Part shown: positions 1-64,000 of the stretch, piece by piece
Numbering within the stretch: position 1 is the first letter of the stretch
Layout: each line of letters opens with the position of its first letter
Assembly (NCBI RefSeq): GCF_028595285.1
Contig: NZ_JAQQXQ010000002.1
Location: forward strand, 248,001-312,000
DNA: 64,000 nucleotides
Direction of reading: 5' to 3'
Origin: Erythrobacter fulvus
Lineage (GTDB): Bacteria; Pseudomonadota; Alphaproteobacteria; Sphingomonadales; Sphingomonadaceae
Notes under the pieces: model-generated
Told to the model about the DNA's origin: nothing
What the model saw: only the letters and a program-made list of their open reading frames with translations
Database searches by the model: none
Translations under genes and position numbers: made by a program

Positions 1-372
1 CTTCTTTCTGCCCTTCAGCGCGCATTCCCAGATGACGGCCTGTCGCCACCCTGCCATCTCGAGAGCAACAGCTGCCTTGGCGTCCCGCGCGGCATTGGCA
101 TTGAGCTTTTCCCGCCAGAATTCTGTCCGGCTTTCAGGCCGGCGGAACAGATCGCACTCATGCCGGTGCCAGAAGCAGCCACGGACCAAAACGACCGCCC
201 GGTATCGGGGCAGCACGACATCCGGCTTACCCGGGAGGTCGCGAACATTGAGGCGGTAGCGCAGGCCTGCCGCATGCAGGGCCTTGCGGATCATCAGTTC
301 GGGCTTTGTGTCCCGCGCCTTCACCGCCGCCATATTGCGGCTGCGCGTGGCCGGATCGTGGACGTCAGTCAC
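1..372 (-). CDS. vsr: Very short patch repair endonuclease (Vsr), 3' end cut by window edge
   Basis: Vsr nicks next to T:G mismatches made when 5-methylcytosine deaminates, and so repairs damage caused by the neighbouring methyltransferase. The 124 codons visible start at a GTG and show RSRNMAAVKARDTKPEL, then LPGKPDVVL, which holds the metal-binding Asp, then VRGCFWHRHECD with the conserved Cys and His residues of the family's zinc/active site. The C-terminal end lies beyond position 1. It starts only 3 bp after the methyltransferase stop codon, so the two are almost certainly co-transcribed, as in other Dcm-Vsr pairs. Identification is from family motifs. The start could instead be the internal Met of NMAAVK. 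Confidence 0.93.
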   Translation of the reverse strand, partial: MTDVHDPATRSRNMAAVKARDTKPELMIRKALHAAGLRYRLNVRDLPGKPDVVLPRYRAVVLVRGCFWHRHECDLFRRPESRTEFWREKLNANAARDAKAAVALEMAGWRQAVIWECALKGRKK

Positions 373-375
373 ACG

Positions 376-1596
376 TCAGGCAGCCCGGCGCTGCCCTGCC
401 GGTTCCACCAGAGCCTGAATGTGCGGCTGCATGACCTTTGCCACTGCCTCAAAAACCGGAACGGCAACCGAGTTGCCGAACTGCTTGTAGGCCTGCGTAT
501 CCGACACCGGGATCCGGAAGTCATCGCCATAGCCCATCAGCCGTGCGCATTCGCGCGGGGTCAGGCGGCGCGGATTGGAGTGCTTGCCCTGACTGACCAG
601 AATCTCCGAACCGTCTTTGTAGTAGCGCGCCGACAGTGTCCGGGCGACATCGTCAGGCGTCACCAGCCCGAACCCAAAGCCGTTGCCAGCGGCCTTATGC
701 TTATCGGCATAGCCCTGAAGATACTGCCAGAGCTTGTCGGTCAGGGTATACTTTCCGTTGACCCTGCCATCCGGACCGAGCGTGTATGGAGGTTCGGCCC
801 TTTCCGAGCCATCGCCCGGATGCAGAATGCTGCCGAGCCGCACGCTGCCCTTCGGCGGCAGCTTCAGATCGTCCCAGCTGAAGGGCACGTTCTCGCGGAA
901 ACCAACGATCACGATCCGCTCGCGGTGCTGCGGGACGAAGTGCTGCGCATCGATCACCTTGTGCCAGATCGTATAGCCGAGCTCTTCGGTCAACGTCTTG
1001 AGGATCACCGCGAAGGTGCGGCCCTTGTCATGGCTGGTCAGGTTCTTGACGTTTTCGAGCAGGAAGGCCGCAGGCCGCTTCGCTTTGATGATCCGGGCGA
1101 CATCAAAGAATAGCGTGCCCTGCGTTTCATCAAGGAAGCCATGCTGGCGACCGAGCGAGTTCTTCTTCGAGACACCCGCGATCGAGAAAGGCTGACAGGG
1201 GAAGCCCGCCAGCAGAACGTCATGGTCCGGGATTGCGTCAGTAGGAATCTGTGTGATGTCACCGTGCGGGGGGTGATTGTCGCGGAAATTGGCGGTGTAG
1301 GTTTCCTGCGCAAATTTGTTCCACTCCGACGTGAACACACAGTGCCCGCCGATGGCGTCGAAGCCTTTCCGAATACCTCCGATCCCGGCGAACAAGTCGA
1401 TGAAGTTGAAGCCTGTGCCGACCGCAGCTGGCCCGGTTCCGGCCATCGATGCGAGCACCTGCACCGCTGCCTCTCTTGGCTTACCAACACCGGCCTCCCA
1501 GCGCTGCAGTTGCCGGACACTGTAACCAGTGCGACCAGCGGCCTCTTCCAGCGAAAGACCAGCGCGGACTCGGAGAGCGGCAAATTCGTTGAGCAT
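376..1596 (-). CDS. DNA (cytosine-5) methyltransferase with N-terminal helix-turn-helix
   Basis: Transfers a methyl group from S-adenosylmethionine to C5 of cytosine in a short DNA target. The 406-residue protein begins with an XRE-type helix-turn-helix (about residues 4-55, [13 protein letters not shown]). The catalytic domain follows: motif [14 protein letters not shown], motif IV with the catalytic Cys GFPCQPFS, motif VI LLENVKN, motif [15 protein letters not shown] and motifs [12 protein letters not shown] and QFGNSVAVP. The overall order matches Dcm-type enzymes paired with Vsr. Target specificity (for example CCWGG) cannot be read. The HTH and the perfect palindrome about 20 bp upstream suggest self-repression. 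No restriction endonuclease is visible, so it may be an orphan or its partner may lie left of the window. Confidence 0.93.
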
Positions 1597-1616
1597 ATAA
1601 CCTCTGGGACGTTTCG

Positions 1617-1629
1617 CGACACAGTGTCG
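1617..1629. promoter_or_regulatory. Perfect palindrome (operator candidate) upstream of the methyltransferase
   Basis: CGACAC-A-GTGTCG forms a perfect 6+1+6 palindrome ending 20 bp before the methyltransferase start codon. Because that protein begins with an XRE-type helix-turn-helix, this is a good place for autoregulation. That is an inference from position and symmetry only. Confidence 0.5.
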
Positions 1630-1671
1630 GAATCGCGGTCGTCTGGCAAGCGTTCGACGGAAATGCGTTCG

Positions 1672-1714
1672 CCAATTGTTCTACCTTCTCGTCGGTGGAG
1701 CTTGGGACAATTGG
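1672..1714. repeat. Inverted repeat CCAATTGT/ACAATTGG
   Basis: Two perfect 8-bp arms (1672-1679 and 1707-1714) are separated by 27 bp in the region upstream of the methyltransferase. It may be a second regulatory site or a stem. The rest of 1630-2102 holds no gene I can support: the short open frames at 1832-2044 and 2056-2265 have no family motif and no convincing ribosome-binding site. Confidence 0.35.
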
Positions 1715-2102
1715 AGAGTCAACGACCCGGAGTCACTCGACCTCAGCGGCAGGGTGATCGGCGGTCAGATGATGTAGATTATCTGTCGCCGTGGCATTCT
1801 GCTCTGCGATGTCCCCGCCCGTTCCGAGGCATTGAAGATTCGCCGAGGCATCACAGGATTGGCCAGCATCGCCTTCACCCGGTTCTCCAACCTCTTTGAT
1901 GCAGGTCAGCGCCAGATGAATGCAACTGTCGTGTCGCGCTTTGCCGGCATACCCCTATGTGTGCCTGAACATGCGTCGCCGCCCGAACGGACCGTCAACT
2001 GGCCGCTTCACTTGGCCGCTTCCCCCCTAAGCCCATCGAATTAGCCGGCTCGTGATCATCGGCAGGTCGTCTGATCAGCCAGCGACCGCTCTGCTGATCG
2101 AT

Positions 2103-2148
2103 GTTGCGTAGCGCAACGTGCAGTGGGGTGACTCAGAATAAATCCTGG
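2103..2148 (+). other. Candidate oriT: hairpin plus nic-like ATCCTG
   Basis: A 6+3+6 hairpin (GTTGCG-TAG-CGCAAC, 2103-2117) is followed by AAATCCTGG at 2141-2148. This resembles the YATCCTG/Y nick consensus of IncP/MOBP transfer origins. From about 2160 to 2480 the DNA becomes AT-rich, with a repeated GAGGATTTCT (2280-2289 and 2317-2326), and then the TraK-like gene begins. In RP4 the TraK-binding region has the same order: nic, AT-rich DNA, traK. Function is inferred. The competing site is at 5165-5212. Confidence 0.4.
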
Positions 2149-2445
2149 ACAGCGAGTGAATAAATGATGCGCCTCTATTACGTGCCCTTGGAAACGATTA
2201 CACGTAGGCAAAATAATCATAATATCAGCTCCTGAACCACGCGCTTCATGTCCATTTGATGCCAATACGATATCGAAAAGAGGATTTCTTGGAACATTTC
2301 CGCATATGCAACTATCGAGGATTTCTGCGGGTTTCAGGGGTATTGAGACAGAAATTGCTTACAAATTTTTCATAAATTTCTCGATCCACGCAAAATTCCT
2401 GTTGAAGCAGCATTCATTTCTCACATATCCTTTATGCAGACAGTA

Positions 2446-2457
2446 ATCATCGATGAT
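2446..2457. promoter_or_regulatory. 12-bp perfect palindrome upstream of TraK-like gene
   Basis: ATCATCGATGAT (2446-2457) sits inside a longer imperfect symmetry bounded by CAGT and ACTG (2441-2465), about 32 bp before the start at 2490. It is a likely operator or protein-binding site for the transfer genes. Confidence 0.4.
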
Positions 2458-2489
2458 GATTGACTGTATTAAATTGAAGGATAGTGATC

Positions 2490-3077
2490 ATGGAAGTTCC
2501 AGACGAACTCAAGGCAGACTCCGGTATCAAAAGTCATGTTCGTGATGCGATTCGTCCGCATCTCGACTTCATCGCTGAATGCAAATCTAAAGGCATTTCC
2601 GAAGCTGCTATCTATCGGCACCTGCTCAAGAAGGGATACAGCGTCGGATCGCGGAGCGGCTTTGGAGCAGCTCTCAAGTTTCTTCTCAAGGAACAACAGG
2701 AAAAGGGCACCGACAGGGTGCCTGACAGTCGGCTTGCGCCATCGGCGGGTTCTGCGTCGCCTCATCCGCAGGCCGCTGTGCCATCAGCCGAAGCTCGGGG
2801 CGCGAACCGTCCTGAGCATGCAGCGTCTTCAGTGACGAACAGGTTCGCCGATGAAATCACCACTTCGGGTGCCAGTGGGTGCGCTGACAGTCCGCGGTCC
2901 GCGTCTGAACTCGAAGCCGAGGTTGTAGCGCACCGGACTGAGGGTGCCGTCGGCGGGGAGAATGCGCCGCACCGCGAAAAGCCGCCCCGGACTTCTGAGC
3001 GCGAAAACCATGATGGGCCTATCAGATCAGAGCCATCCAGTGATGCGGCTCACAGCAAGTCTTGGAGGGTGGAATGA
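2490..3077 (+). CDS. TraK-like putative oriT-binding protein
   Basis: Small protein of 195 residues, likely a DNA-binding accessory of the conjugation machinery. The N-terminal 75 residues are compact and predicted helical, with ISEAAIYRHLLKKGYSVGSR and GFGAALKFLLKEQ. This layout resembles the IncP TraK helix pattern in which a GY..KTIWEHL-type segment precedes a YETF-type helix. The remaining 120 residues are rich in Pro, Ala, Ser, Arg and Glu and look disordered. ATG 2490 is preferred over GTG 2484 because GAAGG lies about 10 bp upstream of it. Its stop overlaps the start of the next gene by 4 bp (ATGA), so the two are translationally coupled. The family call rests on context and weak pattern similarity only. 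Confidence 0.55.
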   Translation: MEVPDELKADSGIKSHVRDAIRPHLDFIAECKSKGISEAAIYRHLLKKGYSVGSRSGFGAALKFLLKEQQEKGTDRVPDSRLAPSAGSASPHPQAAVPSAEARGANRPEHAASSVTNRFADEITTSGASGCADSPRSASELEAEVVAHRTEGAVGGENAPHREKPPRTSERENHDGPIRSEPSSDAAHSKSWRVE

Positions 3078-3865
3078 CCCCTACTATCCAAACCGCTCCG
3101 CTCCTCGTCTGCGCGATGGCCGACCGAGCCGGCCAGGGATGTTCAACTATCACGGCGATGGCTGCCAGTGCCGGCTCTATCGGGCACGGACCGATCCTCG
3201 TTGGTTCTGTCGGACAGGATCCATATGCTCCTCCGCTTAGGGGCGCCAAGGAGGTGGTCATCCCATCGGAAGTCGAGCCATCCGACGCCGCCTCTATCAT
3301 CAAAGCGTTTGCTGGTCGTCGGTGTTTCCTCGACGTCGCCAGTGGCGTCATGGACAGTGATGCCCCGGCCGCAAAAACAATGCGAGAGATCATGACCAAC
3401 GCCGATGCCTGCGGCTATTGCGTGGTGGCATTGCTTCCTGCACGCTCGGACGATCCAGAAGCCATTCGAGCGGCGGTCGAACTCGGTAAGAGTCTTCCTG
3501 ACGTCCAGAAGATTGTCGTCCGCAACGACATAACCGGCACTCACTCCCGCTCATTTGCTCCGTCTCCGTATCCCTGCGTCGACGTTGCTTACCTTGGCGC
3601 CGGCTTCATCGACTTGGCTTGGGCCTCCGACAACTGGTTCTTCCTGAACCTTCAGGGCCCTGGGTCGGGCGTGGCCCAACTCTGCCTCCTCGCCTGGATG
3701 AGAAGGTTGACCAATCAGCTGGCTTCCTACGGCCTGTTCGCGGATATCAATGACGCTCTCAGCCCTATCGATCGCTTCGACGACGGTGGGTATGACCATC
3801 GCCGGATCAAGAGCATCGAAGATACCACTGACGAAGCTCTAAGGCGCATGGCGATCTCTTTTTGA
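3074..3865 (+). CDS. TraL/StbB-like ParA-family protein with degenerate Walker A
   Basis: 263-residue protein with the fold pattern of MinD/ParA-like proteins of conjugation operons (TraL of IncP, StbB of R388). The N-terminal strand-loop LLVCAMADRAGQGCSTITA stands where KGGxGKST should be, and both lysines are missing. The second strand CFLDVASGVMDS occupies the Walker B position. Later strands CVVALLPARSDDP and KIVVRNDI fit the Rossmann-like core. The start at ATG 3074 has GGAGG 6 bp upstream and overlaps the upstream stop codon. Loss of the Walker A lysines suggests it binds no nucleotide in the standard way and may act as a scaffold near oriT. The family name is inferred from neighbours and fold pattern. 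Confidence 0.55.
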   Translation: MTPTIQTAPLLVCAMADRAGQGCSTITAMAASAGSIGHGPILVGSVGQDPYAPPLRGAKEVVIPSEVEPSDAASIIKAFAGRRCFLDVASGVMDSDAPAAKTMREIMTNADACGYCVVALLPARSDDPEAIRAAVELGKSLPDVQKIVVRNDITGTHSRSFAPSPYPCVDVAYLGAGFIDLAWASDNWFFLNLQGPGSGVAQLCLLAWMRRLTNQLASYGLFADINDALSPIDRFDDGGYDHRRIKSIEDTTDEALRRMAISF

Positions 3866-3871
3866 GCGCGT

Positions 3872-3910
3872 AAGGCCCAGCCTGCATCATGGCGCTACAG
3901 GCTGGGCCTT
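3872..3910 (+). terminator. Strong hairpin, probable terminator of the TraK/TraL-like operon
   Basis: A perfect 13-bp inverted repeat (AAGGCCCAGCCTG at 3872-3884, CAGGCTGGGCCTT at 3898-3910) with a 13-nt loop begins 7 bp after the stop codon. Only a weak T-rich stretch follows, but position and stem length fit an intrinsic terminator. Confidence 0.8.
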
Positions 3911-3993
3911 CCGCTTTCGCGGCATTATATAGCAAGTGCACCATGGTGAGGACGTTAGTCGCCCTCGTGATGGCTGGCGTCATCGTTTGTGGG

Positions 3994-4887
3994 CTAGTCA
4001 GCGTCGTTGTGGAATGGCGCGAGACTCCACAAGACGTTGGCTGTCAGCACCCCTCCATTGGGCGGCTCTTGTGGCAAAGCACTCTCCAACTGGAAACAAA
4101 ACCGGGTGCGCCGTTCGAAGCCAAAGATGTCATGGTAAACGACTATTCCATAGGCATAAAGTCTCTTTAGCCCATCACGCAGTCGAATAAGGTCAGACTC
4201 CGAAACGTCAGACGAACTGTAAAAGGCCGCATTGACCTCGCCGCCGTTTGGAACGACATATGGTGTTGGCATCCCGATGCGCGGCGGTTCCCGTTGGTTG
4301 CCAAAGTGAGCTTCCGCTTCGTCTGGCGTGAACGCCACAATATTCCCCATATGGACACACTCATAAGCTGGCGTCTGCCCTCCGTTCTTTACTGCTGTGT
4401 TGACTTCGAAACGCCTGCCATCGGAGGTCTCGCGAGACGCAAACGAGCTCAATTCGATGGGTCCGAAGTAGAGATATGCGCGTAAAGCGCGCTCGTTGCT
4501 TTCTCTGCTTTGTTTAAGATCCTTCAAAATTGCCAGCAGAGCGCCGCCCGCCAGAAGCGTCTGAATTACGACCGCCCAGAACATCCAGTAAGCAAAAACC
4601 GCCATGGATTCTTGGGCGGCGAGCTCGCGCTGCTCGCGTTCATCGTTATTACGGGGCTTGGGTTTGGCTATTAGGCTCTCCGCGAGAGCGTCGATGCCCC
4701 GAACGTCAGCAAGACCATTTCGTGGGCTTTCGGCTGGATATGTCTGACCGCTATTGGGGCCTACGGACTGATAATGGCGCTTCTCGGGAGCGTAGACTGA
4801 GCCGTAGAACGCGCCAGCCCCGGTGGCGACCAGCAGTGCAGCTATCCCTGCAAATGCAGCGAGCACACCTCGATTTCCGTCAGACAT
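3994..4887 (-). CDS. Membrane protein of unknown function
   Basis: 297 residues. Two hydrophobic segments are clear: LAAFAGIAALLVATGAGAF near residues 9-28 and YWMFWAVVIQTLLAGGALLA near 99-120. A charged loop lies between them, and a soluble C-terminal half follows that looks beta-rich (RAYLYFGPIELSSF, VNTAVKNGGQTPAYECVHMG). I recognise no catalytic motif. Proteins of this layout, two membrane segments plus an immunoglobulin-like tail, are common as orphans on proteobacterial mobile elements. It reads against the flanking transfer genes. Start at ATG 4887 without a strong ribosome-binding site. Confidence 0.6.
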   Translation of the reverse strand: MSDGNRGVLAAFAGIAALLVATGAGAFYGSVYAPEKRHYQSVGPNSGQTYPAESPRNGLADVRGIDALAESLIAKPKPRNNDEREQRELAAQESMAVFAYWMFWAVVIQTLLAGGALLAILKDLKQSRESNERALRAYLYFGPIELSSFASRETSDGRRFEVNTAVKNGGQTPAYECVHMGNIVAFTPDEAEAHFGNQREPPRIGMPTPYVVPNGGEVNAAFYSSSDVSESDLIRLRDGLKRLYAYGIVVYHDIFGFERRTRFCFQLESALPQEPPNGGVLTANVLWSLAPFHNDAD

Positions 4888-5375
4888 TGAGCAAAGAACA
4901 CCGTTCTGGATTTACCGCGGCTAATCTTCTTCCTGATATGGGTATCAGAGTCCACAACCCCTGATCGGCACGCAGGCCGACTAACTAGGCATAGCTGATG
5001 TTGCGGCGCTTCAATTCGGCCTTGAGCATGTCATGCACGAACGGTGTCCGACTATTCTGTATACACCAACCATGCCGCACATGGGGCCAGCTTGAAGCAG
5101 TTGTTGATCGATGGTGCGAACAATATTTAGCCAGTGAAGAAAAAGTGTTTTGAGGCGCAATACCGCTAACTTGGGTTCCAAGTTAGCTTGCGACACTGCG
5201 GTGCATTCCTGAACTTATATTGATCGAATAGCATCGATAAAATCTAAGCGATATTCCATAGGATAGGTCGAGGGATTGGAATGAAAAAGGCGTAGGAAAA
5301 TAAATTCACAATTCCTTTCCTTATTACTTCCGATTGGCCGTTCCTCCATACTATAATGTGCATGGAGATACGCCC
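4888..5375. other. Intergenic region upstream of the relaxase
   Basis: About 490 bp without a supported gene. It is more AT-rich than its surroundings and holds the hairpin and nic-like site listed at 5165-5212. The promoter for the relaxase operon must lie here, but I cannot assign -35 and -10 boxes with confidence. Confidence 0.5.
5165..5212 (+). other. Candidate oriT: 10-bp hairpin plus ATTCCTG
   Basis: A perfect 10-bp inverted repeat with a 3-nt loop (GCTAACTTGG-GTT-CCAAGTTAGC, 5165-5187) is followed 17 bp later by GCATTCCTGAAC (5203-5214), one base away from the ATCCTG nick core of MOBP systems. It lies about 165 bp upstream of the relaxase start, a usual place for oriT. The competing candidate is at 2103-2148. 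Confidence 0.45.
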
Positions 5376-7958
5376 ATGCCAACCAATGCCCAAATGGAGA
5401 GAGCCGACGAACTCGCGGCGACCCGCACCAGGATCAAGCTGATCCAGGAGGGATTGCTCGAGCCCATCGATGGCAAGAGCAAGACCCTGCACCCCATGCG
5501 CTTCCGGACACGGAGCTGGGGTGACAGCGGGCAGCACGGTGGCGGCGTTCCCGATTATGGCATCGCTGCCACCCGCCAGATCCGGCATCGGACACCCAGC
5601 GGCGTCACTTCTTTTCACTTCGCGCATTCCGCAGTGACCAAGGTCACCTATCGCACATTGGTCGAAGGAAAGCCGCACATGCCGGGGGCTGCGGCCGCCC
5701 ATGGCCGCTATCTCGAGCGCGAAAGCGCAGTCGCCGATCTTATCACAGAGCAACAGGGGCAGGGCACCGAACGCGCGGCCGATGTGGACTCCTCTCCCGA
5801 TCCCGAAGGCATTTCCCCCACAAGCGCCAGCGCAGTTCAGCGTGGTGCGCCTATCCCCACGCAAATGGAGAACGACCATGTCACTGCCACCTCACCTTTC
5901 GACGCCTCCGACATCCAAACCATGGTGGAAGACCTCGGAACATCTGAGCCCCACCTTGGCAGCGTTGATGGAGAAGGATCCCTCGAAGACCCCGGACCCG
6001 ATGCCGATCTGTTCCTGCTGTCCGGCCGCGATCTGGTATGTGATCGAGGGGCAAGCGAGCGTCTTCTGCTCAGCCCTGAGGATGTATCCCTGGCGGCCGG
6101 GCCGGGATCTGAGCGACTGCGATGCCCGTCGAATGGCGATCAGGAAGCTCGAGGCAAAAAGGTAGAGGATGAGGATCTGACGCTTGGTGCGGCGTTCGAT
6201 CGCTACCTCACTCGGCCCTCAGCATTGGCAATACAGCCTGACCATTCGCGCGCGCTCATCACCAACATCGATGAGGATGACAAAGAGCGTGCCGGGTTCT
6301 GGGGACAGGTTGAGGAATACGAGCGCACCCCGAGCCCGGATACGATCGCGTTCCGCTATTGCGACTATCGCCCCTTCTGGGACGCGGTCTTGCTACAGTC
6401 GGACTGCCCGAAGGAGATTCGGGAAAAGATCGAGGGGCCACATCGGGACTCGGATAAGCCCATCGAAATCAAACACGGCACCAAGGTGCAGGCTTTCCTG
6501 CGCCGGCAACCGGGCTGGGTCAAACCCGGCCCGAAGAAGAGGAAGGCCAAGAAGGCGAAGACGCAAGAGCAGCCGGTAGATGTGGCAGAGGAGCCGCCGC
6601 CGATCGCAGAGGTCACGATCGGTCGGGGCGGCCGGACGCAATATCGGATCAATGGCGAATTGCCCGCCGAGCTCACTCCCAGTCAGAATTTTGCCCTCCT
6701 TCAGGACTTCGCCCGTGAGTTCGAGAGACGTGAGCTACCCTTTCTTGCAGTGATGCACGCCCCCGACCACCACAACCATGACCGAAACTGGCACTTCCAC
6801 TTGGCTTACTACGATCGACCTGTCCGGCGAATCACCGAGGCGGATATCGAACGGCTCGCGGCGAGGGGTTTCGATGTATCCCAGCTCTCGCCAGGCCAAT
6901 GGGACTTTACCGTCGAACTCAAGGTTCCACGTCGGACCGACAAGCGCACGACCTTCCCCCTGCGCCAGAACAAGGTAGCGGAGGTTTCACGTTCCAGAGC
7001 ATGGCCGAAGACCTTGAGGGTCGCTCTTGCCAAGGTCACCAACCGCCACCTCTCCGCCGCAGGGATCGCGCGGCGGGTTAGCCCTGAAACCTTTGAGGAC
7101 CTCGGCATCCCAGCCGATCCGCACGAGCACCTCTCCACCACCGCTAACGCGATGGAGACCAGAGGCGTTGCAACAGCTGCAGGGATCAGAAACGAAAACA
7201 AGCAGTGGGCGGCCATCCTGGCGCAGGCAGAGGCACGTTATCGGGCCGAGCTTGAAGCAGCCGAGACGCGCATTACCCAAACATTGTCCGGACAGTCCCT
7301 GGGCAATGGCGACGGCTTGGCCAAACATAAGGAGCTGCGTGTGCAGCTGGAGCAGGCTGCAAAGCTTCGGCGGGATGCCTTCCTCCTCGAGCAGGAATTG
7401 GAGCGTGCCCGATCGCGCGCGGTCATGGTGCGCGAGCGCAACCTCAAGCTGCTCAAGGCCGGCGAGGCCGATCCCAAGACGACCACTGCCAAGCGCATGG
7501 CCGAACATCGCTCGCTCGTCGCTAGCGCAACCCGCTATCTGATCTCGCTCGAGGAAGAGCTGGCCGATGTCACTATGCTGGCCGCCCGCTGGCGAGCCAG
7601 TGCCCGACGCTGCGATGCACGTGCTGCCGAGATCGAGAGTGAACTGAAGATGCCAAATGAACAGTCGGCGGATACCGGTAAGGCATTGTCAGGCCGCGAG
7701 CAGATCATTGATCGTATCGCAGCAGCGGTCATGCAGGCTCCGCCCAGTGACCAGTCATTGCCTGACCACCCACTGTCTCGCGCCGAGCAGGATCGTGCCA
7801 TCCAGCGCAGGATCGACGAGATCAAGGAGGAGGTCCGGAAGGAGAATGAGATGAAGCGGGCGGCGCCGAATCAGGCAGTAGAGCAGGGTCCGGATAGCGA
7901 GCAGAGCCGGCGCCAATCGCCGCAAATGCCCCATCCCGGGCTTGGGCGCGGTTGGTGA
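5376..7958 (+). CDS. MOBP-type relaxase (MobA/VirD2-like)
   Basis: Relaxase that would nick one strand at oriT and pilot it into the recipient cell. About 860 residues. Near residue 110, GAAAAHGRYLERE resembles motif I of MOBP enzymes, where the Tyr becomes linked to DNA (compare AHLRYIQRDG). Near residue 460, HNHDRNWHFHL gives the His-rich motif III that binds metal. About 350 residues separate the two, far more than usual, and this spacer contains a second gene in another frame. The C-terminal half is long, helical and charged. ATG 5376 is chosen because GGAGAT lies 7 bp upstream; TTG 5334 has no such site. The motif assignments are by eye. Confidence 0.8.
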   Translation: MPTNAQMERADELAATRTRIKLIQEGLLEPIDGKSKTLHPMRFRTRSWGDSGQHGGGVPDYGIAATRQIRHRTPSGVTSFHFAHSAVTKVTYRTLVEGKPHMPGAAAAHGRYLERESAVADLITEQQGQGTERAADVDSSPDPEGISPTSASAVQRGAPIPTQMENDHVTATSPFDASDIQTMVEDLGTSEPHLGSVDGEGSLEDPGPDADLFLLSGRDLVCDRGASERLLLSPEDVSLAAGPGSERLRCPSNGDQEARGKKVEDEDLTLGAAFDRYLTRPSALAIQPDHSRALITNIDEDDKERAGFWGQVEEYERTPSPDTIAFRYCDYRPFWDAVLLQSDCPKEIREKIEGPHRDSDKPIEIKHGTKVQAFLRRQPGWVKPGPKKRKAKKAKTQEQPVDVAEEPPPIAEVTIGRGGRTQYRINGELPAELTPSQNFALLQDFAREFERRELPFLAVMHAPDHHNHDRNWHFHLAYYDRPVRRITEADIERLAARGFDVSQLSPGQWDFTVELKVPRRTDKRTTFPLRQNKVAEVSRSRAWPKTLRVALAKVTNRHLSAAGIARRVSPETFEDLGIPADPHEHLSTTANAMETRGVATAAGIRNENKQWAAILAQAEARYRAELEAAETRITQTLSGQSLGNGDGLAKHKELRVQLEQAAKLRRDAFLLEQELERARSRAVMVRERNLKLLKAGEADPKTTTAKRMAEHRSLVASATRYLISLEEELADVTMLAARWRASARRCDARAAEIESELKMPNEQSADTGKALSGREQIIDRIAAAVMQAPPSDQSLPDHPLSRAEQDRAIQRRIDEIKEEVRKENEMKRAAPNQAVEQGPDSEQSRRQSPQMPHPGLGRGW
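5878..6165 (+). CDS. Small Cys-rich protein encoded in the +1 frame inside the relaxase gene
   Basis: 95-residue reading frame wholly inside the relaxase gene in a different frame. It has its own GGAG ribosome-binding site (5867-5870) 7 bp before its ATG. Codon third positions are mostly G or C in this frame, while the relaxase frame loses that bias over the same stretch, so selection seems to act on the small protein. The C-terminal part carries a pattern resembling small metal-binding proteins: PICSCCPAAIWYV, then SVFCSAL, then DLSDCDARR, giving five cysteines. Similar small CxxCPAAxWY proteins occur, to my recollection, in alphaproteobacterial plasmid loci, but the function is unknown. It may fold as a zinc knuckle. 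Confidence 0.6.
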   Translation: MSLPPHLSTPPTSKPWWKTSEHLSPTLAALMEKDPSKTPDPMPICSCCPAAIWYVIEGQASVFCSALRMYPWRPGRDLSDCDARRMAIRKLEAKR

Positions 7959-8033
7959 TCTGGGCCGCCAACGGGGAGGCAGAGCGTCGGATCGATCTCG
8001 GATCTCTTCGCCCCTTGGCTATAGTCGGGGGGA

Positions 8034-8110
8034 CTCGCGATCCCGACAGCGGTATGGCGGCTTCGCCTGCCCTCTGGAAAAATGCTGCCCTTCAGGAATC
8101 GACCCCATTC
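8034..8110 (+). repeat. Dispersed intergenic repeat, copy A
   Basis: First of six related copies (A 8034, B 12691, F 13105, C 15006, D 15695, E 19150). Shared parts are GCGATCCC...AGCGG, GGCGGCTT, CTGGAAAAA and the ending AATCGACCCCATT. All lie between genes, with no open frame in common. The wider stretch 7959-8249 holds no supported gene. Confidence 0.6.
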
Positions 8111-8249
8111 AGGTCACTGGACCGAAAAGGATCACTGAAAGACGGGATCATTCGATGTTGGTGCAAATGCTGTCTTTCGACTTGGTCCTACTGACGCTTT
8201 TCGCCTCGATTTTCTGCAGACCTACTTTCTATCCTAATCTGTAGCGGCC

Positions 8250-8729
8250 TCATGCGGCCTTGAGATACACTTGCAGTGCTTGCTCCGATTTTGGCTGCCC
8301 CTTAGGTGTCAGCTTGATGACCGTCATGCCACCATCGTTCTGATCACCCACTCGCTCCAATAATTGCATTTCCTCAAGCGCGCCAATCCAGCGAAGAGCC
8401 GTAGTTGGACCGCTCGGAGCTTTGCGACAGGCTTCGGTCACGGTAACCGGTGCTTCACGGGACTGAGCCTGAAACGCTTGCAGAATGATATCCCATGCGG
8501 GACTTGCCGCGAAGCCTTCATGCTCGAAGATTTCATCGACTTCCCGCCGTGCAGCCAAGAGTGAGGCTGCGAGATCGCCCAAAGATGCAGGGGTGCGCGT
8601 ATCTGGCGCGGAAACGATCGTTGGACTCTGCGCCGCTGAAGTCGCTGGATCAAATTCTTGCGATCTTGATTGATCGTCGACCTCTTGCGACCGCGCATCA
8701 GAATTGCTTTTGTCAGATTGGATGGACAT
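8250..8729 (-). CDS. Winged-helix (MarR-like) DNA-binding protein
   Basis: 159 residues. The first 60 residues are polar and Ser/Gln/Asp-rich and look disordered. From about residue 65 a MarR-like winged helix follows: PAWDIILQAFQAQ, then TEACRKAPSGPTTALRWIGALEEMQLLER as the helix-turn-helix, then GGMTVIKLTPKGQ as the wing. Such proteins usually repress a few nearby genes, but its target is unknown. The start at 8729 has AAGGAG 7 bp upstream. It may end a minus-strand run that begins near 10522. Confidence 0.7.
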   Translation of the reverse strand: MSIQSDKSNSDARSQEVDDQSRSQEFDPATSAAQSPTIVSAPDTRTPASLGDLAASLLAARREVDEIFEHEGFAASPAWDIILQAFQAQSREAPVTVTEACRKAPSGPTTALRWIGALEEMQLLERVGDQNDGGMTVIKLTPKGQPKSEQALQVYLKAA

Positions 8730-8904
8730 AAATACTCCTTTCGGAAGACTTTTTTGATGGGTGAAGCCATCTTTTAATCGTCCGGTAGCGGCAGACTTAC
8801 GGACCAATGCAGGCACCGAGGTGATGTAAACGGGAAGCGCAAGGAGCATGCTCCTGCACTTCCCGCCCCGATGCTCGGACGACCCGAAGTGCACCGGGAG
8901 CCGA

Positions 8905-9426
8905 TCAGCCATTATCGCTCTTAGGCGACTTGTGTTTGGCTGACGCGGATAGTTTGGACACGGCATTGCGTGCCTTTTCTATCAGGCTTTCACCAGCCTG
9001 TGAGACGCGGTCCTTGATTTGCCCGAGGTCAACCGCTGCGACTTCGTCCTTGACGCGATCGACAATACCTTCGCCCTTTGCGCGGATTGCATCGACATCG
9101 ACGGACGACACCACTTCGCGGGCTCGTTCGGATGTGGCCTTGATCCGGTCCATGGCGCCATCGGCGGCACCCTGAAGCGTCTCCAACATATTGCCTGCAA
9201 AGCCGATATCCAAAGGCTGCTGGAAATCCTCGGTCACAACCGTGAGGATTGAAGCGACCTGCCGCGGATCCAGTCCGCTCGCGCTAGATGCTTGGATCAA
9301 CGCCTTGGCCAGATCGGAATCCTTGGACGAGAGCTGCTCGAAAAGCTTGCGGCCAGCCACTTGCACTTCGGCAATGGGCATGCCGGTGCGGTCGGCAAGG
9401 TTCGCCATGTTCACAACATTATTCAC
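8905..9426 (-). CDS. Helical coiled-coil protein of unknown function
   Basis: 173 residues from GTG 9426, which has GGAGAA 5 bp upstream; ATG 9408 is the alternative. The first 90 residues are globular (MANLADRTGMPIAEVQVAG). After residue 95 the chain becomes a long amphipathic helix with recurring segments MDRIKATSERAREVV, IRAKGEGIVDRVKDEVAAV and IKDRVSQAGESLIEKARN, ending in a lysine-rich tail. This resembles phasin or apolipoprotein-like helices in shape, but no family can be named. The start overlaps the stop of the membrane-protein gene upstream, so the two are coupled. Confidence 0.6.
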   Translation of the reverse strand: MNNVVNMANLADRTGMPIAEVQVAGRKLFEQLSSKDSDLAKALIQASSASGLDPRQVASILTVVTEDFQQPLDIGFAGNMLETLQGAADGAMDRIKATSERAREVVSSVDVDAIRAKGEGIVDRVKDEVAAVDLGQIKDRVSQAGESLIEKARNAVSKLSASAKHKSPKSDNG

Positions 9427-9961
9427 TGCGGTTCTCCGATGTTGGTGTGATGCTCTTGAGACCGGGCTGATCGCCAGGAATGGTTTCGCGCGTTTCACGG
9501 CCGAGGCTCGCTTGCTCGCGCATTAAACGCAGCTCCCGCTTGAGGTCGGCCTTGTCGGTCAGTCGGGCAAAGCCGCTGCTGAGCAGCCCGAAGAAGGCCA
9601 TTGCGCCGTGCAGTAGCAGGGGGATGAATTCAGGATTGGTGACCAAGGTCACCCCCAGCGCAGCCAAAGCGGCAATGAGCACGAACTCGGCAGCGAAAAT
9701 CGTGACGACGCGCGTCCTGATAATTCCGGCGATCGTCAGCAAGCCGCCCAATGATGCCCAAAGCACACCTAAAATCGTGGCTCCGGTCCCTGGCTCGATA
9801 CCGGTGAAGGGCGCAACCCAGTCGGGCGCGACAAGCTGCACCACACCTAGCACCAGAACGGGAACGCCGGTGGCAGCAGCAATATGGTCAACCGCGCCGC
9901 CGTTGCGCGGTGGCTTGGGCCGGTCGTCAACCAGCGGCTGAATGGTCTTTTTCTTGAGCAT
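9419..9961 (-). CDS. Small membrane protein, four predicted transmembrane segments
   Basis: 180 residues. Hydrophobic segments are near residues 30-47 (IAAATGVPVLVLGVVQLVA), 62-80 (GATILGVLWASLGGLLTIAG), 85-107 (VVTIFAAEFVLIAALAALGV) and 113-132 (FIPLLLHGAMAFFGLLSSGF). A charged C-terminal tail follows. No active-site motif is visible. A strong AAGGAGG lies 6 bp before the start codon. It sits between a periplasmic coiled-coil protein and a cytoplasmic helical protein in one minus-strand run, which suggests a shared envelope role. Confidence 0.65.
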   Translation of the reverse strand: MLKKKTIQPLVDDRPKPPRNGGAVDHIAAATGVPVLVLGVVQLVAPDWVAPFTGIEPGTGATILGVLWASLGGLLTIAGIIRTRVVTIFAAEFVLIAALAALGVTLVTNPEFIPLLLHGAMAFFGLLSSGFARLTDKADLKRELRLMREQASLGRETRETIPGDQPGLKSITPTSENRSE

Positions 9962-9985
9962 TGTTGCCCTCCTTCAATGCGGTGG

Positions 9986-10522
9986 TCAGCTGCGCTCTTC
10001 GGTCAGGCGCTCAGCTTCGGCCATCATCGCCTCTCCGCGATCAACCTTGGCCTGCGCCTTGTCGACCGATGCCTGTGCCTTGCGTTGCTTCTTGCTAGCC
10101 TTGTCGAGATCATTTTGCGCCGATCTCACCGTATCGTTGAGGTCCTCCCACCGCTCTCCGAATTTCTCGAGGTCCTGGCCGAGGCGGCGTGCCTTGTCGG
10201 GATTGGAAATGGAAACAGCCTGCGAAGCGAGGCTGTGAAATTCCGAACGGGCATTGATGGCGCGCGACTGCGCGGTGTCCCGTGCGCTCTGCGCAGCGGC
10301 TACCTCAGCGTTGTAACGATCAAGAACTTTCTGGGCCTCTTCAAGGGCGATCACGCCTTCGGCTTTGAGCTTGTTGCCCTTGTCCCAGTCATCCTGGTAT
10401 TTTCCGGTAACTACGATGGCTGTTTCAGAGTTCTGCTCTGACCCACGGTCCTGAGCGACGGCAACAGCAGGCATGGCCGTGGTGGCGAGCGCGAGGCTCA
10501 CTGCAGCAAAGATCGATTTCAT
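9986..10522 (-). CDS. Secreted coiled-coil protein
   Basis: 178 residues with a clear signal peptide MKSIFAAVSLALATTAMPA followed by VAVAQ, probably cleaved before DRG. The mature part is highly charged and almost wholly helical, with long heptad-like stretches such as ALEEAQKVLDRYNAEVAAAQ and KQRKAQASVDKAQAKVDRGE. It is likely periplasmic. AGGAGA lies 7 bp before ATG 10522. Divergent from the LysR-type gene, which may control it. Function unknown. Confidence 0.7.
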   Translation of the reverse strand: MKSIFAAVSLALATTAMPAVAVAQDRGSEQNSETAIVVTGKYQDDWDKGNKLKAEGVIALEEAQKVLDRYNAEVAAAQSARDTAQSRAINARSEFHSLASQAVSISNPDKARRLGQDLEKFGERWEDLNDTVRSAQNDLDKASKKQRKAQASVDKAQAKVDRGEAMMAEAERLTEERS

Positions 10523-10603
10523 GTGTATTCTCCTGAACAACTTTGTTGCTCCCTTTGTAGCGGAACCCATTGATCCGGTATAACGGGATTGTCAGAAGTA
10601 TAA

Positions 10604-10620
10604 ATTCGGGATACCTGAAT
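10604..10620. promoter_or_regulatory. LysR-type box ATTC-N9-GAAT before the regulator start
   Basis: ATTCGGG-ATA-CCTGAAT is a 7+3+7 palindrome with one mismatch per arm pair. It ends 3 bp before the LysR-type ATG and lies in the shared intergenic region with the divergent gene. This spacing fits the T-N11-A rule for LysR-family sites. A second weaker symmetry (ATCCGGTATAACGGGAT) lies at 10573-10589. Confidence 0.45.
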
Positions 10621-10623
10621 TGA

Positions 10624-11466
10624 ATGGACCTAGGCACCTTGCGCACGTTCCTCGCTGCTGCGGAAACCGGAAGCTTCTCCGGCGCGGCAAAGCGCGTAAA
10701 CGCCAGCCCCTCAAGCGTGACCGAGCGTATCAAGCAATTGGAGCATCAACTTGCTGCGCGCCTGTTCGAGCGTGACAAGCGCGGATGCCGCCTGACCGCA
10801 GCGGGCAGGAAATTCCTTGTGCCGGCCAACCAAGCCGTGCGCGCGCTCGATATCGCGCGGCACGAAGTGGCCCTGCCAGACAATTTTACGCGGTCACTTG
10901 CTTTTGGCGCGCAATACGCTCTGTGGGATGAGCGGCTGCTGGCATGGCTTGCCAGGGCTCGGATCGATCACCCTGAAACCGCATGGCGCGTAACGAGCGG
11001 CGCATCGGCGAGGCTGAATCGCGATCTGGCTGAGGGGTTTCTCGACATCGCTGCGCTTTATGACCCGGTGTTCCGGCGTGATTTCGGATCGGAAATCCTG
11101 TTCGATGATGAACTGATCCTCGTGACGGGTGGGGATCCGGATCAGTGGCGGGACCGCTATGTCCGGATCGAATGGGGCCGTGAGATGGGAGCGGAAATCG
11201 CCAGCCGTCTCGACATTACCCCCCAATCTGGCTTGATCCTCGACCTCGGCGCACGGTCGGCAGACTGGCTGAAATCCCACGCAATGGCCGGGTTCATGCC
11301 GCGACGCTCGGTCGCGAAATCCCTGCTCGACGGATCATTGCAGGTCGTGCCAGACGCACCGGCATTCCCGTTCCCTGCCTATGTCTGCTGGAACAGGGCG
11401 CTGGATCCTGCATTCGTGGCGCAGATCGTCATGTCGCTGAAGAGCGCCGGGCTGAATGACATTTAG
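10624..11466 (+). CDS. LysR-family transcriptional regulator
   Basis: 280 residues. The N-terminal winged helix-turn-helix is typical of the family: LGTLRTFLAAAETGSFSGAA, then ASPSSVTERIKQLEHQLAARLFER. The remainder is the periplasmic-binding-like effector domain, somewhat shorter than usual. LysR proteins usually regulate a divergent neighbour and their own gene, so the secreted coiled-coil gene at 9986-10522 is the first suspect; the DUF389 gene downstream is the second. The effector is unknown. Confidence 0.88.
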   Translation: MDLGTLRTFLAAAETGSFSGAAKRVNASPSSVTERIKQLEHQLAARLFERDKRGCRLTAAGRKFLVPANQAVRALDIARHEVALPDNFTRSLAFGAQYALWDERLLAWLARARIDHPETAWRVTSGASARLNRDLAEGFLDIAALYDPVFRRDFGSEILFDDELILVTGGDPDQWRDRYVRIEWGREMGAEIASRLDITPQSGLILDLGARSADWLKSHAMAGFMPRRSVAKSLLDGSLQVVPDAPAFPFPAYVCWNRALDPAFVAQIVMSLKSAGLNDI

Positions 11467-11583
11467 AAATGCTTGGTTGCCGAGGCGCCATTGTCACGGG
11501 TCGACTGGGATCATCGTTCTGGTGTGGATGAACAAGCTGGCCTAAATTACCAATCTGCGACGGCTTTGCGATTGGGGGAATCA

Positions 11584-12636
11584 ATGTCAGCCAGGCTTGT
11601 TCAGATTTACCTGCCGGAAGATCAGATTGAGCGGCTGGAAACAATTCTGCCGCATCACACCCGCCGGTTTTGGCGCGAGACGCTGCCCGGCGAGCAGGAG
11701 AAATACACCTGCATAGTCCAGCAACGCTATACCGAGCGCTTGCTTGCCGATCTTGAAGACGCCTTTAGCGCCGTTCCATCGTTCACAGCCCATGTCGCGC
11801 AGCTTGAAGCTGTGCTTCCAGCGATGGAGGAAAGTCCGGCAACCGAACTGCCATTGGCATCCGAACTTGCCCCGCCGACCTGGCTTGAACGGTTTTTCAG
11901 CCGTGATCGCCTGAGCACCGATGAACTGTATGACGATATACAGGACAGCCTGCAGCTCCGCCCGTCATTTGTGCTGACGGTGACTTTATCTGCCATCATT
12001 GCCGGTTTGGGAATGCGCAGCGGTCAGGTGGCTGTGGTGATTGGCGCGATGATCATTGCCCCTTTGCTCGGCCCGACAATGGGGCTGGCGCTGGCAGCAA
12101 CGGTCGGTGACTGGAAGCTGGGAAAGCAGGCCGGGATCACACTTGCGCTCGGCAGCGCGCTGGCGGTGCTCGTAGGACTGGTCATAGGGGCAATCGTCAC
12201 GATCGATCCGCTTACTCCTGAATTACGCAACCGCACGATTGTGCAGCCCGCAGACATTGCGCTCGCGCTAGCGTGCGGCGCGGCCGGGGTGCTGGCTTTC
12301 AGCCGGGGCGCGTCACTGGCCCTTGTAGGCGTCATGGTCGCCGTTGCGCTTGTGCCGCCTTTGACAGCGGCGGGCATCTACACCGGAGCCGGACTGCCCG
12401 CAGCCGGTGCAAGCGCCATGTTCTTGTTCACCGTCAATCTGGTTTGCGTGAATGTCGCAGGCATCGCCACCTTCCTCTTCCAGGGGCTACCGCCCAAAAG
12501 CTGGCGGATTACCACCGGCATCATGCTGGTCTGGATCGGCATTCTTGCCCTTCTGGCCGCCATGATGGCGGGACGCATCTTGCTTGGGTTCGGGGCCTGG
12601 GAAAGTGTATTCGGGTTTCTTGAAATCCACCGATGA
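11584..12636 (+). CDS. DUF389 family membrane protein
   Basis: 350 residues from ATG 11584, with GGGGGA 5 bp upstream. The N-terminal 115 residues form a soluble region starting MSARLVQIYLPEDQ. A conserved DUF389 segment follows (DELYDDIQDSLQLRPSFVLTVTLSAIIAGLGM) and then at least six hydrophobic helices, including VAVVIGAMIIAPLLGPTMG, the hallmark of the family. DUF389 proteins occur widely in bacteria and cyanobacteria and their role is unsettled. The gene lies 117 bp after the LysR gene on the same strand. Confidence 0.85.
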   Translation: MSARLVQIYLPEDQIERLETILPHHTRRFWRETLPGEQEKYTCIVQQRYTERLLADLEDAFSAVPSFTAHVAQLEAVLPAMEESPATELPLASELAPPTWLERFFSRDRLSTDELYDDIQDSLQLRPSFVLTVTLSAIIAGLGMRSGQVAVVIGAMIIAPLLGPTMGLALAATVGDWKLGKQAGITLALGSALAVLVGLVIGAIVTIDPLTPELRNRTIVQPADIALALACGAAGVLAFSRGASLALVGVMVAVALVPPLTAAGIYTGAGLPAAGASAMFLFTVNLVCVNVAGIATFLFQGLPPKSWRITTGIMLVWIGILALLAAMMAGRILLGFGAWESVFGFLEIHR

Positions 12637-12690
12637 GAACCATGATGTAAACTATCACTTATAGCTTAAAGCAAGAATGCGAGCGGCAGG

Positions 12691-12806
12691 AAACCACCCA
12701 TCAGCAGCCATGCGCGATGCCGGTATGCGGTCCCGAATCCTGCCCGACAGCTTCACCAGGCATTCCGCCAGCAGCCGCCATTCAGCAAGCGACCCCATAG
12801 AAGTCA
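12691..12806 (+). repeat. Dispersed intergenic repeat, copy B
   Basis: Begins AAACCACCCATCAGCAGCCAT, as copies C and D do, and ends GCCATTCAGCAAGCGACCCC, nearly the same as copy E read on the other strand. It fills most of the gap between the DUF389 gene and the next small gene. Confidence 0.6.
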
Positions 12807-12858
12807 TTAAAGAAAGGTGCTAATTATACCTCTCGAACCCAATGCGGAGGCAAGCACT

Positions 12859-13032
12859 TTGAACCCGTTCTATGTTCTCGGCTCGATCCTTGTGATCCTC
12901 GGCATCGCGTTGTCTTCGGCCAAGTGGTTCCTGGGATACGAAGATATCGGCTCTTGGCCCTTGGTAGCATTCGCGCCCGGATTGCTCTTGAACTGGTTGG
13001 GCCGCCGTAGAGAAAAGCAGATCAGCCTCTAA
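12859..13032 (+). CDS. Small membrane protein
   Basis: 57 residues from TTG 12859, which has GGAGG 8 bp upstream; a GTG at 12817 lacks a spaced site. Two hydrophobic segments, FYVLGSILVILGIALSS and WPLVAFAPGLLLNWLG, are followed by a basic tail RRREKQ, suggesting a small inner-membrane protein. No family recognised. Confidence 0.45.
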   Translation: MNPFYVLGSILVILGIALSSAKWFLGYEDIGSWPLVAFAPGLLLNWLGRRREKQISL

Positions 13033-13104
13033 CTGGTCACGTTCGCAATCCACCCAGCTGCGGTCATGAGCTGGGCTGACGCGTGACTCCGAAACCGTCC
13101 AGGC

Positions 13105-13163
13105 AGCTATAGCGGATTTCTCTTCAGCGGCCGACTTTCAGAAATCGACCCCGAAGTGGACGC
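13105..13163 (+). repeat. Dispersed intergenic repeat, copy F (partial)
   Basis: Only the end of the repeat is kept: GCGGCCGACTTTCAGAAATCGACCCCGAAGTGG, matching the AATCGACCCC ending of copies A and C. Confidence 0.45.
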
Positions 13164-13196
13164 TTGCGCGCACCGTTTAGGGTCGAACAAAAGCAG

Positions 13197-13910
13197 TCAT
13201 CGTAGCGCCCTGACGAGATCGCTTTCGAACCGAGCGGAGTCATTGCGTCCGGCGCGCAGCATGTCGGTGTCGAGCGTAAGGCTGACGCGTCCCTTTGCCA
13301 TCACGATTCCGCTGTCGCAGAACCCGCAAAGCGTGGTCAGATCGTGAAGCGCAGTGATTAGCGCCAGCCCATCTGCCACCAACCGGGACAACACAGCGCG
13401 AATATCGAAGGCCGCGACCGGATCGAGCCAGTTGAACGGTTCATCAAGGATAACGATCCGGCACGGCTTGGCGAAGGCAAGTGCGATAGCCGCGCGCTGG
13501 CGCATCCCGGACGAGCATTCGCCTGCAGGAATGTCGAGCAGTTCCGTAAGACCCAGCGCGTCCCACAAGTCCCCGTTTCGATCATGCTGGGCGTCGATCG
13601 GATCACCTGCCAGCTCGAGTAGCTGGCGCAACCGTAGGGACGCCGGAAAGTGTTCGATGGGCGGAGCAAAGCCTATGACCTGCGCGCGCGCCCCGCGATC
13701 CTGTGCTACCTCCTCGCCGAATACTGCACAGCTGCCCCGCACAATCGGCAGCCGTCCGGCAATCGCGCGTAGCAATGTCGTCTTGCCTGACCCGTTAGCA
13801 CCAATCACTCCGAACCAGCTGGCGGGTGGGACGGAGGCGCGAACGTCCTGCACAATCGCTTGCCCGCTGCGATTGACAGACAGGTCAGTGATGGTGAGAG
13901 CTGCAGTCAT
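13197..13910 (-). CDS. ABC transporter ATP-binding protein
   Basis: 237 residues. All ABC landmarks are visible: Walker A GANGSGKTT, Q-loop region near GFAPPIEHF, signature SSGMRQR, Walker B IVILDEPFNWLDP and the switch His in LITALHDL. The signature is SSGMR rather than LSGGQ, as in some small export-type ABC systems. Start at ATG 13910 overlaps the permease stop by 4 bp, so the two are coupled and form one transporter. The substrate cannot be inferred; no binding protein is nearby, which favours export. Confidence 0.9.
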   Translation of the reverse strand: MTAALTITDLSVNRSGQAIVQDVRASVPPASWFGVIGANGSGKTTLLRAIAGRLPIVRGSCAVFGEEVAQDRGARAQVIGFAPPIEHFPASLRLRQLLELAGDPIDAQHDRNGDLWDALGLTELLDIPAGECSSGMRQRAAIALAFAKPCRIVILDEPFNWLDPVAAFDIRAVLSRLVADGLALITALHDLTTLCGFCDSGIVMAKGRVSLTLDTDMLRAGRNDSARFESDLVRALR

Positions 13911-14899
13911 GCCAGCAGCCACCGTGCTCCCGTCCCGCGCCGGGCCAGCCACACAATGGCACCGACCATAACCAGGGGGCCGAGCGGTGGAACGGTGAAC
14001 CCGGCATAGACAGCGGCCAGAATTACGATGGCCACGGTCCAGTCAGCGATCAACTGGCTGAGGGCACGATAAGCGAAGATGCGCAAGGCGGTGACCACTG
14101 GCAGTATTGCAGCGATCAGCATCGCTACCGTTGCAGGCAGATAGGCCTGCGCCACCAGCAGCACGAGCGCTGCAGGCCACAACAGGGCAATCTGGATCGT
14201 CAGCCAATGGCGCAGCAGCGATGCACCGCTATGCCCCACCAGTGTCATGTAACGCACGACCCGCGCATTGACCGACCCCGTCAGCAGGATCACACTCAGG
14301 CCAAAGACCCCGATGACAATGGCATCGAGGTAATGCTTGGACGGCATGAGCAAGCCCAAGATGCCGACCACCACGGAGAGGGTCGCCGCTTTGATCAACG
14401 AAAGCCGAAAGCGGCCTAAGGACCGCAGGCTTCTGGGTCCAAAGCGGCGCCACCACTTGCGCACATACTCGCGCACGAAGGGGAACAGCAGACCCGCCGG
14501 CAACCCGCTTAATACCCCCAACACTATTCCGCTTGGATCGACCAGACCGAGCAGAGCAAACGCCCCCAACCCCATGGCAACTCCGGCCAGCATTAGCGTC
14601 CCAAGGAATGCGATCCCATCGCGGGCCCGCTGGGCATCACGGGCGAGAACGCCGTCCGTGCGATGGAACCACAAGCGTTCGATCAGCGCCTTCGCCAGAA
14701 TGGTGGCAAACAGTGAAGCGCCACCAAAACCGACAAGCTCGCGAAGGTCTTCGGGCAATGTCGTAAGCCGGACGCGCGCGAAGAGGGCGAGGACGGGCAC
14801 AAGAATGACAAGCGTTAACCCGTCACTCGCACGCCTGCTCAACCCCCGCACGACAGACCAAGCAATTGCGGCATCATGTTTAACAAGAGCAAAGCGCAA
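13907..14899 (-). CDS. ABC transporter permease-like membrane protein
   Basis: 330 residues with about eight hydrophobic segments, for example LTLVILVPVLALFARV, GIAFLGTLMLAGVAMGLGAFALLGL and VAMLIAAILPVVTALRIF. A long basic loop REYVRKWWRRFGPRSLRSL lies between. It is directly upstream of and overlaps the ATP-binding gene, so it is the membrane half of the same transporter. No in-frame ATG is available near the beginning; TTG 14899 is the best start and its ribosome-binding site is weak. Confidence 0.75.
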   Translation of the reverse strand: MRFALVKHDAAIAWSVVRGLSRRASDGLTLVILVPVLALFARVRLTTLPEDLRELVGFGGASLFATILAKALIERLWFHRTDGVLARDAQRARDGIAFLGTLMLAGVAMGLGAFALLGLVDPSGIVLGVLSGLPAGLLFPFVREYVRKWWRRFGPRSLRSLGRFRLSLIKAATLSVVVGILGLLMPSKHYLDAIVIGVFGLSVILLTGSVNARVVRYMTLVGHSGASLLRHWLTIQIALLWPAALVLLVAQAYLPATVAMLIAAILPVVTALRIFAYRALSQLIADWTVAIVILAAVYAGFTVPPLGPLVMVGAIVWLARRGTGARWLLA

Positions 14900-15005
14900 G
14901 GGCGTTCCAGCAGTTCCAGCGATAATTTCCGACGCGGAAGCAGAAGATTAACATCGGATCCTTCACTGACAATGCCATTCCTTCCAGCTTGAGCCGCCGT
15001 TCCGA

Positions 15006-15114
15006 AAACCACCCACGAGTTGCCATAAGCCGGGCCGGCACGCGATCCCAAAAGCGGCGTGGCGGCTTTGCCCCGCTTCTGGAAAAAACCTGCCATTCGG
15101 GAATCGACCCCATT
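15006..15114 (+). repeat. Dispersed intergenic repeat, copy C
   Basis: The fullest copy: AACCACCCACGAGTTGCCAT, then CGATCCCAAAAGCGGCGTGG, then GGAAAAAACCTGCCATTCGG, ending AATCGACCCCATT. It lies just before the secreted-protein gene at 15148. Confidence 0.65.
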
Positions 15115-15147
15115 GTGATCATTCATGATCTGCGTCATTTCGCACTA

Positions 15148-15696
15148 ATGAGATTCCTATCTGCCCTTCTAGCTTGCGCCATTACGTCTTCTTCAGCGGC
15201 TGCGCTCGCAGCGCCAGACGCTCGTGCACAAGATGCAGCTGATGCATTTTCGCAGCTATGCGTATCGATGTTCATTGGCGGCAAGGCGGGCGCCGACCCA
15301 AAGCGGTTCGACGTAACCAAGCTTGACGATGCTACCCGCAAGCAAATCAAGCCAGACATCAAAGCTTCAACGCTCTGGGACGTGCACGCGAAGGCTTCGG
15401 ACGCATCGATGCTGGTGCACTACGAGCCGTCGGGCATGTGCGTGGTCGAGATTGCAGAAGCGGATGAAGCTTCTGTCCAGAGCGCAGTTGCGCAAGCTGC
15501 CGCCGACGCTGCCGCATCGCTCGACACGACTGTCATCGCACAAGCCGGCGAGACGCGCCAAGTCGGGGGGCTGGAAGCAACCACCTCTTCTTGGCGCTTC
15601 CGGTCGGAAGGCCGTGAAGTGTTGATTATGGTCACGACGCTGCCGGTTTCGAAGTTCATGATCCAGCACGTGTTGACGGCCTCATACGTCCGCTAA
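15148..15696 (+). CDS. Secreted protein of unknown function
   Basis: 182 residues. A signal peptide (MRFLSALLACAITSSSAAALAAPDARA) is followed by an alpha/beta domain with DAFSQLCVSMFIGGKAGAD near the mature N-terminus and a C-terminal EVLIMVTTLPVSKF. Two cysteines (about residues 35 and 101) could form a disulfide. The layout resembles small periplasmic proteins of sphingomonads in which an NMCxxxF-type start is common. No catalytic motif. ATG 15148 chosen because it begins the signal peptide; upstream DNA is repeat copy C. Confidence 0.65.
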   Translation: MRFLSALLACAITSSSAAALAAPDARAQDAADAFSQLCVSMFIGGKAGADPKRFDVTKLDDATRKQIKPDIKASTLWDVHAKASDASMLVHYEPSGMCVVEIAEADEASVQSAVAQAAADAAASLDTTVIAQAGETRQVGGLEATTSSWRFRSEGREVLIMVTTLPVSKFMIQHVLTASYVR

Positions 15697-15750
15697 CCAC
15701 CCATCCTCGGCCATAAGCGGCGGGCCGATGCGCTCCCAAAAGCCGCCCTT
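15695..15750 (+). repeat. Dispersed intergenic repeat, copy D (5' part only)
   Basis: AACCACCCATCCTCGGCCATAAGCGG followed by GCTCCCAAAAGCCGCC matches the first half of copy C. The second half with the GACCCCA ending is missing. Confidence 0.5.
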
Positions 15751-15872
15751 TCGCGTGAGTGCGCCTGAGCCGCCAAAGACGGCTATCACTCTCCACCTGG
15801 AGCGCCACAGCAATGTGGTCAGTTCGGCGCCCGTTCTTTCCTTTTGGCCAATCAAGGCCATGGAGAAAGATG

Positions 15873-16505
15873 ATGACCTACTCTCACCTCGACCCGGCCA
15901 TGCAGAACCGGGTCTCGTGGAATGCTGGCAGAACCGTCGGCACCAAGCGGCCACTTACCCAAAAGCAGATTTGGGCGATACGGTTCTTCCTTGATCGCGA
16001 GGAGCGGCTCCGCGACCGTGCCCTGTTCGACCTTGCAATCGACAGCAAGCTGCGGGGCTGCGATCTGGTGAAGCTCAAGATCGGTGACCTCGTGGCCGGA
16101 TCTGAAGTCCGCGACCGCGCAATGATCATCCAGCGGAAGACCGGACGACCTGTGCAATTTGAAATCACCGCCGACGCTCGCACGAGCCTGGCAACGTGGC
16201 TGCTGCGCCGTGGCGGCACCATTGATGATTTCGTTTTCCCAAGCCGAATCCAGTCCGGCCAACCGATGAGCACACGGCAATATGCTCGCCTCGTCGATGA
16301 GTGGGTCACCGCGGTCGGGTTGCGGCGGGAAGACTACGGCACCCATTCCATGCGGCGCACCAAGGCGGCCATGATCTACCGGACGACCGGAAATCTGCGT
16401 GCAGTGCAGATCCTGCTGGGCCATTCCAAGATCGAGAATACAGTCCGGTATCTCGGGGTCGACGTCGAGGACGCACTTGTCCTCGCGGAGCGCATTGAGA
16501 TATGA
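15873..16505 (+). CDS. Short tyrosine recombinase/integrase
   Basis: 210 residues, shorter than most phage integrases and lacking an arm-binding domain. The catalytic residues can be placed: Arg in IDSKLRGCDLVKL, Lys in QRKTGRPV, the His-x-x-Arg box in THSMRRTKAAM, His in LLGHSKIE and the nucleophile Tyr in NTVRYLG. Start at ATG 15873, six bases after GGAGA; ATG 15870 is in frame but too close. Stand-alone short recombinases of this type are common on alphaproteobacterial plasmids and islands. Whether it moves a nested element or is a relic is unknown. Confidence 0.88.
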   Translation: MTYSHLDPAMQNRVSWNAGRTVGTKRPLTQKQIWAIRFFLDREERLRDRALFDLAIDSKLRGCDLVKLKIGDLVAGSEVRDRAMIIQRKTGRPVQFEITADARTSLATWLLRRGGTIDDFVFPSRIQSGQPMSTRQYARLVDEWVTAVGLRREDYGTHSMRRTKAAMIYRTTGNLRAVQILLGHSKIENTVRYLGVDVEDALVLAERIEI

Positions 16506-16518
16506 CACTGCTGGCGGC

Positions 16519-16560
16519 CGTCGGACGGGCTCCGATGGCCGCTTTTGTCGAAGTCCGACG
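16519..16560 (+). terminator. Inverted repeat after the short integrase
   Basis: CGTCGGAC (16519-16526) and GTCCGACG (16553-16560) form an 8-bp stem 13 bp after the stop codon. It may act as a terminator; no clear T-run follows. Nothing else is evident up to 16725. Confidence 0.4.
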
Positions 16561-16725
16561 ACCATCGAATCGGCAACAGCTGGATGGAATATCGCCGTCT
16601 CTAAGATCACAATGCGCCAGAGGGCGGCTTGGGTTGCGCTACACGCCTGCTACGACGTTGTTCTCAATCCATGAGTTGTGTCCGGAAGAAACGTGAATTG
16701 AGACAATACATCGGAGCCCCCTCAA

Positions 16726-18351
16726 ATGTATATCCAGCGGCTTGTTTTTGGAACTCTGTTGGCGCTCGCAAGCGCTTCACGACTTCAGGCGGAGGAACAG
16801 TCGGTCGCTACGGGTGAACTGGACATACGAGAGACCGCGAGCAGGGACGCGCCGGGTTCTTTCCATCTTCGTTATTCTTTCCCAGAAGCCATCGGAGAGG
16901 GCGACAAGATCTACTTACCGGACCGGTGGGGCGAAGCCAATGGGCTCAGCGCATTGATCACCTTAGATCAACGGCCTTCGTCGTCTTGGCAACGGATCGC
17001 GAATGAGCAGCTAAGAGCATTAAAATCAACTCAGCAGCTAAATTATATTATAGCACCCTTGCCACTTTCGAAAGCTTACGACTTCCGCGTTCCCGTTAGC
17101 GGAAAAAAATGGTCATTTGCGTTCGGTCCTTCAATTATTTTGCCGCAAGTGCCTGTAGGTCGCTATAAGGTCGTTGCTGATCCAGCGCTATTTTCAAACA
17201 TCCTTCCAAGACACTCGACCCCTATTGCGAACAATCAACTGTCTGACACTTTCTTTTTGATTGGGGAAGGTCTTCACTATGAAGATACACGCCTGCAAAG
17301 CGGTCAGTTGGTTCGGAAAGCATGGGCAACTGGCCTATCGCCAGCGCAGGTTTCCTCGTTCAAGATCATTGGCGAAGCGGTCCAAGATATTATAGCGGCA
17401 ACAGGAACATGGCCGGATGTTTACTCAGTTGCACTAATTCCATTCATTCGGCCTGATCACGCATCAGCATTCCAAGGCACCGCCGTCAGGGACGGTATGG
17501 CAATAATGCTTTCTGGAGATAGCAAGCTAACGGACCATCGCCTAGCACTATACCATGAGGTTGCTCATCAAATCACTGGCTACGAGCTAGGCACATTAGG
17601 AAGCAACGGTGTTTCTGAAGCAAATTACTGGTTTTACGAGGGCATGACCGATGCCATCGCTAGAATCGTTCTTTTCGAGAGGGGGCGGATATCTGAGGGC
17701 GATTATCGCGAGGGTTGGACTAAAGTTCTACAGTCGTTTGACGAGGCAAATGAAAAATTTGCAATTAATTCAGGTTCTGAACCCGACGAACGAGGCGTAG
17801 TTCCGGCTTACTACCAGTATTGGCGTGGGGCACTAATCGGTCTGGATCTGCATTTTCGTATACAACAAAATCGGCAGCAAAAGGATGGCCTTCTTTTTGC
17901 AGTCAGGCGAGCCGCCGAGATAAATCCCTCAAGATCACCGATAGAAAATTTTTTCGAAGCGCTCGATGAGCTCGATCCCTCGCTGAGGTTTACGGTAGAC
18001 AGTGATTTGGCAGACATTCGCAAATTGAACATCGTTGGTAATCCTGCCTATTCCGGCTGTTTGAAGATCGAGACTACTACCCAGCCTAAATATGAGCTGG
18101 GCTTTGAATTTAGCACACAATCTGACGGAACATTCCGCATCGAGAAGGTATCCGACGGATCGGCTGCAAAAAGGATGGGGCTACGTGAGGGAATGGTCGT
18201 CACAAAGATTTTGCAATCTTCAGGGGGGAACCCCAACAAACAGACGATCTTCGAGATCTCGAATGCTGGCAGGCCCACTGTCTTACAGTTCTATCCTCGC
18301 ACCGAGAAGCAGTATGTTTCCCGCTATTTCGATTCATGTAGGGCGATATAA
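16726..18351 (+). CDS. Secreted M61-like metallopeptidase with C-terminal PDZ domain
   Basis: 541 residues. A signal peptide (RLVFGTLLALASASRLQA) is followed by a beta-rich N-terminal part. The gluzincin zinc site is LYHEVAHQITG near residue 276, with the third ligand Glu likely in WFYEGMTDAIA about 25 residues later. The C-terminal 110 residues look like a PDZ domain (GFEFSTQSDGTFRIEKVSDG, AAKRMGLREGMVVTKI). This order matches the M61 glycyl-aminopeptidase family. The gene is clearly poorer in G+C than its neighbours, especially 17,000-18,100, so it was probably acquired separately as cargo. Confidence 0.75.
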   Translation: MYIQRLVFGTLLALASASRLQAEEQSVATGELDIRETASRDAPGSFHLRYSFPEAIGEGDKIYLPDRWGEANGLSALITLDQRPSSSWQRIANEQLRALKSTQQLNYIIAPLPLSKAYDFRVPVSGKKWSFAFGPSIILPQVPVGRYKVVADPALFSNILPRHSTPIANNQLSDTFFLIGEGLHYEDTRLQSGQLVRKAWATGLSPAQVSSFKIIGEAVQDIIAATGTWPDVYSVALIPFIRPDHASAFQGTAVRDGMAIMLSGDSKLTDHRLALYHEVAHQITGYELGTLGSNGVSEANYWFYEGMTDAIARIVLFERGRISEGDYREGWTKVLQSFDEANEKFAINSGSEPDERGVVPAYYQYWRGALIGLDLHFRIQQNRQQKDGLLFAVRRAAEINPSRSPIENFFEALDELDPSLRFTVDSDLADIRKLNIVGNPAYSGCLKIETTTQPKYELGFEFSTQSDGTFRIEKVSDGSAAKRMGLREGMVVTKILQSSGGNPNKQTIFEISNAGRPTVLQFYPRTEKQYVSRYFDSCRAI

Positions 18352-18663
18352 ATATACATGGGCGGGGTGCAGTCTTTTGGCAATTGTCGGCCTGTCTCCG
18401 CACCGCACTCTAGCATCCCCATCCATTCAAGTGCGTGCAATCGCGTGGGAGCTGAACCGCACGATTGCCAGCAGGGCCAGCGGCAACGGGAAGTCGCACA
18501 AACAATCCGAAGATATGGTCGCCACGATCAGGCAGCGCTGGTCGGAAACAATTTTGCCAAAGGAAAGTCGTCCAGAAAGGGGTCGAAATGAGAATTTCGG
18601 CTTTCGGCGAGAAACCCACCGAATCTGCCTGGCAGGTATCAGGATCGCGACGCGCCCGCGCTC
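18352..18663. other. Intergenic region, no gene supported
   Basis: About 310 bp. Short open frames exist in several phases but none shows a ribosome-binding site or recognisable motif. It may hold decayed coding sequence. Confidence 0.4.
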
Positions 18664-19143
18664 ATGACCGTAGCTGGGTGGAAAGCTGACTCGACAAAGT
18701 TTGGCGATAGCCGCATGCTCCGCTTAATGTCTGGATCTTCAACTTGGTTTCCGATGGCTGGGATTGGCGGTGCCGTCGTTGCGTCGATTATTTATCGACT
18801 TAAGGTTGGCAAGCCGATCTATCCAGAAATCGCACCGGACGCCCTTTTCGCCGAACGCAGAGCTGGAGGACCATGGGCATCTAATTGCCTGTTGGTTTCC
18901 GTAACAATCGAAGAACTTAGGATTGAGCCTGCATTTCCTTTCAACCTTATGTTTCTTCCCGAGATATGGGGAGCGGAATATCGCGTTCCTATAAGCGAAA
19001 TCAAAAGCGCTGAATTATCTCGGGGTTGGTTGATGAATACGAAAATCGGGTTGAAGGACGGTAAGACGATCTCGTTGAGGCTGAAGCTTCCTGACTCTTT
19101 CCTCCAAGCGCTCAAAACCGCACTAAGTCAGTCAAAATCCTGA
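18664..19143 (+). CDS. Hypothetical membrane-anchored protein
   Basis: 159 residues. One hydrophobic segment lies near residues 30-45 (MAGIGGAVVASIIYRL). The rest is a small beta-rich domain with LLVSVTIEELRIEPAF, AEYRVPISEIKSAEL and LKDGKTISLRLKL. The pattern of short strands ending in a helix (SFLQALKTAL) recalls a PH-like domain, but this is only shape. No strong ribosome-binding site supports ATG 18664; ATG 18715 is also possible. Confidence 0.45.
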   Translation: MTVAGWKADSTKFGDSRMLRLMSGSSTWFPMAGIGGAVVASIIYRLKVGKPIYPEIAPDALFAERRAGGPWASNCLLVSVTIEELRIEPAFPFNLMFLPEIWGAEYRVPISEIKSAELSRGWLMNTKIGLKDGKTISLRLKLPDSFLQALKTALSQSKS

Positions 19144-19149
19144 ACGGCA

Positions 19150-19260
19150 GCATTGGGGTCGCTTGCTGAACGGCAGGTTTTTTCCGAACCCCCAGTAAAG
19201 CCGCCCCGCCGCTTTTGCGATTGAGCCGGGGCACCGTTTAAGACCGATGATGGATGGGCT
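19150..19260 (-). repeat. Dispersed intergenic repeat, copy E (inverted)
   Basis: Read on the minus strand it gives GCAAAAGCGGCGGGGCGGCT, GGAAAAAACCTGCCGTTCAG and the ending CAAGCGACCCCAAT, closely matching copies B and C but in opposite orientation. Confidence 0.6.
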
Positions 19261-19329
19261 CGTATTGGAAGACCCGGCGCTGATATCGGCTTTGGGGCGA
19301 GCATAGATCGTTGCCAATTGGCCCCAGAC

Positions 19330-20322
19330 CTATGGCAGTGCGTCGAAGCGACGTCGGTATTCGTGAACCATCACCCGCAGCCTCTCAGGCTGTAGGACCT
19401 CGACCGAGGTGCCCCATGAATAAAGGTGCCAGCACATCTCCAGCAGGCCTGATGCTCGGAACCGGACAAGCAACGATCCATCCCGCTCTTCTTCGACCGT
19501 CTGTGTCGGGTGGAAAACGAATCGACGGGCACGAGCCGCGGCTTCGGGCGAAAAGCGCCAGACCACATCGCCATACTCGGCGGAATTCTCGTAGGAGCCA
19601 AAGCCGCGTTCGGCATGCTGGCGAATGTCGAAGCCGGCATCGAATTCGAAGCTCTCCGGCAAAACCTCTGCCTCGGCTATCTCCTCGACCCGGTAATGCT
19701 GCAGAGGGGCGGATATCGGCTTTGCCGTATCGCGGGCGACAAGATAGCGGCGCACACCTAGAAGCAGGCCGTGAGGTGCAACGATGCGGTCGACGGGCTT
19801 GGCCTGCCCTCGCTTGCGGTAGGGGAACCGGAGCAGGAACGGCCCCTTCAAGGCTTCGTAAATGGCGGTGTCGACCTCACGTATGGCTGCGGGTTTGGGC
19901 CCAGGCCGTGCAGCATGGCCAAGCGCCTCGAGGAGTGCCTCTTCATCGACAGCAAGCCGTGTCCCCTTCTCCGGCGGGACCAGCGCTCGGACCTTTTGCG
20001 CCAGGCCGCGGGCAAGATTGGCCTCCTGCAGCATACCCGCTTGCTCGAGTTGAGATATGCCGGCCGAAAGCGCTGCAAGCTCCTCAGACGAGGGGGACAA
20101 GAGCGCCGCTACATACCGCGCCGGGATATGCCATCGCTTCTTGCGATCCTCGCCCTCGCTGGCTTCGGTTTGGGGGAACGTAGTCTCAAGGGCCTCGGTC
20201 ATTCGCTGCGCTGTCCGGTAGACGCAGCCGAACTCCTCGACGATTTCCTCAAGCGACACGCCGCTGCGACGCGTCGCCAGCATCGCGAGCTTCAACAGGT
20301 CCTGAGCCTTGGCGAATGACAT
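19330..20322 (-). CDS. WYL-domain transcriptional regulator
   Basis: 330 residues. The N-terminal winged helix-turn-helix (LLKLAMLATRRSGVSLEEIV, then YRTAQRMTEALE) leads into a linker, then a WYL domain around residues 140-230 with RKRGQAKPVDRIVAPHGLL and GVRRYLVARDT, and a C-terminal WCX-type extension. WYL regulators sense ligands, probably nucleic acids or nucleotides, and many (BrxR, CapW) repress phage-defence genes. GGAGG lies about 9 bp upstream of ATG 20322. A short motif found three times nearby, once 14 bp upstream of this gene, is a likely operator. Confidence 0.88.
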   Translation of the reverse strand: MSFAKAQDLLKLAMLATRRSGVSLEEIVEEFGCVYRTAQRMTEALETTFPQTEASEGEDRKKRWHIPARYVAALLSPSSEELAALSAGISQLEQAGMLQEANLARGLAQKVRALVPPEKGTRLAVDEEALLEALGHAARPGPKPAAIREVDTAIYEALKGPFLLRFPYRKRGQAKPVDRIVAPHGLLLGVRRYLVARDTAKPISAPLQHYRVEEIAEAEVLPESFEFDAGFDIRQHAERGFGSYENSAEYGDVVWRFSPEAAARARRFVFHPTQTVEEERDGSLLVRFRASGLLEMCWHLYSWGTSVEVLQPERLRVMVHEYRRRFDALP

Positions 20323-20335
20323 CGAAATCCTCCAC

Positions 20336-20348
20336 GACAGCTTTTGTC
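20336..20348. promoter_or_regulatory. Operator-like motif, copy 1 (before the WYL gene)
   Basis: GACAGCTTTTGTC, a partial palindrome with GACA and TGTC arms, lies 14 bp upstream of the WYL start codon. It differs by one base from copies 2 and 3. Confidence 0.6.
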
Positions 20349-20504
20349 ATGTGGACCGGCTGTAGCCGAGGTCATGTCGCTATGCATCCGAATTATCGAG
20401 GAAAATTCGATTCTTTCGAGGTCTCGCCTGACGTGTCTGAAGGGCTGTAGTCGCGCCCACCGGGCATTCGACAATGGACTTCGCGCGTTCCGCAATACGG
20501 GCAT

Positions 20505-20517
20505 GACAGGTTTTGTC
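20505..20517. promoter_or_regulatory. Operator-like motif, copy 2 (before the ubiquitin-like gene)
   Basis: GACAGGTTTTGTC lies 47 bp before the start codon at 20565, where it would overlap or abut a promoter. It is identical to copy 3. Confidence 0.6.
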
Positions 20518-20564
20518 GTTGGTGTCTGCGATAATCCTCTCAACGGAAAAAAGGAGCATCACAG

Positions 20565-20825
20565 ATGGCTTACTGGGACCTCGGAATGAAGCACATCGTC
20601 GATGTTGACGGGCAGCTGCTCGCCATCGACGCTGACGTGATCGACACGACCAGACTGCTCGAAAAGGCAAAGCGGCCGACCGATAGGCATCTGGTCATGG
20701 TCCGTGCCGGGGAGCGGATTCTACTTCAACCGCGGCAGCTGGTCCGCCTCTCGAGGAATGAGGTCTTGTTCTTCGAAACGGATGAACGTGCAGCAGGCCA
20801 ACACGATTGGCGCCAGGCCGCCTGA
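20565..20825 (+). CDS. Small protein resembling a single multiubiquitin-type beta-grasp domain
   Basis: 86 residues. The central 60 follow the strand-helix-strand order of the bacterial multiubiquitin domain: KHIVDVDGQLLAID, a helix DTTRLLEKAKRP, then RHLVMVRAGERILLQP, QLVRLSRNEV and LFFETDE. Multiubiquitin domains typically end in such an ERFxT-type strand. There is no C-terminal Gly-Gly and no E1, E2 or JAB gene next to it, so conjugation is not indicated. GGAG lies about 8 bp before the ATG. An operator-like motif shared with the WYL gene lies upstream, suggesting WYL control. The fold assignment is from pattern only. Confidence 0.6.
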   Translation: MAYWDLGMKHIVDVDGQLLAIDADVIDTTRLLEKAKRPTDRHLVMVRAGERILLQPRQLVRLSRNEVLFFETDERAAGQHDWRQAA

Positions 20826-20848
20826 GGCTGCTGCTAGAAATTGAGCAC

Positions 20849-20861
20849 GACAGGTTTTGTC
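20849..20861. promoter_or_regulatory. Operator-like motif, copy 3 (before the SGRYV repeat gene)
   Basis: GACAGGTTTTGTC, identical to copy 2, lies 24 bp after the ubiquitin-like gene and 95 bp before the start at 20957. Confidence 0.55.
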
Positions 20862-20956
20862 TGGTTGAACTCGTATGTTCCATCGTGGCCCGCGATCCGC
20901 ATCCAAGAAGGTCGGCGGCGGGAAATGCTTTCAACTGGATCGTGAGGATGATTGGA

Positions 20957-21163
20957 ATGGCAAAGGGTGGTGGATTTCGCAGCGCAAAGAGCGGGCGCTA
21001 CGTGAGCAAGGCGGAGGGCCGCTCAAGCCCATCAACGACAGTTCGTGAGGCCCCGGGCAAGAGCGGGTCGTCAGGGGTCCGGTATCGTAGTGCCATCACC
21101 GGACGCTACGTCACGAAGAAGCATGGCAAGGCTAACCCGGGCACCACACTGCGCGAAAAGTAG
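20957..21163 (+). CDS. Small basic protein with two SGRYV repeats
   Basis: 68 residues made almost wholly of two tandem repeats: FRSAKSGRYVSKAEGRSSP plus STTVRE, and YRSAITGRYVTKKHGKANP plus GTTLREK. The pattern is (F/Y)RSAx(S/T)GRYV(S/T)Kxx(G)xxxPxTT(V/L)RE. Small proteins with this repeat are widespread in bacteria and carry no agreed function. ATG 20957 is preferred to ATG 20948, which overlaps the GAGG site. The gene follows the ubiquitin-like gene and has its own copy of the WYL-associated motif, so the three genes probably act together. Confidence 0.65.
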   Translation: MAKGGGFRSAKSGRYVSKAEGRSSPSTTVREAPGKSGSSGVRYRSAITGRYVTKKHGKANPGTTLREK

Positions 21164-21337
21164 CCTGCCTCACAGCCGCACAAATTTGGGTGCCGTCGTT
21201 GGTGACGGCTGCCCCGTGCAGCCTTCTTCACCGAGACTTTCCACAACTTACTATCTGTTAATATTGATCTTTTATCGACCCGGGCGTCGCTTCCGGATAA
21301 CGGGGCGCCGCTCATTTTGAGCACTTAAGGAGGAAAT

Positions 21338-21958
21338 ATGAAGTTCGCACTTTGTGCGGCTGCGGTCGCAGCTGTCTCCCTTGCAACCCCGGCCATGGCT
21401 CAGGACGAGTCCGAGGCGGGTGGCAACTTCCATGTCGGCGCTATTGCCGGCATCGATAGCGTCGAATTCGAAGTCGACAACGTGAGCGACAACGAAGCTG
21501 ATGCCGTGTTCGGTATCGCCGCGGGCTATGATTATCAGTTCGCCAGCGGCCTGGTCCTTGGCGTTGAAGGCGAGTGGACAGACTCGAGCGTTGGCATTGC
21601 GGTGGACGATGTCTTCGCTCTGGGCGACCGTCTGTCGCTCAATGCCGGGCGCGATCTCTATGTCGGTGTGCGTGGCGGCTACCGGATCGGCAGCAATGGC
21701 CTGATCTATGGCAAGTTGGGCTACACCAATGCGTCGGCCATCCTTGCGTATAATGACGGCACGGGCCGTGTGAGCGAGGACGATCAGCTCGACGGCATTC
21801 GTGTCGGCGCTGGCGGTGAAATCGGCTTCGGCGAGAATTTCGCGCTGCGCCTCGAATACCGTTACTCTGACTATGGCGAATATGACTACGCCGGGATCAA
21901 TACCGGCCTGAACGTCTCGCGCCACCAGGGTGTCGCGGCTCTCGTCGCCAAGTTCTGA
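21338..21958 (+). CDS. Outer-membrane beta-barrel protein (OmpA/Omp25-like)
   Basis: 206 residues. A signal peptide ends in TPAMAQ. The mature protein alternates short aromatic-flanked strands (GNFHVGAIAGIDSVEFEV, AAGYDYQFASGLVLGVEGEW, YVGVRGGYRI, LIYGKLGYTN, FALRLEYRYSDYGEYDY) and ends in Phe, the usual signal for BAM-mediated insertion. This is the eight-stranded porin family common in rhizobia and sphingomonads. AAGGAGG lies 7 bp upstream of the start. It may act as a surface protein of the element, or simply be cargo. Confidence 0.85.
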   Translation: MKFALCAAAVAAVSLATPAMAQDESEAGGNFHVGAIAGIDSVEFEVDNVSDNEADAVFGIAAGYDYQFASGLVLGVEGEWTDSSVGIAVDDVFALGDRLSLNAGRDLYVGVRGGYRIGSNGLIYGKLGYTNASAILAYNDGTGRVSEDDQLDGIRVGAGGEIGFGENFALRLEYRYSDYGEYDYAGINTGLNVSRHQGVAALVAKF

Positions 21959-21965
21959 TCCGCAA

Positions 21966-22003
21966 GATCCGCTGGGCTTGCCAGATCGCAGGCCCAGCGG
22001 ATC
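21966..22003 (+). terminator. Terminator hairpin after the OMP gene
   Basis: GATCCGCTGGGC (21966-21977) and GCCCAGCGGATC (21992-22003) form a perfect 12-bp stem with a 14-nt loop, starting 8 bp after the stop codon. Confidence 0.8.
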
Positions 22004-22122
22004 ACAAACTACTGAATATCAACAATGAGGCTGGCAGCTGACCCGTGGGGTGCAGCGTCCCATCCAGCGCGTCGGACATCGGAGGCAGGGGTCGCCTCCC
22101 TACTTGCCCAAAGGGGGTTTTT

Positions 22123-22764
22123 ATGAAGAAAGCTGCAATCTCACTATTCGTGGCGCTAGCTGCCGGGGCGGCGCAGGCACAGGATGTCGACAATGGGGTG
22201 CCTGTTCAAGCTGTCCAGGCGACAGCCGAGCCGCAGGTCTATCTCCCGGCGGGCACGGAAATTCCGCTCAAGATCACCCAGACCGTCACTACCAAGGGAG
22301 ACAGCTGGAAAGAGGGCGATCAGTTCAACCTCGTTGTTGCTGCCGATGTTCGCTTGGGCGACTATATTGTCATTCCGCAGGGCACCAAGGCCGTGGGGCG
22401 GATCACTTGGCTGACCAGCCGTGGTGCTTTCGGCAAATCGGGCAAGATGGATGTCGAACTCGAGTATCTTCAGCTCGGCAATCGCCGTGTGAACATCGAT
22501 GGAACCTATCGCCAGGAAGGCAACGGTGCCACGCTCGCGACGGTCGGCGGCGTCATTGCAGCTGGTGTCTTCGCCGGCTTCATCACCGGTCGCAGCGGTG
22601 AAATCCCGCAGGGCCGGGAACTCATGGCGACGCTGGAGTCGAATCTGCCCGTCGCGCTTCCGAAGGGCGCAACGATTGCGCCGGCGCCGGTGCAAGCCGT
22701 TGCTGCCCAACCGGTTCAACCTACCCCGGTGACGACAGGCGAGCCCGAGCAAGGGCAGGAGTGA
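22123..22764 (+). CDS. Secreted protein with TrbI-like beta domain
   Basis: 213 residues with signal peptide MKKAAISLFVALAAGAAQAQ. The central domain YLPAGTEIPLKITQTVTTKG, then LGDYIVIPQGTKAVGRITW, then FGKSGKMDVELEYLQLGNRR resembles the beta-barrel of VirB10/TrbI proteins, where LPAGTxIPLxL and VIPxGxxxxG motifs recur. A glycine-rich hydrophobic stretch (TVGGVIAAGVFAGFITG) follows, then a Pro/Gln-rich tail. It lacks the membrane anchor and full length of a true VirB10, so it is a related soluble protein. Upstream is a GGAGGC/GCCTCC hairpin at 22081-22099. Confidence 0.6.
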   Translation: MKKAAISLFVALAAGAAQAQDVDNGVPVQAVQATAEPQVYLPAGTEIPLKITQTVTTKGDSWKEGDQFNLVVAADVRLGDYIVIPQGTKAVGRITWLTSRGAFGKSGKMDVELEYLQLGNRRVNIDGTYRQEGNGATLATVGGVIAAGVFAGFITGRSGEIPQGRELMATLESNLPVALPKGATIAPAPVQAVAAQPVQPTPVTTGEPEQGQE

Positions 22765-23002
22765 TCTCCAATAAGGTCTTCGGACGGGGACGGCGACTGG
22801 GATCTCAGTAAGGCCGGGATCCGAAGTCCGTAACGTTCAGCCGAAGAGGATCATTTGGAAAGTGGGGCGGCGGGTTATCGGGTCGCTGGCGCCGCCCCAG
22901 CCCTTTTTCCTCGGGGGCGAGGCTGAAGGGCTTGGAAACACGATTACGCTGCCCGCTGACCTCAAGCAAGCAGCTAAAATAGGTGAGAAATCTCAGGTGT
23001 CT

Positions 23003-23434
23003 TCAGGGGCATCTGTGCCCGCGCCAGAACCGCTCCCAGCGCAGCGCCCATCCGCCGCGAACCATAGCACAATTGATATCACCCGTGCGGGGCGAGACAC
23101 ACCAGGCAGCGGTGCGGTCACCGCCTCCGGAGCCATCCGAACGGCAAGTCAGGGCCGGGCCAGTGACAAGGATATGTCCATGCCTGCCGACGCCGGTGCG
23201 CGTGCCCAGCAGGTTCACCAACGCATCCCTCGCTGCCTCGGCGCTGGCAGCCGGGCAGGGATGACCTGGGGAACAGGTCCCATCCAATTCACGCGCAGCA
23301 ATGCCGGATAGCCGAATACGCGGGCCTTCCTCGCACCAGATTGGCCCATCGCCGTCCCAGACGTGGGTGGGCGTGCAGGTAAACACCTGACCAGCGGGAA
23401 CAGGCGAGAGGATCATCAACAGCGCAGAGATCAT
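23003..23434 (-). CDS. Secreted thermonuclease (SNase)-like protein
   Basis: 143 residues from ATG 23434. A signal-like N-terminus (MISALLMILSPVPAGQ) is followed by FTCTPTHVWDGDGPIWCEEG, PRIRLSGIAARELDG and AAWCVSPRTGDINCAMVRGGWALRWERFW. This is the small SNase-like family of alphaproteobacteria. In staphylococcal nuclease the acidic and Arg residues of DGDT...RLxGIDxPE are catalytic. Here the Glu of AARE and the RIRL Arg remain, but the ending differs, so activity is uncertain. Six cysteines suggest disulfides. The upstream gap 22765-23002 holds nothing I can support. Confidence 0.65.
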   Translation of the reverse strand: MISALLMILSPVPAGQVFTCTPTHVWDGDGPIWCEEGPRIRLSGIAARELDGTCSPGHPCPAASAEAARDALVNLLGTRTGVGRHGHILVTGPALTCRSDGSGGGDRTAAWCVSPRTGDINCAMVRGGWALRWERFWRGHRCP

Positions 23435-23477
23435 GGCGTCCGGATAGGTCAAGCTTAGCTCAAGGCGCAAGTGCAAT

Positions 23478-23537
23478 CTGAGCTTTCTCAGAGCTTTAGC
23501 TTCCCTCTTCTGGCGGCTGCCGTTCCCGAAAGCTCAG
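23478..23537. repeat. 10-bp inverted repeat between two minus-strand genes
   Basis: CTGAGCTTTC (23478-23487) and GAAAGCTCAG (23528-23537) are perfect arms 40 bp apart. They lie just after the ART-like gene's stop codon, so a terminator is possible. Confidence 0.4.
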
Positions 23538-23576
23538 ATGATGGCCGATGGGTTCGGGACAGAGGAATCCCAAGCC

Positions 23577-24029
23577 CTATTCCGGCACGAGGATATCAAT
23601 GCTCAAAAACTGATCGGGCGGGATGGTGCCAAAATAGAGCCACCACGTTTTCGCCTTCTGGGGCGTGGCGCCAGCCGCCTCCTCCAAACGCGCGGGGTAT
23701 CCCGGATCACAGTTCTTCCGTGACCATGTCCGCCACCTCTTCAGCTTGGGATCTGAAAGTGACAGCCTCAAGCTGATACGAGCCTCCTTTTTGTTAGCGA
23801 AACGCGTCCCGGCGGGGACGTTCCAACCGCTTCGGGATAATTGGAGCGAGTGCTCTTCGGTCACGATGTATCCACCCAAGTCTAAGCCATGACCGGTCGG
23901 ATCAGGGTCGGTCGTGAGATTGACCGCCTGCGCCACGCGCCTGTCGTTGTAGGGTGCCTCACCATAGATCAGGCCTTCGGAACAGATCGCGTCCAATGCG
24001 TCGCGGGTGGTGTAGTGATAGAAAATCAT
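23577..24029 (-). CDS. Putative ADP-ribosyltransferase-fold protein
   Basis: 150 residues from the Met of MIFYHYTT. The start FYHYTTRDALDAICSEGLI, a strand with a HYTT core followed by a helix, is the opening of many ART-fold proteins (RES, DarT-like and related toxins). AVNLTTDPDPTGHGLD follows where those proteins carry a nearby loop, and LRLSLSDPKLKRW, then TWWLYFGTIPPDQFLSIDILVPE closes the fold. The family's catalytic Glu cannot be placed with certainty. No antitoxin-like partner is adjacent. Starts at 24071 or 24086 are also possible. Confidence 0.45.
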   Translation of the reverse strand: MIFYHYTTRDALDAICSEGLIYGEAPYNDRRVAQAVNLTTDPDPTGHGLDLGGYIVTEEHSLQLSRSGWNVPAGTRFANKKEARISLRLSLSDPKLKRWRTWSRKNCDPGYPARLEEAAGATPQKAKTWWLYFGTIPPDQFLSIDILVPE

Positions 24030-24182
24030 GCTCCGTGCATATGCAAGCGTGAATTTATAATGCGTTATCATCAAGTTCCGGAGCACGGCGATTGACAGGC
24101 TTCGGCAGCGCCTCGCGGTTGAGGTTGGTAGGAGAGGGGAAAAGTTTCCCTCGGCCAGCCTCGCCAGAAGCGAGGTTCAATC

Positions 24183-25130
24183 ATGAACGAGATGAAGAGC
24201 AGCGCCGCCGGATCACCCGGCGGTGACGAATACGCACGCGGGGACGGGGAGGTGCGCACCCTGCGCCCGGCAAGGACGAGGGCGGAATGGCCGCCCGTTC
24301 CACCAGAGCAAGCGGACGGCCTGCGGCAAATCTGCCTGATCGATGTGGAGACCACGGGTCTGGATTGCACCCGGCACCGCGTGATTGAGGTGTGCGCTGC
24401 CCGGGTGCAGCTCGATGGCGCCGGGAATGTCGTCGGCATCCGCTCGATCGGCGAGGGGCTGGAGGATCCCGGCCATCCCCTGCCGCCTGAGATCGTCAAA
24501 CTGACCGGGCTCACCGACGCCATGCTGTCAGGCCAGCGGATCAATCGGCAGAGCCTGACCGAGCGCATCGCATCCTGCGAGGGCGTCATTGCCTTCAATG
24601 CGGGATTTGATCGTCCCTTCCTCGAGGCGCTGCTGCCGGATCTGCCGCGCATGAACTGGGGCTGCGCGATGAAGGATGTGCCTTGGCGTAGCCTCGGCTT
24701 TGAATCGGGACCGCAAAATTACTTGCTCATGCAGACGGGCTACTATCCGCCCTCTGCCCACCGGGCGCGGCAGGACGTGCTCTCGCTGACCCAGCTCCTT
24801 TCCCATACCTGCACGGATGGTGAGAGCGTGATGGCAAAACTGCTTGCCGCCATGGCGGCACCGGCCTGGCGCTTCGAGGCGACCCGCGCGCCCTATGATG
24901 CAAAGGATGCGCTCAAGGATCGCGGCTACCGCTTCCGCAAGCAGGGCCAGGGCGCGCTGTGGCATAAGCATGTGCGCCATGGCGAATACGATGCCGAGCT
25001 CGCCTGGTATCGCGAGACCATCCGCATGGAGCCGAGCATCGTCGAACTGCCGGCCACAGAGCGCTATCGCCACGAGCGCAGCTGGACGCCGGTCGTGCCG
25101 GAAGGCGGATGGCCGAAATACCTCAGATGA
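24183..25130 (+). CDS. DEDDh 3'-5' exonuclease (DNA polymerase III epsilon-like)
   Basis: 315 residues. Removes nucleotides from 3' ends of DNA by a two-metal mechanism. All three exonuclease motifs are visible: ExoI LIDVETTGLD, ExoII FNAGFDRPFLEAL and ExoIII SAHRARQDVLSL, with the catalytic His two residues before the Asp pattern. The first 45 residues are polar and may be flexible. The C-terminal 90 residues (YRFRKQGQGALWHKHV, then DAELAWYRETI) form an extra domain seen in sphingomonad relatives. It begins a plus-strand run of four genes that includes a second exonuclease-like gene. Confidence 0.85.
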   Translation: MNEMKSSAAGSPGGDEYARGDGEVRTLRPARTRAEWPPVPPEQADGLRQICLIDVETTGLDCTRHRVIEVCAARVQLDGAGNVVGIRSIGEGLEDPGHPLPPEIVKLTGLTDAMLSGQRINRQSLTERIASCEGVIAFNAGFDRPFLEALLPDLPRMNWGCAMKDVPWRSLGFESGPQNYLLMQTGYYPPSAHRARQDVLSLTQLLSHTCTDGESVMAKLLAAMAAPAWRFEATRAPYDAKDALKDRGYRFRKQGQGALWHKHVRHGEYDAELAWYRETIRMEPSIVELPATERYRHERSWTPVVPEGGWPKYLR

Positions 25131-25220
25131 AGTGATGAAGTGAGCCGTCCCGGCAGAAGGGAAAAGGCTTCGGACCCCCAAAGATCGGGGGTCCGCCACT
25201 CCAACAAGGAAATACGAGTA

Positions 25221-25742
25221 ATGATTGATCTGAATATCGGAGGGGCTTGCCCCTACCGCGCAATGACCTTTGCCCTGCCTCGGGCTCTGATCTTCCCATC
25301 GGGCCCTCTGGACGGCCCGGTGCCAAAGGGCGGACTTGGCGTTGTCACTGCCTGCGGCAGCATGGAGAACACCGTCAGAGCCCTCACGATCATGGCCGCC
25401 GAGACCGGACGGCCGTGGCTCATTGGACGGTTCGCGGACAGGTTCACCAGCATCTGCAGCGGCATCACGCTCCTGCGCCCTGTGCCTAAGGGCGTTGAGA
25501 CCATGATGGTGCATCCCTTCATTGAGAAGGAGGGCGCGCCCATGATCCTGATCTCCGCTTGCGCAGGGCGTGCCTTTGCCTTCGATGCGCAGGGGAAGAT
25601 CCGGGAGGTGTTACCGCCGAAGAAGGAGAACGCTTCGGCCGGTGCGGATCGGGGCTGGGACGAACTCCGGCGCAGGATGAAGGCCAGCACTCTGGGCCAC
25701 AGCGTCTGGCCGCACAGGTCCGGCGAACTCCGCTTCGCCTGA
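25221..25742 (+). CDS. Hypothetical protein
   Basis: 173 residues from ATG 25221, which follows AAGGAA at some distance; GTG 25140 is a less likely start. Alpha/beta composition with GGLGVVTACGSMENTVRALT, RPWLIGRFADRFTSI and a C-terminal helix WDELRRRMKASTLG. No motif recognised. It lies between the two exonuclease-like genes and probably belongs with them. Confidence 0.5.
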   Translation: MIDLNIGGACPYRAMTFALPRALIFPSGPLDGPVPKGGLGVVTACGSMENTVRALTIMAAETGRPWLIGRFADRFTSICSGITLLRPVPKGVETMMVHPFIEKEGAPMILISACAGRAFAFDAQGKIREVLPPKKENASAGADRGWDELRRRMKASTLGHSVWPHRSGELRFA

Positions 25743-25814
25743 GGCGGAGGTCGGTCGGCACCTGACTGCGCCGAACCGGCCTGCCATCCCCTCCATCACG
25801 TCACTACCAGCAAT

Positions 25815-25848
25815 GCGGGCGGCGCTTCTTCACGGAAGCGCCGCCCGC
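25815..25848 (+). terminator. Very strong hairpin between 25742 and 25877
   Basis: A perfect 14-bp stem (GCGGGCGGCGCTTC, 25815-25828, with GAAGCGCCGCCCGC, 25835-25848) and a 6-nt loop lie 28 bp before the next start codon. It is either a terminator of the upstream genes or an attenuating leader for the next one. No T-run follows. Confidence 0.6.
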
Positions 25849-25876
25849 TTGCGTTTGCGTAAGGAACATCACCAGC

Positions 25877-26455
25877 ATGACCCATTCGCTGCACGCGCCC
25901 GTGCTCGCCTCGCTCATCATCATCCGCAACCGCCCGGAGTTCGCGCCGGGCTCCGCCATCAGCACGCTTGCGCTGTTCACCGTCGAGCGCTTCGGGCGGC
26001 GCGAGGCGCGGTTCGATGTGCTGCATCGAGCGTTCCATCGCCGCACGCCGCGGGCCCGCATCATCGATGACCTTTGCGCCGGCATTGCGCCCGGCGCCGA
26101 GTTGCTGGTTCGCATGCCCAGGATCGATGCGGAGGCACACCGGCATCAGCATGTGACCGGCGCAGCCCCCGGTGCCACGGATCTCGATCTGATCCAGCGC
26201 CAGCTTCCTCACCACACCATCATCCCGGTCCAGATCAGCGACGCGCAGCTGGTCGACGCAGGGCGGGGGCTCGGCCTCGAAATGGCCGATGTCTGGTCCA
26301 CGCCGCTGCAGCGCAAGCGGCGTGCCCCGGAAGAAGCGATGGCGCTCTGGTCGATCTACACCGCCGCCTACTGCCGCGGGGCCGAGGCTAAAGTCCTCTT
26401 CGCCGCCTTCCGAGCCTGGCGGGCGCTGCAGGACGCGCGGCCGATCACCTTCTGA
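25877..26455 (+). CDS. Hypothetical protein in the exonuclease module
   Basis: 192 residues, basic N-terminal half (TVERFGRREARFDVLHRAFH) with alternating strands and helices, then LPHHTIIPVQISDAQLVDAG and a C-terminal helix pair AMALWSIYTAAYCRG and VLFAAFRAWRALQDA. The strand-loop VLASLIIIRNR near the start could begin an RNase H-like fold but carries no clear acidic pair. I do not recognise a family. Confidence 0.5.
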   Translation: MTHSLHAPVLASLIIIRNRPEFAPGSAISTLALFTVERFGRREARFDVLHRAFHRRTPRARIIDDLCAGIAPGAELLVRMPRIDAEAHRHQHVTGAAPGATDLDLIQRQLPHHTIIPVQISDAQLVDAGRGLGLEMADVWSTPLQRKRRAPEEAMALWSIYTAAYCRGAEAKVLFAAFRAWRALQDARPITF

Positions 26456-26584
26456 CCAGCAGGCGAAGAGCGGGCGGACAGGTCCGCCGGACAGAACTGC
26501 CGAACGCCGACGGCGTCGAGCGGTCCCGCAATCATGAAAGAGGGAAGGGAGGAGTGGGTTCAACCCACAGAAAGGAAAATGGAA

Positions 26585-27382
26585 ATGACCAAGTTTACGT
26601 TCATCGATGTCGAAGCCGTCTGGGACGAGCAGCTGCATGAAGCCTATCGCGAGATCGACCCGCGGGGGGCTGCCAAGCAGAAGCGCAAGGGGCAGGTCCT
26701 CCACCGCCTGCCGTGCAAGCGCGTCATCGCAGCGGCCGCGTTCGACCTTGAGGTCGACACCAACGGCGCCATCAGTATCGGCGGGCTCTCCAGCTGGACC
26801 GAATACGATCACGGCGACGAGCGCGAGGTGGTCACGCAGCTGTTCGAGCATCTGCGCGCGCGGCCGCAGCATCATGTCGTGACCTATAACGGCCTCGCCG
26901 CCGAGGTGCCCCTCCTCACTCTCGCTGCGCTTGAACACGAGCTGGTCCTGCCAGAGCAGCTGCAGACCGGATCACCGTTCGTGGCCAAGAAGAATGGACC
27001 ATGGCGGCCGCATATCGACCTGGCGCTCGAGCTCAAAGGTAATGGCCGGGACTGGGCGCACCTGACCGAAGTCGGCCTGCGCTGCGGTCTTCCCTCCGCA
27101 CTGTTCGCGGGCAAGGCCGACATTGTGATGCCGAGCAACGCCGAGCAATGGCTGGCCATGCGTCAGCGCGTAAGCATGGACTGTGTGCTCACTGCCGTGG
27201 TGGCGCTTGCATTCTGGCGGGTCACCGGGCGGATCCGATTCGATCAGACCGCGATGCTCCATAACATCGCCAGCTGGTGCCTCCGCGCCGGAGTCGCAGG
27301 CGATATGCAAGCCGAGGCCTTGTCCGAGATGCGCCGGCGAATGCTCGAGCGGCTCCTGGAACAGCTGGATGAGGCGGCGTAA
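26585..27382 (+). CDS. PolB-like 3'-5' exonuclease domain protein
   Basis: 265 residues. The motif positions of the DNA_pol_B_exo2 type (PF10108-like) can be followed: FTFIDVEAVWDE at the N-terminus as ExoI, HHVVTYNGLAAEVPLLTLAAL as ExoII, and PHIDLALELKG plus MDCVLTAVVALAFW further on for the ExoIII region. ExoI reads DVE, so the first two metal ligands are present. ATG 26585 is chosen because AAGGA lies about 8 bp upstream. With the DEDDh exonuclease at 24183 it makes a two-exonuclease cargo module. Confidence 0.65.
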   Translation: MTKFTFIDVEAVWDEQLHEAYREIDPRGAAKQKRKGQVLHRLPCKRVIAAAAFDLEVDTNGAISIGGLSSWTEYDHGDEREVVTQLFEHLRARPQHHVVTYNGLAAEVPLLTLAALEHELVLPEQLQTGSPFVAKKNGPWRPHIDLALELKGNGRDWAHLTEVGLRCGLPSALFAGKADIVMPSNAEQWLAMRQRVSMDCVLTAVVALAFWRVTGRIRFDQTAMLHNIASWCLRAGVAGDMQAEALSEMRRRMLERLLEQLDEAA

Positions 27383-27463
27383 ATCTGACCCGGCATTGCC
27401 GGAACGCGAATGGGTCAATATCAAGCACTCAACCCCCGCGCCTGTCCCGGGCGCAAAGGGCTA

Positions 27464-27502
27464 GGGGCGGCGGGACCACGCGACCCGGGTCGCAGCCGCC
27501 CC
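27464..27502 (+). terminator. GC-rich stem after the exonuclease module
   Basis: GGGGCGGC (27464-27471) pairs with GCCGCCCC (27495-27502) and is followed by GTTTACC. It lies 81 bp after the stop codon and just before the convergent integrase, so it may be a terminator. Confidence 0.5.
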
Positions 27503-27570
27503 GTTTACCAATCCTCATTTGTCGTCGGTGAGTTTGCGCCTATGATCGCTGCAACTCGGAGCCTTCGCGT

Positions 27571-28737
27571 TCATAGCTCCAGCTCGCCAAGCGCCTTAAT
27601 CGCGGCCTCACTGACAAGGTGACCGTAGTGGCGCTCAATCATCTGCGCGCTCGTCCCGGAAATCTGCGCGATTGTCAGTAGTGGCAGCCCGGCGATAACC
27701 AGGTCAGTGATTGTAGCGTGCCGCAATGTGTAGGCGGTTGTCCCTTTGGGCAGCCGAGCCGCCGTTGCGGCTCGCTCAATTGCATCCCCCCACGTGTTCC
27801 GGTCCCACGCCTTGCCGGTTGATGTGAGGAAAATCGGCTCTGAGGGCTTCTTGCCTTTCACTTGCTTGTCAAAAAGCTTTGCCGCCGCAGACGGCAATAC
27901 AATTCGCCTTTTCCCCTTAGCCTTGTCCGATCCGATCGATAACTCGGACGTGCGTCTATCATAATCACTCACACAGAGGGCGGCCATTGCGCCCGGCCGC
28001 AGCGGGAGAAGGCACAGGGCATGAACGAATGGAGAGGCTTCGACGTCCGACTTGCGAAGCAAGCTGCGACGCTGGGCCTTGGTCAGGTAGAGTTCACGCC
28101 GATTATCTGCGTTTGGGAAAGGAGCTAGAGCTTCTTGCCACGCCGCTTCACTCCCAGGCGCGCCATGCGGCAAGACTTTGTTCAAAGCGGCTCGCAATGG
28201 CGCCATGTCTCGGTTCACGGTCGAGGCCGCACGACGCCTAACCTTAGGAGTCCCCTCCTTGCTCCGGCTGATTACCGCGGGTGTGTCTTCGAGCCGCTTT
28301 CGCCAGTCGCGGAGGTGGTGTCGTCGCAATTTGGCAAGTTTAACCTTGCCGATCGGATCGCTATAGACGTGGCGCCGGAATACCCCTTCCGAGATGGCTG
28401 ACGGCTTGTGCCGCAAATACTCTCGGCACGCATCGGCGACAGTTTCCAATGTTTGTTGGATCTCGCCGCCCGCCGCGATTTTTTCCGCGAAACTCTCGGC
28501 TTCCTTCTTCGCAATGGTGAAGCGCTCGCTTGGTAAAAGTGTGCCGAAGTCACCGAGCGACTTGACCACATAGCTCCGAGTGTCTTCGCTGTAAGCCCGT
28601 GCGATCCAAGACCCCGCGCCCCCCGCTTTCGACGGTCTGAAGCCCAAAAAGCAGCCAGCGCGAAGCCGCTGCCAGTATGGTTCGCGCTGCGGCTTAAGGG
28701 CGTCTCTGTCTTTCACCCTGCTTAAATCACGTGCCAC
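27571..28737 (-). CDS. Tyrosine recombinase (integrase) of the island
   Basis: 388 residues. It would catalyse integration and excision at the neighbouring tRNA site. The N-terminal part has an AP2-like arm-binding region (SWIARAYSEDTRSYVVKSLG), then a core-binding domain, then the catalytic domain: first Arg in LLPLRPGAMAAL, the TAYTLRHATI box holding the second Arg and His, and Tyr in QMIERHYGHLV. It starts with GTG 28737 behind GGAGG. It is transcribed away from the tRNA-Thr fragment 134 bp upstream, a standard ICE or island end. Confidence 0.92.
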   Translation of the reverse strand: MARDLSRVKDRDALKPQREPYWQRLRAGCFLGFRPSKAGGAGSWIARAYSEDTRSYVVKSLGDFGTLLPSERFTIAKKEAESFAEKIAAGGEIQQTLETVADACREYLRHKPSAISEGVFRRHVYSDPIGKVKLAKLRRHHLRDWRKRLEDTPAVISRSKEGTPKVRRRAASTVNRDMAPLRAALNKVLPHGAPGSEAAWQEALAPFPNADNRRELYLTKAQRRSLLRKSDVEASPFVHALCLLPLRPGAMAALCVSDYDRRTSELSIGSDKAKGKRRIVLPSAAAKLFDKQVKGKKPSEPIFLTSTGKAWDRNTWGDAIERAATAARLPKGTTAYTLRHATITDLVIAGLPLLTIAQISGTSAQMIERHYGHLVSEAAIKALGELEL

Positions 28738-28781
28738 CGACCTGCCCTCCGTGTCGAGTATGTAATTTGTATGGAATACCG

Positions 28782-28857
28782 CTAGGGACAGCGGGGGGCA
28801 AGCTGAGATAGAAAAATGAGGAAAAACAGTGCTACCCTACTCCCAGATTGTCCCTAG
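28782..28857. repeat. Inverted CTAGGGACA pair between integrase and att site
   Basis: CTAGGGACA at 28782-28790 and TGTCCCTAG at 28849-28857 are exact inverted 9-mers lying between the integrase start and the tRNA fragment. The second copy overlaps a smaller ATTGTC/GACAAT hairpin (28846-28866). They could be arm-type sites for the integrase or an excisionase. Confidence 0.4.
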
Positions 28858-28870
28858 AAAGACAATATCT

Positions 28871-28920
28871 CACCCTTGGTAAGGGTGAGGTCGGGAGTTC
28901 AATCCTCCCCAGCAGCACCA
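28871..28920 (+). tRNA. 3' half of tRNA-Thr(GGT), attR remnant
   Basis: The anticodon arm CACCC-TTGGTAA-GGGTG (28871-28887, anticodon GGT at 28878-28880), variable loop, T arm GGGAG-TTCAATC-CTCCC (28893-28909), acceptor 3' strand CAGCAGC, discriminator A and encoded CCA (28918-28920) are all intact. The D arm and the 5' acceptor strand (expected GCTGCTG) are absent upstream. This is the duplicated 3' end left by site-specific integration; the complete gene should lie at the left end of the element, outside the window. It is not expected to give a functional tRNA. Confidence 0.88.
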
Positions 28921-29289
28921 TTTTCGGCTGAAGGCCGGAAATGGGGTCTTTGCGGTTTCGCTCGCACCTCCGTGCGAGCGTCCTCCGGTGCCATTCCTCC
29001 ACTTCGCTACGCTTCGTTCCGGGCACCTGCGGGCGCGCGTCTTGTGCGCCCTATCGCTTCGCTACTGGAGGGCGTTCGCGCTTGCGGTAGCTGCGCGACC
29101 GAGCCATGGCTTTCGGTCGGGCTCGCCGGATCGCATTTTGTGCTTGCAACCAGCTGCGATTGAAGCCATTTCTTGAGCCGGATTTGCGAAAACGCAATCT
29201 GATAGAGGACTGTGGGGCACGCATAAGCGGCCTAGTATGCGAGCATAAGTTCACCCGCCTCGGGACGGCTGATCGCCGGAGCATACCAC
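28921..29289. other. Intergenic region at the island edge
   Basis: About 370 bp without a supported gene. It contains a perfect 9-bp hairpin with a 4-nt loop (CGCTCGCAC-CTCC-GTGCGAGCG, 28959-28980) shortly after the tRNA remnant, a possible tRNA terminator. Frames antisense to the tRNA encode a familiar spurious peptide. Confidence 0.5.
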
Positions 29290-29306
29290 AATGACATATT
29301 GTCATT
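29290..29306. promoter_or_regulatory. Perfect palindrome directly before the HNH gene
   Basis: AATGACA-TAT-TGTCATT, a perfect 7+3+7 palindrome, ends one base before the GGAGG ribosome-binding site (29307-29311). Its position argues for translational or transcriptional control of the HNH gene and against the ATG at 29291, which lies inside it. Confidence 0.5.
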
Positions 29307-29317
29307 GGAGGTATGAA

Positions 29318-29677
29318 TTGAGGAACATTTCCAAGATCAAACACGCGAAGTTCAGCCTGCAAAACGGGCTGTGTTTTTATTGCCGTCAGCCGATGTGGCG
29401 GCGCAATCACGAACGGTTTGCAGAGCAATACGCCATCTCACTCAACCAGGCGCGCTATTTTCAAGCCACAGCCGAGCACCTCGTTGCGCGGAGTGACGGC
29501 GGACTGGATGTCGCTGAAAACATCGTGGCGGCGTGTTGGTACTGCAACAACCATCGGCATCGCGCGAAGCAGGCCCTTTCTCCTGATCGCTACGCACGCA
29601 AGGTTGTGGCAAGGCTGAGGAGAGGCAAGTGGCACGGGTTTCTCGCCCAAAGCACTCCATTCCATCAAAGCAGTTAA
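29318..29677 (+). CDS. HNH endonuclease
   Basis: 120 residues from TTG 29318, which has GGAGG 6 bp upstream; ATG 29291 is the longer alternative but lacks a site. The HNH core is complete: zinc cysteines in GLCFYCRQPM, the first His in TAEHLVARSDGG, Asn in AENIVAACWYC, the second Cys pair and the final His in CNNHRHRAKQ. These nucleases cut DNA using one metal ion. It sits just outside the integrated element and may be chromosomal or the rest of an older insertion. Confidence 0.8.
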   Translation: MRNISKIKHAKFSLQNGLCFYCRQPMWRRNHERFAEQYAISLNQARYFQATAEHLVARSDGGLDVAENIVAACWYCNNHRHRAKQALSPDRYARKVVARLRRGKWHGFLAQSTPFHQSS

Positions 29678-29788
29678 GCGGCCGAGGGCTGTCACCTCCA
29701 CTCCCACCCCAACAAAATTGACGATACGCCCCTCGGCCCCACTGGGCTATCCCCTCAGGCCACAACCGAAAAGCCGGGGAGAGGCGTT

Positions 29789-30553
29789 ATGGATCTGGGA
29801 CTCAAGGGCAAGAAGGTCATCATGAACGGCGGGGCGCATGGCCTTGGCCTCCAATCGCTCAAGCTGTTCGCGGCCGAGGGCGCTGACGTTGCCTTCTTCA
29901 GCCGCAAGGAAGACAAGATCGAAGCCGCCAAGGCTGAAATCGACGCCGCCGGGCCGGGCAAGGTGTTTGCCGAGGTGTTCGACATGGCGTCGGGCACCGA
30001 TGCCTATCAGGCGTGGCTGGAAAAGGCCGTCAAGGAACTGGGCGGCTGCGACATCTTCGTCCACACCGCCAGCGCATCGGGCACCGGCGGGGCGGGGGAC
30101 TGGCAGGCCTGCCTCGACATGGATCTGAAAGGCGCGGCCTTCGCGGTCGAGACGCTGACGCCTTATCTCGAAGCCTCGGACACCGGCTCTATCGTGATGC
30201 TGTCCAGCACCGCGGCGCTCGAAACCTTCATCGCACCCAACCCCTTCAACGCGATCAAGGCGGCGCTGATCACCTATGCCTCGCAGCTGTCGCAGGCGCT
30301 CGCGCCCAAGGGCATCAGGGTGAACACCGTCAGCCCCGGCGCGGTCTATTACAAGGGCGGCAACTGGGAAGTGATCGAGGAGCACATGAAGCCGCTGTTC
30401 GACGCCACCCTCGCCAAGATGCCGATGGGCCGCTTCGGTGAACCGGTGGAGGTCGCCAAGGCGATCGTCTTCGTCGCCAGCCCTGCGGTGCCCTATATGA
30501 CCGGCGCGAATATCGTCGTCGACGGCGGGTTCACCCAGCGCGTCCAGTTCTAA
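29789..30553 (+). CDS. SDR family protein with altered active site
   Basis: 254 residues. The cofactor loop GGAHGLG and the DIFVHTAS segment mark an NAD(P)-binding SDR. The Ser of the triad is present in MLSSTAA, but the usual YxxxK is replaced by FNAIKAA, so the catalytic Tyr is missing while Lys remains. It may be inactive as a dehydrogenase or use another acid. GGGGAGAGG lies before ATG 29789. It opens the plus-strand catabolic run and is 37 bp from the E1 alpha gene. Confidence 0.85.
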   Translation: MDLGLKGKKVIMNGGAHGLGLQSLKLFAAEGADVAFFSRKEDKIEAAKAEIDAAGPGKVFAEVFDMASGTDAYQAWLEKAVKELGGCDIFVHTASASGTGGAGDWQACLDMDLKGAAFAVETLTPYLEASDTGSIVMLSSTAALETFIAPNPFNAIKAALITYASQLSQALAPKGIRVNTVSPGAVYYKGGNWEVIEEHMKPLFDATLAKMPMGRFGEPVEVAKAIVFVASPAVPYMTGANIVVDGGFTQRVQF

Positions 30554-30590
30554 GTTTCACCTCTCGCAAGCACAGGAAGGGCCAGACCCC

Positions 30591-31559
30591 ATGGCAGAGA
30601 TCGACCGCGACAAGCTGCTCGACATCTACACCCGCACGATGAAGGTGAACCGCACCGACGAGAAATTCCGAGAGCTTCTCATGGGCGGCAAGGTGGCAGT
30701 GATGTATTACTGCGTGCGCGGGCAGGAGCTGGTCTCGGCCGCGGCCATGGCAGCGCTGGAGAAGGACGATTACGTCGTCTGCACCTATCGCGGGCAGGGC
30801 GAACAGACCGCCAAGGGCATCCCGATGGAAAAGTGGTGGGGCGAATGTCTCGGTAAGGCCACCGGCACCTGCAAGGGCAAGGGCGGCACCATGCACATCA
30901 CCGATCCGGAAACCGGCATCATGGTGACGACCGGTGTTGTCGGCTCGGGGCTCCCGATTGCCAACGGCCTCGCCATGGCGAGCCAGAACAATGGCGATGG
31001 GCGGGTGACGCTGGTGAGCTTCGGCGACGGCGCGGCCAATATCGGCGGCTTCCACGAAGCGATGAACATGGCCCAGCTCTACAAGCTGCCGGTCGTCTTC
31101 CTGTGCCAGAACAACCGTTATGGCGAACACACGGCTTACGCCGATCATACCGACAGCCCGAATATCGCGTCGCGTGCTGCGGGTTACGGAATGCCCGGCG
31201 TGACGGTTGACGGCAATGACGTGAACCAGATCTACCCCGCGGTGAAGGAAGCGGTCGATCGCGCCCGCCGGGGCGAGGGGCCGACGCTGGTGGAGGCCAT
31301 GTGCTACCGGATGATGGGCCACTTCTTCGGTTCGGACTTCAGCTACATGCCGCCCGAACACATCGCCGAAATGAAGGCCGAAGACCCGCTGCCCAAGCTG
31401 CGCAAGGTGATGCTGGAGCACCAATTCACCGAGGAGGAGCTCGACAAGATCGTCGCCGACATTGACGCGCAGATCAATGCGGCGGTCGAACACGCGCTCG
31501 CCGCGCCGCTGCCGGATACCGACGAAATCTACAAGGATGTGCTGGAGGAGACCGCCTGA
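30591..31559 (+). CDS. ThDP-dependent 2-oxo acid/acetoin dehydrogenase E1 alpha
   Basis: 322 residues. Decarboxylates a 2-oxo acid, or cleaves acetoin-like substrates, on thiamine diphosphate and passes the product to a lipoyl group. The thiamine motif GDGAANIGGFHEAMN ending in QNN is clear, as are YRGQGEQTAKGIPM and KGGTMHI near the substrate channel. Length and sequence are closest in pattern to AcoA/PdhA. Its stop overlaps the E1 beta start by one base. The substrate is unknown. Confidence 0.9.
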   Translation: MAEIDRDKLLDIYTRTMKVNRTDEKFRELLMGGKVAVMYYCVRGQELVSAAAMAALEKDDYVVCTYRGQGEQTAKGIPMEKWWGECLGKATGTCKGKGGTMHITDPETGIMVTTGVVGSGLPIANGLAMASQNNGDGRVTLVSFGDGAANIGGFHEAMNMAQLYKLPVVFLCQNNRYGEHTAYADHTDSPNIASRAAGYGMPGVTVDGNDVNQIYPAVKEAVDRARRGEGPTLVEAMCYRMMGHFFGSDFSYMPPEHIAEMKAEDPLPKLRKVMLEHQFTEEELDKIVADIDAQINAAVEHALAAPLPDTDEIYKDVLEETA

Positions 31560-32545
31560 TGGCCCAGATCACCATGACCCAGGCGCTGAACCTCGCGATC
31601 GACGAGGCCATGGCCGAAGATGATGGCGTGTTCTGCCTTGGCGAAGACGTTTCCGCCAAGCAGGGCGGCGGGGTGTTCAAGGTCACCTCGGGCCTGACCG
31701 AGAAGTATGGCGAACACCGCATCCGCGCCACGCCGATTTCCGAAACCGCGATCATCGGTGCGGCGGTGGGTGCCGCGCTGGCGGGCCAGCGCCCGATTGC
31801 CGAAATCATGCTGATGAACTTCGTCGGCGTGTGCATGGACCAGATCGTCAACCACGCCGCCAAGCTGCGCTTCATGTCGGGCGGGCAGACCCCGTGTCCG
31901 ATCGTGATCCGCACCACCACCGGCGTTGGCGTCGGTTTCGGCGGGCAGCACTCGGACATGCTCGAGGCATGGTTCGCGCACGTCGCCGGCATTCATGTCG
32001 TCACGCCCAGCAATCCCGCCGATGCGCGCGGGCTGATGCGGGCGAGCATCGACGCCAATGACCCGGTGATCTTCATCGAGAACATCCTGTGCTACGGCCT
32101 CAAGGCGGAAGATCCCGGCCCGGGCTACCGCGTGCCGCTCGGCAAGGCAGCGATTGCGCGCGAAGGCAGCGATATCTCGATTATCACCTATGGTCGGACT
32201 GTTCTGGACGCGCTGGCGGTGGCCGATGATCTCGCCAAGGAAGGCATCTCGGTGGAGGTTATCGACCTGCGCACCATCGCTCCCTACGACGAGGAAACAG
32301 TTCTCGCATCGGTCCGCAAGACCGGCCGCGCGCTGACCCTGCACGAGGCCGTTCGCCCGTTTGGCACCGGCGCGGAAATTGCGGCGAACATCCAGGAGAA
32401 GTGCTGGGACAGCCTCAAGGGTCCGGTGCGGCGCATCGGCGGGACGTTCTCCGCGGTTCCGTTCGCCAGCCATCTCGAACAGGCATGGATTCCGCAGAAG
32501 TCGGACATCGTCGCACAGATCAAGGCATCGGTAGGTAAGCACTAA
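31559..32545 (+). CDS. ThDP-dependent 2-oxo acid/acetoin dehydrogenase E1 beta
   Basis: 328 residues. The beta subunit completes the E1 heterotetramer. Family landmarks are LGEDVSAKQGGGVFKVT, ISETAIIGAAVGAALAG, the long transketolase pyrimidine-binding stretch and the C-terminal VIDLRTIAPYDEETV and LHEAVRPFGTGAEIA. It overlaps the E1 alpha stop and is followed without a gap by the lipoyl-domain gene, so the three are one translational unit. Confidence 0.92.
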   Translation: MAQITMTQALNLAIDEAMAEDDGVFCLGEDVSAKQGGGVFKVTSGLTEKYGEHRIRATPISETAIIGAAVGAALAGQRPIAEIMLMNFVGVCMDQIVNHAAKLRFMSGGQTPCPIVIRTTTGVGVGFGGQHSDMLEAWFAHVAGIHVVTPSNPADARGLMRASIDANDPVIFIENILCYGLKAEDPGPGYRVPLGKAAIAREGSDISIITYGRTVLDALAVADDLAKEGISVEVIDLRTIAPYDEETVLASVRKTGRALTLHEAVRPFGTGAEIAANIQEKCWDSLKGPVRRIGGTFSAVPFASHLEQAWIPQKSDIVAQIKASVGKH

Positions 32546-32782
32546 ATGGCATCCGAAATCCGCATCCCCAAGCTCGGCATGAGCGCGGTTGAAATGACCC
32601 TCGTTGAATGGATGTTCGGCGATGGCGAGCGCGTCGAGAAGGGCGAGGTGATCTACACCGTCGAAACCGACAAGAGCACCACCGAGATCGAGGCCCAGAC
32701 CAGCGGGATTATCCACCCGACGGGTGAGGAAGGCGCGGTCTACAAGGTTGGCGATCTGATCGGCACGATCGACGAGGGGTAG
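32546..32782 (+). CDS. Free-standing lipoyl (biotinyl) domain protein
   Basis: 78 residues, the length of a single lipoyl domain. The attachment hairpin VETDKSTTEIEAQTSG holds the Lys that takes lipoate, and the IRIPKLGMSAVEM strand opens the fold. A complete E2 would carry two more domains (subunit-binding and acyltransferase, about 300 residues) and these are absent. The start codon immediately follows the E1 beta stop codon. Either a separate acyltransferase elsewhere completes the complex or this carrier works alone, as H protein does in glycine cleavage. Confidence 0.9.
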   Translation: MASEIRIPKLGMSAVEMTLVEWMFGDGERVEKGEVIYTVETDKSTTEIEAQTSGIIHPTGEEGAVYKVGDLIGTIDEG

Positions 32783-32787
32783 GGCAC

Positions 32788-33174
32788 TTGGCCAGCCCCA
32801 GAGAGATGCTCGCGGCGGTCTATGCCACCGCCGGCACCCGCGACTGGGACGCGGTCGAGGCGCTCATCCATCCGGATTTCGTCCTCTACGAGGCGAACTC
32901 GCTGCCGTTCGCGGGTGAGTGGCGCGGCAAGGATGCGCTGCAACGCTGCGCCGCTGCCATGTATGGCACCTGGGCCGATACCAAGCTCGAAATGCTCGAT
33001 TGCACCGGTGGCGACACATGGGCTGTGATGGTAATTCGCCTCACCATGCACCCCAAGGATGGTTCTGCGCCCTTCACCCAGACGATCTGCGAGGCCGGGT
33101 GTTTCGAGGACGGCCTGCTGAAGGAACTGCGGATCCACTATTTCGACGCGGCAGAGGTCGCGGCGCGCGCCTGA
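32788..33174 (+). CDS. SnoaL-like (NTF2-fold) protein
   Basis: 128 residues from TTG 32788. The pattern of a helical start (PREMLAAVYATAGTRDWDAV), ALIHPDFVLYEANSLPFAGE, WRGKDALQRCAAAMYGTW and a final strand RIHYFDAAEVAA is that of the SnoaL/NTF2 fold, which includes cyclases and isomerases. Specific catalytic residues cannot be assigned. It lies 5 bp after the lipoyl gene, within the same operon. Confidence 0.75.
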   Translation: MASPREMLAAVYATAGTRDWDAVEALIHPDFVLYEANSLPFAGEWRGKDALQRCAAAMYGTWADTKLEMLDCTGGDTWAVMVIRLTMHPKDGSAPFTQTICEAGCFEDGLLKELRIHYFDAAEVAARA

Positions 33175-33190
33175 TCATAAGGAGTTTCCG

Positions 33191-34114
33191 GTGACCATCA
33201 GCAAAGTCTGCGTCCTTGGCGCGCCTGCCGACCAGGGGCAGCCGCTGGTGGCGGAACTTCTCGCCCACGGTTTTCGGGTCACCGCCGGGGTGCGCCGCGC
33301 CGATGCGATGGCGGGCACGCCTTTCCCCGATCTGCCCACCGTCCACGCCGACATCACCGATGCCGACGCCATGGCAAGCGCCTTTGCCGGTCAGGACGCC
33401 GCCGCCTTCCATCTGCCGTTCGAGTTCGACCGCGCCAGGGCCGCCCATTTCGGCCAGCAGATTGCCGAAGGTGCGCGGCGCGCGGGGCTGAAGAAGATCA
33501 TCTTCAACACCGCCTGTTATGTCGCCGATCACGATCTTGACCTGTCGGCACATGACGGGCGGCGCGATATCGAGCGCGCACTGGAGGAAACGGGCATCCC
33601 TTGCGTGTTCATCGAACCGACCGTGTTCATGGACAACCAGTACCGCATCTGGACGCGCCCGCTGATCATGCGCGAAGGCATCTTCGCCTATCCGGCCAAG
33701 CCCGATCTGCTTATCAACTGGGTGTGCCTTGAAGATGTGGCGCAGGCGATGCGCCGCGCACTCCAGACCGATGCTGCCGATGGCCAGCACGTGCCGCTCG
33801 GCGGGCCGGAGGCGCTGACGGGGGACGAGGTCGCCGCCAATCTGTCGGAAGCGATCGGTCGGCCCGTCCGGTTCCAGAGCCTTGCCCCGGAAGAATTTGC
33901 CGCGCGCATGAGCGAGCTGGTCACCGGTTCGCGCGAGGTTACCCCGCTCAGCATCTATGACGGGATGGCGAAGTTCTACGCCTTCTACAATTCGCAGGCC
34001 CGATCACCGCTGGTGGTCGATCCGAAGCAAGCGCACGACCTGCTCGGAATGGAGCCGACGCGCCACCTCGACTGGGCGAAATCGAAGGACTGGAGCGCGG
34101 GGCTGCTGGGCTGA
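33191..34114 (+). CDS. NmrA-like NAD(P)-binding protein
   Basis: 307 residues from GTG 33191 with AAGGAG just upstream. The Rossmann start VCVLGAPADQGQPLVAELL departs slightly from GxxGxxG. IIFNTACYVAD and VFIEPTVFMDN are typical of the extended-SDR NmrA group, whose members act as reductases or redox sensors. Its stop codon abuts the convergent gene's stop in the shared sequence TGATCA. Confidence 0.8.
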   Translation: MTISKVCVLGAPADQGQPLVAELLAHGFRVTAGVRRADAMAGTPFPDLPTVHADITDADAMASAFAGQDAAAFHLPFEFDRARAAHFGQQIAEGARRAGLKKIIFNTACYVADHDLDLSAHDGRRDIERALEETGIPCVFIEPTVFMDNQYRIWTRPLIMREGIFAYPAKPDLLINWVCLEDVAQAMRRALQTDAADGQHVPLGGPEALTGDEVAANLSEAIGRPVRFQSLAPEEFAARMSELVTGSREVTPLSIYDGMAKFYAFYNSQARSPLVVDPKQAHDLLGMEPTRHLDWAKSKDWSAGLLG

Positions 34115-34912
34115 TCAGGCGCGAGGATCCAGCCATTTGCGGCTGGTGCGTGCCACTTCGCGGGCACGCTCAATCAGATCGGGGAAGGCGTCCCGCAAGG
34201 CTTCGGAGCGTTCTTCCACCGCCATCGGCAAGTGATCGGGCAGGGCATCGACCATCGCGGCCAGCTCCAGCCTGCCCTGACCCAACGGCATCCGGCGGTT
34301 GATCGCATCATCGATAATCGCGTCGAAATTGCTCGTATCCGGCCCCTCGGCAGGCGCATCGCAGGGCTGGCAATAGGACAGCCACTCGCGCGGGATTGCT
34401 GCCAGTTCCTCTGCCGTGCCGCCCGAACGCGCCCAGTGCAGCGTATCCACCAGCAGCGCCTTGGCCTCGCCTTCGACCGCCTCGAGGATGCTGCGCGCCA
34501 TGTGGATCGTCTTGACCTCGGTGAAGATGCCGAATTCGAGATTGATCCTGACCCCGGTGCCTTTCGCCCGGTCGACCATCGCCTGAAACTTGGCCGTAGT
34601 GGCCGCGATGTCGGGATCGCTCGAAACGCACAGCAGATTACGCGCACCCAGCTCGGCAGCGATATCGACAAGTTCGGTCAGCCACGGATCGGGCGGCCCG
34701 GGCATGATCCACGCGACCTCAAGATCGAGCAGTTGCACACCCGCATCGCGCGCCTGTTGCCGAATTGCGCGGGTCGTCGCGGGCGTCCACGTTTCGCGCT
34801 CGGCCCACATGCCGCCGAAGTCGAAATCGGACGCAGCGGCGGCTTCGATCAGTTGCGAGGGTGTGGCTTCAGGCATGATCCCGGCGGCAAGCGAGATCAG
34901 GCGGCGGGTCAT
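34115..34912 (-). CDS. Sugar phosphate isomerase/epimerase-like TIM barrel
   Basis: 265 residues of the xylose-isomerase-like superfamily. Metal-site positions are suggested by LDLEVAWIMPG, GVRINLEFGIFTEVKT, KALLVDTLHWARSGG and GQGRLELAAMVDAL, where Glu and Asp/His ligands recur in the family. Such proteins isomerise sugars, inositols or ring-opened acids. It overlaps the SDR gene upstream by 4 bp (ATGA). In a catabolic cluster it may act on a ring-cleavage product, but that is inference. Confidence 0.8.
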   Translation of the reverse strand: MTRRLISLAAGIMPEATPSQLIEAAAASDFDFGGMWAERETWTPATTRAIRQQARDAGVQLLDLEVAWIMPGPPDPWLTELVDIAAELGARNLLCVSSDPDIAATTAKFQAMVDRAKGTGVRINLEFGIFTEVKTIHMARSILEAVEGEAKALLVDTLHWARSGGTAEELAAIPREWLSYCQPCDAPAEGPDTSNFDAIIDDAINRRMPLGQGRLELAAMVDALPDHLPMAVEERSEALRDAFPDLIERAREVARTSRKWLDPRA

Positions 34913-35661
34913 AATGTCTGCCCGTCATCCAGCACGAAGTCTGCGCCGGTCACGAATTTCGCCGCGTCCGAGCATAGGAACAGGATCATTGCATCCAGCC
35001 CCTCCTCACCCATCAGGCGGCGTTTGGGAAAGCGCGCGATCTGCTTCTTGCCGGGTTCGGTATCGAACCATTCGTCATTGATCGCGGTGCGGATGTAGCC
35101 GGGCGAAACAGTGTTCACGTTGATCCCCGCACGCGCCCATTCGCGCGCCAGCGTACGCCCCGCCTGCACCACGCCCGCCTTGGAAGCGGCATAGGCGACG
35201 AGGCCGGGTGAAGGTTCGAAAGCGGTGATCGAGGCGATCATGACGATCCGCCCCTTCGTAATGCCGTGCGCCATCATCCGCCTGGCACCCTCGCGCGCGG
35301 TCAGGATCGCGCCCTTGAGATTGATTGCCAGCGTCGCCGCGATTTCTTCTTCGGAAATGGTGGTCGCCATGCCTGCGCCGTCTACGCCCGCATTGGCGAT
35401 GACCGTGTCCACCGGCCCGAAAGCGGCTTCGGCGGCATCGAAGCCGGCAATAATGTCGGCCTCGCGTGCGACGTCCATCTGCACCGCAGCGGCTTGCGCC
35501 CCGATCTGGTCGGCCAGCGCCTCAAGCCGTTCCTTGCGCCGCGCGCCGAGTGCAACGCGCGCGCCGCTGGCGGCAAGGATGCGCCCGAAGCGCGTGCCAA
35601 GGCCCGAAGACGCGCCGGTGACGAGCGCGGTGCGCCCCGTGAGTTCGAAGGAAAAGCCCAT
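34909..35661 (-). CDS. SDR family oxidoreductase
   Basis: 250 residues with the full SDR set: TGASSGLGTRFG cofactor loop, NAGVDG, catalytic Ser in MIASITA, YAASK with Tyr and Lys, and SPGYIRT after it. The C-terminal GADFVLDDGQTL is typical. It probably oxidises or reduces an alcohol or ketone of the pathway. Its gene starts 5 bp after the Rieske oxygenase stop, so both are in one minus-strand operon. Confidence 0.92.
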   Translation of the reverse strand: MGFSFELTGRTALVTGASSGLGTRFGRILAASGARVALGARRKERLEALADQIGAQAAAVQMDVAREADIIAGFDAAEAAFGPVDTVIANAGVDGAGMATTISEEEIAATLAINLKGAILTAREGARRMMAHGITKGRIVMIASITAFEPSPGLVAYAASKAGVVQAGRTLAREWARAGINVNTVSPGYIRTAINDEWFDTEPGKKQIARFPKRRLMGEEGLDAMILFLCSDAAKFVTGADFVLDDGQTL

Positions 35662-35666
35662 GACGC

Positions 35667-37091
35667 TTACTTAGTCGCGGGCAGTTCCCCGTCGATATAT
35701 TTCTTCAGCGTGGTCTGGAAGTGGCGCACCCGGCTGTCCTGATAATGGCCGAGCTCCATCATGCCTTCCTTCATCGCCTTCATGCCTTCCTGCACATAGG
35801 GCAGGTTGGCCATGTCCTGATCGAACACGTTGGCGAGCCCGGCCCCCATGACGTCGGTGGCCCAGGCGAAAGGTTCGTCGTCGGGAATCCGCGTCATCGC
35901 CACCGATCGCGGCCGCGGTTCGCCCTTGGGGGTGGGGAACAACAGGCGGATTTCCATGGTGCACCAGTCGGGCGTGTCGCCGGGCAGCCAGCGGTACACC
36001 AGTGTCGGCAGGAAGCCGATCCACGGCGAGAAATTGGGGAAGATGTTATAGGTGAAATTGTCGAGGATCTCGGTGTCCGAGGCGTCCGAGTAATCATAGC
36101 CATATTGCTCGGCAAAACCCTTGCGGCCCGCATCGGCGAGGATCTTGCGTGCGCCCAGCGGATCGTCGGCGACATATTCCTCGGTCGTGCCGCTGGCGTT
36201 GAAGCGCCGGTTGGTGCTGGCATCGCTGCCGCCGGAGAACTCGTTCATCTTCTCCAGCACATAATCGGAATTCTTGCCCTTGATGTGCGGGCTGAGCACG
36301 CCCGACGGCGTGATCGCGCGGTTGAAGTGATCGCCGATCAGATCATACCGCGTGTTGGCATCGCCGAGGAAAGCGAGCAGCTGCGGGTGGGTGGTGATCG
36401 AGTGCCAGGCCTCCATGAAAGCCTCGGCGGTCGCCTTCCAGTTGGCCGGAATGCGCTTGTGCACCCACATGCCGGTGTAGCGGTTTTCGAAGTCATACCG
36501 CTCGTAATGCGAGGCCGCCGGGCCGAGCCAGGTCTTGAAATCGGGCAGATCGTGGTTCTCGGTGATCATCACGAAGCCTTGCCACAGCTCGACGCGGGCT
36601 TCGGGCAGCGACAGGTCCTTGCCTTCGAGATGCTTGAAGTCCCACGAACAGGGGATTTCCTTCAATGAACCGTCATTGCGCCAAGTGAAGCCGTGGAACG
36701 GGCAGCGCAGCTGCACCGAATTGCCGCTTTCGGTGCGCAGCTTGCGACCGCGGTGAAGGCACGCATTGTAGAACGCCTTTACGCTGCCGTCCTTCTGGCG
36801 CAGCAACAGGAAGCTTTTGCCGGCGATATCGAACACGACGGAATCGCCCGGATCGGGCATCTCGTCCTCGCGCGCGGCGAAGAGCCACACGTTGGGCCAC
36901 ATCTTTTCGCGTTCGAGACGGGCGAATTCTTCCGAGATATAGGGCGCGACCGAAAGCGGCTCGTCACCCATTTCGATGGTGGTTTCCTCGAACAGGTAAT
37001 CGGGCGGGCGGCGGGTGTCGCCATTGAGCATGTCGGTATAGCTGATTCCCGGGCAGCGATCGCCGCGGGCAATATCCTTGATCTCGTTCAT
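35667..37091 (-). CDS. Rieske-type ring-hydroxylating oxygenase, large subunit
   Basis: 474 residues. Uses a Rieske [2Fe-2S] centre and a mononuclear iron to hydroxylate an aromatic or cyclic substrate. The Rieske ligands are Cys111, His113, Cys130 and His133 in NACLHRGRKL and RCPFHGFTW. The iron site fits EAFMEAWHSITTHP with two His, and an Asp within ILDNFTYNIFPNF. Ferredoxin and reductase partners are not in this window. ATG 37091 gives the usual family start; the divergent VOC gene begins 121 bp away. Confidence 0.9.
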   Translation of the reverse strand: MNEIKDIARGDRCPGISYTDMLNGDTRRPPDYLFEETTIEMGDEPLSVAPYISEEFARLEREKMWPNVWLFAAREDEMPDPGDSVVFDIAGKSFLLLRQKDGSVKAFYNACLHRGRKLRTESGNSVQLRCPFHGFTWRNDGSLKEIPCSWDFKHLEGKDLSLPEARVELWQGFVMITENHDLPDFKTWLGPAASHYERYDFENRYTGMWVHKRIPANWKATAEAFMEAWHSITTHPQLLAFLGDANTRYDLIGDHFNRAITPSGVLSPHIKGKNSDYVLEKMNEFSGGSDASTNRRFNASGTTEEYVADDPLGARKILADAGRKGFAEQYGYDYSDASDTEILDNFTYNIFPNFSPWIGFLPTLVYRWLPGDTPDWCTMEIRLLFPTPKGEPRPRSVAMTRIPDDEPFAWATDVMGAGLANVFDQDMANLPYVQEGMKAMKEGMMELGHYQDSRVRHFQTTLKKYIDGELPATK

Positions 37092-37212
37092 CGGCCTAAA
37101 GCGTCCTTTCGGGGGTGTCCCCGTCCCTCGTCCTCGCACTTTGTGCAGTGTCTTGCGGGGAGAATATCACACAGCTTGGACGCATGGTCACCCTAGCGGA
37201 TTGGAGAGGAAC

Positions 37213-37749
37213 ATGGCGTTAGGCGGAAAAATCGCGGCCCTGGGCGAGGTAATGCAGCTGGCCTTCGTGCCGGAGGACTTCGATGCCGCGGTGAAGCACT
37301 GGACCGAAGTTATGGGGGTCGGCCCCTTCTACATCATCGAGGGTATCCACCTCGACGGCATGAAGTATCGCGGCGAACCTACCGATGCCGTGTTCGATCT
37401 CGCGCTGGCATATTGGGGAGATCTGCAGATCGAGCTGATCCGCCCGCGTGACAATCACCCTTCGGTCTACACCGGGGAATACGGGGCGACCGGCAACGGG
37501 CTGCACCACGTCTGCATCCTTGTCGACGATATGGATCACGCGCGTGCCGTGTGCGAGGCGGAAGGCGCCGAGATCATGATCGAGGGCACCTTCGGCACCA
37601 GCAAGGCGATCTATGTCGATGCCGGCGGCGGACCCGGAACACTGGTGGAGATTCTCCAGCAGGCCAAGGACGGGCCGGACCTGTTCGGAATGATCAAGGC
37701 CGCAGGGATCGGCTGGGACGGCTCGGAGCCGTTGAGAAAGCTGGGATAA
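37213..37749 (+). CDS. VOC (glyoxalase/dioxygenase) superfamily protein
   Basis: 178 residues from ATG 37213 with GGAGAGGA upstream. Paired beta-alpha-beta-beta-beta units are visible, with MQLAFVPEDFDAAVKHW at the start and GLHHVCILVDDMDHAR later. Candidate metal ligands are His in GLHHV and Glu in LVEILQQ. This group includes methylmalonyl-CoA epimerases and ring-cleavage dioxygenases; it cannot be resolved further. Confidence 0.82.
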   Translation: MALGGKIAALGEVMQLAFVPEDFDAAVKHWTEVMGVGPFYIIEGIHLDGMKYRGEPTDAVFDLALAYWGDLQIELIRPRDNHPSVYTGEYGATGNGLHHVCILVDDMDHARAVCEAEGAEIMIEGTFGTSKAIYVDAGGGPGTLVEILQQAKDGPDLFGMIKAAGIGWDGSEPLRKLG

Positions 37750-37796
37750 TCGGCTTCGTCATTGTGAGCAGCAGTGCCGACGAAAAGGGCTGCATC

Positions 37797-37856
37797 GGGC
37801 CATAGGCCCGCAAGGGCGACCGCCCGCCCGCAGGCGCTCGATCCCATAGGGATCGA
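37797..37856. terminator. Two hairpins with ATA loops between convergent genes
   Basis: GGGCC-ATA-GGCCC (37797-37809) and TCGATCCC-ATA-GGGATCGA (37838-37856) lie between the VOC gene and the convergent LuxR gene and probably stop transcription from both sides. Confidence 0.6.
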
Positions 37857-37899
37857 AACGCGCCGAGGACGCACCCGCGGAGGCGGGCGCGCAAAACAA

Positions 37900-38709
37900 T
37901 CAATCGCTGGCCCCCAGATACCCCAGCTGCCCCGCCTTGAAGATCGTCTGCGCGCGGTTGACGCTGTCGAGCTTCTCGCCCGCGCGGTGTATGTGGTAGC
38001 GGATGGTGGCGTGCGACCGGTTGAGGATCATGCTGATCTCCTTGTCGGTCTTGCCGATCGCGGCCCAGCGCAGGCATTCGACCTCGCGCTTTGACAGCAC
38101 GCAGTCGGACGGGATGCGCCGCTTGGTGCGGTTGGCCTGGACATAACCCGCTACGAAACAGCGCGTCACCATTGCGAACAGCGCGCCATATTCGGCGAAT
38201 TCTGCTGTCAGGTCTTCCTTTTCGCGGTCCATGCTGATGAAGCTGGAGGCTGAGATCTGGCCGAACGGCAGATGCACCGGGATCACGATCGCCGCCTTGC
38301 ACAGAGCGCGCTTCTCGAAATCGGCAAGATCGATCTCGTCGAGATAGGAATTGCGCCAGCGTGTGTTGAAGCCGAGGCGGTTGACCCAGAAAGGCTCGCT
38401 TTCATAGCGGCAGGCGCGTGGCAGCGGCGAATGCAGCGCCAGCCGGTGATCCTCCCACCAGCGCGCGCCGTCGTCCAGCCACCGGAAAATGTCGGCGTTG
38501 AGGATCGTGCCGTCGGCATCGACCATCGGCTCCTTCGAGGAAATGTCGTCGCAAACCGCGATCTGCATGCCGCGTTCCTGCGCGATTCGTGCAAGGTTCA
38601 CCGCTGCATCGTGAATGTCCTCGGGACAGGTGATTGTCACCGAATCGAGAAGTTGTTCCAGCGATTCACGACCTTGCGGTGTACGCAGCTCGACAACATT
38701 ATGGGCCAT
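37900..38709 (-). CDS. LuxR-family transcriptional regulator
   Basis: 269 residues. The C-terminal GerE-type helix-turn-helix is clear: LSKREVECLRWAAIGKTDKE, then ISMILNRSHATIRYHIHRAG. The N-terminal 190 residues resemble an autoinducer-binding-like sensor domain but lack obvious acyl-homoserine-lactone pocket hallmarks, so the ligand is more likely a pathway compound. No luxI gene is present. It is divergent from the acyl-CoA synthetase gene, with a palindrome between them. It probably controls the flanking catabolic genes. Confidence 0.87.
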   Translation of the reverse strand: MAHNVVELRTPQGRESLEQLLDSVTITCPEDIHDAAVNLARIAQERGMQIAVCDDISSKEPMVDADGTILNADIFRWLDDGARWWEDHRLALHSPLPRACRYESEPFWVNRLGFNTRWRNSYLDEIDLADFEKRALCKAAIVIPVHLPFGQISASSFISMDREKEDLTAEFAEYGALFAMVTRCFVAGYVQANRTKRRIPSDCVLSKREVECLRWAAIGKTDKEISMILNRSHATIRYHIHRAGEKLDSVNRAQTIFKAGQLGYLGASD

Positions 38710-38755
38710 TGTCAGCCTCGCTCCTCTCGTTTGTTCTCTCGAATCGGGACCCTAG

Positions 38756-38767
38756 CGCAATTTTGCG
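38756..38767. promoter_or_regulatory. Palindrome in the luxR/synthetase divergent promoter region
   Basis: CGCAA-TT-TTGCG lies about 46 bp from the LuxR start and 67 bp from the synthetase start, between the two divergent genes. It is a reasonable operator for the LuxR protein. Confidence 0.4.
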
Positions 38768-38834
38768 GAATGTCCTCTTCATTTACGTAGGGGAAACAAG
38801 CGGGCGCGGGGGCTAGCGAAAATGACAGAGGAGA

Positions 38835-40460
38835 ATGGCGGGCATGGGCTTTGCGGGCGCGAATTTCGGGTTGGTATTGAAGCGGCTGGCGCAGGCGATC
38901 CCGCCCGACCGGCCGGCGCTGGTGCACGGCAAGCGGATAGTGAGCTGGGGCGCCTTCGATGAACTGACCGACCGCATTGCCGCAGGCCTGCGCGCGCGCG
39001 GATTGCAGCCCGGAGACATTGCCGGACAGATGCTGCGCAACACCCCGGATTATATGCTGGCCTATTTCGGCTGCGTGAAGGCAGGGGTGGTGCCGGTCAA
39101 CGTCAATTACCACTACAAAGCCCGCGAGCTGGCCGACATCTTCACCCGTTTCGGCCTGAAGGCGCTGTTCACCGAGAGCGATTTTGCCGAAATCGCGCGT
39201 GACGCCATGCCCGAAGGTACCATGACGGTCGATGTGGGGAGCGATGCTTGGGCGGCATTGTGTGCCAGCGACCTGCCGGAAGATTTCGCGGTTCACGACG
39301 ATCCGCACGCACTGTTCCTCACCGCTACCGGCGGCACCACCGGGATGCCCAAGGCGGTGATGTGGCCGATGAACGAGGCATGGGGCGCGTTCAGCATCGG
39401 GGTTTGGCAGCAAGGGCCGGGCAATCCGCCCTTCGTCGCCTCATCGATCGACGAACAGACCGCGCGGGCGGCGGCGATCGGTACGGATCACCCCGCCAGC
39501 ACTTCGCCGCTGCTGCTGCTTTCGCCGCTGATGCACGGGGCGGGGCAGTTCACCGCAGTGATCCACCTGCTGAAGGGTGGCACGCTGGCGCTGCTGCCCG
39601 CGCCTAAATTCGACGCCGATGTCGCGCTGGACGAGGTGAAGCGGATTGGGGCGAAGGGCATCTTCATCGTCGGCGACGCCTTCGCGCTGCCGCTCGCCGA
39701 TCGCCTCGATGCGCGCGGGGATGGGGCGCAAGTGCTGGCCTCGCTGCGGTCGATCACGTCGTCAGGTGCGGTGTTCTCGCCCGCGCTCAAGCAGCGCCTG
39801 ATCGCGCACCATCCCTTGCTTATGATCATCGATGCGCTGGGTTCGTCGGAAAGCTCGGGTACGGGCATCGTTATCACCACCGCACAAGGCTCCACCGGAG
39901 GCGGCAAGTTCCAGCCCCTGCCGGGGCGCGAGACGAAGCTGTTCGACGAAAACCTCGATGAAATCCCCCCGGGCAGCGACGGCGTTGGGATCGTTGCGCG
40001 CACCGGGCCGCTGCCGCTGGGCTATCTCGGCGAGGACGAGAAGAACCGCCAGACTTTCCCCGAAATCGGGGGCAAGCGCTGGCTGATGACCGGCGACCGT
40101 GCGCGCTGGGCGGCGGATGGCAGCCTTGAATTCATCGGCCGCGACAACATGTGCATCAATACCGGCGGCGAAAAGGTTTTCCCCGAGGAGGTCGAGGCGG
40201 TGCTGCTTGAACATCCGGCGGTGAAGGATGTGCGGGTGGTGAGCCTTCCCGATCCGCGCTTCGGGCGGAAGGTTGTGGCGGTGGTCCAGCGCGAGGGTTC
40301 GGTTACCGAGCAGGATCTCGATGCCTGCGCCCGCGCGGGCCTTGCCGGTTACAAGATTCCGCGGCTTTACGTGTTCACCGATGGCTCGCTGCGGCTCAAC
40401 AACGGCAAGCCCGATTACAAGAGCGCACAGGCGCTGGCGGACACGGCGGCGGGCGAATAA
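38835..40460 (+). CDS. Acyl-CoA synthetase (AMP-forming)
   Basis: 541 residues. Activates a carboxylic acid as acyl-AMP and then acyl-CoA. The P-loop LTATGGTTGMPKAVMW, the DALGSSESSG stretch, LMTGDRARWAADGSLEFIGR and the C-terminal NNGKPDYKSAQ with the adenylation Lys are all present. The substrate is likely the entry acid of the nearby pathway. ATG 38844 has a better-spaced AGAGGAG and may be the true start. Confidence 0.92.
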   Translation: MAGMGFAGANFGLVLKRLAQAIPPDRPALVHGKRIVSWGAFDELTDRIAAGLRARGLQPGDIAGQMLRNTPDYMLAYFGCVKAGVVPVNVNYHYKARELADIFTRFGLKALFTESDFAEIARDAMPEGTMTVDVGSDAWAALCASDLPEDFAVHDDPHALFLTATGGTTGMPKAVMWPMNEAWGAFSIGVWQQGPGNPPFVASSIDEQTARAAAIGTDHPASTSPLLLLSPLMHGAGQFTAVIHLLKGGTLALLPAPKFDADVALDEVKRIGAKGIFIVGDAFALPLADRLDARGDGAQVLASLRSITSSGAVFSPALKQRLIAHHPLLMIIDALGSSESSGTGIVITTAQGSTGGGKFQPLPGRETKLFDENLDEIPPGSDGVGIVARTGPLPLGYLGEDEKNRQTFPEIGGKRWLMTGDRARWAADGSLEFIGRDNMCINTGGEKVFPEEVEAVLLEHPAVKDVRVVSLPDPRFGRKVVAVVQREGSVTEQDLDACARAGLAGYKIPRLYVFTDGSLRLNNGKPDYKSAQALADTAAGE

Positions 40461-40528
40461 TGTGCAGCGTGGCGCACGGGGCAGTTTCGATGTAACACCG
40501 CCCCAGGGGACCCACAGGGGCACAGGTG

Positions 40529-42520
40529 ATGGTAACGCGAGACACGGCTCAGGATAGGCAGAACGGGGGCCCGCCGTCGGTCTTCGTCAGCTATTCGCGC
40601 GGCGATCTGGATCGTGCCCGACCGGTCATCGCGCTGCTCGAAGGCGCGGGTTTCGACGTATGGTGGGACGGGCGGCTCGAGGGCGGCGAAAACTATCTGG
40701 CGACCACCGAAACGGCGCTTGAAACCGCCGATTGCGTGGTGGTGTTGTGGTCGCAAACCTCGGTCGCCTCGCACTGGGTGCGCGACGAGGCCCAGCGCGG
40801 GCGCGAACGCGGATGCCTGGTTCCGCTTTCGCTCGACGGCACCATGGCCCCGCTCGGTTTCCGCCAGTTCCAGCTGCTCGATATCGCCGGCTGGTCCGGC
40901 GATCCGGCGGCGGACGAGGCCGCCCGGATCCTTGTCGCTGTAAGAAACATGTCGGGGGAAGCGGGGACCTCGGCGGCTGCAAGCCCAATCCCTGTCGCTG
41001 CGGCCATGCGCCCTTCGGCACCGGCGGGCGGCGGGCCTGCCCTGTCGCGGCGGGCGCTGATGATCGGTGGCGTAGGCATGGCCGGTGCCGCCGCACTTGC
41101 CGCTGGCTGGGCGACCGGCCTGTTCGCGCCAAGCGCCGCGGGTGCGGTCTCGATGGTGGTCCTGCCCTTCGCCAATCTGACGGGGGACGAGAACAAGGCG
41201 TGGTTTTCCAACGGCCTTTCGAATGAATTACGTTCGGTGCTGGTGCGCAATCCGCGGCTGAGGGTCGCCGCGCCGACGTCCTCCAGCGCGATTGCGGGGG
41301 AGGACGAATTCGCCATCGGCCGCAAGCTGGGCGTCGAACATATCCTGCGCGGCAGCGTGCAGCGTGACGAGGCTACGGTGCGGGTCTCTGCCGAACTGGT
41401 GAAGATCGAGGGCGGCACGGTTCTCTGGGCCAATATTTATGATCGTGCGACCGGCGATGTATTCGCGCTCCAGACCGAGATTGCCGAAACTGTGGCTACT
41501 TCGCTGGTGGCGCAAGTGGCCACGAGCGAAGAGGTCAAGAACAGCATCGCGGCCCAGCAGGGCGTCGGCGGAACGCAGAACATCCTTGCCTACGAGGCTT
41601 TCCTGCGCGGCCAGGCCTTGGCTGACCTGTCGGCCGGGGTTGAAAGCGATCGCGGCGCACTCGCCCAGTTCGATGCGGCACTTGCCGCCGATCCCGACTA
41701 TGCCGCCGCCCACGCGATGCGTGCGACCATGCTTTCGGCCATTGCCAACGCGTCCAACGATTCCGACGAGGTGGCGTCGCTGTTCGAGGCCGCGATCACG
41801 TCCGCCGAACGTGCCATCGCGCTGGAGGACCGCTTGCCTCAGGGCCATCTCGCGTTGGGCTTTGCGCTGAATAACGGGCAGCTCAATCGCGCCGCCGCCG
41901 CGCCGCATTATCAGGCCGCCGAACGCCTTGCCCCGGGCGACGCCGACGCGCTGCGGGCGGTTGCGATGTTCCACGCCTATGGCCCCGAGCCCGGCGTCGC
42001 GAAAGAGATGATCGAACGCCTGCTCCCGCTCGATCCGCTCAACGCCCGTGCGTTCCGTACAGCCGGCTACATCGCCCTGCTGGCCCAAGATTATGATGCG
42101 GTGATACGCTACATGCAGCGCGCGCTGGAGCTTAATCCGAGCCTTGCGAGCGCCCATTTCGCAATGGCCAATGCCCTGCTGATGCAAGGCGATGCAGCGG
42201 CGGCGCTGGCTGCGGCCAAGGCCGAGCCGGTGGCGATCTTCGCGCTGACGGCGACCGCAATCGCGGCGCACAAGCTGGGAGACCCGGCCGGGGCACAGAA
42301 AGCGCTGGTCCGCATGATTTCCGAATACGGGGATGCCAGCCTCTATCAGCAGGCGCAGGTGCGCGCCCAGCGCGGCGAGAAGGCCGATGCGCTGATGCTG
42401 CTCGAACAGGCGTTCGAAGCACGCGATCCGGGCGTGTTGTTCACCCGCAACGACCCGCTGCTCGATCCTTTGCATGAAGAGCCTGCGTTCGAGAATTTGC
42501 TTTTGCGCCTTTCCTCGTGA
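40529..42520 (+). CDS. TIR-domain membrane protein with TPR repeats
   Basis: 663 residues. Residues about 15-125 form a TIR domain: SVFVSYSRGDLDRARPVIAL, FDVWWDGRLEGGENY, ADCVVVLWSQTSVASHW and VRDEAQRGRERG. Bacterial TIR domains often cleave NAD+ or make signalling cyclic ADP-ribose; a catalytic Glu is plausible in the VRDEAQ helix. A hydrophobic segment near 180-205 (RRALMIGGVGMAGAAALAAG) follows, then a TolB/FlgO-like domain (SMVVLPFANLTGDENKAWFS), then TPR repeats to the end. ATG 40529 is preferred, with AGGGG 8 bp upstream. The TIR part is probably cytoplasmic and the rest periplasmic. Confidence 0.85.
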   Translation: MVTRDTAQDRQNGGPPSVFVSYSRGDLDRARPVIALLEGAGFDVWWDGRLEGGENYLATTETALETADCVVVLWSQTSVASHWVRDEAQRGRERGCLVPLSLDGTMAPLGFRQFQLLDIAGWSGDPAADEAARILVAVRNMSGEAGTSAAASPIPVAAAMRPSAPAGGGPALSRRALMIGGVGMAGAAALAAGWATGLFAPSAAGAVSMVVLPFANLTGDENKAWFSNGLSNELRSVLVRNPRLRVAAPTSSSAIAGEDEFAIGRKLGVEHILRGSVQRDEATVRVSAELVKIEGGTVLWANIYDRATGDVFALQTEIAETVATSLVAQVATSEEVKNSIAAQQGVGGTQNILAYEAFLRGQALADLSAGVESDRGALAQFDAALAADPDYAAAHAMRATMLSAIANASNDSDEVASLFEAAITSAERAIALEDRLPQGHLALGFALNNGQLNRAAAAPHYQAAERLAPGDADALRAVAMFHAYGPEPGVAKEMIERLLPLDPLNARAFRTAGYIALLAQDYDAVIRYMQRALELNPSLASAHFAMANALLMQGDAAAALAAAKAEPVAIFALTATAIAAHKLGDPAGAQKALVRMISEYGDASLYQQAQVRAQRGEKADALMLLEQAFEARDPGVLFTRNDPLLDPLHEEPAFENLLLRLSS

Positions 42521-42562
42521 TAGCTCATTCCCGCCCAATTGGGGGCGAGGAGGGCTATGCAC

Positions 42563-42796
42563 ATGAAGAAGATCTTGACTGTCGCAGCGATCACCGGAGC
42601 CGCGTTGACGCTGGCGGCCTGCGGGGGCGAAGCGCCCGAGGCACCGGCAGAAGAGCCGGCGGCCGAGACAACCGAAGCTGCGCCGGCCGAGGAAGGCGCG
42701 ATGACCGAAGAAGATGCCGCAGCGCTTGAAGCTGCCGCCGCCGCCGCGGAAGGCACGGAAACCAATGGCAATCCGGTCGGCCCGGCTGCCGAATAA
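42563..42796 (+). CDS. Small lipoprotein
   Basis: 77 residues. Signal peptide with a lipobox LAACG, so it should be lipidated at Cys and anchored in the membrane. The mature part is nearly all Ala, Glu, Pro and Thr and is intrinsically disordered. ATG 42563 has AGGAGGG 8 bp upstream; ATG 42557 is too close. The function is unknown. It follows the TIR-TPR gene by 42 bp on the same strand. Confidence 0.7.
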   Translation: MKKILTVAAITGAALTLAACGGEAPEAPAEEPAAETTEAAPAEEGAMTEEDAAALEAAAAAAEGTETNGNPVGPAAE

Positions 42797-42850
42797 AAGA
42801 AGAATGCAGGCGCGGCTCGGTCAGGGTACCGGGCCCGCCTGCCTGCCGGC

Positions 42851-45001
42851 CTAGCGACCTCTGCGCGAGGGTGTCCGGCCGGCCATCACATCGTCGATCC
42901 AGCCGCGCACCTTGGCGACCCGGGTATAGCGGCTGGGAATGCCGGTGAAGCCGCATGCTTCGCCCGCGCTTACCACGCCGATCACTGTCGGACCTTTCAC
43001 GGCATCGCCATAGGTGATGAGGGGGCCGCCGCTGTCCCCGTCGCAGGCTTGGGAACGATCGGGCGCGGCCGCACAAAGCACCGCGTCCTTTAGCAGGGAA
43101 CCCCGAAACTTTGTGCGTCTGGTGCAGGCCTCGGGATCCTCCAGCTGCATCCGCGCGCCGCGCAAGTGGTCGCTGGTTTTCCCTCTGAACTTCGTCAGCC
43201 CCCAGCCATAGGTATAGACCGGCATCCCGCCCGCGATTTTTCGTTCCCCAAGCGACAGCGGATCGAGCCGGATGCTGGCAATCGCGTTGGTTTCGGATCC
43301 CTTTTTCCCGGCGCGCGGATTGAACCGGATTAGTGCAATATCGAACGCGCGGCTGGGCTCGTGATAGCGGGGGTGATGAGCCGCACCAAGGATCGGATAG
43401 CTCACGCCTTCATCTGCCTGCGGATTATAGACCCCCAGCCGGATACGGTGATCCGGTCCGATCAGGGAATTGCCGTTCTCGTCGACGATGCAATGAGCCG
43501 CTGTCAGGATCCACCCGGCCCGGATCAGCGAACCGCCGCAAGCAACCCGCTGTCCGGCTGAAAGCGGCTGACCGTTCAGTTCCGCGGGGCGCCACAACAA
43601 GGCCTGCCAGGGCGCCTGACCCGGCCGCAGCTGGTACCCGCCGCTGATCCGATACACGGCTTCGCAGATGGTGTCGGAATAGGTCGTGCCGCGGAAACTG
43701 ACGGAGGTTTGCGTGCAAGGATCGAACCGCTCGTTCTCTGCCTCCATGGCAAGATTTTCGGCAAGCCGCCGCGCCTCTTCGGCTGCGTCTGTCGGCTCGG
43801 CCGGCGGAGCGAAGCGGTCGTCTGCGACCAGCAGCGGAGCCACCGGGTCGGCTCCGGCGCGTTTGTAGAGCCGCTCGCACATCATTTCGTTTCCGCCATC
43901 GCATTCGGCGGCGAGAATGGTGTAGCCGCGCTCACGATCCGAGGGCGGTCGCTGGTCTTCGGTCAGCCGCAGACCAAGATTGAGGCAATCGAGACGGATA
44001 CCGGCCTCACAGCCTTTGGCATACCACTGATCGGCCCGGGCGATGGCATCGGGCGAAGCATCGTCACCTATCAGCGAAGCCGCCTCGGCGCAGGCCATGG
44101 CCTCGCCCCCGTTGCAGGCCTTGCCGAGCAACTCCAGTGCCTCTGTCGGGGAATGAAGCAGCGAAAATTCCGCCGAATAGATGCGCCCCAGAGCGTAGCA
44201 ATCGGCCATCACCCCGGCTTGGCAGGTCTGGACCAGCACTGGCCGCGCACGGATTTGCTCCGATATGGAGCACCTGTACTGGTCGAACCTGCAAGCCTCG
44301 TCGAACAGGGTGAGGGCCTTGACCCGGTTCTCGGGCGGGCCGCGACCCTCTGCGAAGGCCGTCTCGCCAAGCCGGTAGCAGGCTTGTGCCGCGCCCGCGC
44401 GGCAGCCCTGCGCCAGCGTTTCGCGCAATCCGGCCGTCAGCTCGACCGTGTCATCGAGATGTTCGTTGAGCAATGCATTGCAGGAATCGACCTCGCCATC
44501 CCGGCACTCCCGTTCCAGCAGGCGCCGGTCTTCGGCGCGCGCAGCGGTATCGGCGGAAATCCGTTCGACCTGATCGCACGCTTCCCGAGCACCGAGGGTG
44601 CAGCCGCGTCGCAGGGCGATCAGCGCCTCTTCCTGCGCGCCTTTATCGTCGAGCTTGTGCAATTGCTCACCGAGCGCGAGACAACCCGCCGCTTCGGCTC
44701 CGTCGCAAGCCTGCCGGAACAGCAATTCGGCCACGGGGCGGTTCTGCGGCTTGCCTTCGCCGTCGCGGTAGGCCCGCCCGAGCGCCGCGCATCCGGCAAG
44801 GTCGCCACTGTCGCAGGCGGCTTCGACGACCGCAGCTTCGGCGGCTTCGCGTGCCAGCACGTCTTGCGGCTTGTTGGGGTCGGCCAGAGGCCAGATATCG
44901 GCATCGTCCGGATATTCGCGCGGCACTTGCGCCTGACCCGCCACCGGCACCGCCAGCGCCAGGGCCAGCAAAGCGCCCAACATCATCGCAATCGGTCTCA
45001 T
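42851..45001 (-). CDS. Secreted Sel1-repeat protein with C-terminal trypsin-like protease (copy 1)
   Basis: 716 residues. Signal peptide MRPIAMMLGALLALALAVPV, then about 400 residues of Sel1-like helical repeats carrying paired Cys (ACDSGDLAGCAALGRAYRDG, ACDGAEAAGCLALGEQ, GCTLGAREACDQ and more), then a trypsin-fold domain. Its triad is complete: His in LTAAHCIVDE, Asp in FDIALIRFNP, Ser in CDGDSGGPLITYG. The Asp six residues before that Ser suggests trypsin-like specificity for Arg/Lys. It is a paralogue of the gene upstream. It probably acts in the periplasm or outside the cell. Confidence 0.88.
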   Translation of the reverse strand: MRPIAMMLGALLALALAVPVAGQAQVPREYPDDADIWPLADPNKPQDVLAREAAEAAVVEAACDSGDLAGCAALGRAYRDGEGKPQNRPVAELLFRQACDGAEAAGCLALGEQLHKLDDKGAQEEALIALRRGCTLGAREACDQVERISADTAARAEDRRLLERECRDGEVDSCNALLNEHLDDTVELTAGLRETLAQGCRAGAAQACYRLGETAFAEGRGPPENRVKALTLFDEACRFDQYRCSISEQIRARPVLVQTCQAGVMADCYALGRIYSAEFSLLHSPTEALELLGKACNGGEAMACAEAASLIGDDASPDAIARADQWYAKGCEAGIRLDCLNLGLRLTEDQRPPSDRERGYTILAAECDGGNEMMCERLYKRAGADPVAPLLVADDRFAPPAEPTDAAEEARRLAENLAMEAENERFDPCTQTSVSFRGTTYSDTICEAVYRISGGYQLRPGQAPWQALLWRPAELNGQPLSAGQRVACGGSLIRAGWILTAAHCIVDENGNSLIGPDHRIRLGVYNPQADEGVSYPILGAAHHPRYHEPSRAFDIALIRFNPRAGKKGSETNAIASIRLDPLSLGERKIAGGMPVYTYGWGLTKFRGKTSDHLRGARMQLEDPEACTRRTKFRGSLLKDAVLCAAAPDRSQACDGDSGGPLITYGDAVKGPTVIGVVSAGEACGFTGIPSRYTRVAKVRGWIDDVMAGRTPSRRGR

Positions 45002-45123
45002 CACCGCCTGCTCTCCCCCCGCGCCCCGGACGGAATAATGCGCTTTCCCGCGCGTTCGGTCAAACCGGGCCCTTGCGCGCATGTCGATACGTCAAGGCCG
45101 GCGTACCCGCACAGCCTTCCGGC

Positions 45124-47400
45124 CTAGCGCCGTCTGCGCGCAGGTGTCCGGCCAGCCATCACGTCATCGATCCAGTCGCGCACCTTGGCGACCCGGGTGT
45201 AGCGGCTGGGCACACCGGTCGTTCCGCATTCCTCTCCTGCGCTAACGACTCCGATCACTGTGGGAACCTTTGCGGCATCGCCATAAGTAATGAGCGGCCC
45301 ACCGCTGTCGCCGTTGCACGCCTGCGAGCGATCGGGCGCGCTGGCGCACAGCACCGCATCCCGCAACAATTCGCCCCGGAACTCGGTGCGCCGGGTGCAT
45401 CGCGCGGGATCATCAAGCTCCAGCTTCGCGCCTTTCAGATATTCGCTTGAATCGCCGTTTACTGCGGTGAGGCCCCAGCCATAAGTAAAGACCGGCAGGC
45501 CTTGCGTGATCCTGCGGTCGTCGAGCGGGACGGGATCCAGCCGGATGCTCCGGATCGAATTGGTCGCCTCTCCCTTGACCCCCGCGCGGGGATCGAACCG
45601 CAGCAGAGCAATATCAAAGGCCCTGCTAGGTTCGTGATAGCGCGGATGCGGGACGGCACGCAGGATGGGGTAGCTGACCCCTTCGTCTGCCCGCGGATTA
45701 TGAACCCCCAGCCGGACCCGGTGACCCGGCCCGATCAGCGACTTCTTGTTCTCGTCGACAACGCAATGCGCGGCGGTGAGGATCCAGCCGCTGGCGACAA
45801 GTGCGCCGCCGCAGGCTACCCTTTGTCCCGGCGGCAGGGCCTGTCCGTTCAATGTTGCGGGACGCCACAGCAGCGCCTGCCACGGAGCCTCGCCAGGGTG
45901 CATACGAAAGCCGCCGATCATCGCCGGAGCCACCTGGCAAATCGTGTCCTCGTAGATGATGCCGCGGAACTCAACGCGCGTGGTGGTGCATAAATCCGCC
46001 CTGTCCTTGGCTGCCTGCGCCTGAATCTCCTCGCGCCAGCGCTGCTCGACCTCGGCTTTCTCTTCGGCTGTCATTGGCGGCAAATATTCGCTGTCAGCGG
46101 GGATCACAGGTGCATCGGGGTCCGTCTCGCCGCGCCGTATCAGCCAGTCGCAGGTGGACCGGTCGCCGCGTTCGCAAACGCCTGCCAGCAGCGCATATCC
46201 GCGTGCCCGATCCGGCGGAAGGCCTTCGCCGTCCAGCAGGCTTCTGGCCAGGCTGTAGCAAGCGTCGTCATTCCCCCCGTCGCAGGCGGTGACAAACCAA
46301 CGTTCGGCGCGCAGCGCGCTGTCTGCCCAATCGCCTTCAAGGACATTGAGCAGCAGCCCTGCCGCAGTCCCGCAAGCCGCAAGGGCGCCGGCTTCGCAGG
46401 CATCCCCCAGCAGTGTAACCGCCTCGCTTGGTGCATAGAGCGCGGATTGGCTGTCGGCATAAAGTTGGCCGAGCGCAACGCAGTCCGCCGTGATGCCCTG
46501 CGTGCAAGCTGCCGAAAGTACCGGACGGGCGCGGATATCATCGGCTTGCCCGCAAAAATATGTTTCAAGTTCACAGGCACGGTCAAACAGGGCGAGCGCA
46601 TCGCTACGATCCTCCGGCAGGCCACTGCCTGTGGCGAACGCCTGTTCCGCAAGTTCGCGGCAATGCATCGCATCGCCCGCCCGGCAGCCCAGTTCGCGCC
46701 ATTCGCGCAGCTCTACCGGATTTCCGTTCTCCTCCTTATCGAGGTGGGAGACGAGGATGCCGCATGATTCCGCGTCGCCTTCCCGGCAGAAGCGTTCGAT
46801 TACGGCCTGTCCCCGGGCCTGCTCGCTATCGGGACGGTCCCGCCAAAAGAGCGACTGTGCAAGTTCGCGGCATGAGGCAACCCCGCCCTTTTCGCAGGTT
46901 TCGCGTCGCAACGCATCGGCCGAGGCCTTGTCTCCGCCCGCGGTCCAGACGCCCAACTCGATCGCTTCCGCTGCCTTTGCGCAGGCATCGAGCGCGCCCA
47001 GACGGCAACCGCGCTGGAACGCGACCAAGGCCAGGTTGCGCGTCTCTTCCTCAGGGACATGCCAGAACAATTCTCCCAGCCCGAGGCAACCCGAGGCCTC
47101 GGCCCCGTCGCAAGTCTGGCGAAACAGCAATTCGGCGACGGGACGGTTCTGGGGCTTGCCTTCGCCCAGCATGTAGGCCCGGCCAAGCGCGGCGCATCCG
47201 GCAAGGTCGCCGGCATCGCAGCGCATCTGCGCGTCGGCGGCGGCGGCATTCTCTCGCGCAACGCGCGCCGCGGGCTTGTCGGGGTCCGCCCGTTCTATCA
47301 CGCTGCGGTCGTCATATTGCCGCGGGACAGGCGCCTGCGCCCCGGCGGGCACAGCCAGCGCCCAGAACACGGCAAAAAACACGGCCAGTGGCCTGATCAT
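45124..47400 (-). CDS. Secreted Sel1-repeat protein with C-terminal trypsin-like protease (copy 2)
   Basis: 758 residues with the same order as copy 1: signal peptide MIRPLAVFFAVFWALAVPAG, Cys-paired Sel1-like repeats (RCDAGDLAGCAALGRAYMLG, TCDGAEASGCLGLGELF), and a trypsin domain with LTAAHCVVDE, FDIALLRFDP and CNGDSGGPLITYG. Asn instead of Asp precedes GDSGG, so primary specificity may differ from copy 1. The two proteins are close in the protease and first repeats and drift in the middle. GGAGGG lies 7 bp before ATG 47400. The next gene upstream is divergent. Confidence 0.88.
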   Translation of the reverse strand: MIRPLAVFFAVFWALAVPAGAQAPVPRQYDDRSVIERADPDKPAARVARENAAAADAQMRCDAGDLAGCAALGRAYMLGEGKPQNRPVAELLFRQTCDGAEASGCLGLGELFWHVPEEETRNLALVAFQRGCRLGALDACAKAAEAIELGVWTAGGDKASADALRRETCEKGGVASCRELAQSLFWRDRPDSEQARGQAVIERFCREGDAESCGILVSHLDKEENGNPVELREWRELGCRAGDAMHCRELAEQAFATGSGLPEDRSDALALFDRACELETYFCGQADDIRARPVLSAACTQGITADCVALGQLYADSQSALYAPSEAVTLLGDACEAGALAACGTAAGLLLNVLEGDWADSALRAERWFVTACDGGNDDACYSLARSLLDGEGLPPDRARGYALLAGVCERGDRSTCDWLIRRGETDPDAPVIPADSEYLPPMTAEEKAEVEQRWREEIQAQAAKDRADLCTTTRVEFRGIIYEDTICQVAPAMIGGFRMHPGEAPWQALLWRPATLNGQALPPGQRVACGGALVASGWILTAAHCVVDENKKSLIGPGHRVRLGVHNPRADEGVSYPILRAVPHPRYHEPSRAFDIALLRFDPRAGVKGEATNSIRSIRLDPVPLDDRRITQGLPVFTYGWGLTAVNGDSSEYLKGAKLELDDPARCTRRTEFRGELLRDAVLCASAPDRSQACNGDSGGPLITYGDAAKVPTVIGVVSAGEECGTTGVPSRYTRVAKVRDWIDDVMAGRTPARRRR

Positions 47401-47552
47401 GGCATCCCTCCCCCCCGGTGCCTTCAAGCCTACATGATGCTCCCTGCCGCCACCACGGTCAAACCTTTGCGCGCATCGCCCCTTGTAACCGCGCGAGACA
47501 AGGCGTTAAGGTTGCCGCACCCGGCCGCCCGGCAAGGAGAGACAGCCCGCCA

Positions 47553-49532
47553 ATGCCCCCCTTGCCCAGTCCGAGCCCTGAGGCCACGTGGCAACCGCGT
47601 CTTGCCCTCGGCATTACCGGCCACCGCGCCACCAACTCATCCTATTCCGCGCATGTCGAAGCGATAGCCGCCGCACTGGCGGAACTGTTTGCGCGGATCG
47701 ATGCGATCGTGACGGGTTTGCCCGAAACCCATGCGGCGGTGCGGCTGCACAGCCTGCTGGTCGACGGCACCGATCAGGTCGCAGCCGAACTGGCGCTGGC
47801 GTGCGGGTGGGAACTGGCGGTGCCGCTGCCGTTCGGGGCGGATCTCAATCTGGCGATCAACGCCCACCCCGCGACTGTCGCCGATGCCGCCGCGCTGTGC
47901 CGCGGGCAAGCGGCAAGCGATCCGGCGGTGGAGGCGCGCGCTGCCGCGATCCGCGCGGTCACTTCGAGGGCGGAAATGTTCGAACTGGCTGATCGCGACG
48001 CGCAGATAGAGCGGTTGTGGATGGCAAGCCTGGCCGATCCCGAGGATCGCATTGCCGCCCGCGCGTTCGAGGCGATGGCATCGGATAATGTCGCCTTGGC
48101 CGGAAGGGTGATGATCGAACGCACGGACCTCGTGATTGCGGTGTGGGACGGAAAAGTTGCCAATCTGCCCGGCGGTACGGGCCACACCGTCGCGACCGCG
48201 CTGACAATGGGCACGCCGGTTCTGCTGGTGGATCCGGTCACGCCGCAAGCCTGGTCGATCCTGACCCGGCCCGAGGAACTCGGCCATATCGGAATGCGCG
48301 CAGCGGACGCGCAGGCCGACACGGCCCGGCTGGAAGCAACGATTCATGCGGCGGTGGTGGCGAAGGGTTGGCATCCGCAGCGCCTTGCCGGAGAGCGGTG
48401 GCATGACCGGTCGAGCCGGATCTTCGGCCTTTATCGCTTGATCGAGCGGGTGTTCGGCGACGGCAAGCTGCTGCCCGCATCATCGCGGGTCGCCTACGAG
48501 GCGCCGGAAGCGATTGCGACCGGTAGTGCGGCAGAAATGCTGGCGGCGGTCGCCGCGGCGCCGGGCGGGGATCCGCAACTTGCGGCACGCCTGCGCGACG
48601 AATTGCTGCCGATGTTCGCCCGCGCCGACGGGATCGCGGGCCGGCTGTCCGACGCCTATCGCAGCGGGATGTGCATCAATTTCGTGCTCGCCGCGCTGGC
48701 GGTGATCATCGGTCTGGCTTTCTATCCGCTGGGCATGACGCACGCGAAATGGCTGTTCGCCTCGGTCGAATTGCTGTTGCTGGCGGGCATTCTGGCGCTG
48801 ACCTTGGCAGGCTCGCGGCGCGGCTGGCACCGGCGCTGGTTCGAATTGCGCCGCGTGGCGGAATATCTGCGTCATGCGCCGGGCCTTTTGTTGCTCGGCG
48901 TGTCGCGACCGACGGGGCGCTGGCCGCGCAAAGGCGGCGGCGGAAACGCGGCTGAGTGGCCCGAACACTTTGCCCGTCACACGCTGCGCGAGGTCGGCCT
49001 GCCGCGCGTCCGCGTCACCCGCGCCTATCTGCGGGCCTGTCTTGACGGCGTCGTGCGCCCGCATGTTGCTGCCCAGCGTGCCTATCACGAAGGCAAGGCG
49101 ATCCGGCTGGAGCGGGTTCACCACCGGCTCGACCGGCTGGCGGGAACCTGTTTCGCGCTGGCGGTGGTTTCGGTCCTCGCTTACCTGCTGCTCAAGCTGG
49201 CAACGGTGGCCGGAATTGCGCCCAAGAGCCTGTCCGATGCTCTCTCGCCCGTTTTCACCCTGCTTGGGGTGGCCTTCCCGACGCTCGGCGCGAACATCGC
49301 GGGGATCCGCTATTTCGGCGATTTCGAACGCTTCGGCGCTATCTCGCGCGCGGCTGCAGAGCGGCTGGGCGAGGTCGAGACCCGCATCGGGCTGCTGCTG
49401 TCGGGTGCTGAAAGCGGGCTGAGCTATCAGGCCGCGGCAGACCTGGTGCATGCCGTCGACGAAGCCGTGGTGGACGAGATCGAAAGCTGGCAGGCGGTGT
49501 TCGGCGCGAAACATCTGGCGCTTCCGGCCTGA
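47553..49532 (+). CDS. SLOG-like nucleotide-binding protein with four membrane segments (SLATT-like)
   Basis: 659 residues. The N-terminal 230 residues look like a SLOG/LOG Rossmann domain: LALGITGHRATNSSY, LVDGTDQVAAELALACGW, then LVIAVWDGKVANLPGGTGHT, with the PGGTG loop of LOG enzymes. Four hydrophobic segments follow near residues 375-392, 397-420, 535-555 and 568-586, with helices between, as in SLATT-type effector proteins. In published analyses SLOG domains sense or make nucleotides and SLATT domains are pore-like effectors in conflict systems. ATG 47553 is 12 bp from GGAGA, a rather long spacing. Domain calls are by pattern, not search. Confidence 0.6.
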   Translation: MPPLPSPSPEATWQPRLALGITGHRATNSSYSAHVEAIAAALAELFARIDAIVTGLPETHAAVRLHSLLVDGTDQVAAELALACGWELAVPLPFGADLNLAINAHPATVADAAALCRGQAASDPAVEARAAAIRAVTSRAEMFELADRDAQIERLWMASLADPEDRIAARAFEAMASDNVALAGRVMIERTDLVIAVWDGKVANLPGGTGHTVATALTMGTPVLLVDPVTPQAWSILTRPEELGHIGMRAADAQADTARLEATIHAAVVAKGWHPQRLAGERWHDRSSRIFGLYRLIERVFGDGKLLPASSRVAYEAPEAIATGSAAEMLAAVAAAPGGDPQLAARLRDELLPMFARADGIAGRLSDAYRSGMCINFVLAALAVIIGLAFYPLGMTHAKWLFASVELLLLAGILALTLAGSRRGWHRRWFELRRVAEYLRHAPGLLLLGVSRPTGRWPRKGGGGNAAEWPEHFARHTLREVGLPRVRVTRAYLRACLDGVVRPHVAAQRAYHEGKAIRLERVHHRLDRLAGTCFALAVVSVLAYLLLKLATVAGIAPKSLSDALSPVFTLLGVAFPTLGANIAGIRYFGDFERFGAISRAAAERLGEVETRIGLLLSGAESGLSYQAAADLVHAVDEAVVDEIESWQAVFGAKHLALPA

Positions 49533-49640
49533 TCGCGCACGCAGCGCGCGATTTCCTGCTTGAGCTTTGGCGGTTCTTGCCCGAGCATCACCGCTAATAA
49601 TTGCGCGCGCCGCAGCCGCGCAAGCCAGCAAGGGGGCCAG

Positions 49641-52121
49641 ATGAAGATGATGCGCCGTATGCGCCTGGGGGCGATTCTGTTTGCCCTGTCCGCACCGCTC
49701 GCGCCGCTCGGCGCGCAGCCTGCGCCAGAGGAGATTGTCGCTCCGGGGGGAGAAGCCGGGCTGCTGCCGGTGCGCACGGAGGCTGCAAAGGGCCGGATCC
49801 TGCTGACCCTGCCTGCTCCGGCCGAAGACGGCGTGGCGCTGCGCGTGCTTTACAGCACCGCGCTCAAGACCGGGCTCGGTTCGGCCCCGCTGGTGCTTGA
49901 TCGCGGACGGATCGGGAATACCCAGCTGCTCGCCTTCCGCCGCATCGGCGGCAAGATCGCGGTGCAGTTTGAAAACCCCCGCTTCCGGGCGACCGCCGGC
50001 GACGCGGCGCAGCAGCAGGCGGTGGCGAGCGATTTCGGGATCTCGACCATGTGGATCACCGATATCGCCGAAACGCTGGACGACGGACGGATGGTGATCG
50101 ACATCGCGCCGTTTCTTGCGATGGATACGCTGGGGATCGCCGGCTCGCTCAATCTCGATCAGGATTCCTTCGGTATCGGCACGTCGAGCGCAATCGGCGG
50201 CAAGGGCTTCCGGCTGGACGACAAGCTCAGCCTTGCCGATCCCGCTTCGGTGAAGCTGTTTCCCGACAATCTCGAAGTGGATGCTGTACAGACCTTCGTT
50301 TCCGACAAGCCGGGTGCCGAAGTCGAGAACATCGTGCCCGAACCCAAAAAGCTCACCCTCACGGTGCACCACAGCTTCGTGCGCCTGCCCGAACCGGGCT
50401 TCGAGCCGCGCGTCTTCGATCCGCGACTGGGCGGGTTCGCAACGCAAGTGGTGGACTTTTCCGCCCCGCTCGGCGCGCCGGTGGTCTATGATCTCGCCAA
50501 TCGCTTCCGGCTGGAGAAGGTAGACCCTTCCGCCCCGCGCTCGCGGGTGAAGAAGCCGATTGTCTATTATCTTGATCGCAATACCCCCGAACCGATCCGC
50601 TCTGCGTTGATCGAAGGGATCGGCTGGTGGGGCGATGCCTTCGATGCGGCAGGCTATATCGATGCCTTCCGGGTGGAGATGCTGCCCGAAGGGGCTGATC
50701 CGCTCGACGTGCGCTACAACATGGTCAACTGGGTCGACCGTGCGACGCGCGGCTGGGCCTATGGCCAGCAGATCGTCGATCCGCGCACCGGAGAGATCAT
50801 CAAGGGCATGGTGGTTCTGGGTTCGCTGCGCGCGCGGCAGGACATCCAGATATTCCAGGCCCTGGTGGGCGCGGGCGCGTTGAACAGCGGCGGGCCGAAC
50901 GATCCCGTCAAGGTCGCGCTTGACCGGCTGGCGCAGCTTGGCGCGCACGAAGTCGGCCACACACTGGGCTTTGCGCATAATTTTGCTGCAAGCACGCAGG
51001 ATCGGGCATCGGTGATGGACTATCCGCCGCCGCGCATCGGGCTGGTCGATGGCGCGCCCGACCTGTCGGACGCCTATGCCGAAGGCATCGGCGCGTGGGA
51101 CGTGGCGACGGTACGATGGCTGTATGGCGACGCGGACGAGGCGGAGACTGCCGAAGCCGCGGCACAGTTCCGGTACGGGCAGGACGACAATTCCCGCAGC
51201 GCCGACACCGCCTATGCCTGGGGCGGGCTGTGGGACGATGGCGCCGATCCGACCGCCGAACTGACGCGCATGATGGAAGTGCGCGCGGCGGCGCTTTCCC
51301 GCTTCGGGCTGGGCGCGCTCGCCCCCGGAGAGCCGGTGGCAAACTTGCGCCGCCGCTTCGTGCCGCTCTGGCTGCTCCACCGTTACCAGCTGGTCGCTGC
51401 GGCCAAGCAGATCGGCGGGGTCGATTTCACCTATGCCGTCAATGGCGGCGGGCGCGAGGCGGCGCAGCCGGTTGCCCCCGCAAGACAACGCGCGACGCTG
51501 GATGCTGTGCTGGCGACGTTGACGCCCGAGGCGCTGCGCGTGCCGCCCGCGCTCGTCCCGCTGCTGTCGGCGGCGCAGAACGGCACCAATGATCGCCAGT
51601 ACGAGACCGAGGTTTTCGCCACCGCCGGCGGGCCGGTGTTCGATCCGCTGGTCGCCGCCGATGCCGCCACCTCGCTGACCGTGCAGACCCTGCTCGCCCC
51701 GCGCCGGCTCGCGCGGCTGGTGGTGCAGCGTCATGGCGATCCTGCCGCACTGGGCGTGGGCGAAGTGCTCGACCGGCTGACGGACAGGGTGCTGGGCCGG
51801 ACCGGTGACGATCTCGGCCGCCGGATTGCCTATCGCACGCTTGCGACGATGGCGCAGGTTGCGCGGCGGGGGGATGCCACTCCGGAAGTCGCCGCCGCGC
51901 TCGACCAGAAGCTGGTCGACGTCGCCGCATTGCTGGCGAAGCGCAAGGCGAACGGGGCCGAACGGGCCTGGGCGCTCAGCCTTTCGCGCGCGCTGGGCGA
52001 TCCTGATGCCCGCGAAAAACTCGCCGCCAGCCTGCCGCGCATGGTCAGCGTGCCGCCGGGCGATCCGATCGGCGAGGATGACTGGATGAACCTTTCGAGC
52101 CTGCTTGCACCGGGCGAATGA
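49641..52121 (+). CDS. Secreted zinc metalloprotease (DUF5117-type, metzincin-like)
   Basis: 826 residues with signal peptide near [18 protein letters not shown]. The zinc site [12 protein letters not shown] near residue 436 matches HExxHxxGxxH, and a Met in SVMDYPPPR about 20 residues later forms the Met-turn. The long N-terminal beta-rich part and C-terminal helical part fit the family of large zinc-dependent metalloproteases of bacterial envelopes. ATG 49641 has GGGGG upstream. It reads in the same direction as the SLOG-like gene 108 bp before it and the M20 gene 26 bp after it. Confidence 0.85.
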
Positions 52122-52147
52122 CAGCGAAACACAGGGAGAATAGGCGC

Positions 52148-53572
52148 ATGGGCATGGCACGGACCGGAATTGCGCTGGCGCTCGCCGCCGCATTGGTGGC
52201 AACAGGCGGCGTGGCAGGCGCAAGTGATCGCGCGCCGCTGACGGCGGAGCAGCAGCAAGCACGCGACATCTATCGCGACATCATCGCCATCCGTACGGCG
52301 CGTGGGCAGGCGAAGACACCGGAAATGGTCGCCTATCTGGTCAGCCGGCTGAAGCAGGCGGGCTTTACCGATGCCGATATCATGGTGAGCGATTACGACA
52401 GTGCAGGCGAGCCGGTACAGGGGTTGATCGTGCGCTATGTCGCCGCCAACCCGGACGGGCGCAAGCCGATCGTACTGCTCGGCCATATGGACGTGGTCGA
52501 TGCGCTGGCGGAGGACTGGGTGCTTCCGCCTTTCACCCTGACCGAACAGGACGGCTATTTCTTCGGCCGCGGCACGATCGACAACAAATACGGCATCGCC
52601 AGCCTCGTCCACGCCTTCATCCGGCTGAAGCAGGAAGGCTGGAGCCCGCGCCGCGATCTCTATCTGGTGTTCTCGGGCGACGAGGAAACCGGCATGATTT
52701 CGACACAGGCGCAGGCCGATTATGTCGCGCGCGAGATTGACCCGGCCTATGTGCTCAATTCGGATGCGGGCGGGATCACGCTCGCGCCCGACAATACGCC
52801 GCTGGCGATGGCGGTGCAGGCGGCGGAAAAGACCTTCGCCACTTTCGAGCTGACGATCACCAACCCCGGCGGCCATTCCTCGCGCCCGCGCAGCGACAAC
52901 GCGATCTACGAATTGGCCGATGCCTTGCAGAAAATCGCCGCCTATCGCTTTCCGGTGCGCGCGAGCCCGCTGACCCGCTCGTTCCTTGGCGCGCTGGGGC
53001 AGATTACCCCGGGCGAACAGGGCGCGGCGATGCGCGCTTTCTCCGCCGATCCGACCGACGAAGCCGCGATTGCGGTGCTGCGCGCCAATCCCGAAACCGT
53101 GGGCACGCTTGGCACCACCTGCATCGCCACGATGCTGAGAGCGGGTCATGCCGAAAACGCCCTACCGCAATCGGCGACGGCGACGGTCAATTGCCGGATC
53201 TTCCCCGGTGAGGGTGCCGCCGAGACCGAGGCGGCGCTGCGGCAAGTGGTCGCGAACGAGGCGGTGCAGTTCAAAGTGCTGGCCGAAGTCACCGAAAGCC
53301 CCGTGTCCACCGTTCCGGACGAGGTCATGGCGGCGCTGCGCAAGACCATCGACGCGCGCTATCCGGGCCTGCCGATCCAGCCCTACATGGAATCGGGCGG
53401 GACCGACGGGAAGCATTACCGCGCGCGCGGCTATTCCACCGTCGCGGTTTCCGGCGCGGCCTACCGCCCGCAGGACATGTATGCCCACGGCCTTAACGAA
53501 CGGCTTTCGGTCGATGCCTTCTATGCAGGGCTGGACCACTGGCCCCGGCTGCTGAGGGAACTGGCCGACTAG
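52148..53572 (+). CDS. M20-family peptidase
   Basis: 474 residues. Signal peptide with GIALALAAALVATGGVAG. The dinuclear zinc site residues are clear: His and Asp in LLGHMDVVDA, Asp in GRGTIDNKYG, Glu-Glu in FSGDEETGMI and Asp in VLNSDAGG. The late GHSSRP segment belongs to the dimerisation domain of these hydrolases. The length and signal peptide indicate a periplasmic dipeptidase or amidohydrolase. ATG 52148 is preceded by GGAGA at 9 bp. It likely works with the metalloprotease upstream to finish peptide breakdown. Confidence 0.9.
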   Translation: MGMARTGIALALAAALVATGGVAGASDRAPLTAEQQQARDIYRDIIAIRTARGQAKTPEMVAYLVSRLKQAGFTDADIMVSDYDSAGEPVQGLIVRYVAANPDGRKPIVLLGHMDVVDALAEDWVLPPFTLTEQDGYFFGRGTIDNKYGIASLVHAFIRLKQEGWSPRRDLYLVFSGDEETGMISTQAQADYVAREIDPAYVLNSDAGGITLAPDNTPLAMAVQAAEKTFATFELTITNPGGHSSRPRSDNAIYELADALQKIAAYRFPVRASPLTRSFLGALGQITPGEQGAAMRAFSADPTDEAAIAVLRANPETVGTLGTTCIATMLRAGHAENALPQSATATVNCRIFPGEGAAETEAALRQVVANEAVQFKVLAEVTESPVSTVPDEVMAALRKTIDARYPGLPIQPYMESGGTDGKHYRARGYSTVAVSGAAYRPQDMYAHGLNERLSVDAFYAGLDHWPRLLRELAD

Positions 53573-53597
53573 CCGCAATTACGGCCGCGGGCAGGCG

Positions 53598-54500
53598 TCA
53601 GCCGGTCGCGCGTTCGGCCTTATCCTTGGCATTGGTGCCCTTGATCATCGCGCGCATCTGCTCCCATTCGGCATCGCCGAGCGCGTGGAGCACGGGGTAG
53701 AAGGTGCCGCCATTGGCCTGATAGCCCGCACCATCGATGGCGATGGTCTGGCCGTTCACATACTCCGCCCCCGGCCCCATCAGGAACACGGCCAGATTGG
53801 CGAGTTCGTGCATCTCGCCCGCGCGGCCCATGGGGTTGAGGTCGTTCTTTGAATTGCCGCCCTGCCCGCCGGGGGAGAGCCTTGCGCTCATGCCCTTGGT
53901 CGGAAAAAGACCCGGCGCAATGGCGTTGAACCGCAGGCCATAGCGGCCCCATTCGGTCGCCAGGCTCTGGGTCATGGCGTTGATCGCGGTCTTGGACATG
54001 GCCGAAGGCACCACAAAGGCGCTGCCCGACCATACCCAGGTGGTGAGGATGGACAGGAAGCTGGCCTTCTTCTTCTCCGCGATCAGCCGCTTGCCGATGT
54101 CGAGCGTGACGTAGAAGGTGCCGCGCATCACGATGTCGGCGATGGCGTTGAAGCCGTTCACCGACAGATCCTCGGTACGGCTGATGAAATTGCCTGCCGC
54201 ATTATTGACGACGCCCGTCAGCGCGCCGCCATCGGCCCAGATCGCATCGACCATCGCGTGGATCGCGTCCGGATCGCGGATGTCGCAGGCCATGCCGACG
54301 ATCTTGCCCCCGTGGAGAGCTGTCAGTTCGGCGGCGGTTTCATCAAGCTTGTTCTGTCGCCGCCCGCAGATGTAGACGGTCGCGCCGAGTTTCAGGAAAG
54401 CCTCGGCCATTTCGCGCCCCAGCCCGGTGCCGCCGCCGGTGACAAGAATGCGCTCACCCGCCATCAGCCCGTCGCGGAACATCAGCTTCGACACGTCCAT
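53598..54500 (-). CDS. SDR of the 2,4-dienoyl-CoA reductase type
   Basis: 300 residues. Cofactor loop TGGGTGLGREMA and NNAAGNFI mark the fold. The active-site stretch reads PSAMSKTAINAM, lacking the Tyr of YxxxK but keeping the Lys, as in 2,4-dienoyl-CoA reductases, which use other residues. The role would be reduction of unsaturated acyl-CoA during fatty-acid-like beta-oxidation. It is 11 bp from the acyl-CoA dehydrogenase gene and shares its operon. Confidence 0.82.
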   Translation of the reverse strand: MDVSKLMFRDGLMAGERILVTGGGTGLGREMAEAFLKLGATVYICGRRQNKLDETAAELTALHGGKIVGMACDIRDPDAIHAMVDAIWADGGALTGVVNNAAGNFISRTEDLSVNGFNAIADIVMRGTFYVTLDIGKRLIAEKKKASFLSILTTWVWSGSAFVVPSAMSKTAINAMTQSLATEWGRYGLRFNAIAPGLFPTKGMSARLSPGGQGGNSKNDLNPMGRAGEMHELANLAVFLMGPGAEYVNGQTIAIDGAGYQANGGTFYPVLHALGDAEWEQMRAMIKGTNAKDKAERATG

Positions 54501-54511
54501 GATCTGTCCTT

Positions 54512-55720
54512 TCAGAGACCGAGCACGGTCTTGGCGATGATGTTCTTCTGCACCTCGTCCGATCCGCCGAAGATCGTCGCGGCGCGGTTATTGAGGTAGC
54601 GGCCCATCGCCGTCTGCGCCATTTCGCTGCCGACCGGTTCGGGCGCCTCGTTGCCGTAAAGCGGGCGTTCCAGCGGCAGTTGCAGCGCGTCCGGGCCCAG
54701 CAGTTCGAGCCTCAGCACATCGACCTGCTGGCCGATATTCGAACCCAGCAGCTTGACCAGCGAGGTCTGCGGCCCCGGCGCACGGCCCTTGGCCAATTCG
54801 GCAAGGATGCGCAGCTCGGTAATCTCCAGCGCCTCGGCCTCCAGACGCACGCGGGCCAGCCGGTCGCGGAAGCGAGGATCATGCGCGATCGCGCCGTTGA
54901 CGCCCGAAGGCTGGGTCTGCGCCAATTGCTCCAGCCGGTCGATGCTCTGGAGCAGCCGCGGCGCGAAGCACGATCCGCCGCGTTCGTTTTCCAGCAGGAA
55001 CTTGGCGATGGTCCAGCCCTGGCCTTCCTCGCCGATGCGGTTTTCCGCCGGCGTCCGTGCATCGGTGAAGAACACCGCATTGACCTCATGATCGCCGGAC
55101 ATCGAATGGATCGGGGTTACTTCCACACCCGGCTGGTCCATCGGCACCAGCAGGAAGCTGATCCCGGCCTGCTTCTTCACCGTGGCATCGGTGCGCACGA
55201 GGGCAAAGATCCAGTCGGCATGATGCGCGTGGGTGGTCCAGATCTTCGATCCGTTGATGACATATTCGTCGCCGTCCAGCCGCGCGGTGGTTTTCAGGCT
55301 GGCAAGGTCCGATCCGCTGCCCGGTTCGGAATAGCCCTGGCACCAGTAATCATCGCCCGACAGGATGCCCGGCAGGAAACGCGCCTTCTGTTTGGGCGTG
55401 CCGAAATGGCAGATCACCGGGCCGACCAGACGCAGGCCCAGGATCGCGAGCGAGGGCGCCCCTGCCAGCGCGCATTCCTTTTCGAAGATGAATTTCTGCG
55501 TCGGGGTCCAGCCGGTGCCGCCGTCTTCCTTGGGCCAGTGGGGGGCAACCCAGCCCTTTTGATAAAGGATGCGGTGCCATTCCATCCCGATATCGGGCTC
55601 CACGAACACGCCGGGCGTGCGCCGCGCGCCGTCGCGCAGGCGTTCGGGCAGGTTGTCCTTCAGGAAAGCGCGCACTTCTTCCCGGAAGGCGATGTCCTGC
55701 GGCGAGAATTCCATGTCCAT
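54512..55720 (-). CDS. Acyl-CoA dehydrogenase (copy 1)
   Basis: 402 residues from ATG 55720. FAD-dependent introduction of a trans-2,3 double bond into acyl-CoA. Visible hallmarks are WCQGYSEPGSGSDLASL, VINGSKIWTTHAHHADW and NNRAATIFGGSDEVQKNIIA. The family's catalytic Glu position near the C-terminus is not certain here. It is paired in the cluster with a second, more diverged dehydrogenase at 58884, a pattern seen where two subunits form an alpha2beta2 enzyme for bulky substrates. Confidence 0.9.
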   Translation of the reverse strand: MDMEFSPQDIAFREEVRAFLKDNLPERLRDGARRTPGVFVEPDIGMEWHRILYQKGWVAPHWPKEDGGTGWTPTQKFIFEKECALAGAPSLAILGLRLVGPVICHFGTPKQKARFLPGILSGDDYWCQGYSEPGSGSDLASLKTTARLDGDEYVINGSKIWTTHAHHADWIFALVRTDATVKKQAGISFLLVPMDQPGVEVTPIHSMSGDHEVNAVFFTDARTPAENRIGEEGQGWTIAKFLLENERGGSCFAPRLLQSIDRLEQLAQTQPSGVNGAIAHDPRFRDRLARVRLEAEALEITELRILAELAKGRAPGPQTSLVKLLGSNIGQQVDVLRLELLGPDALQLPLERPLYGNEAPEPVGSEMAQTAMGRYLNNRAATIFGGSDEVQKNIIAKTVLGL

Positions 55721-55774
55721 GTCAGTCAGTCCCAATTCGATCCCGGCAGCTACGGCGCCCCGGCCGTATCAGCT

Positions 55775-56530
55775 TCAATTCCCGTCCCGCATCGCCCACG
55801 CGATCGTGCGCCGCAGAAGGTCGTAATAAACGTCGTAATTCCACGCGCACATTTCCTTGTGCGGGTAGAAATCGACCATGCCGGGCAAGTCGTAATGACC
55901 GCGGCAATGGCCCAGTGCGTTGTAAACGATCCGCCCCTCGCCGATATCCCTCGTATAAACGATAGGCACGGTGGTCTTGTCCCACTGGCTGTGGGTGAAG
56001 CCCGTCGCCTCGCCTTCGAAGGTGGTCTGCATCAGCGTGTCGATGGGCGCGGTGGTTTTGGAGAGGTAAAGCTCGTCCACCACCTCGAAATCCTCGATGC
56101 CCTTGGTGAGTTCGTGGTCCTTGTTGACCACCTCCACCGGGAACTTGTCGATCGGCGGGTGGGCGACGAATTGCGTGCCCAGCATTTCCATCACGTCGGG
56201 GCGATCATCCGGCGCATCGACCAGCCCGTTTTCGGTGAAGACAAGGATCGAATTGGTGCCGTGCAGCGCCATCCACTTGCCGCCCTTGGCCAGCCATTCG
56301 CGCAATTGCGCAGCCTGTTCGCGGGTCGGCATCAGATCGCAGGTATAGGTGATGAGGAAGCGGCATTGGTCGAGCCGCTCCAGCCCCGAATAATCCGCCG
56401 CCACGGTGGTGCGGATCTGCGGATGTTCGGCCAGCAGCTTGAGAATTTCGAGCCGCGGATAGTCGATGTCGTGATATTTCCCCGCAGCGATGAAATGCGC
56501 GTCGATGCGGGTGGCGGGTTGTTCTGCCAT
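55775..56530 (-). CDS. ThuA-like protein (copy 1)
   Basis: 251 residues. Flavodoxin/glutamine-amidotransferase-like fold of ThuA: LIT YTCDLMP segment, GGKWMALHGTNSI, VVNKDHELTKGIEDF and YNALGHCRGHYDL, with His residues in the usual places. ThuA proteins take part in trehalose and other carbohydrate metabolism, and similar ones appear in many catabolic clusters with no assigned step. A second ThuA gene is at 61694. Confidence 0.78.
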   Translation of the reverse strand: MAEQPATRIDAHFIAAGKYHDIDYPRLEILKLLAEHPQIRTTVAADYSGLERLDQCRFLITYTCDLMPTREQAAQLREWLAKGGKWMALHGTNSILVFTENGLVDAPDDRPDVMEMLGTQFVAHPPIDKFPVEVVNKDHELTKGIEDFEVVDELYLSKTTAPIDTLMQTTFEGEATGFTHSQWDKTTVPIVYTRDIGEGRIVYNALGHCRGHYDLPGMVDFYPHKEMCAWNYDVYYDLLRRTIAWAMRDGN

Positions 56531-56531
56531 G

Positions 56532-57302
56532 TCAGCTCCTGATGCTGCCGCCGCCGTCGACGGTGAAATCGCACCCCGTGGTGAAGCTGGCCTCGTCGCT
56601 GGCGAGGAACACCACCGCGCGGGCGACTTCTTCCGGCTCGCCGATGCGGTTCATCGGGTGGGTTGCGGCGAAATTGGTCTCGATATTCTCCGGCGTGTCG
56701 GCACCGGAGAACTTGTAACGGTTGTACATCGGGGTGCGGATCGCGCCGGGGTGGACCATGTTGGCGCGGATCGGCAGGCCGCGTTCAGCCAGATCGAGCG
56801 CGACGCTTTGCGTCAGCCCGCGCAGGCCCGCCTTGGACGCGCTATAGGCCGCCACGAAGGCCGCCGGACGCATCGCGATCATCGAACCGATATTGACGAT
56901 CGCGCATTTCTCGCCGCTTGCCTCCATCGCCGGAATCGCCGCGCGCATGCCGTAAAACGGGCCGTGCAGGTTGATGTCGATGGTGCGTTCCCACACGTCG
57001 AGCGCACCGTCAGGCACATTGCCCGGTTCGGAAATGCCCGCGATATTGCACAGCACGGTCAGCTTGCCGAAACGGCCGCGCGTGGCGGAAACGGCGGCTT
57101 CCCACTGGTGCAGATCGCGCACATCAAGCTGGCAGGCGTCGGCCCGCTCACCCAGTTCGGCGGCGAGTTCCTGCGCTTTTTCCAGCTGGATATCGCCCAG
57201 CATCACGCTGCCGCCTTCGGCAACGATCAGGCGCGCAACCGCCGCCCCGATCCCTTCCGCGCCGCCCGAAACCAGCGCGACCTTGCCTTCCATCCTGCTC
57301 AT
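56532..57302 (-). CDS. SDR family oxidoreductase
   Basis: 256 residues with complete SDR motifs: SGGAEGIGAAVA, NIAGIS, Ser in VNIGSMIA, YSASK with Tyr and Lys, and HPGAIRTPM. GCDFTVDGGGSIRS ends the protein as usual. It overlaps the thiolase gene by 4 bp (ATGA), so translation is coupled. It probably handles the 3-hydroxyacyl or ring alcohol step. Confidence 0.92.
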   Translation of the reverse strand: MSRMEGKVALVSGGAEGIGAAVARLIVAEGGSVMLGDIQLEKAQELAAELGERADACQLDVRDLHQWEAAVSATRGRFGKLTVLCNIAGISEPGNVPDGALDVWERTIDINLHGPFYGMRAAIPAMEASGEKCAIVNIGSMIAMRPAAFVAAYSASKAGLRGLTQSVALDLAERGLPIRANMVHPGAIRTPMYNRYKFSGADTPENIETNFAATHPMNRIGEPEEVARAVVFLASDEASFTTGCDFTVDGGGSIRS

Positions 57303-58450
57303 TCGCGCTCCAGAATCGCGACGCCCGACAGGCCCGGTGCGCCATAGACATGGGAATAGCCGAAGCGCGGTTTTCCGGGCACCTGTCGTTCGCCAGCGCG
57401 CTGGCGCAGTTGCTGGACGTTTTCATAGACCTGCCTCAAGCCCGAGGCGCCGATCGGCTCCCCGCAGGCGAGGCACCCGCCGTCGGTGTTGACCGGCAGC
57501 TTCCCGCCGATCTCGGTCCAGCCGTTCGCGAGCCATTCCTCCTGCTCGCCATCCTTGCAGAAGCCGTTTTCGGCCATGTGCATGATTTCGGCGCCGCTTT
57601 CGGTATCCTGCAGCTGGGCGACGGAGATGTCCTCAGGCCCGACGCCGGCTTTCTCGAATGCGGCCTGGCTGGCCAGCACGGTGGGCTTGCCGCCTTCTTC
57701 GATGCTGATGCCGGCCTGAAACACCTCGAAGGAATTGGGCGGGCGCGTCTTAACCGCAACCGCGCGGATCTTGACCCCGTCGGCGCCCAGTTCCTTCATC
57801 TTCTTTTCCGAAGCGAGGATCAGCGCAACGCCGCCTTCTGCCGGAGAGCAGAACATGTATTTGGTCAGCGGGTCGTTGATCATTGGCGCGTTCATGATCG
57901 TTTCCAGATCGACCGGGCTGCGCCGCCATGCATGGGGCGTGATGGTGCCGTTGCGGAAGGCTTTTTCCGCGACCCGGCCCAGCGTCGTGCGGCTGATGCC
58001 GTGCAGCTGCATATAGCGCTGGATCTTCAGCGCGAAGAACTGCGTGGTCAGCATCATACCGGTCTGGCCGTACCATTCGGGCAGGCCGTAATCGGACGGC
58101 TTGGCGTTGAAGGCACCGCGCGGGTGCTTGTCGAAGCCCACCGCCAGCGCGAGATCATACATCCCGCTGGCGATCGCCTGCTGCGACGCGGCGAGCGCGC
58201 TGCCGCCGGTGGCGCAGCCATTGGCGACATTGGTGAAGGGCAGGCTGGTCAGCCCCAGCTCGTTCACCATGATGTCGGCATTGCCTGCCGCCGCGCTGCC
58301 GCCATAGGCGCATTCGATATCGGGCCAGTCGAGCCCGGCATCCTTCAGCGCCTCGCGCACGGCATAGACACCCTGTTCGCGGCCTGACCGGCCGTCTGTG
58401 CGCCCGAAGGGATGGATGCCCGCTCCGATGATATAGACGTTCTCGCTCAT
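57299..58450 (-). CDS. Thiolase-family protein (SCP2/acetyl-CoA acetyltransferase type)
   Basis: 383 residues. NVANGCATGGSALAAS holds the nucleophilic Cys, and GGCLACGEPIGASGLRQVYE carries the second Cys and the GxPIGASG motif. HxxG-type residues near GYSHVYGAPG complete the set. This class splits beta-ketoacyl-CoA from bulky side chains and needs a DUF35 partner, which is encoded just upstream with a 4-bp overlap. Confidence 0.88.
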   Translation of the reverse strand: MSENVYIIGAGIHPFGRTDGRSGREQGVYAVREALKDAGLDWPDIECAYGGSAAAGNADIMVNELGLTSLPFTNVANGCATGGSALAASQQAIASGMYDLALAVGFDKHPRGAFNAKPSDYGLPEWYGQTGMMLTTQFFALKIQRYMQLHGISRTTLGRVAEKAFRNGTITPHAWRRSPVDLETIMNAPMINDPLTKYMFCSPAEGGVALILASEKKMKELGADGVKIRAVAVKTRPPNSFEVFQAGISIEEGGKPTVLASQAAFEKAGVGPEDISVAQLQDTESGAEIMHMAENGFCKDGEQEEWLANGWTEIGGKLPVNTDGGCLACGEPIGASGLRQVYENVQQLRQRAGERQVPGKPRFGYSHVYGAPGLSGVAILERE

Positions 58451-58872
58451 GCAGCTTTGCTCTCTTTTGCGGCGAGGGGACGGAAGGCGAAGGTGTCGTA
58501 GGTGGCGTTGAACGGCACCACGCAGAATTCGAGATCCATGCCGAGGTGCAGATCCTCAAGCCGCGCGTCGACGATGCGGCTTTCGACGATCACCTCGCCC
58601 GGCAGTTCGACATAGCCCAGCAGGAAGGGCTGGAAATCGGGCGGGCCTTCGCCGGGGCCGCTGCCCGGGCCTTCATAGGGTTCTTTGGGCAGGAAGCCCT
58701 GCGAGGTCCACGACCACAGCTTGCCGCGGCGCGACAGCTTGTAGGGCTCCACGCCCTCGGCCGCATCGCCGACCGGCATGGGGAAGACGATTTCGCCCGA
58801 AGGCAGACGCCCGCCCATCAGGTGCGGTTCCGGCCCGTCGCTCCACAGTTCCGGATCGATCTTCTGTCCCAT
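58447..58872 (-). CDS. DUF35 OB-fold protein, thiolase partner
   Basis: 141 residues. The OB-fold half is clear: YVELPGEVIVESRIVDAR, LGMDLEFCVVPFN. The N-terminal half should carry a rubredoxin-like zinc ribbon with four cysteines, but no Cys is present there; only one Cys exists in the whole protein. Such partners still support the thiolase in related pairs. Start at ATG 58872, 11 bp after the next acyl-CoA dehydrogenase stop. Confidence 0.78.
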   Translation of the reverse strand: MGQKIDPELWSDGPEPHLMGGRLPSGEIVFPMPVGDAAEGVEPYKLSRRGKLWSWTSQGFLPKEPYEGPGSGPGEGPPDFQPFLLGYVELPGEVIVESRIVDARLEDLHLGMDLEFCVVPFNATYDTFAFRPLAAKESKAA

Positions 58873-58883
58873 CCCTTCTCCCC

Positions 58884-59966
58884 TCAGGCCGCCAGCGCAT
58901 ATTCGGCGAGCACGGTGTCGACATCGCCGAACAGCCGCGCCAGCAGCAGCACGCGCTTCAATGCGTGGCCGATCGCCAGTTCATCCGTGATCCCCATGCC
59001 GCCGTGCATCTGTACCGCCTCGCGCGCGATGTGATCGACATTCTCGGCGATGAAGGCCTTGGCTCCGGCGGCGGCGCGCTGCCATGCGGCGGCGTCGGCA
59101 CGGTCGGTCAGCGCGGCGCGATAGAGCATCGAGCGCGACTGTTCCTCGCGCGCGTAGCAATCGACGAGTCGGTGCTGGAGCGCCTGGAAGCTGCCGATCG
59201 CGACGCCGAACTGCTCGCGCTCTTTCACGTAAGCCAGCGTGTCGTCGAGCAGCCGCTGGCCCAGCCCCACCAGCTCGGCAGCCGCATAAAGGCGCATCTC
59301 GGCGGCAATCGCATCAAGCGCCGCCGCATCGAGCGAAAGCCGGGCGCTGGCGGGCGTGCGGGTGAGCTTCATTTCGCCCGCGATGCTGCCATCGGCCAGG
59401 CGATAGGCCCGCACTTCCAACCCCGGCGCGTCCTTGGGCACGAGGAAACAAGCGGTCTCGCCGCAATGATCTGCGGTGACGATGAACAGGTCTGACAGCA
59501 GCGCGCCCATCACCATCGTTTTCTCGCCCGACAGCACAATGCCGTCGGCGCTTTCTTCCGCCTTCATGCCTTTGGCCTTGAGGCTGTAGCGCTGGCCCCG
59601 CTCGGTCCAGGCAAGGGTGGCGATGGCCGTGCCCGAAAGCACGCTCTCCAACGCCTCGTCCGCTCCGCCGCGTTCGAGCAGCAGTGCGGGCAGGATGCCG
59701 TGTTCAAGCAGCGGATCGGGGGCATTGGCCTTGCCGATCGCTTCCGCCACCAGCGCGAGATCGACAGCCGACCCGCCCATACCGCCCGCATCCTCGCCTG
59801 CGGCGAGCGCGATCAGACCCATCTCGGCAAGGCTTTGCCAGCGTGCCCGGTCATACCCGGTGGACGACAGGCGCAGGCGCCGCCGTGCCTCGACATCGAC
59901 CGGCGCGGCGAACCGCTCGACCGATGTCACGAACATCTGCTGTTCTTCGGACAGATCGAAATTCAT
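58884..59966 (-). CDS. Acyl-CoA dehydrogenase (copy 2, diverged)
   Basis: 360 residues, shorter than copy 1. The fold is shown by FDLSEEQQMFVTSVERF, the C-terminal YVKEREQFGVAIGSFQALQHR and REAVQMHGGMGITDELAIGH. The mid-domain FAD-binding segment is less conserved. Short dehydrogenases like this often pair with a long one into alpha2beta2 complexes for sterol or cyclic side chains. It directly follows the P450 gene (1 bp apart). Confidence 0.88.
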   Translation of the reverse strand: MNFDLSEEQQMFVTSVERFAAPVDVEARRRLRLSSTGYDRARWQSLAEMGLIALAAGEDAGGMGGSAVDLALVAEAIGKANAPDPLLEHGILPALLLERGGADEALESVLSGTAIATLAWTERGQRYSLKAKGMKAEESADGIVLSGEKTMVMGALLSDLFIVTADHCGETACFLVPKDAPGLEVRAYRLADGSIAGEMKLTRTPASARLSLDAAALDAIAAEMRLYAAAELVGLGQRLLDDTLAYVKEREQFGVAIGSFQALQHRLVDCYAREEQSRSMLYRAALTDRADAAAWQRAAAGAKAFIAENVDHIAREAVQMHGGMGITDELAIGHALKRVLLLARLFGDVDTVLAEYALAA

Positions 59967-59967
59967 G

Positions 59968-61221
59968 TCAGGCCTTCCGCGTGCCAGCGCGTGCGAACGT
60001 GATCGGCAGGTGGGTCACACCGCGCAGCAGGATGTTGGGCAGAATGCGGATGGCGTTCTCGTCGGCCACCGCGAAGTTATCGAGCCGTTCGAGCAGCTCG
60101 TCGAAGGCGACCAGCATTTCCTTGCGGGAGAGCATGTTGCCCACGCACATATGCGGCCCCTTGCCAAAGCTGAGGTGCGTGCGGGCATTGGCGCGTTCTA
60201 TGTCGAACTTGTCCGGATCGGGGAACTTCTTCGGATCGCGGTTGGCCGCGGCATAGCGCAGCTGCACCACGCTGCCGTTCGGGATTTTCATTCCGCCCAG
60301 CTCGGTGTCGGCCTTCACGATCCGCCACATCCCCGCCGTCGGGGTTTCATAGCGCAGCGATTCCTCGACAAGGTTGGTGATCACCTTGGGATCTCGCCCG
60401 CCGGCCGCCGCCTTGGCCTTGGCCATCTGGTCGGGGTTGCGGATCAGCTGGAGCAGGCCGCCGGCCAGCGTCGAGGTGGTGGTTTCGTTGCCTGCCACCA
60501 TGAACTGCTGCATCAGCGACATGATTTCCGGATCGGTCAGCGGGGTTTCGCCTTCGACCCGCGCTTCGACCAGATCGGTCAGCAGATCATTGCCGCCATT
60601 GGCCCGCCGGTCGTCGATCAGGCCCTTCATGTAGTGCTGGAATTCGACGAGGCTGCGTGCACATTCCAGCTTGCGCTGGTGATCGACCATCTGGCTGAAT
60701 CGGTCGACCGCGGCATCGGACCAGCGCTTCACCCGCTTGGGATCATTATCGAGCCCGATTTGCCCGGCGATCATCGCCACCGGCAGCGGCACCGCGAAAT
60801 CCTCGACGAATTCACAGTGGCCCTTGTCGGCGAAGGCCTCGATCAGCTCGATCGACTTCTCGCGCATATCGGCCTCGATCGCATTCACGCGCGGGGCCGA
60901 AAAGGCGAGGTTCACCAGTTTGCGGTTGCGGGTGTGGACCGGGTGATCGGCGGTCAGCAGGGTGGGCAGGTCGGGCCAGCCCTCGGCCAGAATCGCCTGG
61001 ATTTCCTCGTCCTGTTCGCGCCCCATCAGCGCGGTGAAATCGTTCGAGAAGACTTCCGGATTCGCTGCCGCCGCGCTGCACAGATCATAACTGTAGACGA
61101 CGTAGGTGTTCATCCCTTCGATCAGTTCGATCTCCACCCCGGCGTCGTGCACGGCGCGGTAGTAGTCGAACGGATCGATCAGCGTTTCCGGGGCAAATAC
61201 GTTGCCTTCGGGCTTGTTCAT
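59968..61221 (-). CDS. Cytochrome P450
   Basis: 417 residues from ATG 61221. Haem-Cys loop FGKGPHMCVGN, I-helix oxygen-activating AGNETTTS, and the ExxR pair EESLRYE are all present. Soluble bacterial P450 with no membrane anchor; ferredoxin partners are not in the window. Hydroxylates a substrate before CoA activation or side-chain cleavage. GGAGCC lies before the start codon. Confidence 0.92.
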   Translation of the reverse strand: MNKPEGNVFAPETLIDPFDYYRAVHDAGVEIELIEGMNTYVVYSYDLCSAAAANPEVFSNDFTALMGREQDEEIQAILAEGWPDLPTLLTADHPVHTRNRKLVNLAFSAPRVNAIEADMREKSIELIEAFADKGHCEFVEDFAVPLPVAMIAGQIGLDNDPKRVKRWSDAAVDRFSQMVDHQRKLECARSLVEFQHYMKGLIDDRRANGGNDLLTDLVEARVEGETPLTDPEIMSLMQQFMVAGNETTTSTLAGGLLQLIRNPDQMAKAKAAAGGRDPKVITNLVEESLRYETPTAGMWRIVKADTELGGMKIPNGSVVQLRYAAANRDPKKFPDPDKFDIERANARTHLSFGKGPHMCVGNMLSRKEMLVAFDELLERLDNFAVADENAIRILPNILLRGVTHLPITFARAGTRKA

Positions 61222-61319
61222 GGCGACAGGCTCCAACCCTTGCAGATTATGGTGGGGAGCCTAGCCATGACTGCGCACCCGACGCGATGCACGAATGTGT
61301 TAGGGTTGCGCCCGGGGCA

Positions 61320-61697
61320 TCATCCGCCGGCAAATTCGCGCTGGAATTCGCCCATGTCGAAATAGTCGCGCCACGCCGCGATCTTGCCGTCGGCATCGAT
61401 TTCGAATGTCCCCATCACCCGGATCGCCGCCTTGCGTCCGTCCTTGAAGGTGAAGCCGTCGGTGCGTTCGGTCAGAACGACATTGCCGTTGGCGGCGATG
61501 GCGTGGGTGTGCCAGTCGCAGCCTGCAAGATCGGCGAGAAAGCCTTCGACCATGGCACGCATCGCAGTGGTGCCATGGATCGGCTCCATCGGGATGTTGT
61601 GATAGACGATCCCGTCCGCGCACAGCGCCATCATCGCGTCGATATCGCAGGCGTTCCAGTGGCCGATGAACGCTTCGACGGTGGCTTGCGGGGTCAT
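61320..61697 (-). CDS. Limonene-1,2-epoxide hydrolase-like protein
   Basis: 125 residues. NTF2/cystatin-like fold with the Asp-Arg-Asp triad pattern of limonene-epoxide hydrolases: VLTERTDGF supplies Arg and Asp, and WRDYFDMGEF the second Asp. These enzymes add water to epoxides without metal. It overlaps the ThuA-like gene by 4 bp. A role in epoxide opening after P450 or monooxygenase action is possible. Confidence 0.78.
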   Translation of the reverse strand: MTPQATVEAFIGHWNACDIDAMMALCADGIVYHNIPMEPIHGTTAMRAMVEGFLADLAGCDWHTHAIAANGNVVLTERTDGFTFKDGRKAAIRVMGTFEIDADGKIAAWRDYFDMGEFQREFAGG

Positions 61698-62470
61698 GCT
61701 GTTCCTCCTGAGGTGTAATCGAGTGCCTGCGCCAGCATCCGGCGCACATGCGGGTTGGCGTAGGTCGCGGGGCCGTCACCGAATTGCAGGTAGACCAGCG
61801 GGGCGGGGCAGGTGCGGCTTTCCCATGCAATGCAGTCGCTGCCCGCCGGATGGTCCCAGCCTTCGTTGCTGAACATCGCGCCCGCGACGGCATTGGCGGC
61901 AGAGTAGAAATTGTCGCGCGTGAAGGCGAAGCCCCTGGCGCGCACCAGCGGGGTGAAGGCTGCCTCGTCAATCGGGCAAAGGTAAAGTTCATCGGTGACG
62001 GGAAAGCTCGCCGGCAACCCGCGCGTTACCGGATGATCGGCCACGATCCGCGCGTCGTAGGCGACATCGTGGCGATAGCCGGAGTCTGGCCCATGTGCGC
62101 CGGGCTGGTAGTGGAATTGCCCGCCGAGCCAGTCATGCCATTCGGGCCAGAGTGCCCACCCGGCCAGTGCATGGTGCATCGCCACCGCGCCCCTGCCGCT
62201 TTCGAAGCGGGTCGATAGAGCCTCGCGGAAGGCGGCTGAGGGTGGCCGCATTTCCACGCGCCCCTCGCCGAAGCTATAGCCTGCCATGTCGTAGAACAGC
62301 AGGGCTTCAGTAGCGCAGATCGCGTCTGCCGCGTCAGCCTCTCCGCCATCGGGGTGGATCAGGTGGGTGATGTCCCAATCGCCCAGGCTTCGCAGCAGAT
62401 CGTCGAACGGCCCGGCCTCGTAGGGGTGACCGCCCGACAGCACCAGAAGCGTTCGACGGCTTTGGCGCAT
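61694..62470 (-). CDS. ThuA-like protein (copy 2)
   Basis: 258 residues. LLVLSGGHPYEAGPFDDLL, GAVAMHHALAGWALWPEW, IVADHPVTRGLPASF and the C-terminal LVYLQFGDGPATYANPHVRR follow the ThuA layout but are well diverged from copy 1. One base overlap with the oxidoreductase gene upstream (TGATG). Confidence 0.75.
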   Translation of the reverse strand: MRQSRRTLLVLSGGHPYEAGPFDDLLRSLGDWDITHLIHPDGGEADAADAICATEALLFYDMAGYSFGEGRVEMRPPSAAFREALSTRFESGRGAVAMHHALAGWALWPEWHDWLGGQFHYQPGAHGPDSGYRHDVAYDARIVADHPVTRGLPASFPVTDELYLCPIDEAAFTPLVRARGFAFTRDNFYSAANAVAGAMFSNEGWDHPAGSDCIAWESRTCPAPLVYLQFGDGPATYANPHVRRMLAQALDYTSGGTA

Positions 62471-63480
62471 CAGGCGATCTTGAGGATCATCTTGCCGTCA
62501 TTGGTGCCCGCGAACAGCCGCATGAAGCTGTCGAAGGCGTTCTCCAGCCCTTCGTCGATATGCTCGTCGATGGTGAGTTTGCCTTGCGCCGCCCAGACGC
62601 CCATCTGCGCCGCGCCCTCGCCGAAGCGTTCGACGTAATCCGCCACCAGCAGCCCGCGGATTTGCGCGCGCTTGACGATCAGCTGCCACAGGTTGCGGAT
62701 GCCGCGCGGTTCGGTGTTGTATTCGCTGATCAGGCCGCACAGGCCGACGCGCGAATGCAGGTTCAGGTTCATCAGCCCGGCATCCAGGATGATCCCGCCG
62801 ACATTCTCGAAAATCACGTCGACCCCGTCGGGGCAGGCCTCGGCAATCGCGGCGGTGAGCGCGGCCTCGTCCTTGCCGCGATAGTCGATGGCAGCGTCGA
62901 AGCCGTATTTTTCGGTAAGTCTTGCGCATTTGGCCGGGCCTCCGGCGATGCCCACCGCGCGGCAGCCGTGGATCTTGGCGAGCTGGCCGACAAGGCTGCC
63001 GACAGCGCCCGCCGCGCCGCTGACCAGCACGGTCTCGCCCGCTTTCGGCTCGCACACTTCGAGAAAGCCGAAATAGGCTGTCATGCCCACCGCCCCGAAG
63101 ATCGACAGGTAATTGGTTACGCTGGGCACCAGTGACGGATCGATCGGCTGGGTGAAGCCGCCCGAAACGCCGATGGAATAATCCTCCAGCGCGTTGAGGC
63201 CCATCACCCACTGGCCCTTTTCAAACCCTTCGGCGCGGCTTTCCTCGACCACGCCGATGGTGCTGGCGCGCACCGGATCGCCCAGCGGGATTGGCGGCAT
63301 GTAGTTGCCCTCGGCATCCATCCAGCCTCTCATGGCCGGATCGAGCGAGGCGTAATGGTTGCGGATCAGGAACTGGCCGTCCTCCAGCGCGGGCGTATCC
63401 TCGGTGACGAGCGCGAAGTCTTCGGGCACCGGCGTGCCATCGGGGCGACGCTGGAGAAGGAAGCGGCGGTTCTGGGGCAT
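62470..63480 (-). CDS. Zinc-independent MDR-family NADP-dependent oxidoreductase
   Basis: 336 residues. The GroES-like N-terminal half (LIRNHYASLDPAMRGWM) and the Rossmann motif VSGAAGAVGSLVGQLAKIHG place it in the curcumin reductase/leukotriene B4 dehydrogenase group, which reduces enone double bonds. No zinc ligands are visible. In a catabolic cluster it may reduce an unsaturated intermediate. Confidence 0.9.
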   Translation of the reverse strand: MPQNRRFLLQRRPDGTPVPEDFALVTEDTPALEDGQFLIRNHYASLDPAMRGWMDAEGNYMPPIPLGDPVRASTIGVVEESRAEGFEKGQWVMGLNALEDYSIGVSGGFTQPIDPSLVPSVTNYLSIFGAVGMTAYFGFLEVCEPKAGETVLVSGAAGAVGSLVGQLAKIHGCRAVGIAGGPAKCARLTEKYGFDAAIDYRGKDEAALTAAIAEACPDGVDVIFENVGGIILDAGLMNLNLHSRVGLCGLISEYNTEPRGIRNLWQLIVKRAQIRGLLVADYVERFGEGAAQMGVWAAQGKLTIDEHIDEGLENAFDSFMRLFAGTNDGKMILKIA

Positions 63481-63505
63481 ATCGGTCTTTCGGTTGGAGA
63501 GAATA

Positions 63506-64000
63506 TCAGGCCGGTTCGAGCTTCACCGGAATGGCGCTTTGCAGGCTCTGGCCGGTGATCGGGTCATAATCGACCACCTCGCTCACCAGCCGGTTGGTGG
63601 AAGACCCACGCTCGCGCACGTCCTCCTTGGTGGCGTCGGCATCGCCATAGGCATGCGCCATCGAGACAATCCCGCGCCGTACCTTGTCGCTGGCCTTCAC
63701 AACGCCGTGGATCGTGGCGTGGGGCGAAGTGATCGCCACCAACCCGCCTTCTTGCAGGCCCAGCGCGGTAATGTCCTCCGGATGGATATAGGCCGGGTTG
63801 GTGGTGGTCTTGGCCTGAAGCTTTTTCAGCGGATGGCCGATCGAATTGAACCGCGTCTTGGAACGGCGGCTGATCAGGCGGAAGTCGAAACCCGCCTTGC
63901 TCGCTGGATTGGCGGCATATTTGAGGATTTCGGAAGGCATCGCGCCCACTGCCAGATCGAAGCGGTGGAACTCGCTTTCGTCGAGCGGTTCGACCAGCGG
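63506..64000 (-). CDS. Molybdopterin oxidoreductase, C-terminal part (cut by window edge)
   Basis: 165 codons, open to the window edge. The visible part is the molybdopterin dinucleotide-binding domain: SKTRFNSIGHPLKKL, NPAYIHPEDITALGL, GGLVAITSPHATIHG and MAHAYGDADATKEDV. In full-length relatives this domain follows about 500 residues that bind Fe-S and molybdenum. The substrate cannot be seen. Confidence 0.85.
   Translation of the reverse strand, partial: PLVEPLDESEFHRFDLAVGAMPSEILKYAANPASKAGFDFRLISRRSKTRFNSIGHPLKKLQAKTTTNPAYIHPEDITALGLQEGGLVAITSPHATIHGVVKASDKVRRGIVSMAHAYGDADATKEDVRERGSSTNRLVSEVVDYDPITGQSLQSAIPVKLEPA

Follow-up and report, generated by a model that had tools for sequence, protein, structure and literature searches.

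The question raised by this locus is whether three neighbouring genes of Erythrobacter fulvus, preceded by copies of one sequence motif, are controlled jointly by the regulator encoded beside them and to what kind of genetic unit they belong. The genes lie in a stretch of 64,000 nucleotides of contig NZ_JAQQXQ010000002.1 (hereafter the window, to which all coordinates refer): a WYL regulator of 330 aa with wHTH, WYL and WCX parts (19330..20322, minus strand), an ubiquitin-like protein of 86 aa termed UBL (20565..20825, plus strand), and a protein of 68 aa made of two SGRYV repeats (20957..21163, plus strand, with another in-frame ATG at 20948). The answer that we favour, with a probability of roughly 0.72, is that a WYL activator of the DriD type controls a small regulon here, with related modules on plasmids and chromosomes.

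The motif is one line of evidence for joint control. The three copies of the 13-mer reported in an earlier note on this DNA are present as exact GACAGSTTTTGTC, all on the plus strand, at 20336..20348 (site 1, which in relatives is the promoter site of a divergent nuclease gene), 20505..20517 (site 2, for UBL) and 20849..20861 (site 3, for SGRYV); the distances of 47 bp to UBL and 95 bp to SGRYV given in that note are correct, whereas the distance to the WYL gene is 13 bp instead of 14. The exact motif has 3 copies in the 3,111,689-bp genome (20 contigs), all of them at this locus (reversed control: 0), which answers the concern that it might recur by chance in unrelated DNA. With up to 2 mismatches, 8 matches were found in the 64-kb window, compared to a mean of 1.53 and a maximum of 4 in shuffled sequences. 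The looser pattern GACANNNNTTGTC was not enriched genome-wide (9 matches versus 9 in the control), indicating that the specificity lies in the full motif, or in the motif combined with a -10 element at fixed distance; this combination, searched in the same genome with up to 1 mismatch, gave 2 matches, corresponding to sites 1 and 2, and none in the control. Across 34 loci (557,113 bp, window included), the pattern GACA..TT.TG[AT]C occurred 58 times compared to 0.7 expected under a first-order model (reversed control: 1), a count that measures conservation and is not an independent test, since the same sites supplied the pattern, and gene content decided which loci were included.

The assignment of the regulator to the WYL proteins was confirmed (Pfam WYL and WCX above cut-off), and its residues 4-323, covering wHTH, WYL and WCX, match DriD chains among the PDB sequences with an E value of about 2e-44. 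Its PDB relatives at E up to 10 comprise five distinct sequences, matched over the same aligned residues where they overlap; these entries are labelled only as WYL or DeoR-family proteins; PMC12340889 identifies 7TZV, which is among the five, as DriD. The phage-defence repressors BrxR and CapW, proposed earlier as analogues, are absent from the PDB sequences matched at E up to 10; that analogy is probably wrong, and the identification of the protein as BrxR or CapW is unsupported. No second WYL gene of this kind was detected in the genome at E up to 0.001.

As described in PMC12340889, Caulobacter DriD is a DNA-damage activator activated by ssDNA; it recognises the consensus ATACGAC-N7-GTCGTAT, its site lies over the -35 position at a constant distance from a weak -10, and it activates the operon divergent from driD, not driD itself. 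The locus resembles the Caulobacter crescentus DriD regulon in several of these respects: the regulator belongs to the same WYL family, the sites share the GAC-N7-GTC core and its spacing, they lie over the -35 position at a fixed distance from the -10 element, and a divergent operon is the putative target. There are also differences: the outer ATAC/GTAT bases are not kept at the window sites; several relatives use GAC-N7-GAC (a direct repeat, unlike the inverted repeat of DriD) or GTC-N7-GAC; and the regulon is local, in relatives is placed on mobile DNA, and has as putative targets a nuclease-helicase, UBL and SGRYV. At the level of sequence, the link between regulator, motif and genes is thus real and of the DriD type.

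The promoter layout agrees with this relationship. Counted from the start of the site (position 0), a -10-like hexamer stands at +25 for two of the sites: GATAAT, preceded by GC, for site 2 (20530..20535, plus strand) and TATGTT for site 3 (20874..20879, plus strand). Sites 2 and 3 cover the -35 position, as at DriD promoters, and the site-centred -35 hexamers agree with TTGACA at 1 of 6 positions, as expected for an activator-dependent promoter. Site 1 is followed by a decayed element, the former -10 of the nuclease gene (20361..20366, plus strand; TGTAGC here, TATAGC in the Erythrobacter relative L023), whose GC-flanked reverse strand, GCTACAGC, could still serve the WYL direction. Scoring of the relatives for -10 likeness gave a maximum at +25 both for nuclease sites (16) and for UBL sites (20); for the 12 SGRYV sites, whose elements are weak, the maxima were at +26 and +25. 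The lists behind these profiles were picked by hand: the nuclease profile leaves out L016, L017, L027, L032, L037, L038 and L040, plus L011 and L012 (full loci, L062 and L061); the UBL profile leaves out L011, L012, L014, L027 and L040; and the SGRYV profile leaves out L016 and L044, in which the site is GACGCGATCTGTC.

The related genomes show what the locus is a part of. Among 199 family genomes, relatives of UBL are present in 4 and relatives of SGRYV in 7 (one of them, in G019, dubious at 34% identity), and both occur together in 2 of the 199, namely the genome of the window and G140, which has all four genes and sites before the nuclease and SGRYV. A pattern-based scan of the GTDB genome collection yielded 19 UBL loci. 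The WYL gene is present in 18 of them (the remaining one, L022, begins at a contig end inside the nuclease gene), although in L030 it is broken; a TM0106-family RecB-like nuclease-helicase is the partner gene in 16, and was not found in L030, L032 and L037. The usual order is WYL, divergent nuclease-helicase, UBL and, sometimes, SGRYV. The proposal of a new unit holds in that the genes are linked, and fails in that the unit is not the trio, since relatives place the nuclease-helicase between WYL and UBL. Judged by gene order, what the window holds is a mobile alphaproteobacterial module in reduced form. The suggestion of the earlier note that the three genes are controlled together by the WYL protein beside them is strongly supported at the sequence level, by a motif unique in the genome and by the conservation of its sites and -10 spacing in relatives.

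The missing member left a trace in the window. A 5′ remnant of the nuclease-helicase gene (20379..20461, plus strand) aligns to the start of the L023 nuclease gene with a score of 55, reached by none of 300 shuffles (maximum 26); against the whole L023 gene, none of 100 shuffles reached the score (maximum 36). No nuclease relative was found in the genome, in a search run without positive control. By this alignment, the window has lost the nuclease gene, deleted from between its neighbours, and has kept the regulator, UBL, SGRYV and the sites. A 3′ nuclease scar before site 2 was also considered and discarded (144 of 300 shuffles reach its alignment score), and only the 5′ remnant is claimed; the resemblance of YGHDRF here to YGGDRF at the nuclease end of L013 is no more than suggestive of a 3′ trace. 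In the relatives, the nuclease combines an RNase_H_2 part with an SF1 helicase part; its PD-(D/E)XK and Cas4-like matches are weak, and its best PADLOC match is MkoA, across the helicase part. In the open-access literature searched, TM0106 appeared in corrosion papers only.

The conservation of site 2 calls for a caveat. In most relatives read, the UBL site is GACAGSTTYTGAC and overlaps the last nuclease codons, so that part of its conservation may be due to coding constraint. The site and a -10-like element are nevertheless kept where UBL is separated from the nuclease end (L023, L039, L040) and where the nuclease is gone (L030, L032); in L037, also without the nuclease, the site is kept but the +25 hexamer is AAAACA. 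Among the UBL sites read, GAC-N7-GTC is found only in the window copy, a fuller palindrome than the GAC-N7-GAC of the relatives. The site before the nuclease in L038 is GTC-N7-GAC.

Plasmids provide a second view of the association, in this case between WYL and SGRYV. Of 72,556 plasmid records, 57 carry relatives of SGRYV and 56 relatives of this WYL protein (E up to 1e-10); both are present in 12, compared to 0.04 predicted by independence (relatedness ignored). The two genes are adjacent, within 350 bp, in 11 of these 12 plasmids (Shinella NZ_CP131131 included), the exception being Roseovarius indicus NZ_CP031599. Nine of the 11 adjacent pairs were read. SGRYV is directly downstream of WYL in eight, and a related site is present in the gap of every one: GAC-N7-GAC in six (read by eye and recovered by a pattern search), GTC-N7-GAC in one and GAC-N7-GTC in one; four of the eight also have GTC-N7-GAC before WYL. 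The genes of the ninth pair, L016, are separated by a DUF3892 gene, and the site before its SGRYV gene is the variant GACGCGATCTGTC mentioned above. The order WYL then SGRYV was seen on rhizobial and related plasmids (L018, L053-L059). Six of the eight loci are annotated, and in five of these the next annotated gene is a TIR gene.

Considering all SGRYV genes read, a site of one of the three forms precedes 13 of the 14 that have such a WYL gene (with one mismatch in L035, the full module of Sphingomonas sp. BK345) and none of the 5 without it in their flanks (Fisher p 0.0005, relatedness ignored). The flanks covered for the latter were 5 kb (L020, L021) or 1.5 kb (L043, L045, L046), the counts exclude L047 (32% identity), and, by our estimate, chance alone would place one of the three 6-base forms in roughly every sixth or seventh upstream region of 220 bp. 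The two repeats of the SGRYV protein described earlier were recovered. Of the two small proteins for which structure prediction had been suggested, UBL gave a recognisable multi-ubiquitin fold, whereas the model of SGRYV is weak (pLDDT 73.8, pTM 0.36, 4 sequences) and has no structure match at E up to 0.001.

The UBL model (AlphaFold, 18 sequences, pLDDT 80.0, pTM 0.68) is a single beta-grasp domain followed by a variable tail ending in Ala-Ala. Its best matches are bacterial multi-ubiquitin structures (9d5a, 9cd2, 9d5b, 9d59, 8u38 and 9ea8, the last titled BubA), with Z 8.9-10.1, rmsd 2.5-5.0 and 69-78 aligned residues, followed by ubiquitin variants at Z 6.4; the best Foldseek E value is 3e-4. 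The likeness to a multiubiquitin domain noticed earlier thus stands for the predicted fold and not for the sequence: UBL matches no Pfam or NCBIfam family above cut-off, has no PADLOC match, does not match Multi_ubiq (PF14452) at E up to 1, and was not linked by profile comparison to the Multi_ubiq domain of Rhizobium L014. Membership of UBL in the Multi_ubiq family by sequence was accordingly rejected, the predicted fold being what connects them. All 18 UBL proteins of the alignment, from which the near duplicates L027 and L040 were removed, end in Ala-Ala; three further ones have AA (L011, L013) or VA (L012) as their last residues. An AA end is a known signal for ClpXP, and one may guess that it makes UBL short-lived.

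The further claim that UBL lacks E1/E2 partners was upheld for DUF6791: a DUF6791 relative is absent from the genome, and the search found its positive control in the L014 plasmid. UBL is therefore like the BubA of Bub operons in that its predicted model fits multi-ubiquitin structures best, and unlike it in having one domain, no detected DUF6791 partner, an Ala-Ala end and no sequence link. The Rhizobium plasmid L014 has, at 1746-6939 of its locus, the same WYL and nuclease genes followed by Multi_ubiq, DUF6791-ThiF and DUF6527 genes, a set that probably represents a Bub operon. PMC13373217 reports that CapW or CapH+CapP occur in 219 of 544 Bub operons, that CapW and CapP are ssDNA-activated, and that phage protection by Bub operons is not demonstrated. 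A WYL gene near an ubiquitin-like gene hence has precedent, there with a repressor.

Links to defence come from the relatives. DrmD-like and SbcD-like cargo is typical of defence and repair islands. In L055, the TIR gene after SGRYV, the one TIR gene scanned, matches ThsB across its full length (PADLOC, 378 bits), and in L026 an extra site (3513) precedes a DUF4258 gene followed by a DrmD-like gene, also the one scanned with PADLOC. Extra sites were further observed before metallophosphatase (SbcD-like) genes in L017 (8052) and L038 (3243). Neither the ThsB-like TIR, which recalls ThsB of the Thoeris pair ThsA and ThsB, nor the DrmD-like gene, which recalls DISARM, is part of the window trio. 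The link to defence is indirect, through the related sites ahead of the ThsB-like TIR and DrmD-like genes of relatives, and for the window such a role is hypothetical.

Taken as a mobile, probably ssDNA-induced defence or repair regulon, which is our best reading, the locus would work as follows. The WYL dimer would be switched on, probably by single-stranded DNA arising from damage or phage infection, would bind the GAC-N7-GTC sites that cover poor -35 elements, and would recruit RNA polymerase to the promoters with a fixed-distance -10. In relatives it would turn on the nuclease-helicase, the orphan BubA-fold UBL and, in some, the two-repeat SGRYV protein; in the window, where the nuclease has been deleted, the regulator, UBL, SGRYV and the sites are what is left. 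A function in damage response or defence is likely.

The opposite sign of regulation has to be weighed, in which the WYL protein would be a BrxR/CapW-like repressor silencing UBL and SGRYV until ssDNA releases it. The site covers the promoter, and a repressor bound at -35 would give nearly the same picture; CapW and BrxR do act in this way next to immune operons (the Bub operons with CapW or CapH+CapP included), and the locus shares with the islands that they control a WYL regulator beside defence-type genes and repeated operator sites. It probably differs from them in the WYL lineage, which the comparison with PDB sequences places with DriD, and it differs in the site, since BrxR sites are 11-bp inverted repeats with a 5-bp spacer (PMC9122601), while those of the window have the DriD position and poor -35 hexamers. 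Activation is what we would expect, and repression is improbable. Another reading is that of a broken module, of which the three genes and the sites are left as relics that survive by inertia and do nothing together. It draws on the deletion of the nuclease, on its changed -10 and on the broken WYL gene of L030, which also lost the nuclease, and the remaining window genes may indeed be decaying after that loss. All three genes are, however, intact with low dN versus dS (dS near saturation; the WYL protein is 90.6% identical to its L023 relative, dN 0.06, dS 1.3-1.7), site 2 is more palindromic here than in the relatives read, and the nuclease-less L032 and L037 keep WYL and UBL. We regard inertia as unlikely, if less so than repression.

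Two other explanations concern single elements of the locus, and both fare worse. A role of UBL as a Bub-type modifier, conjugated by E1/E2 enzymes from elsewhere, would suit its multi-ubiquitin fold in the predicted model and the true Multi_ubiq, DUF6791-ThiF and DUF6527 genes that L014 has in the same place after the nuclease; the missing DUF6791 relative, the Ala-Ala end after a variable tail and the lack of a sequence link to the L014 domain make it very improbable. That the motif belongs to some unrelated regulator of the chromosome, or is a product of chance or of nuclease coding sequence, is suggested by the match of site 2 to the last codons of the nuclease in most relatives read; with a motif unique to the locus and conserved in related loci, and with related sites before SGRYV on plasmids with a DriD-like WYL gene, we give this almost no credit.

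The regulon of a DriD-type activator thus remains the preferred reading, and it connects mobile genes with the DriD pathway, which has been described in Caulobacter as a response to damage that is independent of SOS. The promoter box (site plus -10 at +25) is testable and usable for finding cargo, and two unannotated families, one of ubiquitin fold and one of repeat proteins, gain a regulatory context in which their functions become directly testable. A broader proposal, possible although doubtful, is that of a class of mobile DriD-controlled alphaproteobacterial immune regulons, in which the promoter box would move among cargo (nuclease-helicase, SbcD-like exonuclease, DrmD, TIR) and which would include two new proteins: an orphan BubA-fold protein that acts without conjugation and whose Ala-Ala degron keeps its lifetime short, and an SGRYV protein, expressed directly before a ThsB-like TIR and maybe its partner or brake. 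In the open-access literature searched, no paper joins WYL, RecB-like nuclease and plasmid, a result limited to this literature.

Phage collections contributed little: a pattern-based scan of IMG/VR gave no UBL relative, PHROGs at E up to 0.1 gave nothing for WYL, UBL and two SGRYV proteins, and SGRYV relatives were absent from 50,697 phage records, while IMG/VR contained two short single-repeat relatives of SGRYV. In the window, no tRNA genes were found in the 64 kb and no long inverted repeats of at least 25 bp at 14800-21300. A fusion of a helix-turn-helix domain with a C-5 cytosine DNA methylase behind it is encoded at 376-1596 (minus strand), an 874-aa ORF at 5334-7958 (plus strand) matches MobA/MobL relaxases, which points to mobile DNA, a tyrosine recombinase (Phage_integrase) gene lies upstream of the trio at 15759-16505 (plus strand), and two exonuclease-like genes (RNase_T, PolB-exo-like) are located a few kb downstream of it, at 24183-25130 and 26534-27382 (plus strand).
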